Position numbers and translations under genes: made by a program
DNA from: Candidatus Aminicenantota bacterium
Lineage (GTDB): Bacteria > Acidobacteriota > Aminicenantia > UBA2199
DNA: 64,000 bases
Direction of reading: 5' to 3'
Assembly: GCA_026393835.1 (NCBI GenBank)
Contig: JAPKZK010000021.1
Span: 1 to 64,000 of the forward strand
Shown here: in pieces, positions 1 to 64,000 of the stretch
How the letters are laid out: each line of letters starts with the position of its first letter
Numbering within the stretch: the stretch's first letter is position 1
The notes under the pieces: generated by a model
Database searches by the model: none
Seen by the model: only the letters and a program-made list of their open reading frames with translations
What the model was told of the DNA's origin: nothing

Positions 1-33
1 TTGTGAGACCCAACGTCTTTTCGTTCGTGGCAT
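1..33 (-). CDS. start of a leftward gene, cut by the window edge
   Basis: On the minus strand an ATG at 33 follows an AAGGAAGG ribosome-binding site and opens the peptide MPRTKRRWVSQ before the window ends. A good promoter lies about 70 bases upstream on the same strand. Eleven residues are too few to name the product; the basic start would suit a DNA-binding or REP-transposase-like protein, but this is only a guess. Confidence 0.4.
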   Translation of the reverse strand, partial: MPRTKRRWVSQ

Positions 34-102
34 TTTCAACCTTCCTTGCCCTGAACTTTTTTTATGAACCAGCGGATTGGGCTCACCCTGTATTCTGTTT
101 TA

Positions 103-131
103 AATATATTGCATTGAGATTAAATTGTCAA
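103..131 (-). promoter_or_regulatory. sigma70-type promoter, leftward
   Basis: Read on the minus strand the sequence has TTGACA (126-131), a 17-base spacer and TATATT (103-108). It would drive the partial gene that starts at 33 and runs out of the window. Confidence 0.55.
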
Positions 132-133
132 TA

Positions 134-300
134 CCTTTTTCAAATTTTTTCTCATTTTTTTGACTGTCCCTTACCGCTCTTCTAAGGGTAAATTATTCAT
201 CATCATGGGAAAAAGTATTATTTTTTTGTATTTTGTTCAAAAAAATGGTAAACTTACAACTTGAAAAACCTGGAAACCCAGTAGAAAAGAAAGAGAAAAT
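134..300. other. intergenic region upstream of holB
   Basis: An AT-rich stretch with runs of T. I see no convincing gene and no clear promoter. A weak purine stretch (AAAGAAAGAGAAAAT) lies directly before the holB start and may serve as its ribosome-binding site. Confidence 0.4.
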
Positions 301-1308
301 ATGGCATTCGATGATCTGATCGGGAATAAGCGGATAAAAAATATTTTGACCAGTTACCTGAGACATAATATCGTACCTTACAGCATGATATTTTTCGGTC
401 CCAGTCCATCCAGCCTGCTGGCTTTTGCCCGCGGCTTTGCCAAGGCGCTGAACTGCCTTACCCAGGGCGACGACTTTTGCGGTCATTGCCGGCATTGCAC
501 CGAGGCCGACCACGACAGTTTCCTCGACCTGAGAATCCTGCAGCCGGACGGCCAGTTCTATAAAAAAGAACAGATTACCTACCTGGTGGAAGATAATTTC
601 AACAGACCCATGAAAGGTAATAGGAAAATTTATATACTTACCGGCGCCCACCATATGAACCCCAGTTCCGCCAATGCCTTTCTAAAAGTACTGGAAGAAC
701 CGGCGCCGGCTAACGTCTTTATCCTGCTGACGGATAATTTGAACGGCCTGCTGCCCACTATCAAATCCCGCTGCCAGATTTTGAAATTCTCCCCCCTTTC
801 TAAAAAAGAGATCACGGAATACCTGGTCCAACAAGGAGATGACGCTGAACAAGCGCAATTGAAAGCCTATCTAAGCCAGAGTAATGCGGAAAGCGTGGTA
901 ACCGGGGATTTCAAAGAGTTTATGAATAAACGCGCGGAAGTCCTGGCCATGCTGAGCGGCCTGCTGCAAAACCGCGGGGTGGAGGTTACCCTGATGAACC
1001 TTTTCAAATTGAGCCGCAGCAGGGAAAAATTCGTGGAATACTTCCGGGAAACGGTCAACCTGCTTTCTTTGATGCTGCGCGATATTATGGTTCTCCTGGT
1101 GGACCCGCAAAACCCGAATATAATAAACGTGGACTATAGGGAAACGCTCACAAAATTAATCCCATATATAACCATGGAAAAAACTTTGTTCCTGATCCGG
1201 AAAATGGAATACCTGCTGAGGGATATCCAACGAAACCTGAATGCCAGGGTATTGATCATGGAGTTCATTAAGAGCTATACCGACGCCGAGAGCGAAGGTG
1301 AAGCGTGA
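301..1308 (+). CDS. holB: DNA polymerase III delta' subunit (clamp loader)
   Basis: A 335-aa protein of the AAA+ clamp-loader family that, with gamma/tau and delta, opens the beta sliding clamp at primer ends. The N-terminal region reads MAFDDLIGNKRIKNIL. A four-cysteine zinc site is visible at about residues 52, 60, 63 and 66 (CGHCRHC). The Walker A position reads GPSPSSLL without the GKS/T, so it should not bind ATP, as is usual for delta'. The SRC arginine-finger motif follows the Walker B-like stretch (IKSRCQ). Length is normal for the family. The TGA stop lies inside a run of GCGTGAG repeats that separates it from the RicT-like gene 30 bases downstream, and the two genes are probably cotranscribed, as holB and ricT often are. 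Confidence 0.9.
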   Translation: MAFDDLIGNKRIKNILTSYLRHNIVPYSMIFFGPSPSSLLAFARGFAKALNCLTQGDDFCGHCRHCTEADHDSFLDLRILQPDGQFYKKEQITYLVEDNFNRPMKGNRKIYILTGAHHMNPSSANAFLKVLEEPAPANVFILLTDNLNGLLPTIKSRCQILKFSPLSKKEITEYLVQQGDDAEQAQLKAYLSQSNAESVVTGDFKEFMNKRAEVLAMLSGLLQNRGVEVTLMNLFKLSRSREKFVEYFRETVNLLSLMLRDIMVLLVDPQNPNIINVDYRETLTKLIPYITMEKTLFLIRKMEYLLRDIQRNLNARVLIMEFIKSYTDAESEGEA

Positions 1309-1330
1309 GGCGTGAGGCGTGAAGCGTGAG
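1303..1330 (+). repeat. four 7-bp GCGTGAG tandem units
   Basis: Units at 1303, 1310, 1317 (one mismatch) and 1324. The first contains the TGA stop of holB, so the tract forms the short holB-ricT spacer. It may be a slippage product or part of a larger dispersed repeat. No function can be read from it. Confidence 0.6.
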
Positions 1331-1338
1331 GTATTTAA

Positions 1339-2064
1339 ATGTTTAAGGTGATTACGGTAAAAATCGAGGACCGGAAAGATGTCCTCCACTTTAAAACAAA
1401 AGAAACCGAAATAAAACCCAATGACCATGTGATTATAAAATCATTGATCGGGGAAGAATTAGGCGTTGTTTTAAAGTCCTTTGGAAATATATTCAACCAG
1501 ATAAAAAACATTTCCTGTATACCGGAGATACTGAGAAGGGCCACGGACAGCGACCTGGATAATTTCCGGAAAAAAACCGTGGAAGAACAGAAAGCCTACG
1601 ACTTCTGCTTGAAAAGGATAACAGAACGGGAAATCCCCATCAAACTGATAAAAGTCAGTTTTTTTACCTCCGAGAGAAAAGCCATCTTCTATTTTTCCTC
1701 CGAGGGAAGGATCGATTTCCGGGACCTGGTCAAAGACCTGGCCAAGAAATTCAGGATGCGCATCGAAATGCGGCAGATCGGTATCCGCGATGAAGCCAAA
1801 ATGATCGGCGGCCTGGGGATTTGCGGCAGGCAATTATGCTGCAAAGTGTTTTTAAACAGCATCGAACCGATAACCCTCCAGATGGCCCGGCGCCAGAACT
1901 TGAATATGAACCCGGTAAAAATCTCGGGCCAGTGCGGCCGGTTGATGTGCTGCCTTTCCTACGAGGAAGACATGGGCGGACGTATCTATATCGAAGACCA
2001 GGATGAACTGGTGGGCTACAACGAAGAGGAAGAGGAAGAAAATGCAGTCCCATCCATCGATTAA
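1339..2064 (+). CDS. ricT: PSP1-domain protein, RicT/YaaT family
   Basis: A 241-aa cytosolic protein of the PSP1 family. In Bacillus, RicT works with RicA and RicF in a Fe-S complex that affects RNA processing and phosphorelay activity; in this organism the role is inferred only. Two cysteine clusters typical of the family are seen: GICGRQLCCKVF near residue 157 and SGQCGRLMCCLSYE near residue 195. The C-terminus is very acidic (EEEEEE). Placement directly after holB matches the conserved order in many bacteria and supports the call. The end overlaps the next gene by 23 bases, suggesting translational coupling. Confidence 0.88.
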   Translation: MFKVITVKIEDRKDVLHFKTKETEIKPNDHVIIKSLIGEELGVVLKSFGNIFNQIKNISCIPEILRRATDSDLDNFRKKTVEEQKAYDFCLKRITEREIPIKLIKVSFFTSERKAIFYFSSEGRIDFRDLVKDLAKKFRMRIEMRQIGIRDEAKMIGGLGICGRQLCCKVFLNSIEPITLQMARRQNLNMNPVKISGQCGRLMCCLSYEEDMGGRIYIEDQDELVGYNEEEEEENAVPSID

Positions 2065-3412
2065 AAAACGATTTTTCCCGGCGCTGTGGCTTATATTTTC
2101 AATTCTTAGCGCCATTCCCGGCTATTCGCAGTTTAAACCGCTTTATACCTATTATAATTTTTCCTTCGGGGCCAGGGCCATGGGCGTGTCCAATGCGTTT
2201 ACCGCAGTGGCCGACGACCTGTCGGCGGTTTCCTGGAATCCGGCCGGCATCGCGGAATTTAACGCCCCGCAAGCCTACATTAATTATAAAAACGATGAGT
2301 TGCTTTACAACTATGATGAACAGCAGCAGCCGGGCGTTCCTGATAACAACCGCTATACGCGGCGCCTGGAGTCGCGGTTAAAAACAGTGGATTTTCTTTC
2401 CGTATCGGTCCCGGCGTACTTCTGGGATATGAAGTGGAATTTCGCCCTCAGTTACTATCGGTTTATTCCTTATACCATGGCGGGTAAATTTACAGAAAAC
2501 GAAGACAGTTATGCCGGCGCCATTGCCACGGGATACAATAATACCGTTCATTTTTCCGGCGAAGGCGGCATCGATGTGCTGGGCTTTACGGCCGCTTATT
2601 ATTTAAGCGATTATTTTTCCCTGGGCATAACCTTGCAGCAATTTATAAATTCAGGTACGGCCGAATACCGGTCCCTGTACCAAAGCGCAGGCGGTTCCGT
2701 CAGGCTGGAAGACAATAAAACCTATACCGAGAAACTGGAGGGCCGCAATATAATCCTGGGGTTTATTTTCAAACCCATGAAAGATGTGGCTGTCGGAGTG
2801 ACCTACCGCACCCGGCTTGCCAATATATTCGAATCGGAATATGTGAATCTTTATTCTCACAACGGCAGTACCGGCGTGGTGGAAGATGCGGCCCGGGCCG
2901 ATGTGGTGATACCCCCGCGGTTATCCCTGGGGGTAATGGTGCGGCTTTTCCCGTGGATGCGGTTGTCAGTGGACTATTTTGTTATTTACTGGCGACTCAG
3001 TCATATATATCATGATTATGGCCAGGCCGAAGACGAGGCGCGGGAATTCCCGGTGAGGAACGCTTATTCGTTCCGCCAGCGGGATGCCGTAAATCTCCGG
3101 GCAGGTTTGGAGTTTACGGTCCCGGTTGAAAAAATGACTCTTTTCTTGAGGTGTGGTTTGTTCAAGGAAAATCCCTTGTTCCCGGCCGGCGCCGGCAACT
3201 CGAAAGTGATCAAACTGATCGGCTATTCGCTGGGGTTTGGCCTTGATTTATCGTCCGTGGCGGCTTTCGATTTTGCCTATATGAAACAAAAAGCCAATTG
3301 GTGGGAACCGGGGCATTTCGACCCGGCGGCGCCTGTATTAACGCGTTACAGTAACAACATGGTCCGGTTATCTCTCATTTTCCGTTTTGGTTCATCTCAA
3401 AAGAAAACGTAA
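2042..3412 (+). CDS. PorV/OmpP1-like outer-membrane beta-barrel protein
   Basis: About 456 aa from the ATG at 2042, chosen because it begins a Sec signal peptide (MQSHPSIKKRFFPALWLIFS, ending near GYSQ). An in-frame upstream start at 2003 would add residues inside the ricT end. The mature N-terminus FGARAMGVSNAFTAVADD followed by WNPAGIAEF is the signature of the PorV/PorQ and FadL/OmpP1 barrel group, and alternating hydrophobic strands run to a C-terminal aromatic strand (LSLIFRFG). Such proteins sit in the outer membrane and act in transport of hydrophobic compounds or as shuttle/anchor proteins of type IX secretion. No other type IX component is visible here, so the substrate is unknown. 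Confidence 0.75.
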   Translation: MQSHPSIKKRFFPALWLIFSILSAIPGYSQFKPLYTYYNFSFGARAMGVSNAFTAVADDLSAVSWNPAGIAEFNAPQAYINYKNDELLYNYDEQQQPGVPDNNRYTRRLESRLKTVDFLSVSVPAYFWDMKWNFALSYYRFIPYTMAGKFTENEDSYAGAIATGYNNTVHFSGEGGIDVLGFTAAYYLSDYFSLGITLQQFINSGTAEYRSLYQSAGGSVRLEDNKTYTEKLEGRNIILGFIFKPMKDVAVGVTYRTRLANIFESEYVNLYSHNGSTGVVEDAARADVVIPPRLSLGVMVRLFPWMRLSVDYFVIYWRLSHIYHDYGQAEDEAREFPVRNAYSFRQRDAVNLRAGLEFTVPVEKMTLFLRCGLFKENPLFPAGAGNSKVIKLIGYSLGFGLDLSSVAAFDFAYMKQKANWWEPGHFDPAAPVLTRYSNNMVRLSLIFRFGSSQKKT

Positions 3413-3425
3413 GGTTAGGGAATTA

Positions 3426-3492
3426 AACAAAAATTTTTGGAAGTCCGAAACGGCGAAACCTTTTTATAAAAAGGTTTCTGGTGGCCGAAGGC
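3426..3492. terminator. hairpin of a recurring intergenic family, between convergent genes
   Basis: A perfect 24-base palindrome (GAAACC, T5, A, T, A5, GGTTTC) at 3455-3478 lies between the barrel gene and ftsX, both of which end here. A flank CAAAAATTTTTGGAAGTCCG and the tail GGCCGAAGGCAC recur with the same hairpin at 12.75 kb, and related copies are at 8.6, 59.3 and 60.3 kb. It probably terminates transcription from both sides. Confidence 0.65.
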
Positions 3493-3497
3493 ACATC

Positions 3498-4391
3498 TCA
3501 GTTTTTCAAAAATTGTCTCACCGAGATATAAGAGGAAAGGAGCCCGATGCCTGTTCCCAGCAGCAGTAACCGTAAAAAGAGCACCGGCGGGATATTTTTG
3601 AAACTGATCATATCCTTGAAAATATTATACATAAAAGTGGCGTAGGCGGGAAATAACTTTAAGGTGATAAAAAGCAAAACGCAGGCCATGACGCTGCCGA
3701 AAAATCCCAACAGCGCTCCCTCGATAATGAAAGGAATCTTAATGTACCAGTCCGTTGCCCCCACCAGCCTGTAAATGATGATCTCTTCTTTCCTGTAAAA
3801 GATGTTCAACTTGATCAAATTGAAAATAATAAAAGCCGAAACGAAAATCAAAATCATACTCAGGAACATCCCCACCAGCGAAATAAATTTTTTGATGGCC
3901 ATTACTTTTTGGGCCCAGTCCAGGTTGACCTGTTTACTTTCGACAATGCTTAATTTTTCAATGTCTTCGATAAAGGAGATGACCTTTGTACCGATATTGT
4001 ATTCCTGTTTGAATTTGACTTCGATGGAAGCCGGGAAAGGGGAGGTCTTGAATTCCGAGAGGATGTATTTCAACTCCGGGAACTGCCTTGAAAAAGCGAT
4101 TTCCGCCTGGTCCCTGGAATTGAAGGCGACATCTTCCACCAGTAAACTCTCTTTGAGCTTTTTTAATAACAGATCGATCTCAGGTTGTTCCACACTATCA
4201 TTAAAATAAAAAATCGCCTCGATGTTTTTGGAAAATTCGTTGGCAAAGGTTTCCAGGCTGAAGGATAGGTAGTTAAAGATGCCGAAGATCAGGAGGGTAA
4301 AGGCAATAATGCCGAAACTCAGGAAGTTGATCAGTTTATTGCGTGTGATGCTTATGAAAGCATTGCTGAGAGTACTTTGCAGCAGGTTCAC
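3498..4391 (-). CDS. ftsX: cell-division ABC transporter permease FtsX
   Basis: A 297-aa inner-membrane protein with the FtsX layout: a first membrane helix near residues 20-45, an extracytoplasmic domain to about residue 165, and three more helices at about 170-195, 225-250 and 270-290. With FtsE it transmits ATP hydrolysis to periplasmic cell-wall hydrolases at the division site. The start overlaps the end of ftsE by four bases, the usual ftsEX arrangement, so the two are translated together. Confidence 0.9.
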   Translation of the reverse strand: MNLLQSTLSNAFISITRNKLINFLSFGIIAFTLLIFGIFNYLSFSLETFANEFSKNIEAIFYFNDSVEQPEIDLLLKKLKESLLVEDVAFNSRDQAEIAFSRQFPELKYILSEFKTSPFPASIEVKFKQEYNIGTKVISFIEDIEKLSIVESKQVNLDWAQKVMAIKKFISLVGMFLSMILIFVSAFIIFNLIKLNIFYRKEEIIIYRLVGATDWYIKIPFIIEGALLGFFGSVMACVLLFITLKLFPAYATFMYNIFKDMISFKNIPPVLFLRLLLLGTGIGLLSSYISVRQFLKN

Positions 4392-5065
4392 AGGGTCGCC
4401 TCCGCCGGGCCGGAGGGCGTATATTTCCCCTGGTCAAGTCTCAAGGTACGTTTAGGGAACATGTTCAGCAAGTGGCGGTCGTGGGTGGCGATAATCGTCG
4501 TGATGCCGTTGGCATTTATTTTTTCAAAGATTTTAAAGATTTCGATAGACAATTCCGTATCCAGGTTTCCCGTGGGCTCGTCGGCAATAACGATTTTAGG
4601 GTTGCCCACGATGGCCCTGGCAATGGCCACGCGCTGCTGTTCCCCGCCGGATATATGGGTAGGGAAATAGTTTTTACGATGCGATAAGCCCACCTGGGCC
4701 AATACTTTGACCACCATTTTATCGATGGCGGATTTTCTTTCTCCCCTGACCACCAGGGGGATGGCCACATTTTCATAGACGGTTCGGTTGGCCAGCAGTT
4801 TGAAATCCTGGAATACGATGCCGATATTCCTTCTTAACAGGTACAATTCTTTTTGCGGAATAAGGTTGATGTTGTTGGAATTTACCAGTATTTGTCCTTT
4901 GGAAGGCAATTCTTCTTTAAAAATCAGTTTTAAAAGAGTGGACTTGCCGGCCCCGGAGGCGCCGGTGAGGAAAATAAATTCTCCCTTTTGAATACTGAGG
5001 CTGATGTCATACAGGGCGTATTGATCTTTTACATATTGCTTGAAAACATGATAGAACTCAATCAC
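4388..5065 (-). CDS. ftsE: cell-division ABC transporter ATPase FtsE
   Basis: A 225-aa ABC ATPase. Walker A is TGASGAGKSTLLKL, the signature is HISGGEQQRVAIARA and Walker B is IVIADEPTGNLD, followed by the switch histidine (IIATHDRHLL). Length and motifs are standard for FtsE. It pairs with FtsX directly downstream. The C-terminus is slightly extended (TPSGPAEATL) compared with the family core. Confidence 0.92.
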   Translation of the reverse strand: MIEFYHVFKQYVKDQYALYDISLSIQKGEFIFLTGASGAGKSTLLKLIFKEELPSKGQILVNSNNINLIPQKELYLLRRNIGIVFQDFKLLANRTVYENVAIPLVVRGERKSAIDKMVVKVLAQVGLSHRKNYFPTHISGGEQQRVAIARAIVGNPKIVIADEPTGNLDTELSIEIFKIFEKINANGITTIIATHDRHLLNMFPKRTLRLDQGKYTPSGPAEATL

Positions 5066-5138
5066 TTTTCAATCCTCGCGTCCTTGCTTCCTCACATAGG
5101 CGCTTAACCTCAACCTCAGCCCGGTTTTTGCCGCGGCG

Positions 5139-5879
5139 TTATTGGGGTTCTTCTTCCTGGGCTTCTTTTTGCACTTCGATCTTTTTAAACAGTATCCTGC
5201 CGCAATTTTCGCATACGCTAATATCGTTGGAGGAAATCAGTTCATTTAACCGCTGCGGTCGCACCATCACATTGCAGATGCCGCAGAATTCGGTCTCAAC
5301 ATAGGAAATCGCTTTCCCATTCTTATTTTTCGCAAGATGATCGTAGGTATGCAGTAAGTTTGCGGGGATTTTGGCGCGCAGTTCTTTTCTTTCTTTGACC
5401 ATGTGGCCCAGTTTTGCTTTCTGGTATTCCAGGCTGGTGTTCAGATCTTTTATTTTTTCATTGTATTCCGCGGCGATTTTATCGAATTCAGTTTCGCTGT
5501 TCCGGATTTCTGTCATGATCTCATCCGATTCCAGCATCAGTTCGATAATTTTTTCTTCAACCCCGCCGATATTGCTTTCTTCGAAGTTGATCTCGGCGAT
5601 AAATCCCTGGTATTCCTTGTTGGTAGTGGCTTTGCTCATCTGTTCTTTGTACTTTTTGATTTTTTCTTTCAGCAGGAGGATATCCTTTTCCAACTTTTCT
5701 CTCTTTTTGACATTCTCGCTCAGCTTAACCCTGGAATTTTCAATGATGGTGTTTTTCCCGTCTCGCTCTTCTTCTACCTTTTTGATTTCCCCCGGGATTT
5801 CTTTGATGAGGCTTTCTGTCTCTTTTAATTGATCGTCATGCTGCTGCAGTGAGTATAAAATTTCCAGTCCTTCTTTCAA
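5139..5879 (-). CDS. coiled-coil and C4 zinc-ribbon protein (COG1579 family)
   Basis: A 246-aa protein. Residues about 1-180 form one long charged coiled coil rich in E and K; residues about 195-235 form a zinc ribbon with CGIC and CENCGR pairs. This is the layout of the COG1579 family, predicted nucleic-acid-binding proteins of unknown exact function. It is the first gene of a leftward set that continues with ftsE and ftsX after a 73-base gap, so cotranscription is possible. A tRNA gene lies just upstream. Confidence 0.8.
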   Translation of the reverse strand: MKEGLEILYSLQQHDDQLKETESLIKEIPGEIKKVEEERDGKNTIIENSRVKLSENVKKREKLEKDILLLKEKIKKYKEQMSKATTNKEYQGFIAEINFEESNIGGVEEKIIELMLESDEIMTEIRNSETEFDKIAAEYNEKIKDLNTSLEYQKAKLGHMVKERKELRAKIPANLLHTYDHLAKNKNGKAISYVETEFCGICNVMVRPQRLNELISSNDISVCENCGRILFKKIEVQKEAQEEEPQ

Positions 5880-5906
5880 TGATGCTCCTTTTTAAAAAGA
5901 ATTAAT

Positions 5907-5979
5907 TGGGTCTACCAGGATTCGAACCTGGAACCAACCGGTTATGAGCCGGTAGCTCTAGCCGTTGAGCTATAGACCC
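5907..5979 (-). tRNA. tRNA with anticodon CAT (Met elongator or Ile2)
   Basis: A 73-base cloverleaf on the minus strand: acceptor GGGTCTA/TAGACCC with discriminator A, D arm GCTC/GAGC, anticodon stem ACCGG/CCGGT around the loop CTCATAA, and T arm CCAGG-TTCGAAT-CCTGG. The 3' CCA is not encoded. The first base pair is G-C, so it is not an initiator. CAT can be elongator methionine or, after lysidine modification, isoleucine-2; I cannot decide from sequence alone. Confidence 0.93.
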
Positions 5980-6042
5980 AAAGATTAGCCTTTAGAGTAT
6001 CAAAAAAAACGCATGGTGTCAAGACCTATTTTTTAATTATTG

Positions 6043-6071
6043 TTGACAAGGAGGCAAAATGATATTATAAT
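6043..6071 (+). promoter_or_regulatory. consensus sigma70 promoter of the DnaE-family gene
   Basis: TTGACA (6043-6048), a 17-base spacer and TATAAT (6066-6071), matching both consensus boxes exactly. The expected start of transcription is near 6078, about 40 bases before the gene. Confidence 0.75.
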
Positions 6072-6119
6072 AAAAACGAACAAAAAGCGAATATGGGTTC
6101 GCGAAAAGGATTGTGAACG

Positions 6120-8597
6120 ATGAAATATGTGCCATTGAGAATTTATTCTGTGTTTTCACGTGGTAAAGGCGCTGTGGGCGCTGCTGAATTAGGGGACTTC
6201 CTTAAACAAAGAGATGTCAATTGCCTGGCTGTTACTGATCCTTTTAGTATGGCCGGTTGGGAAAGCTTTCGTAAGGAGGCGCTGGCAAGGGGCATGAAAC
6301 CCCTGTTGGGTACGGAGATACGGATCCAGGATATCGGCGCCTTTATGCTTTTTCCCATTACCGTGAAAGGTTACTTCTCCCTGGTCTCTTCTTTTAATCA
6401 AAAAGTATTCTCGAAGCTGGAAGATGTGATTGCGGTCTACATTCCTCGCCGTATGGCCGCAAACCTCAGCCCCTCTTTTATGAATATTCGCAAACAAATC
6501 ACGCCGGAAAATTTCTACCTGGGCCTCGAATGGAACAGCAGCCGCTGGATTATTGACCTGTCGAAGAAATACAATATACCGCCGGTGTGGGTTCAACCCA
6601 TGAAATGGGTTATGAACCCGGAGAAATACGCGGTGGCTTCCGCCGTGTTCAACCACCATCCTGTCTCAGATATACTGATAGGCGCCAAATCCGGCGAGCT
6701 TCCCCTCTATGGTCCCATGAGCGCGCAAGCCATTACGCGGCGCTGGGGCGACGCCGGCCGCGCCGCCATGAAAAATACTTTTACCCTCGCTTCGCGTACC
6801 GCCTTTGATTTTTCCGATATTTCCACCGGGGCGGATTCTCCCCAACTCCTGCCGGCTTCGCTGTCGGCTGCGGGCGGAACCCCCGCTTCGTATACCTTCG
6901 ACCCCGGGAACCGACTGGAAGAAGTGGTAAACCGCGAAATGGCAAACCGAACCCTTACAATGGCCGAACGCGAAAGGGCTTTTCGCGAATTGAATATCAT
7001 CAAAGAACAGGGCTTTGCCGTTTATTTCCTGATTGCAGCCGAAATCGGAAATTTCTGCAAGAAAAGCAATATCTATTTTAACTTGCGGGGGTCCGGGGTC
7101 TCTTCATTCATCCTTTATCTCCTGGGGCTATCCAGGGTGAACCCCATCGAACACGATCTCCTGTTCGAACGGTTTGTCAACAGCCTCCGCGATGACCTGC
7201 CGGATATCGATATCGATATCGATTCGTCGCGGCGGGCCCAGGTGTTGAAGTGGGTGTTTGAGAAATACGATAAAAAAGTGGTCTTCGTATCCACCCATAA
7301 ATTCTTCAAAGCCCGTTCCGCCCTTTATGAAGTGGCGCGGGCCTATGGATTCAACGCCGAAGACGCCCATAAAATGAGTAAAGAACTGCCCATGTTTGTT
7401 TCGCCCTCAACCCTTGAAGGAAAAGGGACCGGGAAAATGGCGGAAGTCTATCGCATGGCTGCCCTACTGGAAGGCGTTTATAAAGAATATTCGCTGCACC
7501 TGGGCGGCGTACTGTTTTCCGCCGGCGAGGCGAGTAAATCCTTTCCCATCGAGAAATCGCCCCACGGGTTTGAACAGGCCATCTGGGACAAAGACACCGT
7601 GGAACGGCTGCGAATTTTTAAACTGGACCTCCTGGGCGTCCGGGGTTTCGATGTTATCGCGCCCGTGGCGCTTAAGGGCGGCGTGGATTTCCATGACCCG
7701 GAGGTGTGGAAAAATATCCAGGAAGGACAAACCATCGGTTGTTTTCAACAGGAAAGCCCCCTGGTCCGGGAAACCCTGCTGAAAGTCCGGCCCCGTAACC
7801 TCCATGAACTTGCCGTCACTATTGCCATTATCCGCCCCGGTCCTTCCCAATCGGGGATGAAACAATCCTATATCGAGAGAAAACCCGCGCTTCATCCCGT
7901 CCTGGAGAAGATTTTTCCCACCACCCGCGGCAACCTGATTTTTGAAGAACAAATATCCGTGCTGCTTCATACGGTTGCCGGCTGGAACCTGGAACGGTCG
8001 GAAAAGATACGCCGCGACCTGAAAAAGGGTAGGGGAGAGCAGTACAAGGAGGAATTTTTCAGCAAAGGGAAAGCCAACGGTTGGAAAGAAGTGGATTTGC
8101 AGACTTTCTGGAAACTGGCGGATGATTTCTCGCGCTATGCCTTCAACCAGGGGCACAGTGTGTCGTATGCCTATTCCGCTTATCTATCGGCGTGGTTTAA
8201 GACGCGGTATCCCGTTACTTTTTTCTGCCGGGTGATTAACGCCGGCGGGGGTTATTACCCGATGCCTTTTTATATAGCGGAAGCCAAGCGCTGGGGCGTG
8301 AAGATTTTACCGCCGGATATCAATGCCAGCGCCCTTGGGTTCAGCGAGGAAAAAGGGGCGCTGCGCACCGGGCTTATCTTCATCAAAGGCGTGGGCATGG
8401 CGCTGGCGTCTAAAATCATTAAGGGCCGGGGCATGGGGTATCACAGCCTCGAGGACCTCCTCAGCCGTACCGGCATTGGGGAACGTGACCTGGCAAATTT
8501 AATGGCGGTATCGGCGTTGAGTTCGCTGGGGCATAACGGTTTCACCCAGGAAGAGCGGGAAAAGAATTGGAAAGAATACCTGGGGTTTGTCCCTTAA
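6120..8597 (+). CDS. short DnaE-family DNA polymerase III alpha-like protein
   Basis: An 825-aa C-family polymerase, clearly shorter than replicative DnaE (about 1100-1200 aa) and DnaE2/ImuC (about 1050 aa). The polymerase core is present: the catalytic aspartates lie in LPDIDIDIDSSRR near residue 362, and the fingers region shows CFQQESPLVRETLLKV and IIRPGPSQSG. The N-terminal PHP domain is degenerate: where active enzymes have HxHxxYS this reads YVPLRIYSVFS. The C-terminal OB fold and tau-binding part are missing after a helix-hairpin-helix-like end. This suggests an accessory or translesion polymerase rather than the main replicase. No imuB or lexA gene is adjacent, so a damage role is inference. 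Confidence 0.72.
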   Translation: MKYVPLRIYSVFSRGKGAVGAAELGDFLKQRDVNCLAVTDPFSMAGWESFRKEALARGMKPLLGTEIRIQDIGAFMLFPITVKGYFSLVSSFNQKVFSKLEDVIAVYIPRRMAANLSPSFMNIRKQITPENFYLGLEWNSSRWIIDLSKKYNIPPVWVQPMKWVMNPEKYAVASAVFNHHPVSDILIGAKSGELPLYGPMSAQAITRRWGDAGRAAMKNTFTLASRTAFDFSDISTGADSPQLLPASLSAAGGTPASYTFDPGNRLEEVVNREMANRTLTMAERERAFRELNIIKEQGFAVYFLIAAEIGNFCKKSNIYFNLRGSGVSSFILYLLGLSRVNPIEHDLLFERFVNSLRDDLPDIDIDIDSSRRAQVLKWVFEKYDKKVVFVSTHKFFKARSALYEVARAYGFNAEDAHKMSKELPMFVSPSTLEGKGTGKMAEVYRMAALLEGVYKEYSLHLGGVLFSAGEASKSFPIEKSPHGFEQAIWDKDTVERLRIFKLDLLGVRGFDVIAPVALKGGVDFHDPEVWKNIQEGQTIGCFQQESPLVRETLLKVRPRNLHELAVTIAIIRPGPSQSGMKQSYIERKPALHPVLEKIFPTTRGNLIFEEQISVLLHTVAGWNLERSEKIRRDLKKGRGEQYKEEFFSKGKANGWKEVDLQTFWKLADDFSRYAFNQGHSVSYAYSAYLSAWFKTRYPVTFFCRVINAGGGYYPMPFYIAEAKRWGVKILPPDINASALGFSEEKGALRTGLIFIKGVGMALASKIIKGRGMGYHSLEDLLSRTGIGERDLANLMAVSALSSLGHNGFTQEEREKNWKEYLGFVP

Positions 8598-8616
8598 AAA
8601 ACAGTACCTTCGGTGA

Positions 8617-8646
8617 CCAGGAACCCTTTTGAAAAAGGGTTCCTGG
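8617..8646. terminator. hairpin after the DnaE-family gene
   Basis: An almost uninterrupted palindrome, CCAGGAACCCTTTT then GA then AAAAGGGTTCCTGG. It belongs to the same intergenic hairpin family as 3426-3492 and sits between convergent genes. Confidence 0.65.
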
Positions 8647-8687
8647 ACTTCCTAAAACTTTTAACTAAACAAAAGTTTTTCGGGGGT

Positions 8688-8726
8688 CCAGGGGGGAACA
8701 TCGCGTTTTTCAAAAAAGCCCCCTGG
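8688..8726 (-). terminator. terminator of the transcarboxylase operon
   Basis: CCAGGGGG pairs with CCCCCTGG across a loop containing T and A runs. It lies directly past the stop of the biotinyl carrier gene at 8732 on its strand. Confidence 0.5.
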
Positions 8727-8731
8727 GATAT

Positions 8732-9211
8732 TTATTCGATCACTACCAGGACCTGGCGCATTTCTACCGATTCGCCTTCTTTTACCAGGACTTGCTTAAC
8801 GGTCCCGGAAATTTTCGATTGCAATTCATTTTGCATTTTCATGGCTTCCAGGATGATGACCTTTTCGCCCGCTTCTACTTTCTGGCCTTCTTTTTTCAGG
8901 ATTTTAACGATCATGCCCGGCATAATTGCCGTAATGGCGCCCGCTTTTTCCGCCGCGGCATGGGTTGTCTTATGGCGTTTACCCGGTTTGGGCTCTTCCA
9001 ATCCCAGGGCTTCGATGTTGTAAGTAAAGCCGTCCACCGTCGCTTTTGGACCCCGCACTTCTATCGTATGCTGCGTACCGCCGACATTAACGGCATTCCT
9101 GGCAATGGAAAAGGCAAATTCATGACCGTTAACCACCATGATATCGCCTTTACCTTCAACCTCGTAAGGCACATCTTCCAGCATCAGTTTGAATTTCTTG
9201 CTCATCGCCAA
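8732..9211 (-). CDS. biotin carboxyl carrier protein (transcarboxylase 1.3S-like)
   Basis: A 159-aa protein whose last 75 residues form a biotinyl domain with the biotin acceptor in LEAMKMQNE (lysine about 125). The middle is rich in A, K and H, a flexible linker that lets the biotin swing between active sites. The N-terminal part (VPYEVEGKGDIMVVNGHEF) resembles the carrier subunits of decarboxylases and transcarboxylases. It is the last gene of a four-gene leftward operon and overlaps the 5S-like gene by 10 bases. It should carry CO2 on biotin between the two carboxyltransferases encoded upstream. Confidence 0.88.
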   Translation of the reverse strand: MAMSKKFKLMLEDVPYEVEGKGDIMVVNGHEFAFSIARNAVNVGGTQHTIEVRGPKATVDGFTYNIEALGLEEPKPGKRHKTTHAAAEKAGAITAIMPGMIVKILKKEGQKVEAGEKVIILEAMKMQNELQSKISGTVKQVLVKEGESVEMRQVLVVIE

Positions 9212-10701
9212 CCTCCTAATCCGAACGCTACTCGATAGGGAAGCTTCCAGGACGTCGAAGCGGGAATCTGCTTTTCCGAAGCTTTCATCATTTCGCCTTT
9301 TCTCCGCTGTTGTTCAAGAAGCATTGCGGCAATGGCCGCGGCGATTTCCTCTTTACCGCCCATCCCTTTGGACCGGCGTTCGAAAAACGGCTTCGCCACC
9401 TGGGGAAACAGGGCATACGAGAGAACATCTTCTTCCGATTTGGCAAGACTGCCGATTTCGGTTTTGGCCCTTTCCCAGCCCGGGCTTAACATTTCCCCTG
9501 GCCGGCAGGTAATCGGTTCCTCGTCGCCGATGGCTTTTTTCTGAAGTTCCGGGTTGATGGGGGCGGGGGGTCTGCCGTAATAGCCCCGAACGTATTGTTT
9601 GACTTCTTCGGGGATGACTTTGTACCGTTCGCCCATCATTACATTAAGCGTTGCCTGGGTGCCGACGATCTGGCTGGAGGGCGTCACCAGGGGGGGATAG
9701 CCCATATCGGCCCTGACTTTGGGGATTTCGTCCAGGACGTCGTAGTAACGGTCCATGGCCCCCTGCTGGCGAAGCTGGCCGACCAGGTTGGAGAGCATTC
9801 CGCCGGGTACTTGAAACTGGAGGACATTGACATCCACGGCGGCAATGCCGGCTTCGAAACTGGAATATTTCTGGCGAATTTCGGTAAGGGTGCGGGCGAT
9901 ATCCGCGATGCTGCGCAGGTTGAGGCCCGTATCCCATTCGGTGCCCTTGAGACAGGCCACCAGGGTTTCCGTAGGCGGCTGGGAAGTGGAAAGGGACATG
10001 GAGGAAATGGCGGTGTCGATGACGTCCACGCCGGCTTCCACGGCCTTGATTAGAGCGGCGGTGCCCATGCCGCTGGTATAATGGGTGTGTAATTGAACCG
10101 GCAGGCCCGGGTCTTTTTTAAGGGCCGATACCAGGTCATAGGCCGCATAGGGGCTGATCAAACCGGCCATGTCTTTGATACAGATGGAATCGGCGCCGCA
10201 TTCGGCCAACTGGCGTCCCATTTGAACGAAAGTGTCGATATTATGCACCGGGCTGATGGTGTAACTAATGGTGGCCTGGACATGGCCGCCTTCCCGTTTG
10301 GCGATTTTCATGGCAAAGGCCATGTTGCGGATATCGTTCAAGGCGTCGAAAACCCTGAATACATCGATGCCGTTGCGCCTGGAAGCGACGATGAATCGTT
10401 CCACGATGTCGTCGGGGTAATGTTTATAGCCTACCAGGTTCTGGCCCCGCAGCAGCATTTGCAATTTGGAATTAGGCATCTGTCGGCGGAGTACCCGCAG
10501 TCGTTCCCAGGGGTCTTCGCCCAGGAAACGCATGGCGCTGTCAAAGGTGGCGCCACCCCACATTTCTATCGACCAATAACCGATTTTATCCAGTCTCTGG
10601 GCCACCAGCAGCATGTCTTCAGTGCGCATGCGGGTTGCCAGCAAAGATTGGTGCGCGTCGCGCAGTACGGTTTCACATATCATTACTGGTTTCTTATTCA
10701 T
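9202..10701 (-). CDS. 5S-type carboxyltransferase (pyruvate/oxaloacetate side)
   Basis: A 499-aa enzyme of the pyruvate carboxylase B / oxaloacetate decarboxylase alpha / transcarboxylase 5S family. The TIM-barrel start LRDAHQSLLATRMRT is seen near residue 13, then EMWGGATFD, and the catalytic-lysine region CIKDMAGLISP near 177; HTHYTSGM supplies metal-binding histidines. It moves CO2 between biotin and pyruvate/oxaloacetate. There is no biotinyl domain at its end, which fits the separate carrier gene downstream. Pairing with a propionyl/methylmalonyl-CoA carboxyltransferase points to transcarboxylase, linking methylmalonyl-CoA and oxaloacetate. Confidence 0.85.
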   Translation of the reverse strand: MNKKPVMICETVLRDAHQSLLATRMRTEDMLLVAQRLDKIGYWSIEMWGGATFDSAMRFLGEDPWERLRVLRRQMPNSKLQMLLRGQNLVGYKHYPDDIVERFIVASRRNGIDVFRVFDALNDIRNMAFAMKIAKREGGHVQATISYTISPVHNIDTFVQMGRQLAECGADSICIKDMAGLISPYAAYDLVSALKKDPGLPVQLHTHYTSGMGTAALIKAVEAGVDVIDTAISSMSLSTSQPPTETLVACLKGTEWDTGLNLRSIADIARTLTEIRQKYSSFEAGIAAVDVNVLQFQVPGGMLSNLVGQLRQQGAMDRYYDVLDEIPKVRADMGYPPLVTPSSQIVGTQATLNVMMGERYKVIPEEVKQYVRGYYGRPPAPINPELQKKAIGDEEPITCRPGEMLSPGWERAKTEIGSLAKSEEDVLSYALFPQVAKPFFERRSKGMGGKEEIAAAIAAMLLEQQRRKGEMMKASEKQIPASTSWKLPYRVAFGLGGWR

Positions 10702-10711
10702 ATATCTTTCC

Positions 10712-11041
10712 TTATTCGATGTCCGCGGGGGAGGCGATCATTTCTTTGGGCTTAAAAAGCAGCACCACGGCCCCTTCGGAATAACATTTATGCGTCGTAT
10801 AAGCGCGCACTACCGTGCTTTCATTTTTTGTCAGGGTAATGGGCGTCAGGTTGGTGAATTCCAGTTTCACTACCCCGTCCACGACGAAGTAGAGTTCATC
10901 TTGTGTATGCCGGTGAAACGGGAATTCGCCGATGAAGCGAACGACGTAAACCGCATGGTCATTGACCTGTCCCAGTTCGAGGTGTTTATAGGGTTCGGTC
11001 AATACGCCGGCCAATTCTTCGATGGAGGTTTTACTAAACAT
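10712..11041 (-). CDS. small cupin-domain protein
   Basis: A 109-aa single cupin barrel. The metal-site pattern is visible as HRHTQDELYFVVDG with a second histidine farther on (TTHKCYSEGAVVLLF). It lies inside the transcarboxylase operon, 10 bases before the 5S-like gene and 23 bases after the 12S-like gene, so it is cotranscribed. Its role is unknown; small cupins can be isomerases, sensors or binding proteins. It may be an auxiliary enzyme of the same pathway, by context only. Confidence 0.7.
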   Translation of the reverse strand: MFSKTSIEELAGVLTEPYKHLELGQVNDHAVYVVRFIGEFPFHRHTQDELYFVVDGVVKLEFTNLTPITLTKNESTVVRAYTTHKCYSEGAVVLLFKPKEMIASPADIE

Positions 11042-11064
11042 ATTCTTCTCCTTTGTCTATTGCC

Positions 11065-12615
11065 TTAGAGCGGCATATTGCTGTGTTTTTTCGGGGGATT
11101 GACGTCCCGTTTATTACGGAGCATACGCAGGGCCTCGATGAGTCGGGGCCGTGTTTGGCTGGGTTCGATGACGTCGTCCAGGTAGCCGCGGGCAGCCGCG
11201 CCATAAGGATTGGCAAACTTTTCCTTGTATTCTTTAATCAGTTCTTGCCGTTTGGCGTCTGGGTCCGGCGCGGCGGCGATCTCCTTTCGGAAGATGATAT
11301 TGACTGCGCCTTCGGCGCCCATAACCGCGATTTCAGCCGCCGGCCACGCCGCGTTGTAATCGCCGCGGATGTGCTTACTGTTCATGACGTCATAGGCCCC
11401 GCCGTAGGCTTTTCGTGTGATTATGGTCACTTTCGGAACAGTGGCTTCGCAGAACGCATAGAGTAGTTTAGCGCCGTGGATAATGATGCCGCCGTGTTCC
11501 TGGTCCACGCCGGGCAAGAACCCGGGTACGTCTTCGAAAACCACCAGCGGGATGTTGAAGCAATCGCAGAACCGGACAAACCGGGCGCCTTTGATGGAGG
11601 CCTTGATGTCCAGTACGCCCGCCAGCACAGAGGGTTGGTTGGCGACGACGCCCACGGTGTACCCGTCGAGGCGGGCAAAACCGACGATGATATTTCCGGC
11701 GTATTGTTCGTGGATTTCGAAGAACTCGCCGTTATCTACGACGGAAAGAATGACTTCTTTCATATCATAGGGTTTGTTGGCTTCTTTGGGTACGATGGAA
11801 TCCAGGCGTTCATCCTGGCGCTGCGGGTCGTCGCCGGTTTCCACGTGCGGTGGGTCTTCCATGTTGTTGGAAGGTAAGTAGCTGAAGAATTGTTGTACTT
11901 GTTCCATGCATTCCGCTTCATCTTCAGCCATGACGTGACAGACCCCGCTTTTGGAACTGTGAACTTCGGCGCCGCCTAATTCTTCAAAGGTGACGTCCTG
12001 GTGGGTGACGGCTTTGACGACGTCCGGGCCGGTGATAAACATATGGCTGGTTTTCTTTACCATGAAAATAAAATCGGTTAACGCCGGGCTGTAGACCGCG
12101 CCGCCGGCGCATGGGCCCATGATCACGCTGAGCTGGGGGATGACCCCTGAGGCCAGGGAGTTTTTGAGGAAGATGTCGGCGTAAGCGCCGAGGCTTACCA
12201 CGCCTTCCTGGATGCGTGCGCCGCCGGAATCGTTGAGCCCGATAACCGGGGCCCCGTTTTTCATGGCCAGGTCCATTATTTTGCAGATTTTTTCAGAGTG
12301 GACTTCCCCCAGGCTGCCGCCAAATACGGTGAAATCCTGGGAAAATATATAAACAGCCCGGCCCCCGATGGTTCCCCAGCCGGTCACCACGCTGTCTGAC
12401 AGGATTTTGTGTTGGTCCATGCCGAATTCGGTGGTGCGGTGGGTGACGAACATATCGATTTCTCGGAAAGAGCCGCGGTCCAGTAGGGCTTCGATGCGTT
12501 CGCGGGCAGTCATTTTGCCCCGGGCGTGCTGGGTTTCGATCTTTTTTTCGCCGCCGCCCAGTGTTGCCTGATGTTTCAATTTACGCATATACTCGATTTC
12601 TGGTTTGGTGTTCAT
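11065..12615 (-). CDS. acyl-CoA carboxyltransferase (transcarboxylase 12S / methylmalonyl-CoA decarboxylase alpha type)
   Basis: A 516-aa two-crotonase-fold carboxyltransferase. Diagnostic stretches are [13 protein letters not shown] and [17 protein letters not shown] in the N-terminal half and [10 protein letters not shown] with [13 protein letters not shown] in the C-terminal half, together forming the acyl-CoA and biotin sites. The family moves CO2 between biotin and propionyl-CoA/methylmalonyl-CoA. It has a strong GGAGG ribosome-binding site and starts the operon. No biotin carboxylase gene is nearby, so ATP-dependent carboxylation is less likely than transcarboxylation or decarboxylation. 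Confidence 0.87.
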
Positions 12616-12703
12616 AAAACTTTAAACCTCCTGATTGAATGGTTTGTTTTTTGATTTTGTTATCATTCCCTCGGATAGCAAATCGCTTATAACACTGATA
12701 TAT

Positions 12704-12732
12704 ATTTTACAAAATATTCGTTAAACTGTCAA
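12704..12732 (-). promoter_or_regulatory. promoter of the transcarboxylase operon
   Basis: On the minus strand TTGACA (12727-12732), 17 bases, TAAAAT (12704-12709). The leader to the first ATG at 12615 is about 80 bases. Confidence 0.6.
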
Positions 12733-12748
12733 CGATATTTTTAAAAAT

Positions 12749-12815
12749 TGTGCCTCCGGCGGCCAGAAACCTTTTTATAAAAAGGTTTCGCCCTTTCGGA
12801 CTTCCAAAAATTTTT
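12749..12815. terminator. hairpin of the recurring intergenic family after the AGCS gene
   Basis: It contains the same 24-base palindrome as at 3455 (here 12766-12789), with flanks TGCCTCCGGCGGCCAG and GGACTTCCAAAAATTTTTG. In both copies the AAAATTTTT flank lies nearest the stop codon it follows, so the family behaves like a 3' terminator cassette. Confidence 0.6.
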
Positions 12816-12816
12816 G

Positions 12817-14157
12817 TCAACTTTCGCCGTCGAGGTTATCGCTCCAGAGGTATTTTTTGGTTTCAGAAATCAGTACGCCGCTTAGAAAGATTAATGAAAT
12901 AAGGTTTGGAATCGCCATTAAACCATTAGCAATATCGGCGAAAGACCAGACCGTCGGCATGGTGGCCACTGAACCCACCATTACCATCACTACCCACAGG
13001 TAACGGTAAGGCCGGACCGCGCGTATACCGAAAAGATATTCTATAGCTTTTTCGCCGTAATAGGACCACCCCAGGATAGTGGAAAACACGAACGTGAATA
13101 ATGCCACACCCAGGATAAAGGGGCCAATTCCCTTGAAATGACTGAAAGCGGCCGTTGTCAGACCGGCGCCGTTGAGTCCCGATTGCCATTCCCCGGAATT
13201 AACCAGTACCAGGCCGGTGAGGGCGCAAACCACTACGGTATCCCAGAAGGTGCCGGTGGAAGAGACCAGGGCCTGGCGCACGGGATTTTTCGTCTGGGCG
13301 GCGGCGGCAACGATGGGGGCGCTGCCCAGCCCGGATTCATTCGAAAACAACCCCCGCGCCACGCCGTAACGAATAGCTTCTTTGATACTGGCCCCCAGGA
13401 ACCCGCCGATGGCGGCGTGACCCGTAAATGCGCTGTTAAAGATTAATGAAAAAGTGGCCGGTAGGGTATCGGCTTTCATGCACAATAATATAATGGCGCC
13501 CAGGATATAGAAAACAGCCATAAAAGGCACGAGTTTTTCGCAGGAAACGGCAATGGATTTGATTCCGCCCAGGATAACGACGGCGGTTAAGGCGGTCAGG
13601 ATGATACCCGTTACCCAGGTGTCGATATTCAGGGTATCGCGGACCATAGTAGAAATGGAATTAGCCTGGACCGTATTGCCGATGCCGAAAGCGGTAACAG
13701 CGGTTAGGCCGGCGAATAGGACGCCCAGCCAGCGTTGTTTCAAACCCCGTTCCAGGACATACATGGGGCCGCCGCACATGAATCCTTCGCGGTTGGTGGT
13801 GCGGTATTTAATGGAGAGCACGGCTTCGCCGTATTTGGTGGCGATGCCGAATACGCCGGTGAGCCACATCCACAATACGGCCCCGGGGCCGCCGGCGGCA
13901 ATGGCCGTGGCAACGCCGACGATGTTGCCGGTGCCGATGGTGGCGGCCAGCGCCGTGGTTAAAGCGCCGAAATGGCTGATGTCGCCGGTCCCTTCCTTTT
14001 TACGCGAAAAGGATAGCTTTATGGCTTTGAAGATATACCGCTGGATGAAGCGGAGCCGGATGGTTAAGAATACATGGGTCCCCAGGAGTAAAATCAGTAG
14101 GGGGGGCCCCCAGATAAAATCGCTGATTAGTTTGAAAATTTCTTCTATTGTTTTCAT
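12817..14157 (-). CDS. alanine or glycine:cation symporter (AGCS family)
   Basis: About 446 aa from the ATG at 14157 (MKTIEEIFKLISDFIWGPP); a longer frame from 14220 would start in a repeat-rich spacer and is not used. Ten or so membrane helices are visible. The family signature appears as TIGTGNIVGVATAI, followed by GGPGAVLWMWLTG and NESGLGSAPIVAAA. The protein imports alanine or glycine with Na+ or H+ across the inner membrane. It stands alone, with the hairpin cassette at its end. Confidence 0.9.
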   Translation of the reverse strand: MKTIEEIFKLISDFIWGPPLLILLLGTHVFLTIRLRFIQRYIFKAIKLSFSRKKEGTGDISHFGALTTALAATIGTGNIVGVATAIAAGGPGAVLWMWLTGVFGIATKYGEAVLSIKYRTTNREGFMCGGPMYVLERGLKQRWLGVLFAGLTAVTAFGIGNTVQANSISTMVRDTLNIDTWVTGIILTALTAVVILGGIKSIAVSCEKLVPFMAVFYILGAIILLCMKADTLPATFSLIFNSAFTGHAAIGGFLGASIKEAIRYGVARGLFSNESGLGSAPIVAAAAQTKNPVRQALVSSTGTFWDTVVVCALTGLVLVNSGEWQSGLNGAGLTTAAFSHFKGIGPFILGVALFTFVFSTILGWSYYGEKAIEYLFGIRAVRPYRYLWVVMVMVGSVATMPTVWSFADIANGLMAIPNLISLIFLSGVLISETKKYLWSDNLDGES

Positions 14158-14189
14158 GGTGTTTGGATTATAAACCAAATTCCCATGAA

Positions 14190-14287
14190 TTTCAATATAG
14201 CCACCAAGGCACCAAGACACAAAGGTGTACCAAGGGGTTTGCGGCGCGGGGACCCTCTAGCTGCTAAATGCTATTGTGAGGGTCCCC
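14190..14287. repeat. spacer with a CACCAAG-type repeat and a terminator stem
   Basis: CCACCAAGGCACCAAGACAC (about 14200-14219) is a short dispersed repeat with a relative at 16909. GGGGACCCTC (14248-14257) pairs with GAGGGTCCCC (14278-14287), a likely terminator for the secreted-protein gene that ends at 14310 on the minus strand. Confidence 0.5.
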
Positions 14288-14309
14288 TGTTTTATAAACA
14301 AATTTGTTT

Positions 14310-15929
14310 TTAATTGACTGCCGCGTCTCTGGCTACGTTATTCCTACTATAAACATTTTTAGGACCGGGTGCCATGCATGCTCCGGCGCCGACTCCCGTG
14401 ACTTTGTTCCAGAATTCCGTAAAACCCGGGAAAGGGGCAACACGGATATAGTACATGGATTCTTTTTTGTGGGCCAGGTTGGGGAACAGGTCGTCATTGG
14501 CGGCGTCGTTGGAATCATTGTTCGGGCCGGCTGCCCAGGCGCCGTAATTAGGAACAGCGGGTGGCCGGACGGGCACATTTAGATTAAAGCAATAGTCGCG
14601 AAACACTTCATAATTGCCGGGGACTCCGGCGACGATCTGGCATTCTTGCCAGTTTATAGTGACGTTTTGAAACCGGTCCAGCGCCACGGTGGGGAATTCG
14701 CGGTCATAGACAGCGGGCAATACCGGTGAAGCAGGGGCGAGCACGTTGCTTGACCAATATATGATGTCATTAACCAGGGCGCCGTACATCCCGGGATTGG
14801 GACCCGGGAAGGAAGAAACAACGGTGGGGTCCATTCCGGGGTTGTAGCCGGTGGTTAGGGGGCTGTGCCGGCCGACGTTTCTCATAAAGACGATATGGGC
14901 ATAATTGCGCATATCGCAGGAAATATTGGGATATCCGTCGCGGGCAGCGACGCCGCCTCCCGCAGCCGCAGTGACATCCGTGAGTCCTCCCCCCCAGCCG
15001 TTGCCATCTGTGGTGCTGTAGAGGTAGTATACATGTACGCCCAGGGGGGTATTTTCGTTATAGGCCACATGAACGTAGTTGGTTGGGTAATAACAATCGA
15101 ACCCGAGATACTGGACGGGGAAGCCATTAAATACATCGATAGCGCAGGCGATGGAAGGCATCTGGGAGTGACGCGGCGAATTGGTGATATTATCCCAGAG
15201 TCCGCCGGAGACGGGGCCGCTAAAAGTTAAGCCGCTGTCAGTGCTGCGGGTATAAAAGATATCGCTGGCATTTGCCCCTCCTGCGTGGGGCACGTTTTCT
15301 TCCTGCCATACCACATGGATATGTTGGCCACCTAAAGGGGCCCCCGGGGTGAAGTGATTAATATCAATTGCAGGTACCAGGGAGTCTCTCGTAGGGGTTT
15401 GGGAAATGTTCTGGACATTTACTAGTTCTGCAGGTGGGGCAGGGGGAGGAGCGGGGGCAGCGGGAGTTGATACGTAGATTACCCCATGCATAATTTCGTA
15501 ATTTGTCAAGGCAGTTTGTTTGCACTGCCAGACCACGTGGAGGGTATTGTAGGTTCGCCAGGTAGAGGGGGCGGTATCGAGTGCGTAGTTTTCAATGGCA
15601 ATGGAGGGGTAGCGGTTGTCTGTGAATCCAAATTTGTCGGTCAGGTTAATAGGGGCGATGATGGAGAAGCCATTTTCATCTGTGCAGGCATAAAAGATAT
15701 CGCAGTCGCTTCCGCTGGGGGCGTTCGCCGGGTTGTCCTGCGAGTGCCACACATAGTGATAAAAGCCGTCTACCAGCCCACTGCAATCGCGCACCATTCG
15801 TCTGCCGTTGTTGAAGCCGGTGGCTTCCCATTCGCTGGATTGGCCGATGGCAACAAGCTGTGGAAATGCATTCACGGTAAAGGCAATGATTATTGCCGTT
15901 ACCAAAAGAACTGTTTTTAAATGTTTCAT
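14310..15929 (-). CDS. secreted protein, sialidase/BNR beta-propeller-like
   Basis: A 539-aa protein with a Sec signal peptide (MKHLKTVLLVTAIIIAFTV, cleavage near NAFPQ). The mature part has repeated blades of the form xHVVWQxx and SDIFYTRSTDSGLTFSG, the Asp-box-like repeats of sialidase/BNR propellers; DIFYACTDENGF and VYYLYSTTDGNGWGG are further copies. There is a proline-rich linker (PAAPAPPPAPPAE) near residue 155. Catalytic residues of true sialidases are not evident, so it may bind or present rather than cleave a substrate. It has a good ribosome-binding site (AAGGAG) and stands alone. Confidence 0.6.
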   Translation of the reverse strand: MKHLKTVLLVTAIIIAFTVNAFPQLVAIGQSSEWEATGFNNGRRMVRDCSGLVDGFYHYVWHSQDNPANAPSGSDCDIFYACTDENGFSIIAPINLTDKFGFTDNRYPSIAIENYALDTAPSTWRTYNTLHVVWQCKQTALTNYEIMHGVIYVSTPAAPAPPPAPPAELVNVQNISQTPTRDSLVPAIDINHFTPGAPLGGQHIHVVWQEENVPHAGGANASDIFYTRSTDSGLTFSGPVSGGLWDNITNSPRHSQMPSIACAIDVFNGFPVQYLGFDCYYPTNYVHVAYNENTPLGVHVYYLYSTTDGNGWGGGLTDVTAAAGGGVAARDGYPNISCDMRNYAHIVFMRNVGRHSPLTTGYNPGMDPTVVSSFPGPNPGMYGALVNDIIYWSSNVLAPASPVLPAVYDREFPTVALDRFQNVTINWQECQIVAGVPGNYEVFRDYCFNLNVPVRPPAVPNYGAWAAGPNNDSNDAANDDLFPNLAHKKESMYYIRVAPFPGFTEFWNKVTGVGAGACMAPGPKNVYSRNNVARDAAVN

Positions 15930-15955
15930 TGATTATATCTCCTTTTTTTGATTTT

Positions 15956-16462
15956 TTAACAATATAAAGTTTTCCTGGCGTCTTTAACCTGGAGCATAAG
16001 TTTGAAGGGATCGACAGGAGAGGGGTCAAATCCATAGTGCTCGTAAAATTTACGGGCTTTGTCATCCTTCGCGTAGACAAATATGGCACGGATACCGGCA
16101 TATTCGGATGCCTGGAGTGTTCGCCGGATGGCATCTTTCAACAAACCGCGCCCTATATTCATTCCCTGGTATTTTTGATCTACTGCTAATCGCGCCAAAA
16201 TCATAACCGGGATGGGGTGGCGGGCCAAGCCCTTTTTAATGCGATCCGGTGCTGTTATATGCTCAACTCCCCCGACTGCAAGACTATAAAAACCTACTAT
16301 CTTGTTTTTAACAGATATGACAAAGGTTCTGGCTGCATTAGCCTGCTGGTTTTGCCAGGCGAAGCGCTTTAACCAGTTGTTTAATAAGGGATTTCCGCAA
16401 TCAAAATCAGTGGTGTTATGATCTTTTGATAACAGGGACGGTGGTGAAAGAATTATTCCCAG
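15956..16462 (-). CDS. GNAT toxin of a DUF1778-GNAT toxin-antitoxin pair, non-standard start
   Basis: The frame reads from the end of the antitoxin gene to a TAA at 15956 and encodes a full toxin of about 168 aa: ILSPPSLLSKDHNTTDFDCG near the start, FVISVKNKIVGFYSLAVGG, then the acetyl-CoA loop ILARLAVDQKYQGMNIGRGL and FYEHYGFDPSP. Toxins of this kind (TacT/AtaT type) acetylate the amino group of charged tRNAs and stop translation. No ATG, GTG or TTG occurs before residue 79, so the start is probably a CTG at 16462 or an ATT at 16453 overlapping the antitoxin stop. A start at the TTG at 16228 would remove the substrate half. Weak initiation could keep toxin below antitoxin; loss of the start by mutation is the alternative. 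Confidence 0.68.
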   Translation of the reverse strand: MGIILSPPSLLSKDHNTTDFDCGNPLLNNWLKRFAWQNQQANAARTFVISVKNKIVGFYSLAVGGVEHITAPDRIKKGLARHPIPVMILARLAVDQKYQGMNIGRGLLKDAIRRTLQASEYAGIRAIFVYAKDDKARKFYEHYGFDPSPVDPFKLMLQVKDARKTLYC

Positions 16463-16749
16463 GGTGCTTTCTCCTCTAGCAATTTTTTTAATCCAGGTTT
16501 AATTTTTGCAGGTTGTTCAAGATTTTCCTGGAATTTTTTCCACTCCTCATCATTTAATAAGAAAAAGCGCTGATTTAATAGGGTATTTTCGGCTGCTTCG
16601 CATGCGCTGTGGAGGATAAACTCCGTTACGCTTTTATTTGCGGCCTCGGCAGCGCGCACAATCAGCATTTGCTGCCGGGGCGTAGCGCGTATACCCAGGC
16701 GGGCGGTTCTTGCCGTTAATTTCTCATGAGCAGCTAGAGTTGACATCAT
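16453..16749 (-). CDS. DUF1778 ribbon-helix-helix antitoxin
   Basis: A 98-aa protein with an N-terminal ribbon-helix-helix (ARLGIRATPRQQMLIVRAAE, then NKSVTEFILHSA) and the DUF1778 tail that wraps the GNAT toxin (RFFLLNDEEWKKFQENLE). It neutralises the toxin and represses the shared promoter in known pairs. It lies directly upstream of the toxin gene and overlaps it. Confidence 0.88.
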   Translation of the reverse strand: MMSTLAAHEKLTARTARLGIRATPRQQMLIVRAAEAANKSVTEFILHSACEAAENTLLNQRFFLLNDEEWKKFQENLEQPAKIKPGLKKLLEEKAPWE

Positions 16750-16775
16750 ATTTCTCCTAACTATTTCGTTCGTAC

Positions 16776-16804
16776 ATTATACATACAAAATAAGTTTTTG
16801 TCAA
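16776..16804 (-). promoter_or_regulatory. promoter of the toxin-antitoxin operon
   Basis: On the minus strand TTGACA (16799-16804), 17 bases, TATAAT (16776-16781), both perfect. The region GTACATTATACATAC over the -10 box has weak dyad symmetry and could be the antitoxin operator. Confidence 0.7.
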
Positions 16805-16960
16805 ATGCTACTTTTGCCCGCGAAACACGCGAAAAACACGAAATGAAAACACTTGTTTACAGATTACACGTTACAGCGATTGACACTGATCGTTTTTTCT
16901 AGAACTTTGCCACCAAGACACCAAGGTTTTTTCTTCGCGGTTCTTCGCGGCTATTTTTAT
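16805..16960. other. spacer with short dispersed repeats
   Basis: It contains CGCGAAACACGCGAAAAACACG, CCACCAAGACACCAAGG (related to 14200) and TTCTTCGCGGTTCTTCGCGG. No gene is visible. It leads straight into the 21-bp repeat array. Confidence 0.5.
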
Positions 16961-17443
16961 GGCAGGCAAATACCACAACGATTGCAGCAAATACCAAAGA
17001 GGTTGGGGCAAATGCCCGAACATCTTAGGCAAATGACAAAAGTCCTGGGGCAAATGACAAATATCCTTTGGCAAATGTCACAACGGTTGTGCAATATGAC
17101 TCAGGGCTCGTGCCATAAGGCACGACATCCGTGACATATGACTCAGAGCTTGTGCCATAAGGCACGACGTCCGTGCCATATGACTTAGGGCTTGTGCCAT
17201 AAAGCACGACATCCGTGCCATATGACTCAAGGCTCGTGCCATAAGGCACGACGTCCGTGCCATATAACTCAAGGCTCGTGCAATATGGCACGACGGTTGT
17301 GCAAGATAACTCAAGGTCCGTGCATGATCGCACGACGTCCGTGCAAGATAACTTAAGGCTCGTGCATGATTGCACGGTAGTTGTGCAAGATAACAAAGAG
17401 CCCGTGCATGATTGCACAGTACCCGTGCAAGATAACTCAAGGC
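16961..17443. repeat. array of 23 tandem 21-bp units (locus 1)
   Basis: The sequence divides without gaps into 23 units of 21 bases plus a partial one. The first six units centre on GGCAAATG or GGCAAATA; later ones alternate a GTGCCATATGACTCAAGGC type with a GTGCCATAAGGCACGACGT type. The second type carries the dyad CGTGCC/GGCACG. Because 21 is divisible by three, several reading frames stay open through the array, but the peptides are only repeats and no ribosome-binding site is seen. It ends 34 bases before the promoter of the CRISPR operon. Confidence 0.9.
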
Positions 17444-17477
17444 CCGTGCAATATTAAATTTAAAATAAAAAAATCTC

Positions 17478-17506
17478 TTGACAATCGATTCCTGTTTGCT
17501 TATACT
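17478..17506 (+). promoter_or_regulatory. promoter of the CorA-cmr-cas operon
   Basis: TTGACA (17478-17483), 17 bases, TATACT (17501-17506). Transcription would begin near 17513, 36 bases before a small leader-peptide ORF. Confidence 0.7.
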
Positions 17507-17548
17507 TTTCCTTCGTGGTGGAAAGCTTTAAAACGAGGAGAGCTTAAA

Positions 17549-17626
17549 ATGGTAAACGTGATGATGCGCATTCAAGGCACGGGATTTTTCAACCGAACCG
17601 CTGGAGATATATCCAATGCCCGATAA
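17549..17626 (+). CDS. 25-aa leader peptide overlapping the CorA gene
   Basis: ATG at 17549 follows a strong GAGGAG site and gives MVNVMMRIQGTGFFNRTAGD then ISNAR, ending at the TAA at 17624-17626. The start of the CorA gene (17616) lies within its last codons in another frame. This is a classic arrangement for translational coupling. A 24-aa peptide is placed in the same way before the helicase gene at 40.8 kb. It could instead be the remnant of a longer gene. Confidence 0.5.
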   Translation: MVNVMMRIQGTGFFNRTAGDISNAR

Positions 17627-19253
17627 CCTTAACAAACCAAAAAGCGTTCACATATTCACTTTCCCTTTTAAATGGGACATTAAGCCGGGAGGAAAATCAT
17701 TGGCACACACCGATTTCTCCAGGCGAACTTCACTTAACGATTTTCACAAAATACTTTCAACATCACATCCGCCCTGGAGAGAAATCCATTTTAAAATCGC
17801 CGGGCCTTCCGATTATAATGAATACATCTACTTTTATGATTTTGCGCAGGATGCTTTATTTCCAAACGAAAAAAATATTAAAACCCTCAGGCAATATGAA
17901 TACAAGATAGAATCCGGTAAACCACCGGTTTATAAAATCAAACCCATCGATGCGGCCGAACCTTATGAATTGACTATCGAAAAAATCCTGCTTACCACCT
18001 ACTTTACCGGCGTGGGGATTCTTTCGTTTCACCTGGTTAATTATAAATACCTGGAATTCCAGGATATTCTCCGGGTTAATGAATATGGGAGAAGAATATA
18101 CCCGCAATTCCTGGACGCTGGAACAGAGAATTTAATCGGCTCCACAAAAAAAGCTTTTCTAGCCGATTCTCTCGAAGTGTGTATCGATGATACCGGGAGC
18201 TTCAAAGAGGATTTCAGTTATTTCGACGCCATTGAAAAGGTAAACAGCAATCCCAATATGCTTTCCAATACGATTATAGGGTTATTGGGGCGCTCGTTTT
18301 ATACAGGGGAATTAGAGGAAGCGAAAGAAGGTATACATATATCACCTATACTGGATGACCGGATGTTTGTTCTCTGTTGGTTAGCGGACAAATCGCTGTG
18401 CTGTAAACTGGCGAAATATAATAAGGAAAGCGAAACTTACGGGTATGCTGAAAACGACGACTGGTTCAAATTGGTATTTGTCGATAAGGAATACCCTTAT
18501 TGCACCAGTATTCCCATGAAGAAGAAGCTGTTGATGGAGCATACGTACGATCGCTGGATAAGAACAAAATGGAGTTCACTTTTTGGAATCACGCGGTACT
18601 CGTTTATATTGTTAAACGATAAGCAGGAAACGTTTGTTAAAGACCATTTAAAGACCATGTATTTCCAGATGGTAAAATTGGCGTTGGTGCAACAGGCTTC
18701 GATTCTTCGTTTTTCCGGTGAAGCCACCCGCATTGCTGAACTGGAAGAGCCTGAAAATACCACGGAACGAGTAAGCGTACTTCAAAAGAAATATCTCCAG
18801 TTCATCAACAAAATTTATTTCAGGGAAATCACGGCTTTTGAGCAGGGAATCGATCTATATGAGAAAATCGTCCAGGCGATGCAAATCGAACGGGATGTCA
18901 AAGAATTAGACCAGGAAATCGAAGAACTTCACCATTATGCATCCCTCCAGGAAGAAAAACGAAAAAATAATCTACTCAAAATACTTTCGATTTTCGGGTC
19001 AATTTTCCTGGTTCCTGCGTTTATCTCGGGTTTTTTCGGTATGAATGTATTTTCGAACGAACTGGGCGTAGGGGTTCCCGGTAGATTATTGACGATTGTA
19101 GGCGTTATGTTAATTGCCTGTATTATATCCTGGTTTTTGATAACAAAGCATAATAAAATAAAAAAGGTTTTTTCTGTCATTTTGGTTGTGATTGAAGTTT
19201 TCATCATAGGGATGCTTATTTCCGGATGTTTATTTACGTTAATAGGAGTATAG
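17616..19253 (+). CDS. CorA-family membrane effector of a type III-B CRISPR system
   Basis: A 545-aa protein with a large soluble N-terminal domain and a coiled coil near 400-455 (LDQEIEELHHYASLQEEKR). Two or three C-terminal membrane helices follow, the first ending in the CorA signature GMN (FISGFFGMNVF, about residues 471-481). CorA proteins are pentameric divalent-cation channels. A group of them sits in type III-B loci and in Bacteroides fragilis is activated by SAM-AMP made by Cas10, harming the infected cell's membrane. Position as first large gene of the cmr operon supports this role. The soluble domain is unlike that of housekeeping CorA and may be the ligand sensor. Confidence 0.85.
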   Translation: MPDNLNKPKSVHIFTFPFKWDIKPGGKSLAHTDFSRRTSLNDFHKILSTSHPPWREIHFKIAGPSDYNEYIYFYDFAQDALFPNEKNIKTLRQYEYKIESGKPPVYKIKPIDAAEPYELTIEKILLTTYFTGVGILSFHLVNYKYLEFQDILRVNEYGRRIYPQFLDAGTENLIGSTKKAFLADSLEVCIDDTGSFKEDFSYFDAIEKVNSNPNMLSNTIIGLLGRSFYTGELEEAKEGIHISPILDDRMFVLCWLADKSLCCKLAKYNKESETYGYAENDDWFKLVFVDKEYPYCTSIPMKKKLLMEHTYDRWIRTKWSSLFGITRYSFILLNDKQETFVKDHLKTMYFQMVKLALVQQASILRFSGEATRIAELEEPENTTERVSVLQKKYLQFINKIYFREITAFEQGIDLYEKIVQAMQIERDVKELDQEIEELHHYASLQEEKRKNNLLKILSIFGSIFLVPAFISGFFGMNVFSNELGVGVPGRLLTIVGVMLIACIISWFLITKHNKIKKVFSVILVVIEVFIIGMLISGCLFTLIGV

Positions 19254-19255
19254 CC

Positions 19256-20449
19256 ATGAATAATCCTTTTGCACTCTCTGTCCGCTTGCAGCAGCACAGT
19301 CCGTTGATTCATTTCCAGTACGATCAACACGGTGCGACGCTTCGCGCCACGGAGTTGAAACCGAAACTGGATAAATTCCTCATCACGCATTTATTTAATG
19401 ATGATTTCCAGGAATATGGGAAATACCTGGTAGAGGATATCCATAAAGCCCTGGATTATAAAATCAAAATCCACTCTCCCAAAGTACGGGTAGATGAAAT
19501 CAAACATTCTTTATTTTTTGGAAATATGGGGAAAGAAGAAGAGGATAGAGTAAAATACGTATCTGTTCCTTCAAATGAAGACATCAAATTAGAAATCCTT
19601 TGTTTTCGCGAGGGGCTAATCGAGAATATCAAATCATGCCTCCCTGAGTTTTTTGCCGCCGCCAATTTCGGAACCCGGCAGGACAAAGGGTTTGGGTCTT
19701 ATTACATCAGCGAAAGAGATGAGTCCTTATACAGGGAAATTACAACGGTTTTGCCGGGCGGGACCTGGTTTATCGAGATACATTCAATCGAGGACAGCAT
19801 TGTATTCTCAACCATCGCTTATTACTATAAACGATTAAAATCCGGTATCAACCCCAATTATAACGCGGAATGCAAACCCGGATATCAGAAAGCATATCTA
19901 TACAAATACCTGGAGGCCAACCATGATTATACCTGGGAAAAACGATGGCTTAAGGAGACGTTTTTCGGTTTAACCCCGGATAATCGAAATAAGAAATTTG
20001 CCAGGGCTTTATTGGGGCTGCCCGGCAGTTACAGTTTCCTGGCCACAGATGAACCCTGTAACCCGGATAAAGATAAAGTTAGAATAACTCATAAAACGGA
20101 AATCGAAGTTTGTGATAAGGATAAGGTTAATGATAAAGATAAAAGGAATGGCAGGATACAATCCCCCCTGACATTTAAAATTATAAAAGACTTTAACAAG
20201 AGAATGACCAGGGTGTTTGTGCTGTTGAATACCGGGTTAATTGAGAAGATTAACAAGGAAATATGCACCCCAGCGAAGACATTCAGTTTTACTCATAAAT
20301 TTTCTAAGAAAAGCCGATCGATTTCCGTACCGGGCAAAATGATCGATGTTGCGGATATGATTAAAAGTTATCACGAAAAGGAATTGGGGTACAAGATTAA
20401 AGCCTTTTTTGAAAAGAAGAATTTAGAAGCCCAAATTAAAACAATATAG
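19256..20449 (+). CDS. cmr1: Cmr1-like RAMP protein of the type III-B complex
   Basis: About 397 aa from the ATG at 19256, which follows TAGGAG and begins two bases after the CorA stop. The glycine-rich RAMP loop is seen as NFGTRQDKGFGSYYI near residue 140, typical of Cmr1, and an N-terminal ferredoxin-like start LSVRLQQHSPLIHFQYDQHG. Cmr1 caps the 3' end of crRNA and contributes to target binding. A lysine/aspartate-rich insert (DKDKVNDKDKRNG, about 290-300) is unusual. Identification as Cmr1 rests on the loop and on position before cmr2. Confidence 0.72.
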   Translation: MNNPFALSVRLQQHSPLIHFQYDQHGATLRATELKPKLDKFLITHLFNDDFQEYGKYLVEDIHKALDYKIKIHSPKVRVDEIKHSLFFGNMGKEEEDRVKYVSVPSNEDIKLEILCFREGLIENIKSCLPEFFAAANFGTRQDKGFGSYYISERDESLYREITTVLPGGTWFIEIHSIEDSIVFSTIAYYYKRLKSGINPNYNAECKPGYQKAYLYKYLEANHDYTWEKRWLKETFFGLTPDNRNKKFARALLGLPGSYSFLATDEPCNPDKDKVRITHKTEIEVCDKDKVNDKDKRNGRIQSPLTFKIIKDFNKRMTRVFVLLNTGLIEKINKEICTPAKTFSFTHKFSKKSRSISVPGKMIDVADMIKSYHEKELGYKIKAFFEKKNLEAQIKTI

Positions 20450-20462
20450 GGAGAAATGAAAC

Positions 20463-22034
20463 GTGAAAACCATCGGATTAACCATCGGGCCCATTATCAA
20501 AACATTGAACATGGCCAAAAAAACACGGGAAACATGGGCCGCCAGTTACCTGTTCTCTTTCCTGATGAAAAACCTGGTCGAACAACTCCCGGCAAATGGC
20601 ATCGATAAGAATAAGATTCTCGTCCCCAATGCCGGTTCGCTTATCGATACGGGAAACAAATCCCAGGCCGGTCTGTTCCCGGATCGATTAATATTCCAGG
20701 CCGCGGAGGGAGATTTCGACAAACTCAAAAACGCCGTGAACGCAGCCATGCAAATCATGGCCGCGGGTATCTCCGAAAAGATAGGCGCCCCGCTCAACGA
20801 TGTACGCGCCGACCTGGACAACTACCTGCAAATCTATTTCATTGAGAAAGAACTGGCCCCCGGCGATAACCCTATTTTCATTTTAACACCCTACCTCGAA
20901 GCCATCGAACGGCATACCAAATACATCCATCATGACTCGAACCAATTTTTAGCGAAGTTCTTAAAACAAAGGAAGAAAGATTTCTTATCCCATGCTGCCG
21001 GTTTGGATAGAGATAGATTTAAATCGTTGATCGAAATCGCCACCCGCGAATTAGAAACTGTGAATCAAGATGCATATGAAGAAATCATCAAGAAATATAT
21101 TTACAATGAAGAGAAGGACGAAGACGAAACCTCCATTATCCGGGCATTCAAGGATGATGAGTCGCTTAAAAAGGAATTCAAGATTTATCACAAATACATT
21201 GCCATTGTCCAGGCCGATGGAGACAATATCAAGAACACCATCGAGAAATACGGGCATGACCCGGAAGCACTGAAATCCTTTTCGCACGACTTAACCCAAT
21301 ATGCCCTCACGGCGGTCGATTTAATTAAGGAATACGGCGGCGCACCCGTGTATGCCGGCGGCGATGATTTACTCTTCTTTGCCCCGGTGGTCAACCGGGT
21401 TAAAGAGCAAAATGGCCATATCTCTTCTAAAAACATCTTCGACTTAATCGATAACCTGGACGCCGCATTCAAAATCAAATTCAAAGAAAATGCCACACTC
21501 TCTTACGGCATTTCCATCACCTATTACAAATACCCCATGAATGAAGCCCTTGACCAGGCCCGCGGCCTCCTGTTTGAAAAGGCCAAAAAATATCGAAATA
21601 AAGACGGTACGGAAGAGAAGAATGCCGTGGCATTCAAAGTGTTAAAACACAGCGGCCGCTCCTTTGAAACCGTTTTTTATAAAGGAAGTGAAATCTATGC
21701 CCTGTATAAACGGATGCTGTCTCAATACAGCGTTGATAAACAATACCTCAATTCCATTGTTCACAGCCTGCAAGCGTACCGGGGCATACTAAAAGAACTC
21801 TTTGAAAACGTCAAAGACCAGGCAGTGGAACGGGTCAACCATTTTTTTGCAAACTCCTTTAATGAACAAATCCATGACGACCACAGGAAATATATAGAAG
21901 ATGCCGCTAAACTGGTATATAACGTTTATAATACAGCCCCTTCCACATGGGATGACGAGCAAAAATTCCAGGCGGTGTATGCCGTGCTGCGAACATTACA
22001 TTTTTTTAACCAGGACGACAATGAACGACAATAA
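20463..22034 (+). CDS. cmr2: Cas10/Cmr2, palm-domain synthetase without HD nuclease
   Basis: A 523-aa Cas10 with a GTG start. The first palm shows YIAIVQADGDNI (residues about 240-252) and the second the GGDD active site (VYAGGDDLLFFAP, about 296-308). No N-terminal HD metal motif is visible and the protein is short, so it should not cut DNA. Its job would be to make a nucleotide signal on target-RNA binding. In CorA-linked type III-B systems that product is SAM-AMP, made from ATP and S-adenosyl methionine. The adjacent CorA gene makes this the likely activity here, by inference. Confidence 0.9.
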   Translation: MKTIGLTIGPIIKTLNMAKKTRETWAASYLFSFLMKNLVEQLPANGIDKNKILVPNAGSLIDTGNKSQAGLFPDRLIFQAAEGDFDKLKNAVNAAMQIMAAGISEKIGAPLNDVRADLDNYLQIYFIEKELAPGDNPIFILTPYLEAIERHTKYIHHDSNQFLAKFLKQRKKDFLSHAAGLDRDRFKSLIEIATRELETVNQDAYEEIIKKYIYNEEKDEDETSIIRAFKDDESLKKEFKIYHKYIAIVQADGDNIKNTIEKYGHDPEALKSFSHDLTQYALTAVDLIKEYGGAPVYAGGDDLLFFAPVVNRVKEQNGHISSKNIFDLIDNLDAAFKIKFKENATLSYGISITYYKYPMNEALDQARGLLFEKAKKYRNKDGTEEKNAVAFKVLKHSGRSFETVFYKGSEIYALYKRMLSQYSVDKQYLNSIVHSLQAYRGILKELFENVKDQAVERVNHFFANSFNEQIHDDHRKYIEDAAKLVYNVYNTAPSTWDDEQKFQAVYAVLRTLHFFNQDDNERQ

Positions 22035-23193
22035 CAACCCCGGCAACAATAATGATCAGACCCGTAACTACCGCGTAACCTTAACCCCATTGGGGAACTT
22101 CTTTTTCGGGGGCCAAAAGCTCACCGAAGTGGAAAAGGAAAAGGATTACTATATCAAATCCCTTTATTATCCACCGCAAACCGTTATCCTCGGGATGCTG
22201 CGCCAGGAACTGCTGGTACAAAACGGCCTTTTCCCCCTGGACAAAGCCGCTGAAGAGGACAAAGAAAAAGCCGTCCGTTTGATCGGCGAAGCCAGTTTCG
22301 ACCCTACGAATACAGCGCAAGAATTCGGGGCGATCAAAGAACTATCACCCGTATTTATCATGCACGGGAAAGAACTCAGCTTTCATATATCCCCCATGGA
22401 CTACGGTCACACTTATAAACCCCACACCGATGGAAAAACCTATTTCAACTACCCCGAAGCCGGGGTTAAAGAGGTTGTTCCTTATTTCGAAGGTTACAAT
22501 GCCAAAGAGGGAAACCCGGAAAAACTCCTTTCAAAGGATTCTCCCCATGAAGCCATCGATTTGAAAGATGTATTTATACAGGATGAACAAATCGGTATAA
22601 AAAAAGGAAAAAAAGGCCAAACCGAAGAAGAAGGTTATTACAAACAGGTGTTTTTCAGATTGGAAAAAGAATATACATTTGCTTTCTATTTAAAATTGAA
22701 AGCCGAATGGAATGGTCAAGCGGTTTCATTTGCCAACAATATGGTTTTTATCGGCGGCGAGCGGTCCGGGTTCAAAATGGAACTCGAACCGGTGACTGAA
22801 GCGGATGCAAATAAACCCGTCAACGATCTTTTCGATCAAACCTTACCCCAATTGGCGGGACCAAAAATACTGTTGACCGGCGATGCCTTCGTGGAACCGC
22901 GAATCTTAAACCTGTGCGATTTTGCCGTAACCGGAAGCGTCCGTTCCAGGAATTTCCGTTCTTATGTCCGGACCACCCGTAAATACTGGAATTTAACCGA
23001 CCGTAAAGACGATAAAGAAACCCCCTTCCTGGGGGACCGGTACAATCTCTTATCCAGGGGCGCGGTTTTATATTACCATAACCCGGAAACCCTCAAAGAG
23101 TTGGAAGGGTTACTGGATATAACCGGGTATAAAAACATAGGATTCAATTATTATAAAATATATCCTTCACAGGATGAAAAAGGAAAGGAATAA
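22021..23193 (+). CDS. cmr3: Cmr3 RAMP protein
   Basis: About 390 aa from the ATG at 22021, which overlaps the cmr2 end by 14 bases; an earlier in-frame start at 21901 lies deep inside cmr2 and is rejected. The Cmr3 start is recognisable as YRVTLTPLGNFFFGGQK followed by YPPQTVILGMLRQELL. Cmr3 holds the 5' tag of crRNA and contacts Cas10. The gene order cmr2-cmr3-cmr4 supports the name. Confidence 0.82.
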   Translation: MNDNNNPGNNNDQTRNYRVTLTPLGNFFFGGQKLTEVEKEKDYYIKSLYYPPQTVILGMLRQELLVQNGLFPLDKAAEEDKEKAVRLIGEASFDPTNTAQEFGAIKELSPVFIMHGKELSFHISPMDYGHTYKPHTDGKTYFNYPEAGVKEVVPYFEGYNAKEGNPEKLLSKDSPHEAIDLKDVFIQDEQIGIKKGKKGQTEEEGYYKQVFFRLEKEYTFAFYLKLKAEWNGQAVSFANNMVFIGGERSGFKMELEPVTEADANKPVNDLFDQTLPQLAGPKILLTGDAFVEPRILNLCDFAVTGSVRSRNFRSYVRTTRKYWNLTDRKDDKETPFLGDRYNLLSRGAVLYYHNPETLKELEGLLDITGYKNIGFNYYKIYPSQDEKGKE

Positions 23194-23196
23194 ACC

Positions 23197-24081
23197 ATGC
23201 AAACAAACCAGGATCAAACCAATGAAATGCTGTACCGCCGGGATTTATACATAATAACCGCCAGGACCAACATGCATGTGGGCAGCGGCGATGAAGCCTA
23301 TGGGCTGGTGGATAACCGAGTGCAGCGGGATGTGGTAACAAAACTCCCCAATATTAACGCTTCCGGGCTAAAAGGGGCGCTTCGGGAATATTTCTCCGAC
23401 AAATGGGGCGAAAAATCGCAAGAAGTGATCGAAATATTCGGCTCCGATAGTTTTGAGAAGACCGCGCCGGGAGAGAAGAAGATTCATCAAGCCGGGGCCT
23501 TTCGTTTCTTTAACGCCAATTTGCTTTCCATTCCCGTCCGCAGCAATGTCAAACCCTTTTTCCGGGCCACCTCACCCCATGTTGTGACCGATTTAATCGA
23601 AATGATGGACACCTTCGGATACCCCGATGAATGCGGGATAAAAGAACATCTTCAGCAATTGGCCGCATTAAAGCCCGAAAAAGGCAAAGCCTTTACCTTT
23701 GACAGCACCGTTAAAGACGCCGTACTGGAAGATTACGAATACACCGTGGAAGCACATCAATTGGCCGGCGACGCCGTGACCGTGATTAAAGGCATTATCG
23801 GCGACAACCCGGTGCTCATGAATGAACTTGATTTCATGGACATCTGCGATGATTACCATTTACCCCTCATTGCCCGCAATTGCCTGGATAACGGCAGGAG
23901 TACCAATCTATGGCATGAGCAAGTAGTTCCGCGGGAGAGCCGGTTTTACTTCTTCCTGTTAAAGCCGCTCGGCAGTATGTATGACCTGGAATTCAGTCAA
24001 GGGGACCCGGTACAGATTGGCGGCAATGCCAGTATCGGGTATGGGTTTACCCGGATAGAAAAAATAGGAAAGAAACCATGA
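23197..24081 (+). CDS. cmr4: Cmr4, backbone RAMP and target-RNA nuclease
   Basis: A 294-aa protein with the Cmr4 pattern MHVGSGDEAYGLVDNRVQRD (about residues 27-46), then NASGLKGALREYF. The aspartate of GLVDNRVQRD corresponds to the catalytic residue that cuts target RNA every six bases, so RNase activity is probably kept. The C-terminal glycine-rich loop is IGGNASIGYGFTRI. It overlaps cmr5 by four bases. Confidence 0.88.
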   Translation: MQTNQDQTNEMLYRRDLYIITARTNMHVGSGDEAYGLVDNRVQRDVVTKLPNINASGLKGALREYFSDKWGEKSQEVIEIFGSDSFEKTAPGEKKIHQAGAFRFFNANLLSIPVRSNVKPFFRATSPHVVTDLIEMMDTFGYPDECGIKEHLQQLAALKPEKGKAFTFDSTVKDAVLEDYEYTVEAHQLAGDAVTVIKGIIGDNPVLMNELDFMDICDDYHLPLIARNCLDNGRSTNLWHEQVVPRESRFYFFLLKPLGSMYDLEFSQGDPVQIGGNASIGYGFTRIEKIGKKP

Positions 24082-24533
24082 AGCGCATCGATAAATTAAT
24101 CCCCACGGCCATCAACGCCATCACGGATAATCATATCCCGGTGAAAAACTGTGTGCCCAATGAGTATAAAGGTTATATCGATACTTTCGGCGCCGGTATC
24201 GTGCAGAATGGGTTAATCCCCGCCATTATTTTTTATGAAACCGCTGAGGGAAAACCTGGGGAATCCAATACAGCCGACAAGGAAAAGAAAGGGATATATG
24301 AGAACCGGAATAAATTGATGAAAGCCATACTCCAGGTAATCCGTGAAAATAAAAAGGAAGTATATCCACCCGCGGTTGATACATTATTTGAATATGTAAT
24401 GGCAAAGAAAAATGCTAAAATGGAAGAGAAACAAATCCGCCAAAAAGTGGTCGATGCAGCGATTGCTGTAAAGCTTGCCTTGCGGACGTTTGCCATGCAG
24501 AAGAAGGACGAAAATGACAGATCAAAACAATAA
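24078..24533 (+). CDS. cmr5: Cmr5 small subunit
   Basis: A 151-aa, mostly helical protein between cmr4 and cmr6 with four-base (ATGA) and 20-base overlaps to them. Cmr5 lines the inner filament of the type III-B complex. Sequence features are modest (KNCVPNEYKGYIDTFGAGIV near residue 24), so the call leans on size and position. Confidence 0.8.
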   Translation: MKRIDKLIPTAINAITDNHIPVKNCVPNEYKGYIDTFGAGIVQNGLIPAIIFYETAEGKPGESNTADKEKKGIYENRNKLMKAILQVIRENKKEVYPPAVDTLFEYVMAKKNAKMEEKQIRQKVVDAAIAVKLALRTFAMQKKDENDRSKQ

Positions 24534-25398
24534 ACCGAGAAATGACCTGGATTTGTTTACCGGAAGCAATCAGTCTAAAGAAAGACACCGTTCCAATCCT
24601 GGGCCTGATCATACCGTGAAAAAGGAAAATATAAATGTATTTTCTGCCAATATCGGGTGGTTATATTATAAAGATTACTATCATGACATCCCGTTTCATT
24701 CCGTCAAGAAAAAAGAAGAATTCAAACCTCTTTTCGAGGTTAAAAACCAGGCCATCAATTCCCGGCAATTGAGCCGTTACCCGGATGAAGTGGCTGCATT
24801 GAAATTGGATTATCAAACCATACAAAGGTTTGAATTAACCACCGAATACCCGGGGTTGGTGACCGGTTTGGGGAATCCGCATGAGTCGCACCAAGAAGGG
24901 GAATATAAATTGGGGTTTTATTTCGATCATACCACCGGGTTGCCCGTCATTCCCGGTTCATCCGTCAAAGGCGTGCTTCGTTCCGCCTTTAAGAAATCCC
25001 CGGATTACATTAAGTACCTGTTGGAGAATCCCCCGGAAAAGGAAACGCCCATCCTCGACATCGATATCGATCAATTGGAAAAAGAGATATTTGATGGAGA
25101 AGGGCTTTCTCCGTATAAAAGGGATATATTCCTCGATGCGGTTATCGTTGCCGGTGGAAACATGAACCAATTGTTTTTAGCCGCTGATTTTATCACGCCG
25201 CATCCTGATGAGTTTAAGGACCCGGTACCGTTACAATTTCTCAAAGTACTGCCCCAGGTGACATTTCGGTTCCAGTTCCGGTTAAAAAATGAAGGGCTAA
25301 TTTCCATCGAAGGCAAAAAGAGTCTCTTTGAGAGAATACTAAAAGACCTTGGCATAGGGGCAAAGACCAATGTCGGGTATGGGAAGTTTAAGGAATGA
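24514..25398 (+). CDS. cmr6: Cmr6 RAMP protein
   Basis: About 294 aa from the ATG at 24514 inside the cmr5 end. The RAMP core reads LVTGLGNPHESHQEGEYKLG, then PVIPGSSVKGVLRSAF, and ends with the glycine-rich loop GIGAKTNVGYGKF. Cmr6 caps the backbone near the crRNA 3' end. The N-terminus has a disordered charged stretch of about 45 residues. The operon pauses for 89 bases after this gene before the adaptation genes. Confidence 0.87.
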   Translation: MTDQNNKPRNDLDLFTGSNQSKERHRSNPGPDHTVKKENINVFSANIGWLYYKDYYHDIPFHSVKKKEEFKPLFEVKNQAINSRQLSRYPDEVAALKLDYQTIQRFELTTEYPGLVTGLGNPHESHQEGEYKLGFYFDHTTGLPVIPGSSVKGVLRSAFKKSPDYIKYLLENPPEKETPILDIDIDQLEKEIFDGEGLSPYKRDIFLDAVIVAGGNMNQLFLAADFITPHPDEFKDPVPLQFLKVLPQVTFRFQFRLKNEGLISIEGKKSLFERILKDLGIGAKTNVGYGKFKE

Positions 25399-25487
25399 TC
25401 GAAATCCCGTCCGGGTGACGTGGTCAATTAAGTAGTCGTGATCTTTGACTATTCTGTGGACAAAACAACACCAACGAGGAGAATATA

Positions 25488-28151
25488 ATGAATATGAATA
25501 ATAAATCGATATCCATCTTACAAGAAATTAAATGGAATAGGTTGTGTCTGACCTTTATCTGCAAGAAAACGTCTACACTGATGAAAAGCCATCCCGTCTC
25601 CGTTTTCCAGGCCATTATCAAAGCCGTCAGCAGCAGAACCCCGGCTTTTTCATCGCCGGATAACCGGATCATGCCCATTTTTCATATCCGTGACAAGAAA
25701 CATTCGTATAAGATGAATCCTTGCGATCGTTTACGGGTCGATTTCTTTTTTTTCAGGCCGGACCTTGAGGAGATTTCGTTGTGGCGGCAAAACCTGATCG
25801 AATATCTTGCCGAACCCGTCTACAGTGAAACCGTGGAAATCCTTTCCATCGGGGAAATCGAGGAGCGCAATTATCGCGCGTTGTCCGCGGAGTTCGGAGA
25901 GCTGCCAGCCCAGGGGGAAATATGTCTCGAATTTTTAATCCCTCTTTCTTTTAAGCCGGAAAGAGGCAAGACCCGGGTCAGTATTTCGAAGCATAGGTTT
26001 ATCGAGCTATTTGAGAAGCATTTTTCCGATCTATTTGCAGAGACTTTTAAGTATGAACCCGGTGAAGATGATTTTATTATACTCCCTTATTATTGGCGAT
26101 ACACCGAGATAAAACATACATCGAAGTCGCAGCCGGGGAACACGCAATACATCAATGGGGTGATAGGCAAGTTATATCTTAAAGGCAACTGGCAGAACTT
26201 TTTACCCTTTTTGGCATTGGGATCCGAGCTGCATATCGGCAGGAAGTTTACCAATTCACAGGGTTATTATAAGCTGCTTCCTGGGTCTGTTCCCTATTTT
26301 AAAGGAATTTTCCCTGATGCCAGGGAGGTCATGTCGGTAACCCGGGATGTTATCGAGAATTATGATCATGCCTGCGAATGGTTATCCCGGCACGGGAGTT
26401 ACCCGTTCGATGAAAAGGTTTTCGCCGATGAATTATGTGAGGAATTGAAGAATGATCGTTACCTCCCTGCGCCCAATACGGCGTTCGTTATCCGGCAGAA
26501 GAATAAAAAGGATCGGGTCGTGGAGCAGGTGAATTTTAAGGATTTAATAGTCAGCCGGTATTTATTGATGATTATATACCGGGTTTTTGACAATATTTTC
26601 GAAGAAGAATCGATCGGGTCCCGTAAAGGATTTTCGCGGCAGCGGGCTATCGAGATGGTAAAAAGTGCCGTCGAGGAAGGGTATGAATATATCATCGAAT
26701 CGGACATCGAAGATTTTTTCCCTTCGGTGGAATTGGCGGATTTGCAGGTATTGTTGGAACGGTATTTACCTTCTAAGGACGGTATAATCAAGAGTTTATT
26801 AGGAAAGTTGATCGGTAATGGGTATATACTGGAAGGCCGGTATCATGAGCGGGTGAAAGGATTGGCCTTAGGGAACCCGTTGTCGCCGTGCCTGGCCAAT
26901 TTATATCTCGATTCTTTCGATGAGTATATCAAAGCAATGGATGTGAGGCTCGTTCGTTATGTGGATGATTTTATCATCTTTTGTAAGAGCCCGGAGGACG
27001 CGGAAATGGTTTTGTCGGAGACCCGATCATTTCTTTCCGAAATAGGGCTTAAGTTGAAAGCTGAAAAAACGGTTTTGAAGTCAGTATCGGAAGGCTTCAG
27101 TTTCCTGGGGTTTACCTTCAAAGGTAAAACCGTAGAGGAGACAGGGGAAGAGATTGTCAAACTCTTCAAGAAACCTCTTTATATCATCGAACCGTATGTG
27201 TTCATAAGCATGAGTAGTGGTACCGTGGTATTAAAAAAAGACCAGGTCATCATAGATACGATACCGTTGGGGCGAATCAGTGAGATCATGGTGATGGAAA
27301 AAACAGTGTTTTCTACCGCCATTATCCGGTATTGTGTCGAGAATCGGATTCCTTTTACCATTACCTTGAACAATGGTTATTACATTACCACCATCAAACC
27401 CGACTCTAAAAATTATTATAATATTGCGGCGGTCCATACCCAGAAGTACGGTAAGCTAACGGAGACGGAATGTCTGTGTATTGCAAAGGAATTTGCGGCA
27501 GGGAAGATTCGAAATTTCAAGGCACTTTTTGTGCAAAAACATGTTTCGTCCAATTGGCTTGATGAGATTGTCTCACAAATTTATCAGGCGGGCGATATTT
27601 TCCAGGTTAGGGGGATAGAAGGGATGGCGGCCAGGAAGACTTTTGAACGATTAAACGAACATATTAAATCCCCTGATTTTCAATTTAAGAAAAGAATGAG
27701 GCAGCATCCTGACCGAATCAACAGTCTTCTCAATTTTGGCTATTATCTTTTATTTTCCAGGATCAATTCCACTGTCCGCGCAATGGGGCTCAATCCCTAT
27801 TTGGGTTTTCTTCACAGCCCGGGGGATAATTATGAATCACTGGTTTGCGATATCCAGGAACTTTTCCGGGCCAGGATCAATCGTCTCATCCTGCGTTTAA
27901 TCAATAAGAAGATTATTACCGGGGAAGATTTCCAGGAGAGTAAAAACGGCTTTTATTTGAACAAAGAAGGAGTGACCAGGTTTATCAACCACTTTGAAGG
28001 AGAGATGAATCGAAAGCACACGAAGGCGTCGCTTTCATTGAAGGAACACATTTATGTCCAGGTTACGGTTATTAAAAATTGGGTAATGGACGACAAATCA
28101 TTAACATTTTATGAATGGGATATTTCGAAAGAGCCGGGAGGGATCGGATGA
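25488..28151 (+). CDS. Cas6-reverse transcriptase-Cas1 fusion
   Basis: An 887-aa three-domain protein. Residues 1 to about 270 are Cas6-like and end in the glycine-rich loop LGSELHIGRKFTNSQGYYKL (about 241-260). Residues about 300-560 are a group II-intron-type reverse transcriptase: ESDIEDFFPSV (motif A), LALGNPLSPCLANLYL (motif B) and YVDDF (motif C, about 490-494). Residues about 565-887 are Cas1, with PFTITLNNGYYITTIKP, the catalytic region GIEGMAARKTF, NPYLGFLHSPG and SLVCDIQELFRA. Such fusions allow spacers to be taken from RNA. No separate cas6 exists in the locus, so the N-terminal domain is the likely crRNA-processing enzyme. Confidence 0.9.
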   Translation: MNMNNKSISILQEIKWNRLCLTFICKKTSTLMKSHPVSVFQAIIKAVSSRTPAFSSPDNRIMPIFHIRDKKHSYKMNPCDRLRVDFFFFRPDLEEISLWRQNLIEYLAEPVYSETVEILSIGEIEERNYRALSAEFGELPAQGEICLEFLIPLSFKPERGKTRVSISKHRFIELFEKHFSDLFAETFKYEPGEDDFIILPYYWRYTEIKHTSKSQPGNTQYINGVIGKLYLKGNWQNFLPFLALGSELHIGRKFTNSQGYYKLLPGSVPYFKGIFPDAREVMSVTRDVIENYDHACEWLSRHGSYPFDEKVFADELCEELKNDRYLPAPNTAFVIRQKNKKDRVVEQVNFKDLIVSRYLLMIIYRVFDNIFEEESIGSRKGFSRQRAIEMVKSAVEEGYEYIIESDIEDFFPSVELADLQVLLERYLPSKDGIIKSLLGKLIGNGYILEGRYHERVKGLALGNPLSPCLANLYLDSFDEYIKAMDVRLVRYVDDFIIFCKSPEDAEMVLSETRSFLSEIGLKLKAEKTVLKSVSEGFSFLGFTFKGKTVEETGEEIVKLFKKPLYIIEPYVFISMSSGTVVLKKDQVIIDTIPLGRISEIMVMEKTVFSTAIIRYCVENRIPFTITLNNGYYITTIKPDSKNYYNIAAVHTQKYGKLTETECLCIAKEFAAGKIRNFKALFVQKHVSSNWLDEIVSQIYQAGDIFQVRGIEGMAARKTFERLNEHIKSPDFQFKKRMRQHPDRINSLLNFGYYLLFSRINSTVRAMGLNPYLGFLHSPGDNYESLVCDIQELFRARINRLILRLINKKIITGEDFQESKNGFYLNKEGVTRFINHFEGEMNRKHTKASLSLKEHIYVQVTVIKNWVMDDKSLTFYEWDISKEPGGIG

Positions 28152-28432
28152 GGGGACTTGCCGATTATGCGGTTGTTTACGATATTAGTTCCAATAGTGA
28201 GAGAAGGAAGATTGAAAAAATTCTCAAGGATTATGGCTTTCGCATACAGGAGAGTGTTTTTGAGTGCCGGCTGGATAAACGGTTGAAGTCGGAATTAATA
28301 GAGCGATTGGAAGGTCTGGAAATATCGACGGGTTTTGTAAAGATTTATAAACAGGAATACTCCTGGAAAGATTGCATTATCGGGAAACCTCGAAAGAAAA
28401 GCATTGACAATGATAATGCGTTTGTAATATAA
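28148..28432 (+). CDS. cas2: Cas2
   Basis: About 94 aa from the ATG at 28148, which overlaps the stop of the fusion gene (ATGA); a longer frame from 28115 is rejected for that reason. The Cas2 fold start is DYAVVYDISSNSERRKIEKI with the conserved aspartate in YDIS, then FRIQESVFECRLD. Cas2 forms the adaptation complex with Cas1. CRISPR leader 1 begins right after it. Confidence 0.92.
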   Translation: MRGLADYAVVYDISSNSERRKIEKILKDYGFRIQESVFECRLDKRLKSELIERLEGLEISTGFVKIYKQEYSWKDCIIGKPRKKSIDNDNAFVI

Positions 28433-28572
28433 TAGGAGAGGTGCGAAAAATGGCAAATTTAAAAATCCATGTACAATCTCGGCTTAGTGCACATGTTTTG
28501 TGCACACTTTTAGGGAGATCGTATTTTTTGAGTCTGAAGTCATTGGCTATGAAATAGTTTCAAAGTGCCAGA
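28433..28572 (+). promoter_or_regulatory. leader of CRISPR array 1
   Basis: AT-rich, directly before the first repeat. It has a dyad GTGCACA-TGTTT-TGTGCAC (28487-28505) and the stretch TTTTTTGAGTCTGAA, ending TGCCAGA next to the first repeat. All three recur in leader 2, which marks them as functional leader elements. Confidence 0.8.
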
Positions 28573-29500
28573 GTCCCAAAGGACATCCCCCCTGGTGGGG
28601 GACGGAAACCTTACCTCTGTCCTTCCCGGAACGCTAAGATACAGTCCCAAAGGACATCCCCCCTGGTGGGGGACGGAAACAGTTGTCAATTCTTTTCCAA
28701 ATCATTGTCAGAAAAATGTCCCAAAGGACATCCCCCCTGGTGGGGGACGGAAACATTTGCTCATGACAATCGTGGCAAAAATGTAATGTCCCAAAGGACA
28801 TCCCCCCTGGTGGGGGACGGAAACACTCTGGCTTAACTTTAGCTTTCCGATGGATAGTCCCAAAGGACATCCCCCCTGGTGGGGGACGGAAACTAAGCTG
28901 TGTACCGGTGTCGCGGTTAAAGTTCGTCCCAAAGGACATCCCCCCTGGTGGGGGACGGAAACAGTTTTCTTTGATATGGGTAAACCCCATTAAACTGTCC
29001 CAAAGGACATCCCCCCTGGTGGGGGACGGAAACGTATTGGCAGCATTAATCAAGAGACCCCTAAATATAGTCCCAAAGGACATCCCCCCTGGTGGGGGAC
29101 GGAAACTGTCTGATCGTTTATACCTGCCATCCCGAACGTCCCAAAGGACATCCCCCCTGGTGGGGGACGGAAACGATAACGAGCAGGGCATGCGATTGTC
29201 GACTGGTCCCAAAGGACATCCCCCCTGGTGGGGGACGGAAACTTAGCTTTTCCACCAAGGCGGCGTATGTACCGTCCCAAAGGACATCCCCCCTGGTGGG
29301 GGACGGAAACATTTCGCCACTTTATAATCGTGCTCTTCAGTAGCGTCCCAAAGGACATCCCCCCTGGTGGGGGACGGAAACAATGATAAGCCGCAACGTT
29401 ACCGTTGGTTCCGTCCCAAAGGACATCCCCCCTGGTGGGGGACGGAAACTCACCATATATGATGCAAATGGTATAAGGAAAAGTCCCAAAGGACATCCCC

Positions 29501-29647
29501 TGAAAAGAGAGAACCGAAGAAGCGAAGAAGAGCAGAAGAGAAGCAGAAGTTGTGCGCTTCGCGCCTTTGAAAAAAGAAAAGTGGCCGAAGGCCACGCCCT
29601 ATCCTCTGCTCTTCTTATCTTCTCATCTTCTTCTCTTCTGCTTTTCC
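29501..29647. mobile_element. intervening element E1 in CRISPR repeat 14
   Basis: 147 bp between ACATCCCC and TGGGGGACGGAAAC of one repeat. The left arm is purine rich (TGAAAAGAGAGAACCGAAG and on), the right arm pyrimidine rich and complementary, ending CTTCTGCTTTTCC. The centre has two GC-rich hairpins, GCGCTTCGCGC and GTGGCCGAAGGCCAC. No ORF. The repeat's five loop bases are missing or replaced. Confidence 0.85.
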
Positions 29648-29711
29648 TGGGGGACGGAAACTTACGAAACCTTTGGCTTCGTCCTTGGTTACGGTCCCAA
29701 AGGACATCCCC

Positions 29712-29858
29712 TGAAAGGAAAGAAGCGAAGAAGAGAAGAACCGAAGAAGATAAGCGGAAGTTGCGCGCTTCGCGCATGTTGAAAAAAGAAAAGTGGCCAA
29801 AGGCCACGCCCTATCCTCTGCTCTTCTTATCTTCTCATCTTCTTCTCTTCTGCTTTTC
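29712..29858. mobile_element. intervening element E2 in CRISPR repeat 15
   Basis: 147 bp with the same architecture and left junction as E1. The right arm from CTATCCTCTGCTCTTC onward is the same as in E1, while the left arm differs. The right half of the host repeat is degenerate. Confidence 0.82.
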
Positions 29859-29872
29859 CTGCCGGGTACAAC

Positions 29873-29968
29873 CTCAGCTCATTGCACACATTTGTGTGCA
29901 CTATTTGAAGGAGGTTGTACTTTTTGAGTCTGAAATCGATGGTTATAAAACAGTTTAAAGATGCCAGA
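29873..29968 (+). promoter_or_regulatory. leader of CRISPR array 2
   Basis: Homologous to leader 1: a dyad TGCACACATTTGTGTGCA (29883-29900), the shared stretch TTTTTGAGTCTGAA and the end TGCCAGA before the first repeat. The two leaders align over about 90 bases although the repeats they precede differ. Confidence 0.75.
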
Positions 29969-30066
29969 GTCTGAGAAGACATCCTCTCTGAGAGGTACGG
30001 AAACCATGATGGGCAGCAGGCAATGCACGGGATACTGTCTGAGAAGACATCCTCTCTGAGAGGTAC

Positions 30067-30212
30067 TTTTTGAAAAAAGAACCGAAGAAACGAAGAAGAG
30101 CAGAAGATAAGCAGAAGTTGCGCGCCTAAAGGCGCTTTTTGAAACAGGCACGAAGCGCCGCCACCTCTGCTCAACTTCTTAACTTCCCAGCTTCCTAACT
30201 TCTGTTTTTAAA
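30067..30212. mobile_element. intervening element E3 in an R2 repeat, with 9-bp target duplication
   Basis: 146 bp inserted after position 30 of the repeat. The bases GAGAGGTAC occur on both sides (30058-30066 and 30213-30221) but once in intact R2, so this is a clear target-site duplication. Ends are TTTTTGAAAAAAG and CTTCTGTTTTTAAA. The centre is GCGCGCCTAAAGGCGC followed by a second stem. Confidence 0.85.
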
Positions 30213-30493
30213 GAGAGGTACGGAAACTGAACCGGAGGGAGGTCCAACATGAAAGAATTACGTCTGAGAAGACATCCTCTCTGAGAGGTACGGAAACATT
30301 TATTTGGCTCCAATATAACCGCGCTTAGTCTGAGAAGACATCCTCTCTGAGAGGTACGGAAACTTATTGAAGCTCCTGTGATTTCTCCTCGTCTGTCTGA
30401 GAAGACATCCTCTCTGAGAGGTACGGAAACAAAGTATTGTCTTTAGTCCGAGGATTATTGTTAGTCTGAGAAGACATCCTCTCTGAGAGGTAC

Positions 30494-30636
30494 TTTTTGA
30501 AGAAAGAACCGAAGAAGCGAAGAAGAGCAGAAGATAAGCAGAAGTTGCGCGCTTCGCGCTTTATAGAAAAGTGCCGGAGGCACGCCCGATGATCTGCTTT
30601 TCTGCTCCTCTTATCTTCTTCTCTTCTGCTTTTATT
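30494..30636. mobile_element. intervening element E4 in the last R2 repeat
   Basis: About 143 bp at the same left position as E3. The left end is TTTTTGAAGAAAG and the right end CTTCTGCTTTTATT, followed by GGGGTACGGAAAC. The duplicated target is shorter or mutated (GGTAC shared). The central hairpins are GCGCGCTTCGCGC and GTGCCGGAGGCAC. Confidence 0.8.
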
Positions 30637-30699
30637 GGGGTACGGAAACCAAAAACCTTGTTAATTATCATCTGACCCTCCGTCCAACAGGACATCCCC

Positions 30700-30840
30700 T
30701 GAAAAGAAAGAACCGAAGAAGCGAAGAAGAGAAGAAGATAAGCAAGAGTTGTGCGCTTTGCGCATTTAAAAAAGTGGCCAAAGGCCACGCCCTATCCTCT
30801 GCTCTTCTTATCTTCTCATCTTCTTCTCTTCTGCTTTTCC
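30700..30840. mobile_element. intervening element E5 in an R1-type repeat
   Basis: 141 bp, same junctions as E1 (after ACATCCCC, before TGGGGGACGG). The centre is GTGGCCAAAGGCCAC and the right arm is almost the same as in E1 and E2. Confidence 0.83.
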
Positions 30841-30908
30841 TGGGGGACGGAAACAATTTTTAAATAGCGTTCCTGATCTGACCCACTACTGTCCCAAAGG
30901 ACATCCCC

Positions 30909-31045
30909 TGAAAAGACAGAAGAGAAGAGGCGAAGAAGAGAAGAAGAGAAGCAGAAGTTGCGCGCTTCGCGCTTTTAAAAATGGCCGAAGGCCACCCCAA
31001 CTTCTTATCCTCTTATCTTCTCATCTTCTTCTCTTCTGCTTTTCC
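30909..31045. mobile_element. intervening element E6 in an R1 repeat
   Basis: 137 bp, same junctions as E1. The left arm begins TGAAAAGACAGAAG; the centre has GCGCGCTTCGCGC and a weakened second hairpin (ATGGCCGAAGGCCA). Confidence 0.83.
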
Positions 31046-31113
31046 TGGGGGACGGAAACAATAATAAGTGGCATTAAAATCAGCCCGCTTATAATGTCCC
31101 AAAGGACATCCCC

Positions 31114-31252
31114 TGAAAAGAGAGAAGAGAAGAAGAGAAGAAGAGAAGCAGATAAGCGGAAGTTGCGCGCTTCGCGCTTTAAAAAAAAGTGCCAGAGGCA
31201 CGCCCAACCTCTTCTCCTCTTATCTTCTCATCTTCTTCTCTTCTGCTTTTCC
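31114..31252. mobile_element. intervening element E7 in an R1 repeat
   Basis: 139 bp, same left junction as E1. The right half of the host repeat reads TGGGGTAC and is itself broken by element E8, so E7 and E8 are nearly adjacent. Confidence 0.8.
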
Positions 31253-31260
31253 TGGGGTAC

Positions 31261-31849
31261 TTTTGAAAAAAGAAGAGAAGCGGCGAAGAAGAGAAGAAGA
31301 GAAGAAAAAGAAGAAAAGAAGCGTGAACAGAAAGAAGTAAAGACAAAGATTAAGGAGGTAATTGTAAGATGAATAATTTTGAACGGAAGAAAAAATTGGA
31401 ACATTTCCGGGATTTGGAGGTATACCAAAGAGCCTTTGCCCTTGCAATGGAGATTTATAAACTGACCATTGAATATCCCAAAGAAGAGAAATATTCCCTT
31501 GTAGACCAAATAAGAAGGTCCTCTCGATCTGTATGCTCAAACCTTGCGGAATCATGGCGGAAACGTGATTATATTGCGGTTTTTAAAAATAAAATAACCG
31601 ATGCCATGCAAGAAGCTTCCGAAACCCAAACCTGGTTAGAATTTTCAATGGCTTGCGGTTACATTAATCGTGAAAAATTCGCTGCCCTGGATGATGAATG
31701 TGAACAGATTATTTCAATGCTGAGTTCAGTGGAAAAAAATGCCCCAAAATTCTGTTTCAAATAACTTCTTCTCCTCTTATCTTCTTCTCTTCTATCTTTT
31801 CACCTTCTCAACCTCTCACCTTCTTACCTTCTGCCTTTCCCGGAGTAAG
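31261..31849 (+). mobile_element. gene-bearing intervening element E8 with a four-helix-bundle protein
   Basis: About 580 bp. The left end TTTTGAAAAAAGAAGAG matches the ends of E3 and E4; a purine arm of GAAGAAGAG units follows, then the S23-type gene. The complementary pyrimidine arm (CTTCTTCTCCTCTTATC and on) begins at the stop codon and ends CTGCCTTTCC. Flanks are GGGGTAC on the left and GGAGTAA on the right, possibly a decayed target duplication. It looks like the full-length parent form of E1-E7. Confidence 0.75.
31369..31764 (+). CDS. four-helix-bundle protein (S23 / 23S rRNA intervening-sequence protein family)
   Basis: A 131-aa helical protein. The family signature is visible: FRDLEVYQRAFALAMEIYKL, then LVDQIRRSSRSVCSNLAESW and the later helix ITDAMQEASETQTWLEFS. 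Homologues are encoded inside intervening sequences of 23S rRNA genes in Leptospira and Coxiella, and the Avd protein of diversity-generating retroelements has the same fold. The biochemical role is unsettled; they form basic pentamers that bind nucleic acid. Here the gene has a TAAGGAGG ribosome-binding site and is bracketed by the complementary arms of element E8 at the end of CRISPR array 2. No 23S rRNA gene is nearby. Confidence 0.9.
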   Translation: MNNFERKKKLEHFRDLEVYQRAFALAMEIYKLTIEYPKEEKYSLVDQIRRSSRSVCSNLAESWRKRDYIAVFKNKITDAMQEASETQTWLEFSMACGYINREKFAALDDECEQIISMLSSVEKNAPKFCFK

Positions 31850-31958
31850 AAAAAGAAGATCGACGGAAAAATAAGAATACAAAGATTTCTTTTAAACTCG
31901 TTTTATGGTAAAATAAAAAGGTAGTAGAAATAAACTACCACGGGAAAAAAGGAGCCAA

Positions 31959-32222
31959 ATGTCTCCAACAGTGTTGCGATTAAGAGGTAAAGCCGTCCAT
32001 TTTTCCGACAGTCATCTCAATATTGAACTGAATGACGGACGCATCATCTCAACCCCTATCGATTGGTACCCTGAATTGCAGAATGCCACTGTCCGGCAGT
32101 TAAAAACATATCGATTTATCTGCAGGGGCACCGGCATCGAATGGGAAATGCTTGATTACCAACTATCCATCGAATCGATGCTCTCTTCCCATTACTTTTC
32201 ATTTCAAAAAGCTATCGCCTGA
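31959..32222 (+). CDS. DUF2442-domain protein
   Basis: An 87-aa protein with the DUF2442 pattern: NIELNDGRIISTPIDWYPEL, then ATVRQLKTYRF and GIEWEMLDYQLSIESML. Members are often found in toxin-antitoxin-like pairs; their role is not established. It has an AAAGGAGCC site before the ATG. The frame just downstream holds a fragment of a ribbon-helix-helix protein that may have been a neighbour. Confidence 0.75.
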   Translation: MSPTVLRLRGKAVHFSDSHLNIELNDGRIISTPIDWYPELQNATVRQLKTYRFICRGTGIEWEMLDYQLSIESMLSSHYFSFQKAIA

Positions 32223-32326
32223 TTAATCGAGAACCCATTGTGAAGCTGGAATGTCGAGAAAAGAAATGACGAATATCGTCCATTATAAAGAACGTTAAAG
32301 AAGATAAAGAGATTTTTTACGGCAAA

Positions 32327-32440
32327 TTGGAGTTTATAAATGACCTTATCACTTTCCTGGCCATGCATCAAAACATGTCACTCAATAAATATGTGGAAAG
32401 GGCACTCGAACGGGCTATTGAAGCGGATAGCCGCCATTGA
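32327..32440 (+). pseudogene. remnant of a HicB/Arc-type ribbon-helix-helix protein
   Basis: A 37-codon frame from a TTG encodes LITFLAMHQNMSLNKYVERA followed by LERAIEAD, which matches the C-terminal helix pair of HicB-like antitoxins (SLNxYV). No full N-terminal part is found upstream, where a TGA interrupts the frame. A truncated gene is the simplest reading. Confidence 0.4.
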
Positions 32441-32444
32441 AGAC

Positions 32445-32622
32445 GAGGTTAGGAAGTTAGGAGGTTAGGATGTTGCGAAAAATATCTGAACCAGGATGAA
32501 TGGGATGGTGGGATGACCAGGATGTTAATTTAAAGAATCCCTCTCAGTTTCATCCTGTGCATCCTTTCATCCTGCAAATCACGGTTCAGACAATTACCTT
32601 TTCCTAACTTCCCAACTTCCCT
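32445..32622. repeat. nested inverted-repeat element
   Basis: Outer arms GAGGTTAGGAAGTTAGGAGG (32445-32464) and CCTAACTTCCCAACTTCCCTC (from 32602) pair. Inside, TCTGAACC (32485-32492) pairs with GGTTCAGA (32583-32590), and an AGGATG/GGGATG-rich strand pairs with a CATCCT-rich one. The purine-left, pyrimidine-right layout resembles the CRISPR-borne elements, but the sequence differs and no gene is inside. Confidence 0.6.
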
Positions 32623-32724
32623 CTTTTCTCACCTTCTCTTTTTTTAACAAAAAAACAAATTGACAAAAGGGGCTCCTTTGATCGGTTTGAACAATCCAAA
32701 ACTCATTACCGGCTTTAAAAAATG

Positions 32725-32850
32725 ATTCCGGGGCATTGGGAAACTTTTCCGGGGTGTTGGGAAAGTTTTCCGCGGTGTTCGGAAAGTTTTCCGGGGTGTT
32801 CACGTCACCTTTCGGGGGTTCTGGAATTCTTTCGGGGAGGTCTGGGAATC
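32725..32850. repeat. array of six 21-bp units (locus 2)
   Basis: Six units of exactly 21 bases, of the type TTTCCGGGGTGTTGGGAAAG. Each has a partial dyad (CTTTTCC/GGGAAAG across the unit border). It ends 17 bases before the promoter of the sulfotransferase gene. Confidence 0.85.
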
Positions 32851-32867
32851 GGGGTCAAACTTTTCAT

Positions 32868-32896
32868 TTGACATCCGCACGAAATGGTATTAGAAT
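32868..32896 (+). promoter_or_regulatory. promoter of the sulfotransferase gene
   Basis: TTGACA (32868-32873), 17 bases, TAGAAT (32891-32896). Confidence 0.6.
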
Positions 32897-32985
32897 AGGA
32901 ATCTTAATTGGGAAGAACTTAAGTGCCAGGCAAATTTTTCCACCTTTATAAGATAAATGCAGGTTCAGTTAAAGTTAAGGAGCAA

Positions 32986-33741
32986 ATGATGTTGATTATA
33001 TCGGGAAGTTTACCGAAGTCCGGCAGTGCCTGGCTTTTTTATCTTACCAATGACTTAATGGCAGTCGCAGGATACTCAGATACCCTGTGGATCAAGAAAA
33101 AATTTGACCTGGAGTTTATTAAATATGATTCATGTAATATCCAGGAACCCACCGAGGAGAAATTAACCATTTTAACGTCACCCCCGGTCTCCAATTATTC
33201 GTTTGCGGTCAAAACCCATTACCCCCATAATCCCCATGTATTAAAGTTACTGGCAGAGGGAAAGATCAAAATGACATACATCTATCGTGACCCCAGGGAC
33301 TTAGCAGTGTCCGGACTGGAAGCCGGTAGGAAACTCAGGCAAAAAGGAATATTTAATCGATTTGGGGAAATTTACACCATGAAAGACGCCTTATTTTGGA
33401 CTCACGGTATACTCAGGGATAATTGGCAAAACTGGAGTAACATAGAAGGAGTTTTATATTTTAAGTACGAAAACCTGTTAGAAAATACAACGGCCGAATT
33501 ATTGCGACTCTGCAATTACCTGGAAATTTCTGTTAAAGAAGAAATAATAAAACGAATCATAGACAAACACAGCGCCGAACGATTAAAAAAAACAGCGGAA
33601 AACATGAATTCCCATAAATATCACTTTAATAAAGCTAAATCAGGCCGTTTCCGAGAGGTAATGACAGGTGAACAAATCCAATTGTGTCAGCAAATTTTTG
33701 GCGATTACTTAGAAAAAATGGGGTATTCCGAAGGATTCTAA
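32986..33741 (+). CDS. sulfotransferase-domain protein
   Basis: About 251 aa from the ATG at 32986, which follows AAGGAG; an in-frame ATG at 32923 lacks such a site. The 5'-PAPS loop is seen as GSLPKSGSAWLFYL near residue 6, and the 3'-phosphate motif as YIYRDPRDLAVS near residue 102. Such enzymes move sulfate from PAPS to alcohols, sugars or lipids. The substrate cannot be told. It stands alone behind the 21-bp array and its own promoter. Confidence 0.8.
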   Translation: MMLIISGSLPKSGSAWLFYLTNDLMAVAGYSDTLWIKKKFDLEFIKYDSCNIQEPTEEKLTILTSPPVSNYSFAVKTHYPHNPHVLKLLAEGKIKMTYIYRDPRDLAVSGLEAGRKLRQKGIFNRFGEIYTMKDALFWTHGILRDNWQNWSNIEGVLYFKYENLLENTTAELLRLCNYLEISVKEEIIKRIIDKHSAERLKKTAENMNSHKYHFNKAKSGRFREVMTGEQIQLCQQIFGDYLEKMGYSEGF

Positions 33742-33842
33742 AGAATAGTCCGTCAATTACACGATTAACCCGGGAAGAAGGAAGAAGGGTGCCAGGCAAG
33801 AAAAGCCATACTTCAATAAATTTGTAAATATTCCGACTTTTC

Positions 33843-33871
33843 TTGCAAAGTTCCCACTGCCCTGGTATAAT
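33843..33871 (+). promoter_or_regulatory. promoter of the amino-acid transporter gene
   Basis: TTGCAA (33843-33848), 17 bases, TATAAT (33866-33871). Expected start near 33878, 20 bases before the ATG. Confidence 0.65.
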
Positions 33872-33897
33872 CCTTTCTTCAAATACGGAATACCAAC

Positions 33898-35358
33898 ATG
33901 AATATGGCAAACGAAAAAACAAACATTAAAGTGCTGGGTTTCTTCCCCCTGCTGGCCCTCGTCGTCGGCTCCATCGTGGGCGCAGGCATCTTCAATTCAC
34001 CCGCCGACCTGGGCAGCAAAGCCAACCCCGGCTGGATCATCGCGGCATGGCTCATTACCGCGGTGGGGATCTTTTCCCTGGTCAAAATCTTCCACTTCCT
34101 TGCCGATAAACGCCCCGACCTGGAAGGCGGCATATATACCTATGCTCACGAAGTGGCCGGGGAGTTCGTGGGGTTCAACTCCGCCTACGGCTATTGGTGG
34201 AGCACGCTCTTCACCAACCTGGCTTATTTATTCGCAATCCCCAAAATTTTGAGTAACTATATCCCGGTCCTGGCGTCAAACAAATGGGCGGCTTTTATCC
34301 TGGCCAGCGCCCTTTTGTGGATCTACTACCTGCTGATCCTGGCAGGCATCAAGACCGCCGGGATCGCCAACGGCATTATTACACTGCTCAAACTTCTCCC
34401 ACTTATCTTTGTCATTGTGGTCACCCTGTTTATGTTCAAACCGTCGCTGATCGGCGATCCTTTTTCCACCACCTTGAGCGGCACCGGGGCAAGCGCCGGG
34501 TTCTGGGAACAAATCAACGGCAGTTTCGGCATCCTGGTCTTCGCCTTCCTGGGCATCGAGTCGGCCGTGGTTATATCAAGTAAGGCCAGGAACCCCAGGG
34601 ACGTGGGCCGCGTTACCATGCTGGGTTTCATTATAACGCTGATCATCTATGTTCTTGTTTCTACGCTGACCATGGGCGTTGCGCCGGCCAAAGAGATCGT
34701 CAATGCTTCCAGCCCGCTGGGTGCGGTCCTGGGTTACGCTGTCGGCGGTTTCGGGAAACATTTCCTGAATTTCGGGTTCCTTTTCTCGGTCATGGGCGCA
34801 CTTCTTTCCTGGCTGCTGCTGACGGCTGAGACGCCATATATCCCCGCGGTTAAAGGCCACGTTTTCCCAAAAGCTTTTGCCAGGACAAACCGACGGGCCA
34901 CACCCGTATACTCGCTGACTGTGACCAATATTATTACCCAGGTGATCCTGGTGCTGCTGTATATGTTTTCCGCTACCGCGGATATCGGCGCCATCGGCAA
35001 CGCCCCGCTTTTGCAGAACCTGTATTTTGCGGCTATTAACCTTTCGGTTATTTGCGCATTAGTGCCGTATGTGATGTCATCTATTCTCGGCGCGCAGCAG
35101 GCCCACCGGGAAAAAACGGTTGCCCCGGTGATTTACGCGACACTGAGCATCGCCTTTTTCCTCTGGGTCTTTATCGCCATGGCTAAATATACGGCCGCTG
35201 CCGTTATTATCTATACCACGGGCGTGATTTTTCGCTTTTTCGTGCACCGCGAACGCAGCGAGAAATTCCCCCTGGGGGAAATCGTTTTCTACCTGGCGCT
35301 GCTGCTGGGAAGCGTGGTAGTGGCGTACTTCATCGGCAGGGGCGCGATTCGTTTTTGA
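33898..35358 (+). CDS. APC-superfamily amino-acid/polyamine antiporter
   Basis: A 486-aa inner-membrane protein with about 12-13 helices. The first helix carries the APC substrate motif SIVGAGIFNSPADLG, and EGGIYTYAHEVAG follows near residue 84. This start resembles the basic amino-acid antiporter group (arginine/ornithine, lysine/cadaverine). Substrate is inferred from family likeness only. A monocistronic unit with its own promoter. Confidence 0.82.
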   Translation: MNMANEKTNIKVLGFFPLLALVVGSIVGAGIFNSPADLGSKANPGWIIAAWLITAVGIFSLVKIFHFLADKRPDLEGGIYTYAHEVAGEFVGFNSAYGYWWSTLFTNLAYLFAIPKILSNYIPVLASNKWAAFILASALLWIYYLLILAGIKTAGIANGIITLLKLLPLIFVIVVTLFMFKPSLIGDPFSTTLSGTGASAGFWEQINGSFGILVFAFLGIESAVVISSKARNPRDVGRVTMLGFIITLIIYVLVSTLTMGVAPAKEIVNASSPLGAVLGYAVGGFGKHFLNFGFLFSVMGALLSWLLLTAETPYIPAVKGHVFPKAFARTNRRATPVYSLTVTNIITQVILVLLYMFSATADIGAIGNAPLLQNLYFAAINLSVICALVPYVMSSILGAQQAHREKTVAPVIYATLSIAFFLWVFIAMAKYTAAAVIIYTTGVIFRFFVHRERSEKFPLGEIVFYLALLLGSVVVAYFIGRGAIRF

Positions 35359-35377
35359 TAATTCGACAAACCTGGAC

Positions 35378-36547
35378 CTATCGAAACACATGATGAGTCG
35401 AAACGGCTAACTCCGGGAACAAAAAGCGGCGAAAGAATTTTAAACAGCCATGGATAAACCGCGACCGCGATTTCATGTAAAAATAGGTGGGGATACAATC
35501 CCCCCCAATACGCTGCTTGATATAATAGGACGTCTGCCCTAAATCCAACTGCTTACAGCCGCGTTCCATGGCCAGTTTTAATATGCCGTAAATTAAGTTG
35601 AAATATAAAGCGAATTCATCCCTCCGGGAATAATTAATCCCAACCAGTAGAAAGGTCATGGTCCCCTCATGTGAATACAAGAGCGCCGCGCCCAATACTT
35701 CCCCGCCCTGTTGAAACGTTAATATTTCAAATTGATCCTGCATTTTCATGAATAAATGTTCGAAAAATGCTGAATTGAGGATTTCCAATTGTACGCCGGC
35801 CTGCGCCATGACCTGGAGATATAGTTCATAAAATCGATCCGCCGGACAGATGGCGGCGCTGCCCAATACCAACACGGGTTCGCTTGAAACCGGCGCGGGA
35901 AAGTTTTGGTATTCGATGGTATGTTTGCCGGTACGCATTTTTTTAAGATTATTTTTGATCTGACGCCGGTACTTGTAACGCAAAGCCGACAGGTACTGGT
36001 CGAAGTTTGACCACCGTACCGGCATGGATACATAGGGCAGGCTGGGGGCGCGGAAAAAACCGTGCGCCGTCAATCCATCGATATCCCGGATATGATCCCG
36101 GCAAAATTCCTTGACGCACATGTACTTGATACCCTGGCCCCGGCTAATCGCCTCCATCTCCCCCACCAGGGAATTCAATATTTCATCGGTATATGATGAA
36201 TCGCTAATGATGAGGTTGTGCTTCCCGATGGAAATGGGCAGCCCGCAAAACAGCATTTCTATCTTGAAAAAATTGGGAAACCACCGGCGCAGCCGCTGGA
36301 TGATTTTCTGAGCGGTCGGCCCTAAAAACAAATCCAGTGAAATTTTAAAGGCCGATAAGGCCGCGCTCCCCACCAGTTTATCATGGGCATAAAAAAGCAG
36401 GTACCAACAGCGACTCCCTTCCACTTTCGCGTCCTCAACGGATTGAACGAAACGGTAATCATGGAAGAATTCGGCTTTCGAGATGATGGAATTCCAGAGG
36501 GATTCTTCGATGTCATGGATGGATTGGAATCGTTTAACGTTTATCAT
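35378..36547 (-). CDS. GNAT-fold acyltransferase-like protein (FemAB/BioF2-like)
   Basis: About 389 aa from the ATG at 36547 (MINVKRFQSIHDIEESLW); the longer frame to 36616 would use the low-complexity tail of the upstream gene. The C-terminal half has the acyl-CoA-like region FQQGGEVLGAALLYSHEGTM and YGILKLAMERGCKQLDLGQT, a pattern of peptidogalycan biosynthesis/FemAB-type proteins. It is the last gene of a leftward four-gene operon and overlaps the radical SAM gene by 14 bases. The substrate is unknown. Confidence 0.6.
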   Translation of the reverse strand: MINVKRFQSIHDIEESLWNSIISKAEFFHDYRFVQSVEDAKVEGSRCWYLLFYAHDKLVGSAALSAFKISLDLFLGPTAQKIIQRLRRWFPNFFKIEMLFCGLPISIGKHNLIISDSSYTDEILNSLVGEMEAISRGQGIKYMCVKEFCRDHIRDIDGLTAHGFFRAPSLPYVSMPVRWSNFDQYLSALRYKYRRQIKNNLKKMRTGKHTIEYQNFPAPVSSEPVLVLGSAAICPADRFYELYLQVMAQAGVQLEILNSAFFEHLFMKMQDQFEILTFQQGGEVLGAALLYSHEGTMTFLLVGINYSRRDEFALYFNLIYGILKLAMERGCKQLDLGQTSYYIKQRIGGDCIPTYFYMKSRSRFIHGCLKFFRRFLFPELAVSTHHVFR

Positions 36548-37991
36548 TCTCTTTCGGGTGCCCGGCGAGCCCGGCGCGCCCGTCGCGCCCGCGCGCAGAG
36601 GCCAGGTACTTTGCATGCAAATGCGCCTTGCGCAGGGATAACATCACGCGAACGCCGCCCCACACCAGGCGCAAATATTTTTTCGACCATACCGGCGGCG
36701 CCGTCCTTAACTGCAGGCGACGCGCCCTCCCGATATCCAGTATCTTACGAATATATAATTTCCGTATCTGCCGGTAAAATTCCTTAAGCGGCAATCGGGT
36801 GGGCAAAAGCGCATGCTGCATGTCCCAGATTTCATAATCGCCCCGGTCCACCGTAAGCGTGTTTTCAAAGCGGGAGAAAATGGTTGTCCCGGGCAACGGC
36901 GTGAGGGGCTGGATAACGGTATAATATATGCCTGTTTTTTCTATGTAGTCTCCCAGCCGGGCAAAGTCTTTTTTGGTCCAGCCGGGGTCCACGATAAAAG
37001 AGCCGTAAACATCCACTTTATTTTTGCGTAAAATTTCCACCGCCTCAGTGTTTAGGGTCACGGTGGCTTTTTTTTCATAATTCAGCAACTCGTCGTCGCG
37101 GGGAGATTCCAGGCCGACGATGCAGGCTTTTAACCCGATCTCCGCCCAGTCCCGGATGATACCGGGATGTTTGACGATAAAATCGGTGTGGGCATATGCC
37201 AGGTAATCCTTTTCAATACGGCGCTCCCGGATTAAATCCCGTAACTTCCGCAAACGGTTTATATCCACGAAAAATGTATCATCGACAAAATAAATATCCC
37301 TGGATTCGATCTGTTGGATTTCTTCCACTACGGATTCCGCGCTGCGCAGGTAAACGTTACCCCCGGTAAGGCGCCAGCAAAAGCAAAAATTGCAGGTAAA
37401 GGGACACCCGAAAATGGTTTTTACCAGCGTCACGGGCTGATGAAAAAGGTAATAGTAGCGGTTTTTATATTTCTCTATCAGGCTGCGCCGCGGCAGCGGT
37501 AGGTTTTTGACGTCCACCGCCAGGGTCCCCGGCGGTGAAAAGCGTAAACTCGGCCCATCCGGGAAAGCGAGCCCCGGGATCGTTTCCAAAGATTGGCCGC
37601 GATCGTAATTAGCGATGATGCGTCCCGCCAGGGCCGCGCCTTCCCCCATGGCGATCACATCGATATGGGGATCGCTGAAATCCCCGGGCGCCAGGGTGGC
37701 ATGCACCCCGCCCACCATGGTCAAAACCTTCGGGTTAAATGCTTTTGCCTCGCAACAAATGTCTTTCACGACGTTTACGCCGGTGATATAAGAACCGGTG
37801 CCCACGATATCCGGTTGAAACGACCGGAGTTTTCCGCGCAGGTCCTTTTCCAGGATCATATCCAATATTTCCACGTTATGGCCCTGTATCCCGGCGGCCA
37901 CATATTCCAATTCCAGGGGTTCACATACCATAATATGTTTTAACCCGATGGTGTATTTCGGGGGATTGGGTCTTACCAGCAATATTTTCAT
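36534..37991 (-). CDS. B12-binding-domain radical SAM protein (second of two)
   Basis: A 485-aa enzyme. Residues about 1-150 form a cobalamin-binding-like Rossmann domain (VGTGSYITGV, TMVGGVHATLAPGDF), and the radical SAM cluster is CPFTCNFC near residue 204. Further family features are IYFVDDTFFVD and GLKACIVGLESPRDDELLN. Class B radical SAM enzymes often methylate unreactive carbons or build lipids and antibiotics. The C-terminus has a short low-complexity tail (RGRDGRAGLAGHP). Four-base overlap with the upstream GNAT-like gene implies one transcript. Confidence 0.82.
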   Translation of the reverse strand: MKILLVRPNPPKYTIGLKHIMVCEPLELEYVAAGIQGHNVEILDMILEKDLRGKLRSFQPDIVGTGSYITGVNVVKDICCEAKAFNPKVLTMVGGVHATLAPGDFSDPHIDVIAMGEGAALAGRIIANYDRGQSLETIPGLAFPDGPSLRFSPPGTLAVDVKNLPLPRRSLIEKYKNRYYYLFHQPVTLVKTIFGCPFTCNFCFCWRLTGGNVYLRSAESVVEEIQQIESRDIYFVDDTFFVDINRLRKLRDLIRERRIEKDYLAYAHTDFIVKHPGIIRDWAEIGLKACIVGLESPRDDELLNYEKKATVTLNTEAVEILRKNKVDVYGSFIVDPGWTKKDFARLGDYIEKTGIYYTVIQPLTPLPGTTIFSRFENTLTVDRGDYEIWDMQHALLPTRLPLKEFYRQIRKLYIRKILDIGRARRLQLRTAPPVWSKKYLRLVWGGVRVMLSLRKAHLHAKYLASARGRDGRAGLAGHPKENDKR

Positions 37992-39136
37992 GGCGTGGTT
38001 ACCTCCATTATATTATCGTTAATCGGGGCGTGGTAGATACGGTAGCGCTTGTTTGCCCTGAAACCAAGGGTATCCAATAACCCGCGCATGCGTTGATTGG
38101 ATTCCATCACCACCCCCAGCTCGGCTTTTTGGTAATGACGCGCCCTGCCCACCCGATGCAAACGATGGATAAGCATTGCGGCCGTCCCCAGGTTTCGATA
38201 GGCCGGGAGAACGCCTAAAACCATGACGCGGGCGTTCCTGATGCGGCGGCGGCGTAAGGCAAAACGGAATATGCCGAAGGGAAAAAAAGTGCCGTTTAAT
38301 TCTTTCAATATCTCATTGACATCCGGCAATGTCAGGCAAAAGCCCACGGGCTTGCCCTTGTATTCGGCAAACAAAACCAGCTCGTCATCGGCGAATAGCC
38401 GGAAAACTTTTCCCATTTCTTCCGCTTCCGCCAGGGTAATGGGTACAAAGCCCCAGACACCTTGAAAACTTGCATTATAAACTTCCCTTATGGCCAGGAT
38501 TTCCTCTTTCAAGCGTTTCCTGTTTAAGGGGCGAATATGAATTTCGCTGTGCAGCGAAAGCGTTTCCATTATTCTTTCAAACCTGTCCGGGTAGGCATGG
38601 GAAAATTGCCATTCATAGTTCAACATATCCATTGCCTTTTCAAATCCGCAGGCTTCCAACAGTTTGGCGTAATAGGGCGGGTTATAGGCGGTCATAATCA
38701 TGGGGTCGGAATCGAATCCTTCCACCAGTATGCCGGCTTCGTCGTTGGTGGTGAAGTTCACCGGGCCGATAACGCGGGCGCGGTTATTGCCGCGAAGCTC
38801 ATCCATGACGGCGCCCATCAGCGCCCGCGCCGCTGCGATGTCGTCGATGCATTCGAACATGCCGAAGAAACCGGCTTTATCATGATAGAGTTCGTCGTGA
38901 ACCGGGTTAATAATGGCGGCGCAGCGGCCCACCAATGCTTCCTTTTCATCCAGCGCGGCGAATAATTTCACTGACCCGTACCGGAAAAAAGGGTTCTCAA
39001 GGGGATGGAGGCGTCGGCGCATATCCAGGGTTAAAGGCGGGACCCAATGGTTGTTTCCCCGGTAAATCGCCCGGGGGAATTTAATAAATTTTCCCACCAG
39101 CCGGCGGCTATCGACTTCAATAATTCTATAATCCAT
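37988..39136 (-). CDS. GNAT-like protein of the radical SAM operon
   Basis: About 382 aa from the ATG at 39136, which has GGAG six bases upstream; an earlier ATG at 39151 overlaps the previous stop codon. The N-terminal part reads FIKFPRAIYRGNNHWVPPL and the middle GPVNFTTNDEAGILVEGF, both common in a family of uncharacterised N-acetyltransferase-like proteins; a GNAT region is VMVLGVLPAYRNLGTAAMLI. It lies between two radical SAM genes and is coupled to both by overlaps. Confidence 0.65.
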   Translation of the reverse strand: MDYRIIEVDSRRLVGKFIKFPRAIYRGNNHWVPPLTLDMRRRLHPLENPFFRYGSVKLFAALDEKEALVGRCAAIINPVHDELYHDKAGFFGMFECIDDIAAARALMGAVMDELRGNNRARVIGPVNFTTNDEAGILVEGFDSDPMIMTAYNPPYYAKLLEACGFEKAMDMLNYEWQFSHAYPDRFERIMETLSLHSEIHIRPLNRKRLKEEILAIREVYNASFQGVWGFVPITLAEAEEMGKVFRLFADDELVLFAEYKGKPVGFCLTLPDVNEILKELNGTFFPFGIFRFALRRRRIRNARVMVLGVLPAYRNLGTAAMLIHRLHRVGRARHYQKAELGVVMESNQRMRGLLDTLGFRANKRYRIYHAPINDNIMEVTTP

Positions 39137-39150
39137 TGTCGCTCCATTCA

Positions 39151-40608
39151 TTACAACATACCGGGGGCGATGCGTTTGCGCACATAGCGCCGGTAGTGAA
39201 GATTTATAAATAGGATGAGCAGGCGGGAGAAGAGTGAGAGTTTGATGGGCGAGCCCAATACGCGCTTGAAAATCATGGGGATGGTAAACACTTTTTCATA
39301 CAGCCGCCAATAGCCGCGGTCCAATTCGTCGGGGCCCATTTGCAGCGGTTGAAACACCACCTGCGAGGCGTTGTAGTTGGTAAAGTCATGATCGATAATG
39401 CGATTTTCCTGCCGCAAGCGTTCGTAAAGGGGCGTACCCGGGATGGGGGTGAGGATATAGAACTTGGGTAAGGCCACCCGGTTGCGAATAATGAAATCGG
39501 CGGTTCGGTCAAAGACCCCGGGGTCGTCGCCGTCGATGCCCAGCACCATTTCGGTGGCGGTATCGATGCCGGCTTCCCGGATGGTTTCAAGGCATTTTTC
39601 ATAATCTTCGACTTTGACAAACAGTTTGTTGATGGAGCTGAGGCTGGCCTGGTTCACCGTTTCCAGGCCGAAGGAGAGCGTTAAACATCCGCTGTGGACA
39701 GCGGCTTCCAGCATTCCCGGTTTATCTGCGATATAAAGGGCGCACTGGCTCACCCACTGGACGTCGAGTTTTTTTATTTCGGAAAAAAGTTCGATGGCAT
39801 GGGCCGGGTCTGCCGCGATGTTGTCGTCCACCAGGAGGATGCGTTTGAAGCCCAGGCGTTTGACCGCTTTAATGTCGCGGATGACTTCTTCGGTGGAACG
39901 GCGGCAGTATTGGCCGTGGTAATGGGCGGCAATGGAGCAAAAATCGCAGGAATGGGGACAGCCGCGGCCGGCAAATACCGGCATTACAAACCCGATTCGT
40001 TTGCGCGCGATGAGATCGTAGCGGGGCAGCGGCCAACTCAACGACGCGCTTTCCGTACCATTGTAAATGCCTTTCATTTGTCCCTGTTCAAAGTCCCTCA
40101 AGATTTTTTCCCACACCCCTTCCGCGTCCCCGACGCATACGGCGTCGGCGCCGTTCTCCAGAATGTACTTCGGGATCAGGGAAGCCATCAGGCCCCCCAT
40201 CACTACCTGTTTCCCGCGGGCCTTGAATTCTTTGGCAATCTTGATTCCCTGCCAGAGGCCGACGCCCATGCCGGACACGGCAATTAAGTCCGCATCGGTA
40301 TCGAAAGGAATTTTTTCAATAGTTTCGAATACGATTTCGATATCCCAGTGGGCGGGGGTCAGCGCAGCCAGGACGGCCCCGGTAATACCGGGCAGCAGCA
40401 GGAATAGCTGCTTTACCGGGCGGCCGTCGTTGCGAATCAGGGTAGGGAAAACCAGTAGTACTTTGAATTTTTTGGGGGTGGCCGTCCATTGACCATAGTA
40501 ATCCTTTACGAAACGTTTTACCAGGTAACGTCTTCTTAGTTGCCAGGAACCGTATGCCGTGGCGGCGGCTAATATTAACAGTCCTGTGAAATAGAGAAAT
40601 ACCATCAT
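39151..40608 (-). CDS. B12-binding-domain radical SAM protein (first of two)
   Basis: About 485 aa from the ATG pair at 40608, which has GGAGG upstream; the frame is open to 40647. An N-terminal membrane helix (MVFLYFTGLLILAAATAYGS) anchors it, which is unusual for a radical SAM enzyme. Then come a cobalamin-binding-like domain (GMGVGLWQGIKIA, VMGGLMASLIPKYI), the cluster CPHSCDFC near 232, and ILLVDDNIAADPAH. Membrane attachment suggests a lipid substrate. It heads the leftward operon of radical SAM and GNAT-like genes. Confidence 0.82.
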   Translation of the reverse strand: MMVFLYFTGLLILAAATAYGSWQLRRRYLVKRFVKDYYGQWTATPKKFKVLLVFPTLIRNDGRPVKQLFLLLPGITGAVLAALTPAHWDIEIVFETIEKIPFDTDADLIAVSGMGVGLWQGIKIAKEFKARGKQVVMGGLMASLIPKYILENGADAVCVGDAEGVWEKILRDFEQGQMKGIYNGTESASLSWPLPRYDLIARKRIGFVMPVFAGRGCPHSCDFCSIAAHYHGQYCRRSTEEVIRDIKAVKRLGFKRILLVDDNIAADPAHAIELFSEIKKLDVQWVSQCALYIADKPGMLEAAVHSGCLTLSFGLETVNQASLSSINKLFVKVEDYEKCLETIREAGIDTATEMVLGIDGDDPGVFDRTADFIIRNRVALPKFYILTPIPGTPLYERLRQENRIIDHDFTNYNASQVVFQPLQMGPDELDRGYWRLYEKVFTIPMIFKRVLGSPIKLSLFSRLLILFINLHYRRYVRKRIAPGML

Positions 40609-40747
40609 GTTAGTTATTACCTCCGGCTCGTTGTCCCTTAAATCCATTTTTCATGTTTTGATTATAATATTTTCCAATAAAAAGATCAACACGCGCCCCA
40701 TCGCCGCCCGTTGAGTCATGAAGTTTCTACGTTTCTAGAATTTCAAG

Positions 40748-40776
40748 TTGATATATTTTGTATTATTTGATATTAT
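40748..40776 (+). promoter_or_regulatory. promoter of the helicase-methyltransferase operon
   Basis: TTGATA (40748-40753), 17 bases, TATTAT (40771-40776). The start would be near 40783, directly before a GGAGG site. Confidence 0.6.
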
Positions 40777-40797
40777 TAAAGGCTGTGGAGGTAATTT

Positions 40798-40872
40798 ATG
40801 GACGTTCGGTTTAAGCAGAGCAGGGCCAATTTTAGAGACCTATACATGATGGCGAGAATGACGAATGCTTAA
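40798..40872 (+). CDS. 24-aa leader peptide overlapping the helicase gene
   Basis: ATG at 40798 follows TGGAGG and gives MDVRFKQSRANFRDLYMMAR then MTNA, with a TAA at 40870-40872. The helicase ATG (40865) lies inside its last codons in another frame. The helicase start has no good site of its own, so coupling through this peptide is likely. Confidence 0.5.
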   Translation: MDVRFKQSRANFRDLYMMARMTNA

Positions 40873-43800
40873 TTCAGCAATTCGAGATAACCGCAATCAT
40901 GGAACTGTTGGGGATTTTCTTAAACAAATTATATTAAAAAATTCCGATGTGGCAATCGTCTCAGCTTATTTTACCATTTACGCTTACCATCATCTCAAGG
41001 GTAACCTCGATGGGATTAGTAAGCTGCGGTTTCTTTTCGGAGAACCGACTTTCATTAAAGCCATGGACCCGGATAAGGTGAATCCCCGCGACTTCAAAAT
41101 AGAGGATGATAAGCTTTCCATTCCCCTTGAAAGCCGGTTGAAGCAAAAAAAAATCGCTCAAGAGTGCTCGGAATGGATTAAATCCAAAACGGAAATCCGT
41201 TCCATGGTTAAACCTAACTTCTTGCATGGAAAACTCTATCATGTGCGCCAGGAAAGCGGTATTGAAATGGCGATTGCCGGTAGTTCCAATTTTACGGCGA
41301 ATGGGCTTGGGCTCGGCGGCAGTAAGAACATCGAGTTAAATCTTGTCATCGATAGCAATAGAGAAATGAAGGAATTAAAAGAATGGTTTGACGCAATCTG
41401 GAATGACCGAACCGGTCTTGTTGAAGATGTAAAAGATCAGGTGATAACATACCTTCAACAACTTTATATTGAAAATGACCCGGAATTTATTTACTTCAAA
41501 ACCCTGTTCCATATTTTCGAGAGCTACCTTGATGAACAAAAAAAAGGCGGGCTTTTGGATGAGCGTACCGGTTTCTTTGATACTGAAGTGTGGAACATGC
41601 TCTATGATTTCCAGAAAGACGGGGTTAAGGCCTCGATAAACAAAATAGTAAAGCATAATGGCTGTATTATTGCGGACAGCGTCGGTTTGGGTAAAACCTT
41701 TGAAGCCCTGGCCATTATTAAGTACTTTGAACTGCGCGGGGAACGGGTTCTTGTCGTTTGCCCCAAAAAGCTAACCGGTATCTGGACGATATACCAGGCA
41801 AGTCAAAACCATGCATTAAACCCATTCATGAAAGACCGCTTCGGTTACACAGTCCTGTATCATACCGATATGGGCCGCGAATCAGGGCGTTCCGACGCCA
41901 ATGGCATCGACCTTGAAAATTTCAAATGGGGCGCTTACGACCTGGTGGTCATCGATGAATCCCATAATTTCCGCGGGAACCCCATGGAAAGTGTGAAAGA
42001 TGACGGCAAAGTTAAAATGAACCGCGCCAAATGGTTGATGGAAAAAATAATCAAATCAGGCCCCAAAACAAAAGTCTTGATGCTTTCCGCGACCCCCGTG
42101 AACAATTCGTTGCGCGACTTGAGAAACCAAATTGCTTTTATTACCGAAGGGAAACCGGATGCCCTTTTCGAGTCCTGTAAAATTAAGGACATTGATTTAA
42201 CTTTAAAAAACGCCCAAACGCAATTTACCAATTGGGCCGACCCAAAGAAAAATCCACAGCGAAATCAAAAACAGCTTCTCGAAAAATTGGATTCATCTTT
42301 CTTTAAGCTCATGGATGAATTAACCATTGCCCGGTCCAGGAAACATATTAAGGGCCATTATTCAATCGAGTCCATGGGCAAGTTCCCGGAAAGAAATAAA
42401 CCCCATTCGGTTTACCCGGAAATAGATTTAAATAATCGGTTTCCTTCTTATGATGGGATTAACCGGCAAATCCTCGCATATAAACTGTCCGTTTTCAATC
42501 CTTCGGCTTATGTCAAAGCGGACCGGCAACAAAAATATGAAGCAATGGCCGCTACCCAGGTATTGAATTTCAGGCAGGGAGACCGGGAACATTTCTTGAT
42601 CGGGATGATGAAGGTTAATTTCCTGAAGCGCCTGGAAAGTTCAATCAAGTCTTTTGAAATCTCCCTGGACAGGACCATTCGCAAGATTGAAAACCTTGAG
42701 AAAAAGATAACGGAATTTCTTCGCTCAAAACAAGAATCGCAAGATGAATCGCTGGATATTCTTACCCCGGATGAAGAAGAATGGGAAGAAAACGGGGATG
42801 ATATCGATCAATGGCAGGTTGGTAAAAAATTAAAGTTTAATCTGGCCGACCTGGAGTTGGAACAATGGCTGGCGGATTTAAAAAATGATAGGGATGCGCT
42901 TATTGGCCTTTTAAATAACGCCCAGGCAGTGACCCCGGAAAGGGACGCCAAATTAAACGAGCTGAAAACCTTAATCTCCCAAAAAATCCAGGCCCCGATA
43001 AATGCGGCAAATAAAAAAGTGCTGGTTTTCACCGCGTTTGCCGATACGGCCCGGTATATCCATGACAATGTGAAGGATTGGTGTCGGAAAGAATTAGGGC
43101 TGCATTGCGCCCTGGTGTGTGGAAGTTTCACCCGGACAACCCTGGGGAAGAATGACTATGACAGCATATTATCGAATTTCTCTCCCATCTCGAAAAACCG
43201 TTCCAAAATAACCTCTGTCATTCAAACGGAAGAAATTGATATTCTCATTGCCACGGATTGTATTAGTGAAGGTCAAAACCTGCAGGACTGCGATTACCTT
43301 ATCAATTATGATATTCACTGGAATCCCGTGCGCATAATCCAGAGATTCGGACGTATCGATCGATTGGGCAGTATTAATGAAAATATCCAGCTCGTAAACT
43401 TCTGGCCCACCCGGGATTTAGACAACTATATCAACTTGAAAGAACGGGTTGAAGCACGCATGGCTTTGGTGGACGTTACAGCCACCGGGGAAGACAATAT
43501 ATTGAACACGGAACAAATACAAGATTTGATATCCGATGATCTCAAATACCGTAACCGGCAGTTAATAAAGCTAAAAGAAGAGATTCTTGACCTTGAAGAT
43601 ATGGATGAAACCGTTTCCCTCACTGATTTTACTCTTGACGATTTCAGGATCGGACTTCTCAATTTCATGGAAAACAATAAAAAGCGTCTCCAGGACGCTC
43701 CTTTAGGATTATATGCCATTGTCCCGTCGCCATCCGGCGAATACGCCGGTTTGCTTGAGAACAGTGACTTTTCGGCGAGTGAAAAGGAAATCATAAAGCC

Positions 43801-44203
43801 GGGAGTTATTTTCTGCCTGATGCAAAAGGGTGAGAGCGATGGAAATGAAGAGGTTAACCCGTTGAACCCTTATTTCCTGGTATACATTCGTGATGACGGA
43901 ACGGTTCGCTATAATTATACCCATGCAAAGCAGATACTGGAAATATTCCGGCTGCTCTGCCAGGGCAGAAAAACACCTTATGAACCACTTTGTAAACTGT
44001 TTAACGAGGAAACCCGGGATGGCGATAACATGAATAAATACTCCGGTCTTTTGAAAAAAGCCGTGGATGAAGTGGTGCGGGTCTTTAAAAAGAAAGGCCG
44101 CCAGAGGTTGACTTCCGACAGGGGCGCGCTCCTGGCCTCTAAAGTCAAACAACTCAATGAAATGGAAGACTTCGAACTTGTCACCTGGTTGATTGTGAGG
44201 TAA
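40865..44203 (+). CDS. PLD-nuclease and SNF2-type helicase protein of a defence operon
   Basis: A 1112-aa protein. Residues about 20-180 form a phospholipase D-like nuclease domain with an HGKLYH catalytic stretch near 120 and GSSNFTANGLGLGG after it. The helicase core follows: Walker A IIADSVGLGKTFEAL near 267-281, Walker B VVIDESHNF near 360, LMLSATPVNN, and the C-terminal motif NPVRIIQRFGRIDRLG near 820. Such fusions occur beside restriction methyltransferases in defence islands. It probably translocates on DNA and cuts it. The methyltransferase gene is 44 bases downstream. Confidence 0.85.
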   Translation: MLNSAIRDNRNHGTVGDFLKQIILKNSDVAIVSAYFTIYAYHHLKGNLDGISKLRFLFGEPTFIKAMDPDKVNPRDFKIEDDKLSIPLESRLKQKKIAQECSEWIKSKTEIRSMVKPNFLHGKLYHVRQESGIEMAIAGSSNFTANGLGLGGSKNIELNLVIDSNREMKELKEWFDAIWNDRTGLVEDVKDQVITYLQQLYIENDPEFIYFKTLFHIFESYLDEQKKGGLLDERTGFFDTEVWNMLYDFQKDGVKASINKIVKHNGCIIADSVGLGKTFEALAIIKYFELRGERVLVVCPKKLTGIWTIYQASQNHALNPFMKDRFGYTVLYHTDMGRESGRSDANGIDLENFKWGAYDLVVIDESHNFRGNPMESVKDDGKVKMNRAKWLMEKIIKSGPKTKVLMLSATPVNNSLRDLRNQIAFITEGKPDALFESCKIKDIDLTLKNAQTQFTNWADPKKNPQRNQKQLLEKLDSSFFKLMDELTIARSRKHIKGHYSIESMGKFPERNKPHSVYPEIDLNNRFPSYDGINRQILAYKLSVFNPSAYVKADRQQKYEAMAATQVLNFRQGDREHFLIGMMKVNFLKRLESSIKSFEISLDRTIRKIENLEKKITEFLRSKQESQDESLDILTPDEEEWEENGDDIDQWQVGKKLKFNLADLELEQWLADLKNDRDALIGLLNNAQAVTPERDAKLNELKTLISQKIQAPINAANKKVLVFTAFADTARYIHDNVKDWCRKELGLHCALVCGSFTRTTLGKNDYDSILSNFSPISKNRSKITSVIQTEEIDILIATDCISEGQNLQDCDYLINYDIHWNPVRIIQRFGRIDRLGSINENIQLVNFWPTRDLDNYINLKERVEARMALVDVTATGEDNILNTEQIQDLISDDLKYRNRQLIKLKEEILDLEDMDETVSLTDFTLDDFRIGLLNFMENNKKRLQDAPLGLYAIVPSPSGEYAGLLENSDFSASEKEIIKPGVIFCLMQKGESDGNEEVNPLNPYFLVYIRDDGTVRYNYTHAKQILEIFRLLCQGRKTPYEPLCKLFNEETRDGDNMNKYSGLLKKAVDEVVRVFKKKGRQRLTSDRGALLASKVKQLNEMEDFELVTWLIVR

Positions 44204-44247
44204 AAAACAATGAAAAAGGATTAGCTATTATAAGGAGAAGATAAACA

Positions 44248-47200
44248 ATGGTCGAAGCTGAAATTAAAACCAGGATTCGCGAAGCCATCAACGGTTTCTC
44301 AAACGAAAATTTATCCGCTAACGCGCTCAAACTTTTCCAAACGCTCGGTTACAACACCGACCGGCAAAATCCATTCACCGAACGAACCTTCCGCTTTTTC
44401 AAAGAAGAATTTCTTGAGGGAAATACTTGTTTCAATGAAGAAAAAGCAAAAGCTAAAGAGTGGAAAGAGGTTGACCTCTTGTTCCAGCTCACAAAAGATG
44501 AGGTCGCCGGTCCACATGGAGTAATGGACGCCGGGCAGGTAAACCGGGGCCAAATGGAATCCTATCTCTTCTTTGCCATTGAACTAACGAATGCGGGGTG
44601 TTCCAGGACTACACTGGCGCAGATTACCCGACAAGTGAATAAAGTCTTTGCCATGCCGGTAATGATTCTTTTCAAAACCGGGGGCAGCCTTACGCTTGCC
44701 ATCATCGATCGCAGGCTGCATAAACGCGACGAGCGCAAGGATGTATTGGAAAAAGTCACCCTCATCAAAGATATCGATATTGCAAATCCCCATCGGGCGC
44801 ATATTGAAATCCTGTTTGATCTGTCCCTCGATGAATTGAGACGAAAGCATGAGCACGAGCAAAAACACAAACTCAGCGGTTTTGAAGAATTGCACAAAGC
44901 CTGGCGGAAGGCGTTGGATACCCAGGAACTCAATGAACTGTTTTTCAAGGAACTTTCCGACTGGTATTTCTGGGCCATGCAGAACGTATCGTTCCCGGAT
45001 GATGTTGAGAAAAATGAAAGCACCCGCAATGCCACAAGCCTTATTCGCCTGATTACCCGCATTGTTTTCATCTGGTTTATTAAAGAGAAAAAACTTGTAC
45101 CTGATGTGCTTTTTGACCGTAAGGCCCTTGGCCTTATCTTGAAAGAATTTTCTAAGGATAAAAACTCCCATGGCTACTATCAAGCCATTCTTCAAAACCT
45201 CTTTTTTGGAACACTCAACCAGGAGATGAATGAACGCGGTTTTGTCAAAGACGGTCCATTTGTTGAAAACAGATCAACCTATGGCGTGAAAAACCTTTTC
45301 CGTTATGCCGACCGGTTCTCTATCGGCGAAGATGAAGCCCTCGCGTTGTTTAAAGATATCCCGTTCCTGAACGGCGGCCTTTTCGATTGCCTGGATAAGG
45401 AAAACGATGAAGGTAAAGTGCAATATGCCGACGGATTCTCCCGGAACCCAAAAAAACAGGCCATTGTCCCTGATTTTCTTTTCTTTGGTCCCGAAGAAGA
45501 ATGCGATCTCAACGCTGTATACGATACGAAGAATAAAAAATATGAAGTTAAAGGACTGATCCATATACTTTCCGGCTATAAATTTACCATTTCCGAAAAC
45601 ACGCCGGTAGAAGAAGAGATCGCCCTTGACCCCGAACTCCTGGGTAAAGTATTTGAAAATCTCCTGGCAAGTTACAACCCTGAGACTCATTCTACTGCGC
45701 GGAAACGGACCGGTTCCTTTTATACACCGCGTGAAATAGTGGATTACATGGTGGATGAATCGTTGATGGCCATCCTCACCCCGGCCCTCTCCAAAGGAGA
45801 GGGAGAAGACCTCACCCCGGCCCTCTCCAAAGGAGAGGGGGAAGACCTCACCCCGGCCCTCTCCAAAGGAGAGGGGGAAGACCTTACCCCGGCCCTCTCC
45901 AAAGGAGAGGGGGAAGTACCGGGCTATATTACGACTTCCCCTGACATCTACAAAGTACTAAAACCACTTACTATTGAAAATCGACAGCATGCTACCGAAG
46001 CCGAAGCAATATTATGGGAAGAACTTAGAAACAGAAAGTTAGGTTTCAAGTTTAGAAGACAGCACCCGGTCGATAAATATATTGTGGATTTCATATGTCT
46101 TTCAGCCAATTTGGTGATTGAGGCTGACGGTGATTATCATAATTCGGAAGAACAGCGGGAAAGTGATAAGGTACGGACTGAGCGTCTTCAAGACCTGGGC
46201 TACCGCGTATTGCGATTCAAAAATGAGTCCATTCTCAAAAATATTCAAAACGTTTTGTCTTCTATCAAAACTGCCCTCTCCAATCCCCCCTCGCCTTTGG
46301 AGAGTGAGTCAGGGGCCCTCTCCAATCCCCCCTCTCCTTTGGAGAGGGGGCCAGGGGGTGAGGTTAAACTCCGCCACCTGCTCAGTTATTCGGAAAATCC
46401 CAATCCATTCAATCCCAAAGAAACCGAAATTTTGATTAAGGCAATCGATGCCTGCAAAATCCTGGACCCCGCGTGTGGTTCCGGCGCTTTTCCCATGGGT
46501 ATACTCCACAAACTGGTTCATATTCTCCACCAACTGGACCCCGGAAATAAACTGTGGAAAGACAGGCAAATCGAAAAAGTGCTGGCGGTGGATGACGCGG
46601 CGCTGCGTGAACATATGGTTGGCGATATAGAAGCGGCCTTTGAGAACAATGAACTGGACTACGGTAGAAAGCTTTATCTTATTGAAAACTGCATTTACGG
46701 TGTGGATATACAGCCCATTGCCATACAAATCAGCAAGCTCCGTTTCTTTATATCACTCATCGTTGACGAGGATGTAAATCGCGATAAAGAAAACTATGGT
46801 GTTCGCAGCTTGCCGAACCTGGAAACCAAGTTTATCGCGGCCAATACATTGATTGGCCTGGATAAACCGGAACAGCGGATGTTGAAAAATCCGGCAATCG
46901 ACAAATTGGAAAAAGAGTTGAAAGAGCTTCGGCATCGCTATTTCAGCGCAAAGAATCGCACGGAAAAGCTTGCCTGCCAGAAAAAGGATAAAACCTTGCG
47001 GCTAAAAATATCCGATTTACTTGTTTTAGATGGTTTTCCAAGAGAAGCGGCCAAACAAATTGCCGACTTTGACCCATATGACCAGAATGCCTCCAGCCCG
47101 TTCTTCGATTTCGAATGGATGTTCGGGCTAAAGGCAGAGAAAGCGGGTGATGGTGTCTTTGATATAGTGATCGGGAATCCGCCGTATGTGCAAATTCAAA

Positions 47201-48642
47201 ACTTTTCCGGGATGCAGCAGCAGAAGGATTGGGAAAGGCAGAATTATGAAACGTATGCCAGGACCGGGGACGTGTATTGCCTGTTTTATGAGCGGGGATA
47301 CCGCTTGCTGACGGCTGGTGGTGTGCTGACGTATATAACGAGCAATAAGTGGCAGCGGGCGAATTATGGGAAGGCGATGCGGAAATTTTTCATGGCGAAT
47401 GGCGCTATTTCGCAGTTGATCGACTTTGGCGATTCGCCCATTTTTAAGAATGCAACAACATATACAAATATCCTGGTCTGGCATAAGGTCACCCGGGAAG
47501 TCAAAGCCAGGGCATGGGATTTAAGCAAGACATATGCAAGCGATGTATCTCTTAAAGATTTGCTTGCGCAGCAAGGTGAATGCGAGCCTTTGTTCAATGA
47601 AGAATCGTTTTTAATTCTCACAAATGAGCAGACGGCAATCAAGAAACGAATCACAGAAATCGGTGTACCGTTGAAGGATTGGAATATTTCCATTAATTAC
47701 GGAATTAAGACCGGGTTGAATGAAGCGTTCATTATCGATAGGAAGAAGAAAGATGAACTGATTGCCAGGGACCCGAAGAGTGCCGATATTATAAAACCCA
47801 TTTTAAGGGGACGCGATATTAAGCGGAATAAAGCCGAGTTTGCGAATTTGTGGGTGATAATTGCTAAGTTCGGTTTGCATGAAGATATAAAGAAAAAATA
47901 CCCGGTTATTTTTCAACATTTAGCAAATTTTAAATCAAGACTTGAAGACCGCGGTCAATGTAGATACGGAAGAAGTGGAAATTCGAAGCAAAACCAAAAT
48001 TATCCTGGCCAGCATCATTGGCTTGAACTCGATAACAACCCAAAAGATGATTATACTGCATTGTTTAATCAAGATAAAATTGTTTGGGCGGAAACGTCAA
48101 TGGATAATCAATTTTGCCTGGTCGGAAAGGATTTCTTTCTTGAGAAAACATCTTTCTTTTTAGTCCCCGGCAATAAATATTTATTAGGAGTATTGAATTC
48201 ACATGTGACCCGGTTCTTTTTAGATACGTTGGTTTCCAAGATGCGCGGCGGATATTTTTCCATGTCAAAGATTTATATCGAACAAATTCCCATCCCACAC
48301 ATCGCCGCTGAATCCCAACTCCCCTTCGAAATCCTTGTGGATATGATATTATTCGCCATAGAACATGGCATGAATTCCGATGCTTCCACGCTTGAATGGG
48401 TGATCGACGTCATGACCTACGGACTTTACTTCGAACCCGAAATGAAGAAAAGCCACTGTTATATCAACGACCGCATCGCCGAATTTATCAAACCCTTCAC
48501 GCCGGTGGATACGGACGATTTCAAAACAGAGTATATTAAAACATTTATTAAATTCTGCGATAAAGACGATACCATCCGACATGGCCTGGTTCACAGCCAC
48601 CTGGTAAAACCCGTACAGGTTATCTTAGGAGATAAAAAATGA
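44248..48642 (+). CDS. type IIG/Eco57I-like methyltransferase with an inserted DUF559 endonuclease domain
   Basis: A 1464-aa protein. The N-terminal 400 residues resemble type IIG restriction-methylases. The N6-adenine methyltransferase follows: RTGSFYTPREIVDYMVDESL near 490-510, motif I KILDPACGSGAFPMG near 738-752 and the catalytic VIGNPPYVQ near 975, then a target-recognition region. Between the first two motifs lies an insert of about 200 aa: four 12-residue repeats LTPALSKGEGED, a complete DUF559/Vsr-like nuclease (FRRQHPVDKYIVDFI, VIEADGDYH) and two copies of a SNPPSPLE-type repeat. The insert keeps the frame open. Without it the protein would have an ordinary length near 1270 aa. Confidence 0.85.
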   Translation: MVEAEIKTRIREAINGFSNENLSANALKLFQTLGYNTDRQNPFTERTFRFFKEEFLEGNTCFNEEKAKAKEWKEVDLLFQLTKDEVAGPHGVMDAGQVNRGQMESYLFFAIELTNAGCSRTTLAQITRQVNKVFAMPVMILFKTGGSLTLAIIDRRLHKRDERKDVLEKVTLIKDIDIANPHRAHIEILFDLSLDELRRKHEHEQKHKLSGFEELHKAWRKALDTQELNELFFKELSDWYFWAMQNVSFPDDVEKNESTRNATSLIRLITRIVFIWFIKEKKLVPDVLFDRKALGLILKEFSKDKNSHGYYQAILQNLFFGTLNQEMNERGFVKDGPFVENRSTYGVKNLFRYADRFSIGEDEALALFKDIPFLNGGLFDCLDKENDEGKVQYADGFSRNPKKQAIVPDFLFFGPEEECDLNAVYDTKNKKYEVKGLIHILSGYKFTISENTPVEEEIALDPELLGKVFENLLASYNPETHSTARKRTGSFYTPREIVDYMVDESLMAILTPALSKGEGEDLTPALSKGEGEDLTPALSKGEGEDLTPALSKGEGEVPGYITTSPDIYKVLKPLTIENRQHATEAEAILWEELRNRKLGFKFRRQHPVDKYIVDFICLSANLVIEADGDYHNSEEQRESDKVRTERLQDLGYRVLRFKNESILKNIQNVLSSIKTALSNPPSPLESESGALSNPPSPLERGPGGEVKLRHLLSYSENPNPFNPKETEILIKAIDACKILDPACGSGAFPMGILHKLVHILHQLDPGNKLWKDRQIEKVLAVDDAALREHMVGDIEAAFENNELDYGRKLYLIENCIYGVDIQPIAIQISKLRFFISLIVDEDVNRDKENYGVRSLPNLETKFIAANTLIGLDKPEQRMLKNPAIDKLEKELKELRHRYFSAKNRTEKLACQKKDKTLRLKISDLLVLDGFPREAAKQIADFDPYDQNASSPFFDFEWMFGLKAEKAGDGVFDIVIGNPPYVQIQNFSGMQQQKDWERQNYETYARTGDVYCLFYERGYRLLTAGGVLTYITSNKWQRANYGKAMRKFFMANGAISQLIDFGDSPIFKNATTYTNILVWHKVTREVKARAWDLSKTYASDVSLKDLLAQQGECEPLFNEESFLILTNEQTAIKKRITEIGVPLKDWNISINYGIKTGLNEAFIIDRKKKDELIARDPKSADIIKPILRGRDIKRNKAEFANLWVIIAKFGLHEDIKKKYPVIFQHLANFKSRLEDRGQCRYGRSGNSKQNQNYPGQHHWLELDNNPKDDYTALFNQDKIVWAETSMDNQFCLVGKDFFLEKTSFFLVPGNKYLLGVLNSHVTRFFLDTLVSKMRGGYFSMSKIYIEQIPIPHIAAESQLPFEILVDMILFAIEHGMNSDASTLEWVIDVMTYGLYFEPEMKKSHCYINDRIAEFIKPFTPVDTDDFKTEYIKTFIKFCDKDDTIRHGLVHSHLVKPVQVILGDKK
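45775..45918 (+). repeat. four 36-bp direct repeats inside the methyltransferase gene
   Basis: Units at 45775, 45811, 45847 and 45883, each with the palindrome CCCTCTCC-AAA-GGAGAGGG. They are nearly identical in sequence and flank the left side of the DUF559 insert. Confidence 0.92.
45919..46275 (+). mobile_element. DUF559 endonuclease-like cargo inserted in frame
   Basis: It encodes a full Vsr/EDxHD-fold nuclease domain of about 110 residues within the methyltransferase. The palindromic repeats on both sides (45775-45918 and 46273-46369) are of the same CCCTCTCC/GGAGAGGG family, so cargo and repeats look like one mobile unit. DUF559 proteins commonly stand alone as small genes. Confidence 0.65.
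46273..46369 (+). repeat. right-hand palindromic repeats of the DUF559 insert
   Basis: Two copies of GCCCTCTCCAATCCCCCCTC followed by GCCTTTGGAGAG or TCCTTTGGAGAG, then GGGGGCCAGGGGGTGAGG. After this the methyltransferase sequence resumes with LRHLLSYSENPNPFNPKE. Confidence 0.8.
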
Positions 48643-50021
48643 TCGATGATAGGCTCACTATTATAAAAGATGCTGCCGCCGAATCCGCCGCCGGTGTCGC
48701 TCCCCCGCGAATCGACCGGATCAAAATATCCAATTACAAATACTTTCATGGCGATTTTACGTTTCCCGCTGCCGGCACCTTTCACGGCAAGAACGTTCTT
48801 TTGTACGGTGAAAACGGCAGCGGCAAGAGTTCCATATACAAAGCGTTGGGCTATCTGACCAAATTGAAATTCGACAATATCAATAAAGAGAAGAACATTT
48901 TCAGCGAAGACGGGGAACCGCTGATAGAAATTAGTTTTTCCAACGGACGCGAGATCATTATCGACAGCGATCTCACCGAGCTCCCCGACAACATGGATTT
49001 CCTTAAGGGGCTGTCTATTTTTCGCCCCATGCTCGATTACAAAAGACTGCTCAGCGTTCATTATGCCCCCGTAAGCAATGGCGACGGCATCAATGTCTAT
49101 GATATGCTTCGGGAGATATTCAAACAATATTCCGTTAAAGACGGCGTCGTGCTTTCAGATATTAAGGAACCACCCGTTTATTTTGAAACGCTGCAAAAAA
49201 TCGTAAATGATGTTCTTATGGAAGAGGCAAATACCTATATCCGCTATTTCGAATCCGATTTCAAAATCAATCGTTTTGTTTTTAAACAGGAGTTTGCCGC
49301 AGACGGCAGCTTGAGGCCGGTCATTAATATCGAAATCGACTTTAAAGAAACCGTTCTTGAAAACTATCATACATTTCTTAATGAAGCGCGGCTTTCAGCG
49401 TTGGCCATTTCCCTCTATTTCGCGGCTATCCGCAAGCTCCTCGGCACACTCAAAACCGATTGCCTGAAATTATTAGTGCTGGACGACCTGCTCATCAGCC
49501 TCGACATGAGCAATCGCCTGAAGTTGCTTGAAATTCTGAAAACCCAATTCACGGATTTCCAGGTTTTCCTTTTTACTCATGATAAAGAGTTGTTCGAAAT
49601 ATACAAGAACAAAATGGATTGGGAAAAGTATGAAATATATCCCGATGAAGTCGATGGTATTCCAAAACCTTTTCTCAAGCCCTACGATTCAGAAATTAAA
49701 CGCGCCAGGACGTATTTTGATAAAAAAGAACTCGATTGCTGCGCCATGCTCTTGAGAAAAGAGTTTGAAAGATTCTTGAAATCATTTCTAGCCCCCGAAG
49801 AACAGAGAAACAAGCATGGCGAAGAATTAGACCTTGCCGGTCTTATCTCAAGGGTTATATCCAAAAGCACCGGTGAACCCAAAGCGATTCTTGAAAGGCT
49901 TGACAGCGATCGTAAACACCTTTTCAATCCTTCGTGCCATCATGACAATAGGAATATTTATACGAAAGAAGTAAAGACGGCAATCGATGACCTGGAAAAA
50001 TTGGTAGCGATCCTGAGATAG
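48639..50021 (+). CDS. SMC/RecF-like ATPase of the defence operon
   Basis: A 460-aa ABC-type ATPase. Walker A is VLLYGENGSGKSSIYK near residues 53-68, the signature-like stretch is ARLSALAISLYFAAIRK near 250-266, and Walker B is LKLLVLDDLLISLDMS near 277-292 with the switch histidine LFTHDKEL. The middle is helical and C-terminal residues 340-460 (FERFLKSFLAPEEQRNKHGE) are unlike known nucleases. The ATGA overlap with the methyltransferase gene shows one operon. It may act as a sensor or motor for the nuclease proteins. Confidence 0.75.
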   Translation: MIDDRLTIIKDAAAESAAGVAPPRIDRIKISNYKYFHGDFTFPAAGTFHGKNVLLYGENGSGKSSIYKALGYLTKLKFDNINKEKNIFSEDGEPLIEISFSNGREIIIDSDLTELPDNMDFLKGLSIFRPMLDYKRLLSVHYAPVSNGDGINVYDMLREIFKQYSVKDGVVLSDIKEPPVYFETLQKIVNDVLMEEANTYIRYFESDFKINRFVFKQEFAADGSLRPVINIEIDFKETVLENYHTFLNEARLSALAISLYFAAIRKLLGTLKTDCLKLLVLDDLLISLDMSNRLKLLEILKTQFTDFQVFLFTHDKELFEIYKNKMDWEKYEIYPDEVDGIPKPFLKPYDSEIKRARTYFDKKELDCCAMLLRKEFERFLKSFLAPEEQRNKHGEELDLAGLISRVISKSTGEPKAILERLDSDRKHLFNPSCHHDNRNIYTKEVKTAIDDLEKLVAILR

Positions 50022-50068
50022 CACTGCGAAGAATTAACACGACGAAATCTCCCTGCCCCTGAAGTCCC

Positions 50069-50131
50069 TGAATTTTTTTCCTCCAGGCCCCACGATTACA
50101 CCTTTCATCACGGCCCCAACGAACCAAAGAA
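50069..50131. repeat. 63-bp direct repeat, copy 1
   Basis: From TGAATTTTTTTCCTCCAGGC to CCAACGAACCAAAGAA. A second copy at 50779-50841 differs at two positions. The two copies bracket the 21-bp array and a hairpin. Minus-strand translation gives GRDERCNRGAWRKKI in both, but no complete gene is seen. Confidence 0.85.
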
Positions 50132-50198
50132 TAGACAAACACAAGACATTCGGGACAGTCAAAGAATAACCCCCTAAGCCCGGAATCTCTTCCCCTAT

Positions 50199-50534
50199 GT
50201 GGGTGGAACCCTTCCCCCAGGTGGGGCAACCGTTCCCCTAAGTAGGGGAAACCCTCCCCCAAGTGGGGGAACTCTTCCCCCAAGTGGGGGAAACTCTCCC
50301 CCAAGTAGGGGAACCGTTCCCCTAAGTAGGGGAAACCTTCCCCCAAGTAGGGGAACTCTTCCCCCAAGTAGGGGAACTCTTCCCCCAAGTGGGGGAACCT
50401 TTCCCCCAAGTCGGGGGGACCTTCCCCTAAGTCGGGGAGCACTTCCCCTAAGTGGGGGAAACATTTCCCTGAGTGGGGGAACTCTTCCCATAAGTTGGGG
50501 AGATATTCCCATAAGTGGGGGAAACCTCCCCCTG
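50199..50534. repeat. array of 16 tandem 21-bp units (locus 3)
   Basis: Sixteen units of 21 bases such as AGTGGGGGAACTCTTCCCCC. Each has an almost perfect dyad, TGGGGGAA-CTC-TTCCCCCA. The variable centre (three bases) and the base before the G run differ between units. Long open frames on both strands follow from the period and are not genes. Confidence 0.9.
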
Positions 50535-50778
50535 CCCGGGGAACCAAAAGGAAAGGGTGGACTTTTTCGTTTTTCTCTTAGTTTCCCGAATTTTAATTAA
50601 CAAAAAGAAAGGTTAGCATATGGTTACCCGAAAATGTATTGCGAAATGCGCAAATTAGTAGGGAACAGGCTTTGCCTGTTCCTTTAAATGCTTTTTTGGA
50701 ATAGGCGCTGCCTGTTGGCGACACACAACAATTTTCAATATCAAAACATCCATGGCTTTTCGAATTGCCTCTTGATTC
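50535..50778. other. spacer with a terminator-like hairpin
   Basis: GGAACAGGCTTTGCCTGTTCC (50662-50682) followed by TTT is a good hairpin. Nothing else in this stretch looks like a gene. Confidence 0.5.
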
Positions 50779-50841
50779 TGAATTTTTTTCCTCCAGGCTC
50801 CACGATTACACCTTTCATCACGGCCCCAACGAATCAAAGAA
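50779..50841. repeat. 63-bp direct repeat, copy 2
   Basis: Matches copy 1 at 50069 with two differences (GGCTCC for GGCCCC and GAATCAAAG for GAACCAAAG). The 710-base distance and the array between them suggest an insertion or duplication unit. Confidence 0.85.
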
Positions 50842-50995
50842 CCGCAACCCCGTTACATTTCCATTTATTTGCAGTGAAAAATACAAATGCAGCGCTGCCG
50901 TGCGACTTATCTGCAACGAAATGCCAACCTGCATCGTGTTTTCCTGGTTTTTTAGTACCGGGAAGCCATGCGGAATACTTTTTAAACTTCATTGC

Positions 50996-51024
50996 TTGCA
51001 ACTTCCATTCCATTCTGGTAAAAT
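50996..51024 (+). promoter_or_regulatory. promoter giving a probable leaderless transcript
   Basis: TTGCAA (50996-51001), 17 bases, TAAAAT (51019-51024). The next ATG is at 51031, where transcription itself should begin. No ribosome-binding site lies between. Confidence 0.5.
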
Positions 51025-51030
51025 TTCAAC

Positions 51031-51306
51031 ATGTTGAAAGCAGAACTGGAAAAGTATCTAAAACAAAAAGTGGTACTGGATACGAGCTCCTCGTGGGTGT
51101 ACATCGGGGTGCTGGAAGAAGTGACCGACCACTGCGCCGTGTTGTCCGATGTGGATGTCCACGACAGCAAAGACACTCCCACTTCTAAAGAAATTTATAC
51201 CTGGCAAAGCGCTGCCTCGGGCGTCAAAGCCAACCGCAACCGAACCTACGTCAACCTCCAATACCTGGTCAGTTTCTCTCCCCTGGACGACGTCAAAAAG
51301 TTCTGA
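51031..51306 (+). CDS. small conserved-looking hypothetical protein, possible Sm/SH3-like barrel
   Basis: A 91-aa protein: an N-terminal helix (MLKAELEKYLKQKVVLDTSS) followed by short strands (WVYIGVLEEVTDHCAVLSDV) and a polar C-terminal half. The strand pattern with a turn before VDVHD resembles small Sm-like or SH3-like barrels that bind RNA or peptides, but I do not recognise the family. The promoter position suggests a leaderless mRNA. It stands alone before the receiver-domain gene. Confidence 0.55.
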   Translation: MLKAELEKYLKQKVVLDTSSSWVYIGVLEEVTDHCAVLSDVDVHDSKDTPTSKEIYTWQSAASGVKANRNRTYVNLQYLVSFSPLDDVKKF

Positions 51307-51433
51307 TAATCTCTCCATCATTTGAAAATAAATTTTTTTTCATAAAATAAAGAGGAAATCGGTTGAATTTTACCCATTTGTTTGATATCTTATACTCTTG
51401 TCATTATTCCTTAGGTCGTAGTGAGGTCGAAAT

Positions 51434-52717
51434 ATGAAAAAAATATTCGTGGCTGATCAAGATGAAAAATTTCAAACAGTCATGAAATCTCTTTGCCGAA
51501 AAGCGAACGTGGACTTGCACATTTACAACTCCAGCATGGAAATCCTGCCCCTGATCGAACAGGAAAACCCGGATATGGTTTTTATGAACCTCGATTTGCC
51601 CGATATCAACGATTTTGTTATGTTCGACTTGTTGAAAAAAGCCGATACCAAACCCCCTATCCCGGTGTTGATTACCTATTCGACCCAGTCGGAAAAAGAA
51701 CTGCAAAATTATAGGAATTTAAAATTCCAACCCCAGGGCTATCACAAAAAACCCTTTAAAGATAAAGACATCCAGGCCTTGTTGTCCGTCTACCTGGGCG
51801 ATGTGTCCGCCGCTGAAGAAAAGAAAAACTTAGAGGAAATGAATGGCGGCGCCGACCAGGAGGACACATTAGTAGAAGAGGATGATAACATGTTTAACGA
51901 GATCATGACCGATAACGGGTTGGAGGATAATCCGCTGGAATCGTTAGACGATGAAGAGGACCATGGAAAACCCATCGAAGCGATTTTCAAAGTGAGCGAC
52001 GGCAATTCGGTGGACATAGGGGAACGGACCGGCGAAAGAGAACGGGCGGCGCGGCTCGTTTCCCTGGAAAAACAGAACTACTTCTTAAGGAATGAAAACA
52101 AACAATTGCAAAATGAAATCGGAACCTTAAAAAAGAAACCACTACAACTGGAAAATGAACTGAAAAACAAGTACGATGAAAGCAAAAGCGCCCTCAACCA
52201 ACTGGCAAAACAGGTGGAAGAACTGACCGTTAAACTGACTGATAAAGAGAGAGAATTGGTGGCCAAAGATCATGAATTCGAGAAAAGATTGAAAAAAGAG
52301 GCTGACGGGATAATCCGGGAAACCGAAGAACGCCTTCGCTCCGATATCCGCAAAGTCTACCAGGATGAACTCAGCGCCCAAAAGGAATTGAACGCAAAAT
52401 TGCAGCATGAATTAGCCGAACTTAAGGAAATGGAGATTAGCTTTAATGCTTCTATTTCAGGGAAAGCCCAACTCTCTCAAAAACTAAGCGAATTGGAAAA
52501 TGAAAAGAAATCCATTATGAAACGATTGATGTCTTCGGAAGATGATTTGGCCAACCTGAAAAAGGAAAAGGAAGAAATAGACAAATCGCTTTCCTCTCAA
52601 ATTGAAAAATCGTCCAGGGACCTGGAATCGGCCCGCGAAGAATTAAAAGATTACCGGAATAGGATCGGTATGCTGGGCGAACTCCTCCAAAAAGCCGTTA
52701 CCCTGACCAGGGGATAA
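51434..52717 (+). CDS. response-regulator receiver domain with long coiled coil
   Basis: A 427-aa protein. Residues 1-120 form a receiver domain: acidic pair FVADQDEKF, the phospho-acceptor region MVFMNLDLPDIN (aspartate near 57), VLITYSTQ and the lysine in YHKKPF. An acidic linker to about 190 leads to a coiled coil of about 230 residues rich in K and E. There is no DNA-binding or enzymatic output domain, so it may work as a phosphorylation-controlled scaffold, as in FrzS- or PleD-like polarity proteins; that is inference. No histidine kinase gene is near. Confidence 0.75.
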   Translation: MKKIFVADQDEKFQTVMKSLCRKANVDLHIYNSSMEILPLIEQENPDMVFMNLDLPDINDFVMFDLLKKADTKPPIPVLITYSTQSEKELQNYRNLKFQPQGYHKKPFKDKDIQALLSVYLGDVSAAEEKKNLEEMNGGADQEDTLVEEDDNMFNEIMTDNGLEDNPLESLDDEEDHGKPIEAIFKVSDGNSVDIGERTGERERAARLVSLEKQNYFLRNENKQLQNEIGTLKKKPLQLENELKNKYDESKSALNQLAKQVEELTVKLTDKERELVAKDHEFEKRLKKEADGIIRETEERLRSDIRKVYQDELSAQKELNAKLQHELAELKEMEISFNASISGKAQLSQKLSELENEKKSIMKRLMSSEDDLANLKKEKEEIDKSLSSQIEKSSRDLESAREELKDYRNRIGMLGELLQKAVTLTRG

Positions 52718-52756
52718 AGAAAAGAAAAAAGAAAAAAAAGGCAAGAAAAATTTTAT

Positions 52757-52785
52757 TTGACACACCCTTCACTTTCTTATACAAT
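52757..52785 (+). promoter_or_regulatory. promoter of the C69 dipeptidase gene
   Basis: TTGACA (52757-52762), 17 bases, TACAAT (52780-52785). The leader to the ATG at 52854 is about 60 bases. Confidence 0.6.
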
Positions 52786-52853
52786 ATACCTTCGGGTTAA
52801 TCACAAATTTCAATCCCCTGACGGGACAGGAAAAAAAGGAGCATAGAAACATA

Positions 52854-54512
52854 ATGAAATCAAAAACGTTTATGTCAACCATCGGCAGCTTCACCATATT
52901 TTTACTGGTTTTATCGATTGTACAGGCGCCGGTGCCGCTTGGGGCCTGTACCAATTATTTAATATCCAAAGGAGCGTCCGCGGACGGTTCGGTTATGATA
53001 ACTTATGCCGCGGATTCCCATGAACTGTATGGGGAACTATATTATACCCCCGCCGGCCGTCACCTCGAAGGCTCCATGCTGGATGTCTACGAATGGGATA
53101 CCGGCAAATACCTGGGAAAAATAAAACAGGTTCCCGTCACCTATGCGGTGGTGGGCAATATGAATGAACACCAGGTGTCCATAGGCGAAACCACCTTTGG
53201 GGGCCGCGAAGAATTAAGCAAAGAAAAAGAACCCAATTCCATCATGGATTACGGCAGCTTGATGTACATTGCCATGCAGCGGGCCAGGACCGCCCGGGAA
53301 GCCATTAATGTCATGACCGGCCTGGCAGCGGAATACGGCTATGTCAGCAGCGGCGAGTCCTTTTCCATATCAGATCCCAATGAAGTATGGATCATGGAAA
53401 TGATCAACAAAGGCCCCAAAAAAAAAGGCGCGGTCTGGGTGGCCCGCAGGGTGCCGGAGGGTTATATCTGCGGACATGCAAACCAACCCCGGATACGCCA
53501 GTTCCCTTTAAACGACAAAGCAAATTGCCTCTATTCCGAAGATGTCGTCTCCTTTGCCAGGGAAATGGGATATTTCAAAGGGGAAGACAAAGATTTTAGT
53601 TTTGTCGATGCCTATGCGCCGTTGACGTTTGGCGCGCTGCGGGCCTGTGAAGCCAGGGTCTGGAGCATGTTCCGGCGGGCGGCGCCTTCCTTAAACCTCC
53701 CCTCCGAATACATCAAAGGCAATCCCCAGGCCGAACCCCTGCCGCTGTGGATCAAACCGGATAAAAAATTAACCGTGCGGGATGTAATGGAATTAATGAG
53801 AGACCATTTCGAAGGCACGGACCTGGATATGACCAAAGATGTGGGCGCCGGTCCATTCATCCTGCCGTACCGCTGGCGACCCATGACCTGGAAGATCGAT
53901 GACGTCTCATACTTCCATGAACGCGCCGTTTCCACCCAGCAGACCGGGTTCTCTTTCGTGGCCCAGTCCCGCTCATGGATGCCCGGCCCCATCGGCGGCG
54001 TCCTGTGGTTCGGCGTGGACGACACCTACAGCACCGTCTATGTGCCCATGTACTGCGGCATAAACCGCGCGCCGAAAAATTTTGCCGTGGGCGTCGCCAC
54101 CTTTCATCGATTCTCCTGGGATTCCGCTTTCTGGGTCTTTAATTTCGTGGCTAATTTCGCCTACTCCCGTTACTGCGATATGATTAAAGATATTCAAGTA
54201 GTGCAGCGGGAACTGGAAGGAAAATTCCTGGCAGACCAACCGGAAGTGGATAACGCGGCCCTGGAACTGTACAAACGGTCCCCCCAACTGGCGCGGGACT
54301 ACCTCACGGAATATTCATCCCAACAAGGCGATGAAACCGTGAAACGGTGGCGAAAGCTGGGCGAAGCCCTCATCGTTAAATTCATGGACGGCAATGTTAA
54401 GGATGAATTGGGCAAAGTCGCCCACCCGAAATACCCTGAATCCTGGTACAGGACTATTATCAAAGAAACCGGGGATAGGTATAAAGTAATCGGGAAAGAT
54501 GAAAGACCGTAA
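52854..54512 (+). CDS. secreted dipeptidase, peptidase family C69 (U34)
   Basis: A 552-aa N-terminal-nucleophile hydrolase. A signal peptide (about residues 1-31, MKSKTFMSTIGSFTIFLLVL and on) ends just before Cys32 in GACTNYLISKGASADGS; this cysteine becomes the catalytic N-terminus. Other family stretches are YGSLMYIAMQRARTAREAI and SFSISDPNEVWIMEMI. Such enzymes cleave dipeptides in the periplasm or outside. With the tricorn-like protease 1.5 kb away, it fits a peptide-degrading lifestyle. It is followed 24 bases later by a TlpA-like gene, probably in the same operon. Confidence 0.88.
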   Translation: MKSKTFMSTIGSFTIFLLVLSIVQAPVPLGACTNYLISKGASADGSVMITYAADSHELYGELYYTPAGRHLEGSMLDVYEWDTGKYLGKIKQVPVTYAVVGNMNEHQVSIGETTFGGREELSKEKEPNSIMDYGSLMYIAMQRARTAREAINVMTGLAAEYGYVSSGESFSISDPNEVWIMEMINKGPKKKGAVWVARRVPEGYICGHANQPRIRQFPLNDKANCLYSEDVVSFAREMGYFKGEDKDFSFVDAYAPLTFGALRACEARVWSMFRRAAPSLNLPSEYIKGNPQAEPLPLWIKPDKKLTVRDVMELMRDHFEGTDLDMTKDVGAGPFILPYRWRPMTWKIDDVSYFHERAVSTQQTGFSFVAQSRSWMPGPIGGVLWFGVDDTYSTVYVPMYCGINRAPKNFAVGVATFHRFSWDSAFWVFNFVANFAYSRYCDMIKDIQVVQRELEGKFLADQPEVDNAALELYKRSPQLARDYLTEYSSQQGDETVKRWRKLGEALIVKFMDGNVKDELGKVAHPKYPESWYRTIIKETGDRYKVIGKDERP

Positions 54513-54535
54513 CGCTTAACCAAAAAAGGAGAAAA

Positions 54536-55021
54536 ATGAAACCAACAATCCTAGTTTTGGCTGTGATGATAATGTTAATGCCGTTGTTAAGTGGGCAAGA
54601 AACCACGGGCGCCATGGCGGCGGTTAACTTTATCGCCCCTGATATCGCCGGGAATAACGTGGAGTTGGACGCCTATAAAAATAAAGTAGTACTGCTTGAT
54701 TTCTGGGCCACCTGGTGCGGTCCTTGCCGGCGTGAGATTCCCAATCTGATCGATATAAAAGACGCCTTTAAAGACGCCCCCTTCGAGATCATCAGCGTCG
54801 CCCTGGAAAGGGGCAGCGACGATTTTGCCAGGCAGTTCGTCAAAGATCAAAAAATGAATTGGGTTCACATCATGGATTTGTCGGCCGGCCGGCAAATTGC
54901 TGAAAAATATCAAATCAGGTACATCCCCAGCATGTTTTTGATAAAGAATGGTAAAATCCTGGCCTCCGACCTGCGCGGCGAAGAATTAAAAGAAAAAATA
55001 AAACAACTGGTGATAAAATAA
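54536..55021 (+). CDS. TlpA/ResA-like secreted thioredoxin
   Basis: A 161-aa protein with a signal peptide (MKPTILVLAVMIMLMPLLSG) and a thioredoxin fold. The active site is FWATWCGPCRRE near residues 57-68, and the cis-proline is in IRYIPSMFLI. It would reduce or exchange disulfides in the periplasm. It is close behind the dipeptidase gene, whose catalytic cysteine must be free. Confidence 0.87.
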   Translation: MKPTILVLAVMIMLMPLLSGQETTGAMAAVNFIAPDIAGNNVELDAYKNKVVLLDFWATWCGPCRREIPNLIDIKDAFKDAPFEIISVALERGSDDFARQFVKDQKMNWVHIMDLSAGRQIAEKYQIRYIPSMFLIKNGKILASDLRGEELKEKIKQLVIK

Positions 55022-55087
55022 GACAAAATATTGGGCGGCCCTGGAAAAGAGTTCCCGGCCGCCCCAACTTTTTTCCTGTTTTTTTAT

Positions 55088-55116
55088 TTGACAATTCTAT
55101 CATTTTAGAGTAAAAA
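55088..55116 (+). promoter_or_regulatory. possible promoter of radC
   Basis: TTGACA (55088-55093), 17 bases, TAAAAA. The -10 box is weak. Confidence 0.4.
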
Positions 55117-55165
55117 TAAACCTTGTTAAAAAAAGTCCCGGCAGGTTGCCATTTGGTATAAATTC

Positions 55166-55885
55166 ATGGAATTGAACTATAAAAAGAGCAGTGTGGTTAG
55201 CGCCGATTTGCCCGCCGTCAAGATAAAAGATATCCCCCCATTCGACCGCCCCAGGGAAAAAATGATTAAAAAAGGCGCCAGGTCCCTATCGAACCTGGAA
55301 CTGGTGGCTGCTATCCTTGGCAGCGGGTGTAGAGGGAAAGATGTTTATGAAGTGGCCGGCGAAATCGTTAAATTAGTCGAGAAAGATTTCGAGAAACTAT
55401 CCGTCGTAAAACTGAAAAAAATCGGGGGCATGGGAACGGCAAAGGCCTGCCAGGTGATGGCGGCCGTCGAATTCTCAAGACGTTTCCTGTTCCAGGAGGG
55501 AATCCTGATTCGAACCGATAGGGATGTCTTTAACCTGGTGGCGGAAGTGGCTGGTGAAAAACAGGAATATTTCCTTACCTTAACCGTAGACGGCGCCAAC
55601 CATCTCATCGAGAAGCGGACCGTTTTTATCGGCACCTTGAACCAGTCCCTGGTGCATCCCCGGGAAATTTTCGCCGACGCCCTTAACGACCGGGCGGCCG
55701 GCATTATCCTGGTGCACAATCACCCATCCGGTAAAAATGAGCCCAGTAAAGAGGATTATGACGTGACCGACCGGCTGGTAAGAGTCGGGAAAATCATGGG
55801 CATCGAGATCATGGACCATCTTATTATCAGTAAAAACGGTTACTACGGTTTCCAACAAAACGGTTATTTTAATAAAAAGAAATAA
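55166..55885 (+). CDS. radC: RadC-family JAB/MPN protein
   Basis: A 239-aa protein with an N-terminal helix-hairpin-helix (LKKIGGMGTAKACQVMAAVE near 80-100) and a C-terminal JAB domain with an intact metal site: the HNHPSG motif near 184-189 followed by the aspartate of PSKEDYDVT. The family is linked by name to DNA repair, but its biochemical role is unsettled; it is often carried on mobile elements. Full length. No strong ribosome-binding site is seen at the chosen start. Confidence 0.88.
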   Translation: MELNYKKSSVVSADLPAVKIKDIPPFDRPREKMIKKGARSLSNLELVAAILGSGCRGKDVYEVAGEIVKLVEKDFEKLSVVKLKKIGGMGTAKACQVMAAVEFSRRFLFQEGILIRTDRDVFNLVAEVAGEKQEYFLTLTVDGANHLIEKRTVFIGTLNQSLVHPREIFADALNDRAAGIILVHNHPSGKNEPSKEDYDVTDRLVRVGKIMGIEIMDHLIISKNGYYGFQQNGYFNKKK

Positions 55886-55982
55886 AATAGCCGGCAAAAA
55901 AAACAATGGTCTTTTTTTCCCCGTATAAGTAGACTTAAGAAAAAAATTACGATAAGATATAAATTTGAAAAAAGGAGGCATA

Positions 55983-58900
55983 ATGAAACGTTTTATCTCA
56001 ATTATAATGGCGGCAATCGCGATGTCGATTTTTGTCGTGGATTTGTATTCAATCGATGAAGCTCGATTTATGAGAGACCCGGATATAAATGGGGGTAAAA
56101 TCGTTTTCACTTACGAAGACGATTTGTGGCTGGTAAGTGCGGAAGGTGGAATCGCTTCCCGGTTAACCGGCGCTCCCGGTCGTGAATTCTCGGCCAGGTT
56201 TTCACCCGATGGACAATGGATCGCTATTACCGGCGAATATGAAGGCCCGCTGGATGTTTACTTGATCCCCACGGCAGGAGGCGAGCCAAAACGTCTCACC
56301 TATACGCCCGGGGGGGCCCAGTCCATCGGTTGGACGCCCGACGGAGAGAAAATTGTGTTCCGTTCCCAGTATGAAAATTTCCTCATCCGGGACCCCAATC
56401 TCTATTTTGTCCGTAAGACCGGTTCCGCGCCCGAACGATTTCCAATGGACCGCGGATCGCGCTGCAGTTTCTCCCCGGATGGAAAAAAAATTCTCTATAC
56501 CCGCAAAGGCAGGGAAGACTACTATTGGAAACGCTACAAAGGCGGCGAACATACGGATATCTGGATGTATGATTTTGGAACCGGTACATTTAACCCCATA
56601 TCCGACTACGTGGGCAAAAACATTTACCCCATGTGGGTCGGTAATACCATGGCTTTCCTTACCGACAGGGATACCGGCATTGTCAACATCTATTTCCAGG
56701 ACCTGGAAAGCAAAAAAATCGAACCGATTACCCGGTACAGCGATTTCGACGTCATGACGCCTTCCCTTTCCTCCGACGGCAAGACCATTATTTACGTCTA
56801 TAACGGGTATATCCACTTATTGGATATCCAGGCCCGGACAACCCGGAAACTCTCGATATCGGTTCAATCCGACCAATGGCAAACCCGCGGCCGGTACATC
56901 GATCCCAAAGACTATATCCACTATGCCACTATTGCCAATGACGGTAAAAAAGTCGTCCTGGAAGCCAGGGGAGATATTTTCAGCATTCCCACCGGCAAGG
57001 GGCAGACCTTCAATCTTACCCGGACCCCGGGAGAACGGGAAATGTATCCCCAACTCTCCCCGGACGGCAAACGGGCGGCGTTCTTCTCCGATAAAACCGG
57101 CGAATACCAACTGTACATCCGGGAACTGGCCGATGGAAAAACAACGGCCCTGACAGATGCACTGGACCGCGCCGTTTATGAACTACTCTGGTCCCCGGAC
57201 GGTAAAAAAATATTATTCGGAAACAAAGATTTTTCTATTTTCTATGTGGATGTAGAGACCAAAAAACTGAAAATGATCGACCAGTCCAACCAATTGAAAA
57301 ACGATGAATTCTACTGGAAGATCAACGATTATAACTGGTCGCCCGACAGCCGCTGGGTCTGTTACAGCTTTGTTCAATACAACCGCAACAGCAAAATTTT
57401 TATTTACAGCCTGGATAAAGATCAAAAATATCCCATAACCGATGATTTTTTCGATAACCTGAATCCCTGTTTCGACGCCGACGGTAAATACCTTTATTAC
57501 CTCTCCAGCCGGAACTTCGATGTGCAGATGGATTTTTACGAAGATAACCATGTTCTCAGTAATCCCCAGCAAGTCATGGCCGTCCAACTCCAGGCCGGGC
57601 AGAAACCCCCCTTTGCCGACGAAGAAACAGGAAACAGCGAAACTCCAGCCCACGGCAACGGCATGATTATCGATATCGACGGCATATCGACGCGGACCTT
57701 TGTTGTCCCCGTCCCGGCCGGGAATTATTTTCATCTCAAAGCCGCTAACCAAAAAATCCTATGGTCTTCCCTCACGAAATTTACCGAAGACGAATATGAA
57801 GAAATATTCGAACCAAAGGGAAAAGCCAAATGGGACCTCCATATTTTCGATATGAAGACCGGGAAGGAAGTTGTCTTAAAAGAAAAGATCAGTAATTTCA
57901 AAGTTTCCACCAATGGGGAACAATTGATAATCCAAATAGACGGCGACTGGTATACCCAGTCCGCGGCGACCGCTTTTGAAAAGACCGGGTTGGGACAAAA
58001 GCTGGACCTGGAGGGCATGCTCTATAAAGTAGAACCCCAGGAAGAGTGGAACCAGGTTTTTTCCGATACCTGGCGTTGGTACAGGGATTTTTTCTATGAC
58101 AAAGAGATGCACGGACATGATTGGAAAGCGCTGGGCGAGACGTACCGGGCGTTTATCCCGTATTTAACCTCCCGGCAGCAGTTAAATTGGATGATGAGCC
58201 AGATGGTCGGGGAGTTGTGCGTCGGTCATGCGTATATCGGCGGCGGCGACGAAGGCCCGAATAAACCCCCGGAATCGAAGTTGTTTACAGGGTTGCTTGG
58301 CGCCGACCTGGCGCCCCCTAAAGACGGCGAAAACGGTTATTATAAATTCGAAAAAATTTACGGCCCCACGGAATACAAGTTGGACCTGGAAGCCCCGCTG
58401 GCAAGACCGGATATCGAATTAAAAGAAGGATGGTATCTTCTCGCCGTCAACGGTACGGAGATCAAGGCCCCGGAAGATTATTTCAAGCACCTCCAGGTAC
58501 TGCCCGGCCAGAAAGTAAAAATAACGGTTAATCGCGTCCCTAATATGACCGGCGCCAAAACCTATGAAGTCACCCCCCTCAGGAGGGATCGGGATTTGCG
58601 TTATTTCCGCTGGCTTACGGGAAATATCCGCAAGGTATTGAGCGCCACGGATGGGAAAGTCGGCTACATGCATGTCAATGCCATGGACGACAAAGGCATC
58701 GGCGAATTTGATAAATTCTGGCGGGCGTTCCGTTACAAGGATGGCATCATCCTGGATATGCGGCGAAATACCGGCGGTTGGACGGAATACTTTTTTATCG
58801 ATAAGCTGGAACGGAAAATGGTGGCTTATAATAACTTAAAGGAAATGACTCCCTTCCGTTACCCCGGTTCCGTATCCAACGGTAAATTCGTGCTTATCAC

Positions 58901-59252
58901 CAATGAATATAACGGCTCTGACGGCGAGGCTTTCGTAGAGCATTTTAAAGCGCGGAAACTGGGAACTGTAGTGGGCGTTCTTTCCTGGGGCGGACTGGTA
59001 GGAATTATCAACGCCCAGAAAACCATCGATAACGGCATTGTGAATCAACCTAACAACTCTTTCTATGGTAAAGATGGTAAATGGTGGATAGAAAATCACG
59101 GCGCCGATCCCGATATTGAGATAGATAACGATCCGGCTTCTGTTATGGCCGGCAGAGACGCCCAGTTAGAGAAAGCCATCGAGGTAGTACTGGAACAGAT
59201 TAAAAATGATCCTTTCCAGTTTGCACCCAAACCGGCTTATCCGAAAAGATAA
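55983..59252 (+). CDS. tricorn-like protease (S41 family) with signal peptide
   Basis: About 1089 aa from the ATG at 55983, which follows AAGGAGG. A signal peptide (MKRFISIIMAAIAMSIFVV) directs export. Two beta-propellers follow, with WD40/TolB-like blades such as RFSPDGQWIAITGEYEG and LSPDGKRAAFFSDKTGEY. Then come a PDZ domain (GWYLLAVNGTEIKAPEDYF) and the S41 core with VGHAYIGGG near 748 and the nucleophile in YNGSDGEAFVEHF near 978. Tricorn proteases degrade peptides of 6-12 residues. Propellers act as a filter for substrates. The enzyme probably acts with the C69 dipeptidase in peptide use. Confidence 0.9.
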   Translation: MKRFISIIMAAIAMSIFVVDLYSIDEARFMRDPDINGGKIVFTYEDDLWLVSAEGGIASRLTGAPGREFSARFSPDGQWIAITGEYEGPLDVYLIPTAGGEPKRLTYTPGGAQSIGWTPDGEKIVFRSQYENFLIRDPNLYFVRKTGSAPERFPMDRGSRCSFSPDGKKILYTRKGREDYYWKRYKGGEHTDIWMYDFGTGTFNPISDYVGKNIYPMWVGNTMAFLTDRDTGIVNIYFQDLESKKIEPITRYSDFDVMTPSLSSDGKTIIYVYNGYIHLLDIQARTTRKLSISVQSDQWQTRGRYIDPKDYIHYATIANDGKKVVLEARGDIFSIPTGKGQTFNLTRTPGEREMYPQLSPDGKRAAFFSDKTGEYQLYIRELADGKTTALTDALDRAVYELLWSPDGKKILFGNKDFSIFYVDVETKKLKMIDQSNQLKNDEFYWKINDYNWSPDSRWVCYSFVQYNRNSKIFIYSLDKDQKYPITDDFFDNLNPCFDADGKYLYYLSSRNFDVQMDFYEDNHVLSNPQQVMAVQLQAGQKPPFADEETGNSETPAHGNGMIIDIDGISTRTFVVPVPAGNYFHLKAANQKILWSSLTKFTEDEYEEIFEPKGKAKWDLHIFDMKTGKEVVLKEKISNFKVSTNGEQLIIQIDGDWYTQSAATAFEKTGLGQKLDLEGMLYKVEPQEEWNQVFSDTWRWYRDFFYDKEMHGHDWKALGETYRAFIPYLTSRQQLNWMMSQMVGELCVGHAYIGGGDEGPNKPPESKLFTGLLGADLAPPKDGENGYYKFEKIYGPTEYKLDLEAPLARPDIELKEGWYLLAVNGTEIKAPEDYFKHLQVLPGQKVKITVNRVPNMTGAKTYEVTPLRRDRDLRYFRWLTGNIRKVLSATDGKVGYMHVNAMDDKGIGEFDKFWRAFRYKDGIILDMRRNTGGWTEYFFIDKLERKMVAYNNLKEMTPFRYPGSVSNGKFVLITNEYNGSDGEAFVEHFKARKLGTVVGVLSWGGLVGIINAQKTIDNGIVNQPNNSFYGKDGKWWIENHGADPDIEIDNDPASVMAGRDAQLEKAIEVVLEQIKNDPFQFAPKPAYPKR

Positions 59253-59263
59253 GTCGATTGCCT

Positions 59264-59330
59264 CCGGCGGCCAGGCCCCTGCCCATCTGTGATGGTTTGA
59301 AAAAAGGGGCCGCCGGTTCGGACCACCAAA
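59264..59330. repeat. hairpin-family repeat before the nuclease gene
   Basis: CCGGCGGCC (59264-59272) pairs with GGCCGCCGG (59308-59316), followed by TTCGGACCACCAAAAACTTT. It is a relative of the 3' hairpin cassettes at 3.4, 8.6, 12.8 and 60.3 kb. Confidence 0.55.
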
Positions 59331-59338
59331 AACTTTTG

Positions 59339-60250
59339 ATGGAACAAAATAAGCGGGTTAACAGTTTCAGTTACTCAGGCATTTCGACGTTTAAATCCTG
59401 CCCCAGGGCTTTTAAATATAAATATATAGAGGAAATACAGGAAGCCTTTACCACCATCGAAGGCCACCTGGGCTCCAGCGTCCACGCCGCCATCGAATGG
59501 GCCTACAAACAACGGCAAGAAAATGACGATCCCGGGACCACGGAAACCTTAGATCAATATAAACAGGTGTTCTGGAACTCCGGGGGACTGGAAAAAACCA
59601 GGATCATTAAAGCCGGTTTCACCACGGATGATTATTTCCAGCAAGGAAAAACATTCATTTCATTTTTCTTGAATTCACTTTTTCACCAGGACAAAAGCGC
59701 CACCCTCTACCTGGAGCACAAATTTGAAATAAACCTGGCGGATGGCATTATATATAGAGGGGTGATCGATCGGATAGCCAGGGAGGAAAGTGGGTTTTTA
59801 CGGCTAATCGATTACAAAACCGGCAGGGCCGTGTCCCCGTTGGAGAATTTCCAGTTGCCCTCTTATTCCCTATATGTTTTCGAAAACAATATCGATAATG
59901 AAGTGCGGTTATGTATCGAAGATTTAAGGGAGCAGCGCAGCATGGCCGTATCCTTTTCCCGCGGGGAGGCCAGGCAGGTTCGCGCCGGTTTGCTCAAGGA
60001 TATTGGGCAGATAAGGGAGACCGTTGAATTCAAAACCAACCCTTCGATATTATGTCGGTGGTGCGGGTATAATCATATATGTGAGAGCGCGTACCAGGCA
60101 GTAAACAAACCTGGAGGCGAGGATAGGGGAGGGGGAGGCGGGTGTCCCATGTGCGGCGGCCAGTTGATGAAGCGGAATGGAAAGTATGGGCCGTTTATGG
60201 GGTGCAGTCGTTTTCCCCAGTGCCGATTTACGCGGCCTGTCGAAGTATAA
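59339..60250 (+). CDS. RecB-like Fe-S PD-(D/E)XK nuclease with topoisomerase zinc finger
   Basis: About 303 aa from the ATG at 59339; the longer frame from 59258 would be translated from the repeat. The nuclease motifs are GVIDRIAREE near 141-150 and LIDYKTGRA near 157-165. Four cysteines, one in FKSCPRAFKYKY near 20 and three in CRWCGYNHIC near 239-248, match the Fe-S cluster of Cas4/AddB-type nucleases. A C-terminal topoisomerase-type zinc finger (CPMCGGQL, MGCSRFPQCRF near 270-298) adds DNA binding. The fusion suggests a repair or DNA-uptake exonuclease. Confidence 0.8.
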   Translation: MEQNKRVNSFSYSGISTFKSCPRAFKYKYIEEIQEAFTTIEGHLGSSVHAAIEWAYKQRQENDDPGTTETLDQYKQVFWNSGGLEKTRIIKAGFTTDDYFQQGKTFISFFLNSLFHQDKSATLYLEHKFEINLADGIIYRGVIDRIAREESGFLRLIDYKTGRAVSPLENFQLPSYSLYVFENNIDNEVRLCIEDLREQRSMAVSFSRGEARQVRAGLLKDIGQIRETVEFKTNPSILCRWCGYNHICESAYQAVNKPGGEDRGGGGGCPMCGGQLMKRNGKYGPFMGCSRFPQCRFTRPVEV

Positions 60251-60254
60251 AAAG

Positions 60255-60320
60255 TATCAAAAGCTTTGGGAAGTCAAGAAACCCTTTCTCGAAAGGGTTT
60301 CTTGCCGCCGGAGGCTTTAT
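60255..60320. terminator. hairpin-family terminator between convergent genes
   Basis: CAAGAAACCCTTTC-TC-GAAAGGGTTTCTTG (60275-60304) with flanks CAAAAGCTTTGGGAAGTC and CCGCCGGAGGC. Same family and orientation relative to the stop codon as at 3.4 and 12.8 kb. Confidence 0.65.
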
Positions 60321-60333
60321 TAATGAAAAAGAT

Positions 60334-61443
60334 TCAGGGCATTTTCCTTTTTGAGATAAAGAGGGAAGCGTAGTGCACCAGGAGACCCGCTGTGAACCCG
60401 ATAAACATATTGCCGATCAGTGCTCCAATGACTGTTGCGGCCATCGGGACCAGGTCTCTACCCGGTCGGATATCTTTGGCAAAGCGTGTCAGTTCGATGC
60501 CAACCAGCAGCATCATGGCTCCGATAATGGCCATTGGAAAACTCGAAAAAAGCGAGAAAATCGAAGCAGCCAGGAACAGACCCATTGAAATTTCGATAAT
60601 TCCTTCGATAATATTCGTACCGCCGGTCCTGGCGCCGAAATAATACTGCCCGGCCAGACCGCCGGCGCCGTGGCACAGCGGCATACCGCCGAAGAAAGGC
60701 AGGATCAGGTTCATGATGCCCATATTCAGGGCCAGGCGTTTTTCAGGCGCCGGTTTTTCCGGCCAGTATTTTTTAATCAGGGCCGAAGTAGCGATAATTG
60801 CGTTCGTGGCAGTAAGCGGTATTTGGGCAAATCCCGCCTTTACCATCGATTCCCACACTTCTTCCAGCCGGAAATGAGTGAGGGGCGGGAGCTGGAGGGT
60901 AGGGGGGGGGATTTGTAGTTGGCCTTTGGCCAATGCAATGACCACACCCATTACCATGAGTACGATCGCTGCCGGGGCGTAGCGGTTCGTTCTCAGTACC
61001 ACCACGATAATAATAGAAATAATACCCAGCAGCCACCAACCGGAAATCATTTTAAAGGCTTCCACAGCCAGGAGCACACCCAGCGCCACCTGGATGCCCC
61101 GGATAACCGAAAGCGGGGTAATTTTCGCAATCCAATCGATAATGCCTGTTACCGCCAGCAGCAGCCAGGTAATCCCCATGGCAAATGCCGAAGCGTAGAC
61201 CATGGAGGGGGACCAGTGTTGGGAGATAGCCACGACCCCCAGGACTTTCATCGGTTCGATGGGCATAGGGAGGCCGTATACCAGGCCGGTCACAATATTG
61301 GCCAGGCCCATCATCACCAGGAAGCCGGCCGGGTCCAGGCCGCAGACCACGATATAACCGACGGCAAAAGGGAAAAGAGTCCCGTAGTCGCCCATGGACC
61401 CGGCCAATTCTCTCAAATTGAATTCAAACGATTTAATTTTCAT
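60334..61443 (-). CDS. MOT1-type molybdate (sulfate-like) transporter
   Basis: A 369-aa inner-membrane protein with about 10 helices. The MOT1/SulP-like signatures are ELAGSMGDYGTLFPFAVGY near residue 12 and GGMPLCHGAGGLAGQYYFGA near 251-270. MOT1 proteins import molybdate at high affinity in plants and algae, and bacterial members are annotated as molybdate or sulfate permeases. It has no STAS domain. A single gene; molybdenum-cofactor genes are not in view. Confidence 0.85.
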   Translation of the reverse strand: MKIKSFEFNLRELAGSMGDYGTLFPFAVGYIVVCGLDPAGFLVMMGLANIVTGLVYGLPMPIEPMKVLGVVAISQHWSPSMVYASAFAMGITWLLLAVTGIIDWIAKITPLSVIRGIQVALGVLLAVEAFKMISGWWLLGIISIIIVVVLRTNRYAPAAIVLMVMGVVIALAKGQLQIPPPTLQLPPLTHFRLEEVWESMVKAGFAQIPLTATNAIIATSALIKKYWPEKPAPEKRLALNMGIMNLILPFFGGMPLCHGAGGLAGQYYFGARTGGTNIIEGIIEISMGLFLAASIFSLFSSFPMAIIGAMMLLVGIELTRFAKDIRPGRDLVPMAATVIGALIGNMFIGFTAGLLVHYASLFISKRKMP

Positions 61444-61571
61444 TATTATTAAGAAAGTGTTGCAAGGGCAGAAAACCCTATCATATCCTCATAAGCAGGT
61501 ATATTACCAAGTTCTTGCGCCCCTGTCAACGAGAAAAAAAAATATTTTGTTAAAATAATTGGGATTTGGGC

Positions 61572-61600
61572 TTGACAATACTTGAATAATCGTATACACT
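61572..61600 (+). promoter_or_regulatory. promoter of the cold-shock gene
   Basis: TTGACA (61572-61577), 17 bases, TACACT (61595-61600). It leaves a 5' leader of about 110 bases, the usual length range for cold-shock mRNA that is regulated by its folding. Confidence 0.5.
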
Positions 61601-61719
61601 ATTATCTTAATCAGTAAATAAAGGTTTGATAACTTATTTCAGTCAAGAGTTGATCTTTGTTGAAGTTATAAAGTTTCTACCTCTATTTGCGTTAAAATTT
61701 AAAAAGGAGGTAGTTACCA

Positions 61720-61920
61720 ATGGCCGAAGGAACAGTAAAGTGGTTCAATTCACAGAAAGGTTACGGATTCATTGCACTTGAAAATGGCAAAGATATTTTT
61801 GTCCATCACAATGCAATTCAGGGCAGTGGTTATAAGTCTTTAGACGAAGGCGATCGAGTTCAATTTGAAATTCGCCAGAGCGACAAAGGCGACCATGCTG
61901 AAAACGTAGTCAAGATGTAA
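61720..61920 (+). CDS. cold-shock protein, CspA family
   Basis: A 66-aa single OB-fold protein. RNP1 is KGYGFIA and RNP2 is DIFVHHNAI. It binds single-stranded RNA and melts structure. A strong AAAGGAGG site precedes the ATG, and the long 5' leader is typical. A terminator follows. Confidence 0.95.
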
Positions 61921-61939
61921 TACATCTTAGTTACAAAGA

Positions 61940-62015
61940 AATCAAGGGGCTTGATTTTCCCTGGTAATAGTCAGCGTCGATAGTTGATGGTTACCGGTGT
62001 AATCAAGCCCCTTTA
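61940..62015 (+). terminator. terminator of the cold-shock gene
   Basis: AATCAAGGGGCTTGATT can fold on itself, and AAGGGGCTTGATT (61944-61956) also pairs fully with AATCAAGCCCCTT (62001-62013) across a loop of about 45 bases. A T-rich tail follows. Confidence 0.6.
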
Positions 62016-62163
62016 CATTTCCAGGCTAATTTTCCCCCTCCATCGGACATCGTGGTCAACAACTCCAATGCAAACAATGGTTCATTTTTTTTATGTGTTT
62101 TGAAGATGGGGCAGGTTAATGCTTATCCCCGGTATTCTTTTTACGATCCTCCCGGTGGTGGGC
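62016..62163. other. spacer between convergent genes
   Basis: No ORF, promoter or repeat that I can support. A T8 run (about 62088) may belong to a terminator. Confidence 0.3.
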
Positions 62164-63345
62164 TTATTTGATTTTTAACTGCCGGATATACTCACTTCTA
62201 TACCCAATGAGCCGCTCATCCTGGGATAACCGGGCCGGAACCTGGCCGATGTCACATATTTTTAAGCGCCAACGGATAGCTTCAAGTTTACACGAGGCCA
62301 TTATCCCTAATTTAAAAGCTTCGCAGTGATGCGTTGTCCGTTTCGCCGTATCGCCGTTTAATTGGTAGTTAAACCCGATACAGGTAGGGCATGATGGAGC
62401 AAGATTGCATTTAGCGCATTTTTCAGGTTTCCAACGGGTTTGCCGGTTTACAGGACCATCCGGCAGCGGTTTGCCTGTACATAATGGCAGAAAACGATGG
62501 CATGGATAGCGTGTACCGTCAACATCCACGGTTACCATTTCATACCCTGCGCCGCAAAAACGACAGGACTCGTTTTTTTATTGTTCGATTTCAGGAGTAG
62601 GTCTGCCCAGGTATTCGGGTAATTCCGCAAAAAGGGGCGATGGCGGATATAACCGCGGCCTCTGGGCGTAAAAATCCACCAGGATCGCCAATTGATCTTC
62701 ATATATTTCCAGGAGTTTCTTTTTTCTTTCAGCATCCCCCCATATATCTTCCAGGATAAGGCCGCCATTAAAATTCAGATTCAAATTTTCCAGGTGAATT
62801 ACACTTTGGGCTATATAGGGAATCGTTTTGTCATTGACAGTGATTTTAGCCGGTTGATGGGGCCAGTATTTTTTTAAAAAAGGTATATTGGCGAAGATTA
62901 AATCATAAGAATTACTCCGATTTAAATCATGAGCTTCTTTACAGCCGTTAATACTGAACCCCACGATTATTTTCCTTGCATATTTTGCTAACCATTCTTT
63001 CATTTCAGCGGTTAAAAGCGTCCCATTTGTCTGTAATCCAAAATGAGCTCTCTTTTTCCATGAATGAGAATGGAACCATTCGACAATTTCTTTTATTAGC
63101 GGGAAAACCAGTAGAGGTTCACCGCCAAAAAATTCAATCGATACGTTTTCATGGCCGTCATCTCTTTCCATATAATGAATTATTGCATCTTGCGCAGTAG
63201 AAAAATCCATTTGCCCTTTATCTCGCTCAGATGTTTGTTCATAGCAATAGGAACATTTCAGATTGCAGTTCCTGGCCACAAAAAGTGTTAAGTTTAACCT
63301 TTTCAATTCTTCTTTTGCATATTCCTTAAAATCTATCAACGGCAT
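62164..63345 (-). pseudogene. radical SAM/SPASM peptide maturase split by an in-frame TAA
   Basis: The minus frame begins at the ATG at 63345 (MPLIDFKEYAKEELKRLNLT) with the radical SAM cluster CNLKCSYCYEQ near residue 33 and FFGGEPLLVFPL near 73. It reaches a TAA at 62580-62578 after PTPEIEQ, then continues in the same frame with KNESCRFCGAGYEMVTVDVD and a SPASM domain (CAKCNLAPSCPTCIGF) to 62164. Both halves are intact and together have the length of a normal maturase (about 393 residues). These enzymes modify ribosomal peptides. The stop could be a recent mutation, a sequencing error or, less likely, readthrough. No precursor peptide gene is evident nearby. Confidence 0.75.
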
Positions 63346-63497
63346 TTTTCATCTCCATAAAGAAATGAGCCTTTGAATTACCACCTAAAAGGGCGATTAA
63401 GCCAAAGGCCCATTAAAAAATTAGTCTTTTGGCGGATCAGGGATAGTTACTTCCTCGGTTGTTCTATCCGATCGGCAATACCAGGAACAGGTAATAA

Positions 63498-63590
63498 AAT
63501 TACCTGCTCCTGCATGCCATGGGGCCCAATGCGGCCGGTGTTGTCGGGACCGCCCTCGCTGCCGGGATTTTGATCTCTATTTTGAAATAA
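63498..63590 (+). pseudogene. C-terminal remnant of a Na+-pumping decarboxylase beta subunit
   Basis: Thirty codons encode NYLLLHAMGPNAAGVVGTAL followed by AAGILISILK and a TAA. This matches the conserved C-terminal helix of oxaloacetate/methylmalonyl-CoA decarboxylase beta subunits (LLMHAMGPNVAG). Two TAA codons directly precede it in frame, and I find no upstream part in any frame between 63346 and 63497. The fragment shows that a decarboxylase sodium pump gene once stood here. Confidence 0.6.
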
Positions 63591-64000
63591 TTATTTTGAA
63601 AAGCCCACTTTGGACTGCTGCCACAGCGCTTCCATTTCGTCCAGGCCGGTTTTGTTAATGTCCTTACCCTGCTCCTTAAGCTGCTCCTCGATGTACCGGA
63701 ACCGCGAGACAAACTTTTGGTTGGTATTTTTCAAGGCAAATTCCGGGTTGGCCTTTGCCAACCGCGCCACATTCGCCACCGCAAACAAAATATCGCCGAT
63801 TTCCTCAACTACCCGTTCATGGCTTCCGGTGCGGAACTCTTCTTTCAACTCCTCTATTTCCTCTTCCACCTTGACCAGTGCTTTCAACGGGTCGTTCCAA
63901 TCGAATCCCACACTGGAGGCCTGCTCCGCGATACGTTTCGCATGCGCCAGGGCCGGCATGCGGGCAGGATAATCGGACAGGATACTGGGTTTCTTGTTTT
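63591..64000 (-). CDS. mazG: MazG nucleotide pyrophosphohydrolase, C-terminal part (cut by window edge)
   Basis: The frame is open from the window edge (KKPSILSDYPARMPALAHAK) to the stop at 63591. The C-terminal MazG domain is clear: GFDWNDPLKALVKVEEEIEE, then EEIGDILFAVANVARLAK with the metal-binding acidic residues, and ALKNTNQKFVSRFRYIEEQL. It hydrolyses nucleoside triphosphates to monophosphates and pyrophosphate. The N-terminal part lies beyond 64000. Confidence 0.9.
   Translation of the reverse strand, partial: NKKPSILSDYPARMPALAHAKRIAEQASSVGFDWNDPLKALVKVEEEIEELKEEFRTGSHERVVEEIGDILFAVANVARLAKANPEFALKNTNQKFVSRFRYIEEQLKEQGKDINKTGLDEMEALWQQSKVGFSK

What the first reader, a model, noticed from the sequence alone, without database searches (positions are those of the whole stretch)
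29483..31849. A family of intervening elements with a four-helix-bundle gene has invaded CRISPR repeats
Seven repeats are split by 137-147 bp elements with a purine-rich left arm (GAAGAAGAG units), two small GC hairpins and a complementary pyrimidine right arm. The eighth element has the same arms and carries an S23-type four-helix-bundle gene. In 23S rRNA genes such proteins are encoded by intervening sequences that sit in hairpin loops and are removed by RNase III without religation (known for Leptospira, Coxiella and Salmonella, the last without a gene). Here the elements extend the hairpin of the CRISPR repeat in the same way. The crRNA tag ACGGAAAC stays intact to the right of most inserts, so processing by Cas6 may still work. 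I know of no description of such elements in CRISPR arrays.
Basis: partly seen in the sequence, partly recalled or inferred. Interest (0 to 1): 0.95.

Follow-up and report, generated by a model that had tools for sequence, protein, structure and literature searches.

The report
Hairpin parasites split CRISPR repeats
In one bacterial genome, 18 of the 44 CRISPR repeats of one type that were read are split at their hairpin by look-alike palindromic DNA elements, beside which sits a copy carrying a gene of the family known from ribosomal-RNA intervening sequences; these are likely mobile elements that would hide in RNA hairpins whose normal cutting removes them.

Summary
Seven CRISPR repeats at 29483-31260 are split by 138-149 bp palindromic elements. 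An S23/IVP four-helix-bundle gene (31369-31764) lies in an element with the same arms, inserted as a second hit in the seventh repeat, not in an eighth repeat of its own. On the contigs read, 18 of 44 repeat 5' halves are element-split, 25 are intact, one is otherwise broken. Elements point one way; where the repeat's right half survives it starts at the hairpin loop or the top of the 3' arm. Folding predicts a lengthened repeat hairpin with the crRNA tag free, apart from its first base, in 6 of 7 cases.

The elements are not confined to CRISPR: relatives carry them elsewhere, and cousins sit in frame in NRPS genes (21 of 21 examined). RNase III excision, mobility and crRNA output are untested. 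A new variant of a known kind.

The parts
25488..28151 (+). Cas6-RT-Cas1 fusion of the type III-B locus (Cmr2 20463-22034, Cmr3 21901-23193, RAMPs 23197-24081 and 24475-25398, Cmr5 24078-24533, CorA-like 17616-19253)
   Evidence: Pfam PF01867 3e-62, PF00078 1e-29; the Cas6 part PF10040 only 24.8 bits, cut-off 25; NCBIfam TIGR02577 Cmr2; Cmr5
28115..28432 (+). Cas2
   Evidence: PF09827 5e-14
28404..28433 (+). consensus sigma-70-type promoter-like site (TTGACA-18-TATAAT) before array 1
   Evidence: 12 of 12 match; a consensus match only
28573..29449 (+). array 1, 13 intact 37-nt repeats GTCCCAAAGGACATCCCCCCTGGTGGGGGACGGAAAC
29483..29661 (+). split repeat w1: 5' half 29483-29500, element 29501-29648, 3' half with tag 29649-29661
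29694..29860 (+). split repeat w2: 5' half 29694-29711, element 29712-29860; right half lost, runs into leader 2
29861..29968 (+). leader 2 of the second array
   Evidence: repeat family D9 shares it with the stretch before array 1; same stretch on C129
29969..30004 (+). first intact repeat of array 2 (GTCTGAGAAGACATCCTCTCTGAGAGGTACGGAAAC); further intact ones at 30262, 30328, 30395
30037..30227 (+). split repeat w3: 5' part 30037-30066 to GGTAC, element 30067-30212, right half GAGAGGTACGGAAAC 30213-30227 (9-bp duplication GAGAGGTAC)
30464..30649 (+). split repeat w4: 5' part 30464-30493, element 30494-30636, right half GGGGTACGGAAAC of another repeat type 30637-30649 (mosaic)
30682..30854 (+). 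split repeat w5: element 30700-30841
30891..31059 (+). split repeat w6: element 30909-31046
31096..31260 (+). split repeat w7: 5' half 31096-31113, element 31114-31253, GGGGTAC 31254-31260
31261..31842 (+). S23-bearing element w8: left end TTTTGAAAAAAGAAGAG right after GGGGTAC, pyrimidine right arm; right end approximate
31369..31764 (+). S23/IVP four-helix-bundle gene, 131 aa
   Evidence: PF05635 1e-33, TIGR02436 5e-30, AlphaFold model pLDDT 90.6 with four long helices, Foldseek to 2gsc and 2rld

Best explanation
Palindromic elements split CRISPR repeats at their hairpins in this genome and share arms and a left end with an element carrying an S23/IVP gene; they are likely an intervening-sequence-like mobile family, predicted to be inserted at hairpins with the help of the S23 protein and tolerated because crRNA processing would cut them away. 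Shown by the sequence: about 140-bp elements with complementary arms and two internal hairpins follow 18 of 44 repeat 5' halves in one orientation; where the right half of the repeat survives it starts at the apical loop or the top of the 3' arm; the left half ends near the loop in 14 of the 18 and behind GGTAC in 4 (w3 shows a 9-bp duplication); the S23 element uses the GGTAC entry point. Predicted by folding: the element lengthens the 3' hairpin of the repeat while the 5' hairpin and the mostly unpaired tag remain. Inferred: RNase III and Cas6 would trim the insert from pre-crRNA, so spacers downstream stay usable; S23, a fold relative of the Avd protein of diversity-generating retroelements, would act in trans on gene-less copies, probably with a reverse transcriptase, at hairpins extruded in DNA or RNA. 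Modules of the elements have been shuffled between copies, and 12 of 13 array ends that I read end in an element-split repeat.
For: Split versus intact: of 44 5' halves on the G000 contigs read, 25 intact, 18 element-split (my reading of the rows; two of them, C129:6509 and C60:5867 in locus coordinates, hold irregular or intron-cut elements), 1 otherwise broken; in G003 1 intact, 2 split. Of 21 forward model hits of at least 73 bits in G000, 17 adjoin CRISPR repeat sequence: 15 by the script, plus C129:18668 and C163:1616 (3' half at the edge of the printed flank). In one search all 17 hits with a 5' half (15 in G000, 2 in G003) have the same orientation. Junctions. Covariation of the arms. 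In 6 of 7 folded split repeats the base of the repeat stem still pairs and the tag is free apart from its first base. Second case: G041:C7, another family of the class, repeat ATTTAGAGCCTAACTATGAGGAATTGAAAC, holds an S23 gene between arms and a gene-less copy; right ends identical over 73 bp, left ends 98% over 50 bp. Its S23 protein is 28% identical to the window's. S23 genes sit between complementary arms: 62 of 99 above the 99th percentile of 297 mismatched-flank controls and 85 of 99 above the 95th, against 1 and 4 of 110 other ORFs. S23 model matches Avd 4dwl_D, TM 0.72, E 0.02, below the S23 structures 2gsc and 2rld. DGR homing needs a GC hairpin/cruciform at the target (PMC3240598, passages).
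Against: Not confined to CRISPR: G003:C837 has a class A element at an intergenic site; G001:C703 and G000:C139, C129:14189 are not in repeats. Model R1 was built from 14 CRISPR-borne copies, so its best hits favour such copies. CRISPR is a minor home of S23 elements: in 123 held S23 loci and regions (some overlapping; mostly 1-1.5 kb of flank) the array detector found arrays only at the window and at G041:C7; three other flags (L178, L239, L250) were tandem arm repeats on inspection. In G041 the junction is at the foot of the repeat's weak stem, not its loop. No transposition, RNase III cut or crRNA has been observed. The tag is kept right of only 7 of 18 split 5' halves. In w4 the base of the stem does not re-form. 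In a 411-nt fold with two inserts the arms of neighbours cross-pair. The number of pairs with a double change is matched by one slid control. The match to the Avd family model is far below its cut-off (21 against 80 bits). No reverse transcriptase lies in the element.
Confidence: 0.55

Rival explanations
1. Ordinary non-autonomous palindromic elements (MITE-like or Rickettsia-palindromic-element-like) moved by an unrelated transposase; CRISPR repeats are hit because they are hairpins, and S23 is only a passenger gene caught between arms.
For: Relatives with other arms lie in NRPS genes in frame and in intergenic DNA; the 9-bp duplication in w3 would suit a DNA transposase.
Against: S23 genes recur between complementary arms of many different sequences, and in two unrelated CRISPR families S23-bearing and gene-less copies share ends (left end in the window, both ends in G041). 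Only 4 of 18 split repeats have the entry that can give a duplication; in the others part of the loop is lost or the cut is central.
Confidence: 0.25
2. Few primary insertions; most copies spread by recombination, gene conversion or duplication of an insert-bearing repeat during spacer acquisition.
For: Modules are shuffled: w1, w2 and w5 right arms 100% identical, w6 and c129c hairpins 100% identical, w3 and c129d have a class A left arm with class B-like right parts; the neighbours w1 and w2 are each other's closest relatives (91%), and w7 is closest to its neighbour w6 (85%); w4 joins halves of two repeat types.
Against: No duplicated spacer shows or on reading; w3, w5 and w6 are closest to copies elsewhere (c129d 87%, w1 90%, c129c 91%); 5' halves of neighbouring split repeats differ (CAACA, CCAAA, CAACC on C60); two entry points; G003:C808 has other arms at the same position.
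Confidence: 0.12
3. Cas6-RT-Cas1 captured structured RNAs and integrated them as cDNA at repeats.
For: The locus encodes a Cas6-RT-Cas1 fusion beside the invaded arrays.
Against: Inserts lie inside repeats, not at repeat borders where the adaptation integrase is known to act (recalled); related elements sit outside arrays; G041 has the same kind of element with a different repeat family (its cas genes were not examined).
Confidence: 0.04
4. The elements are a working part of the array, for example an end-of-array hairpin.
For: 12 of 13 array ends that I read end in an element-split repeat whose right half is lost (by eye; C157 is the exception).
Against: Several elements are internal with normal spacers after them (w1, w3-w6, C60 b and c); loss of the right half is also what decay after insertion gives.
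Confidence: 0.04

Closest known systems
Intervening sequences (IVS) of bacterial 23S rRNA with the S23/IVP gene (Coxiella burnetii IVS, PMC4990558, passages read)
   Same: Insertion in a hairpin of a structured RNA gene, complementary termini forming a long stem, S23-family gene in some copies and none in others (the gene-less Salmonella case is recalled), fragmenting processing expected
   Different: Host RNA is pre-crRNA; many copies per genome; arms are low-complexity purine/pyrimidine tracts; no 23S copy found here; RNase III excision not tested
Rickettsia palindromic elements (MITE review PMC10969869, passages read; the original papers were not read, one was not held)
   Same: About 150-bp palindromic repeats, several families per genome, some in frame inside protein genes
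   Different: No S23 link and no CRISPR target in the passages read; here the recurrent in-frame site is one loop of NRPS adenylation domains
Diversity-generating retroelements with Avd (PMC3240598, passages read)
   Same: Small four-helix-bundle protein of a like fold; target recognition by a GC hairpin/cruciform
   Different: No dedicated RT in the element; a template/variable repeat pair was not sought; weak sequence match far below cut-off
Insertion sequences and prophages in CRISPR loci (PMC10359306, passages read)
   Same: Mobile DNA in CRISPR loci, including prophage integration into direct repeats
   Different: Those are described as disabling; these are short palindromes at the repeat hairpin, many per array, leaving tag and spacer in place in part of the cases

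Membership tests
23S rRNA-type intervening sequence (IVS) | lies within the 23S rRNA gene | tested here: not met
   elements lie in CRISPR repeats and other sites; no 23S rRNA gene found in this genome, so 23S copies could not be sought
23S rRNA-type intervening sequence (IVS) | inserted in a hairpin of a structured RNA | tested here: met
   right junctions at the loop or top of the 3' arm of the repeat hairpin, predicted fold extended; weaker in G041
23S rRNA-type intervening sequence (IVS) | complementary ends forming a long stem | tested here: met
23S rRNA-type intervening sequence (IVS) | S23/IVP gene in some copies | tested here: met
   31369-31764, PF05635 and TIGR02436; G041
23S rRNA-type intervening sequence (IVS) | excised by RNase III without religation | not testable with these tools
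   needs RNA work
Rickettsia-palindromic-element-like repeats | palindromic, about 100-150 bp, several families, some in frame in genes | tested here: met
   arm relatives in NRPS adenylation domains, 21 of 21 recognised cases open in frame
MITE of a DNA transposon | fixed-length target duplication and a parental transposase with the same ends | tested here: inconclusive
   9-bp duplication in w3; loop bases lost in type A copies; the gene-bearing relative encodes S23, not a known transposase; no transposase with these ends was sought genome-wide
Diversity-generating retroelement | Avd above family cut-off | tested here: not met
   DivGenRetAVD 21 bits, cut-off 80
Diversity-generating retroelement | template/variable repeat pair with a dedicated RT | not tested
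   not sought

The most novel reading that the evidence does not exclude
S23/IVP proteins are the mobility factors of a widespread class of hairpin-homing elements, working like Avd with a reverse transcriptase borrowed in trans; ribosomal intervening sequences are one outlet, and CRISPR repeats, which are hairpins that the cell itself cuts out, are another safe harbour that they have colonised at least twice.
Probability: 0.3. Interest if true: 0.92.

Novelty: new variant of a known kind. Interest (0 to 1): 0.8.

Why it matters
The origin and function of 23S intervening sequences are described as unclear, and a mobility role for the S23 ORF has been only a hypothesis (PMC4990558, passages). 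Here S23-bearing and gene-less copies with common ends occur side by side in two unrelated CRISPR repeat families, and 62 of 99 S23 loci of one phylum lie between arms more complementary than the 99th control percentile, so the hypothesis becomes testable in a small system. It also shows CRISPR repeats as a niche for selfish hairpins, which array-finding software would probably break up or miss (inference).

Tried and rejected
Looked for the same element in 23S rRNA: no 23S gene found in this genome; a family-wide repeat of that search gave no answer and the retry met the cap. Rfam: only hits far below the families' gathering scores, nearly all microRNA models, on the arms. Assembly artefact: held unlikely, five contigs plus a separately assembled relative; no reads were available. 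Chance: rejected. Copying by spacer acquisition as sole cause: unlikely, though w1 and w2 would fit it. Terminator function: the scan gives many hairpin-like sites, mostly on the minus strand; not pursued. Three more CRISPR flags beside S23 genes (L178, L239, L250) were read and are tandem arm repeats. Literature: the listings of ten searches showed no description of IVS-like or S23 elements in CRISPR repeats in the held open-access library; of the papers listed I read passages of four and none whole; subscription papers are not covered.
Full report
SETTING. The window is part of contig C179 of an 8.19 Mb, 212-contig genome. Its relative G003 (same genus) contains a contig identical to JAUPLE010000047.1, titled Acidobacteriota bacterium, so I take the host to be an Acidobacteriota. 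The locus is type III-B: CorA-like protein, Cmr2, Cmr3, Cmr5, two RAMPs, a Cas6-RT-Cas1 fusion (the Cas6 part just under its Pfam cut-off) and Cas2, then two arrays. The repeat has a 5' hairpin, a 3' GC hairpin and the 8-nt end ACGGAAAC; that this is the crRNA tag of type III systems is recalled.

THE ELEMENTS. Seven repeats in the window are split by 138-149 bp elements. Fourteen copies from four contigs align (partial and irregular copies were left out). The arms pair, and they co-vary between class A (GAAGAAG arms) and class B (GAAGTTAGGAGGTTAGG arms): 93% of cells paired, 20 cells changed on both sides against a shuffled mean of 8.3 (0 of 500 shuffles reach it) and at most 14 in slid versions; the count of pairs with a double change, 8, is reached by the version slid +3 and by 2 of 500 shuffles. 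The structure was derived from the same alignment, which favours it, and related sequences can exceed the shuffles.

WHERE THEY SIT. The core pattern occurs 11 times in the genome at up to 2 mismatches, only on C179, C129, C60 and C163 (the backwards control gave 4). These contigs carry further arrays and mini-arrays of the same repeat family. A covariance model (R1) run on the whole genome gave 68 rows (the first look had 3706 candidates, of which 150 were scored). Dropping mirror-strand rows of the same places, 21 places score at least 73 bits, and 17 adjoin CRISPR repeat sequence (for 15; C129:18668 and C163:1616 by reading). The other four are C129:15100 (behind a leader, only GTCC left), C129:14189, C129:19829 (behind what reads as a group II intron end) and C139:56319 (intergenic). 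R1 was trained on CRISPR-borne copies, so this fraction is biased upwards. An inventory independent of R1 counts repeat halves on the stretches read of six contigs: of 44 5' halves, 25 are intact, 18 are followed by an element (two of them irregular or cut by the intron: 6509 of the C129 locus, 5867 of the C60 locus), 1 is broken otherwise (C157); in G003, 1 intact and 2 split. The intact number equals that of a whole-genome pattern search (25); 5' halves on contigs that I did not read were not sought.

JUNCTIONS. Wherever the right half survives (w1, w3-w7, C60 a-d, C163 a) it starts at the loop or the top of the 3' arm of the repeat hairpin. The left half ends near the loop in 14 of 18 (mostly CCCC or CCCCTCT; about five loop bases lost in the GTCCCAAAGGAC type) or after GGTAC in 4 of 18, two bases inside the presumed tag; in w3 this leaves GAGAGGTAC on both sides. 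The S23-bearing element uses the GGTAC entry. All 17 hits with a 5' half point the same way.

RNA VIEW. In the predicted fold the insert lengthens the 3' hairpin; the 5' hairpin stays, and the tag stays free, apart from its first base in four of them, in 6 of 7 split repeats folded (w4 fails at the stem base). Against this, a longer fold with two inserts lets neighbouring arms pair with each other.

S23 GENE. The 131-aa protein matches PF05635 (1e-33) and TIGR02436; the model (pLDDT 90.6) has four long helices; Foldseek gives 2gsc and 2rld (S23 family) first and Avd 4dwl next (E 0.02, TM 0.72). A database search found 7985 relatives at 1e-10 among the 7999 candidates scored.

SECOND CASE. In 123 held S23 loci and regions (overlapping in part; short flanks) an array detector needing three exact 14- to 16-mers at array spacing found, besides the window, one array: G041:C7, another family of the class; three further flags were tandem arm repeats. 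Its repeat is of a different kind. Between repeats 4 and 5 is an S23 gene flanked by complementary arms; at the contig start is a gene-less copy with the same ends (right ends identical over 73 bp, left 98% over 50 bp). The two S23 proteins are 28% identical. The junction is at the foot of the repeat's weak stem, and the gene-less copy's left flank is cut by the contig end, so the target rule is not shown there. The element was found in 1 of 3 genomes of that genus.

S23 GENES GENERALLY. In 99 loci from the class (53) and phylum (46), upstream and downstream flanks are complementary far beyond controls: 62 above the 99th and 85 above the 95th percentile of 297 mismatched pairs; 110 other ORFs of 100-170 aa, listed mechanically, give 1 and 4 above the same scores. 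The loci were the top-scoring S23 genes of genomes plus further listed ones, not a random draw; five fetched loci (L171, L242, L246, L252, L255: too short or repeats of places already counted) and extra genes of clusters were not given to the test. PF05635 is found in 187 of 396 phylum genomes and 40 of 142 class genomes.

OUTSIDE CRISPR. In 60 genomes searched with R1, 5 have hits, counting G000 itself: four of one genus, one weak in another genus. G003:C837 has a class A copy at an intergenic site; G002:C554 has one directly after a CRISPR-like hairpin ending GGGGTAC although the exact repeat pattern is absent from G002. Arm relatives lie in one loop of NRPS adenylation domains, in frame in all 21 cases that I recognised (12 in G000, 9 in relatives). 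An element before what reads as a cobalamin-dependent mutase gene (by eye) is shared by G000:C126 and G003:C226, showing persistence across species.

MECHANISM. Most likely an intervening-sequence-like mobile family that enters hairpins and survives because the hairpin part of the repeat is cut off during crRNA maturation. The role of S23 rests on shared arms and ends, on recurrence in two repeat families, and on its fold likeness to Avd, whose retroelement needs a hairpin/cruciform at the target (PMC3240598, passages). The RT step is conjecture; RTs seen are Cas6-RT-Cas1 and a group II intron protein read by eye at C163. Shuffled modules show that recombination or template switching also acts.

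NOVELTY. Insertion of mobile DNA into CRISPR loci, including prophages in direct repeats, is known (PMC10359306, passages). Intervening sequences with S23 are known from 23S rRNA (PMC4990558, passages). The listings of ten searches of the held library showed no description of such elements in CRISPR repeats (calls under tried and rejected).

Noticed in passing
window 45777-46366: Inside an Eco57I-type methylase ORF (44248-48642) lies an in-frame insert coding a DUF559 domain between four tandem units (CCTCACCCCGGCCCTCTCCAAAGGAGAGGG...) and inverted counterparts: another gene-in-palindromic-arms element with a different gene.
   Followed up: partly
L111-L119, L121, L125, L133, L135-L138, L141, L142, L145: Palindromic elements with related arms sit in frame at one loop of NRPS adenylation domains (between KDSGAKLLVTT and NLAYIIYTSGS), 21 of 21 recognised cases open.
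   Followed up: partly
L050 end (C60), L051 start (C163), L049 end (C129): What reads as a group II intron appears inserted in the left arm of an element in an invaded array; contigs break in it.
   Followed up: no
L049, L050, L051, L127: Mini-arrays with leader-like stretches, 0-2 intact repeats and an element at the end alternate with toxin-antitoxin-like gene pairs (naming by eye), as if islands were strung together.
   Followed up: no
L004, L005, L006, L003: Other S23 genes of the same genome lie between quite different low-complexity inverted arms (ATTGGTGA, ATAAATG, ATGATGA, GTAAGAAG units), several with small GC hairpins.
   Followed up: partly
L175-L178, L180, L181: S23 genes occur in clusters of several on single contigs of relatives (for example G087:C51, G008:C223, G035:C7); L178, L239 and L250 show tandem arm units beside the gene.
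   Followed up: partly
G002:C554 (L129): A lone CRISPR-like hairpin ending GGGGTAC precedes an element in a genome where the exact repeat pattern is absent.
   Followed up: no
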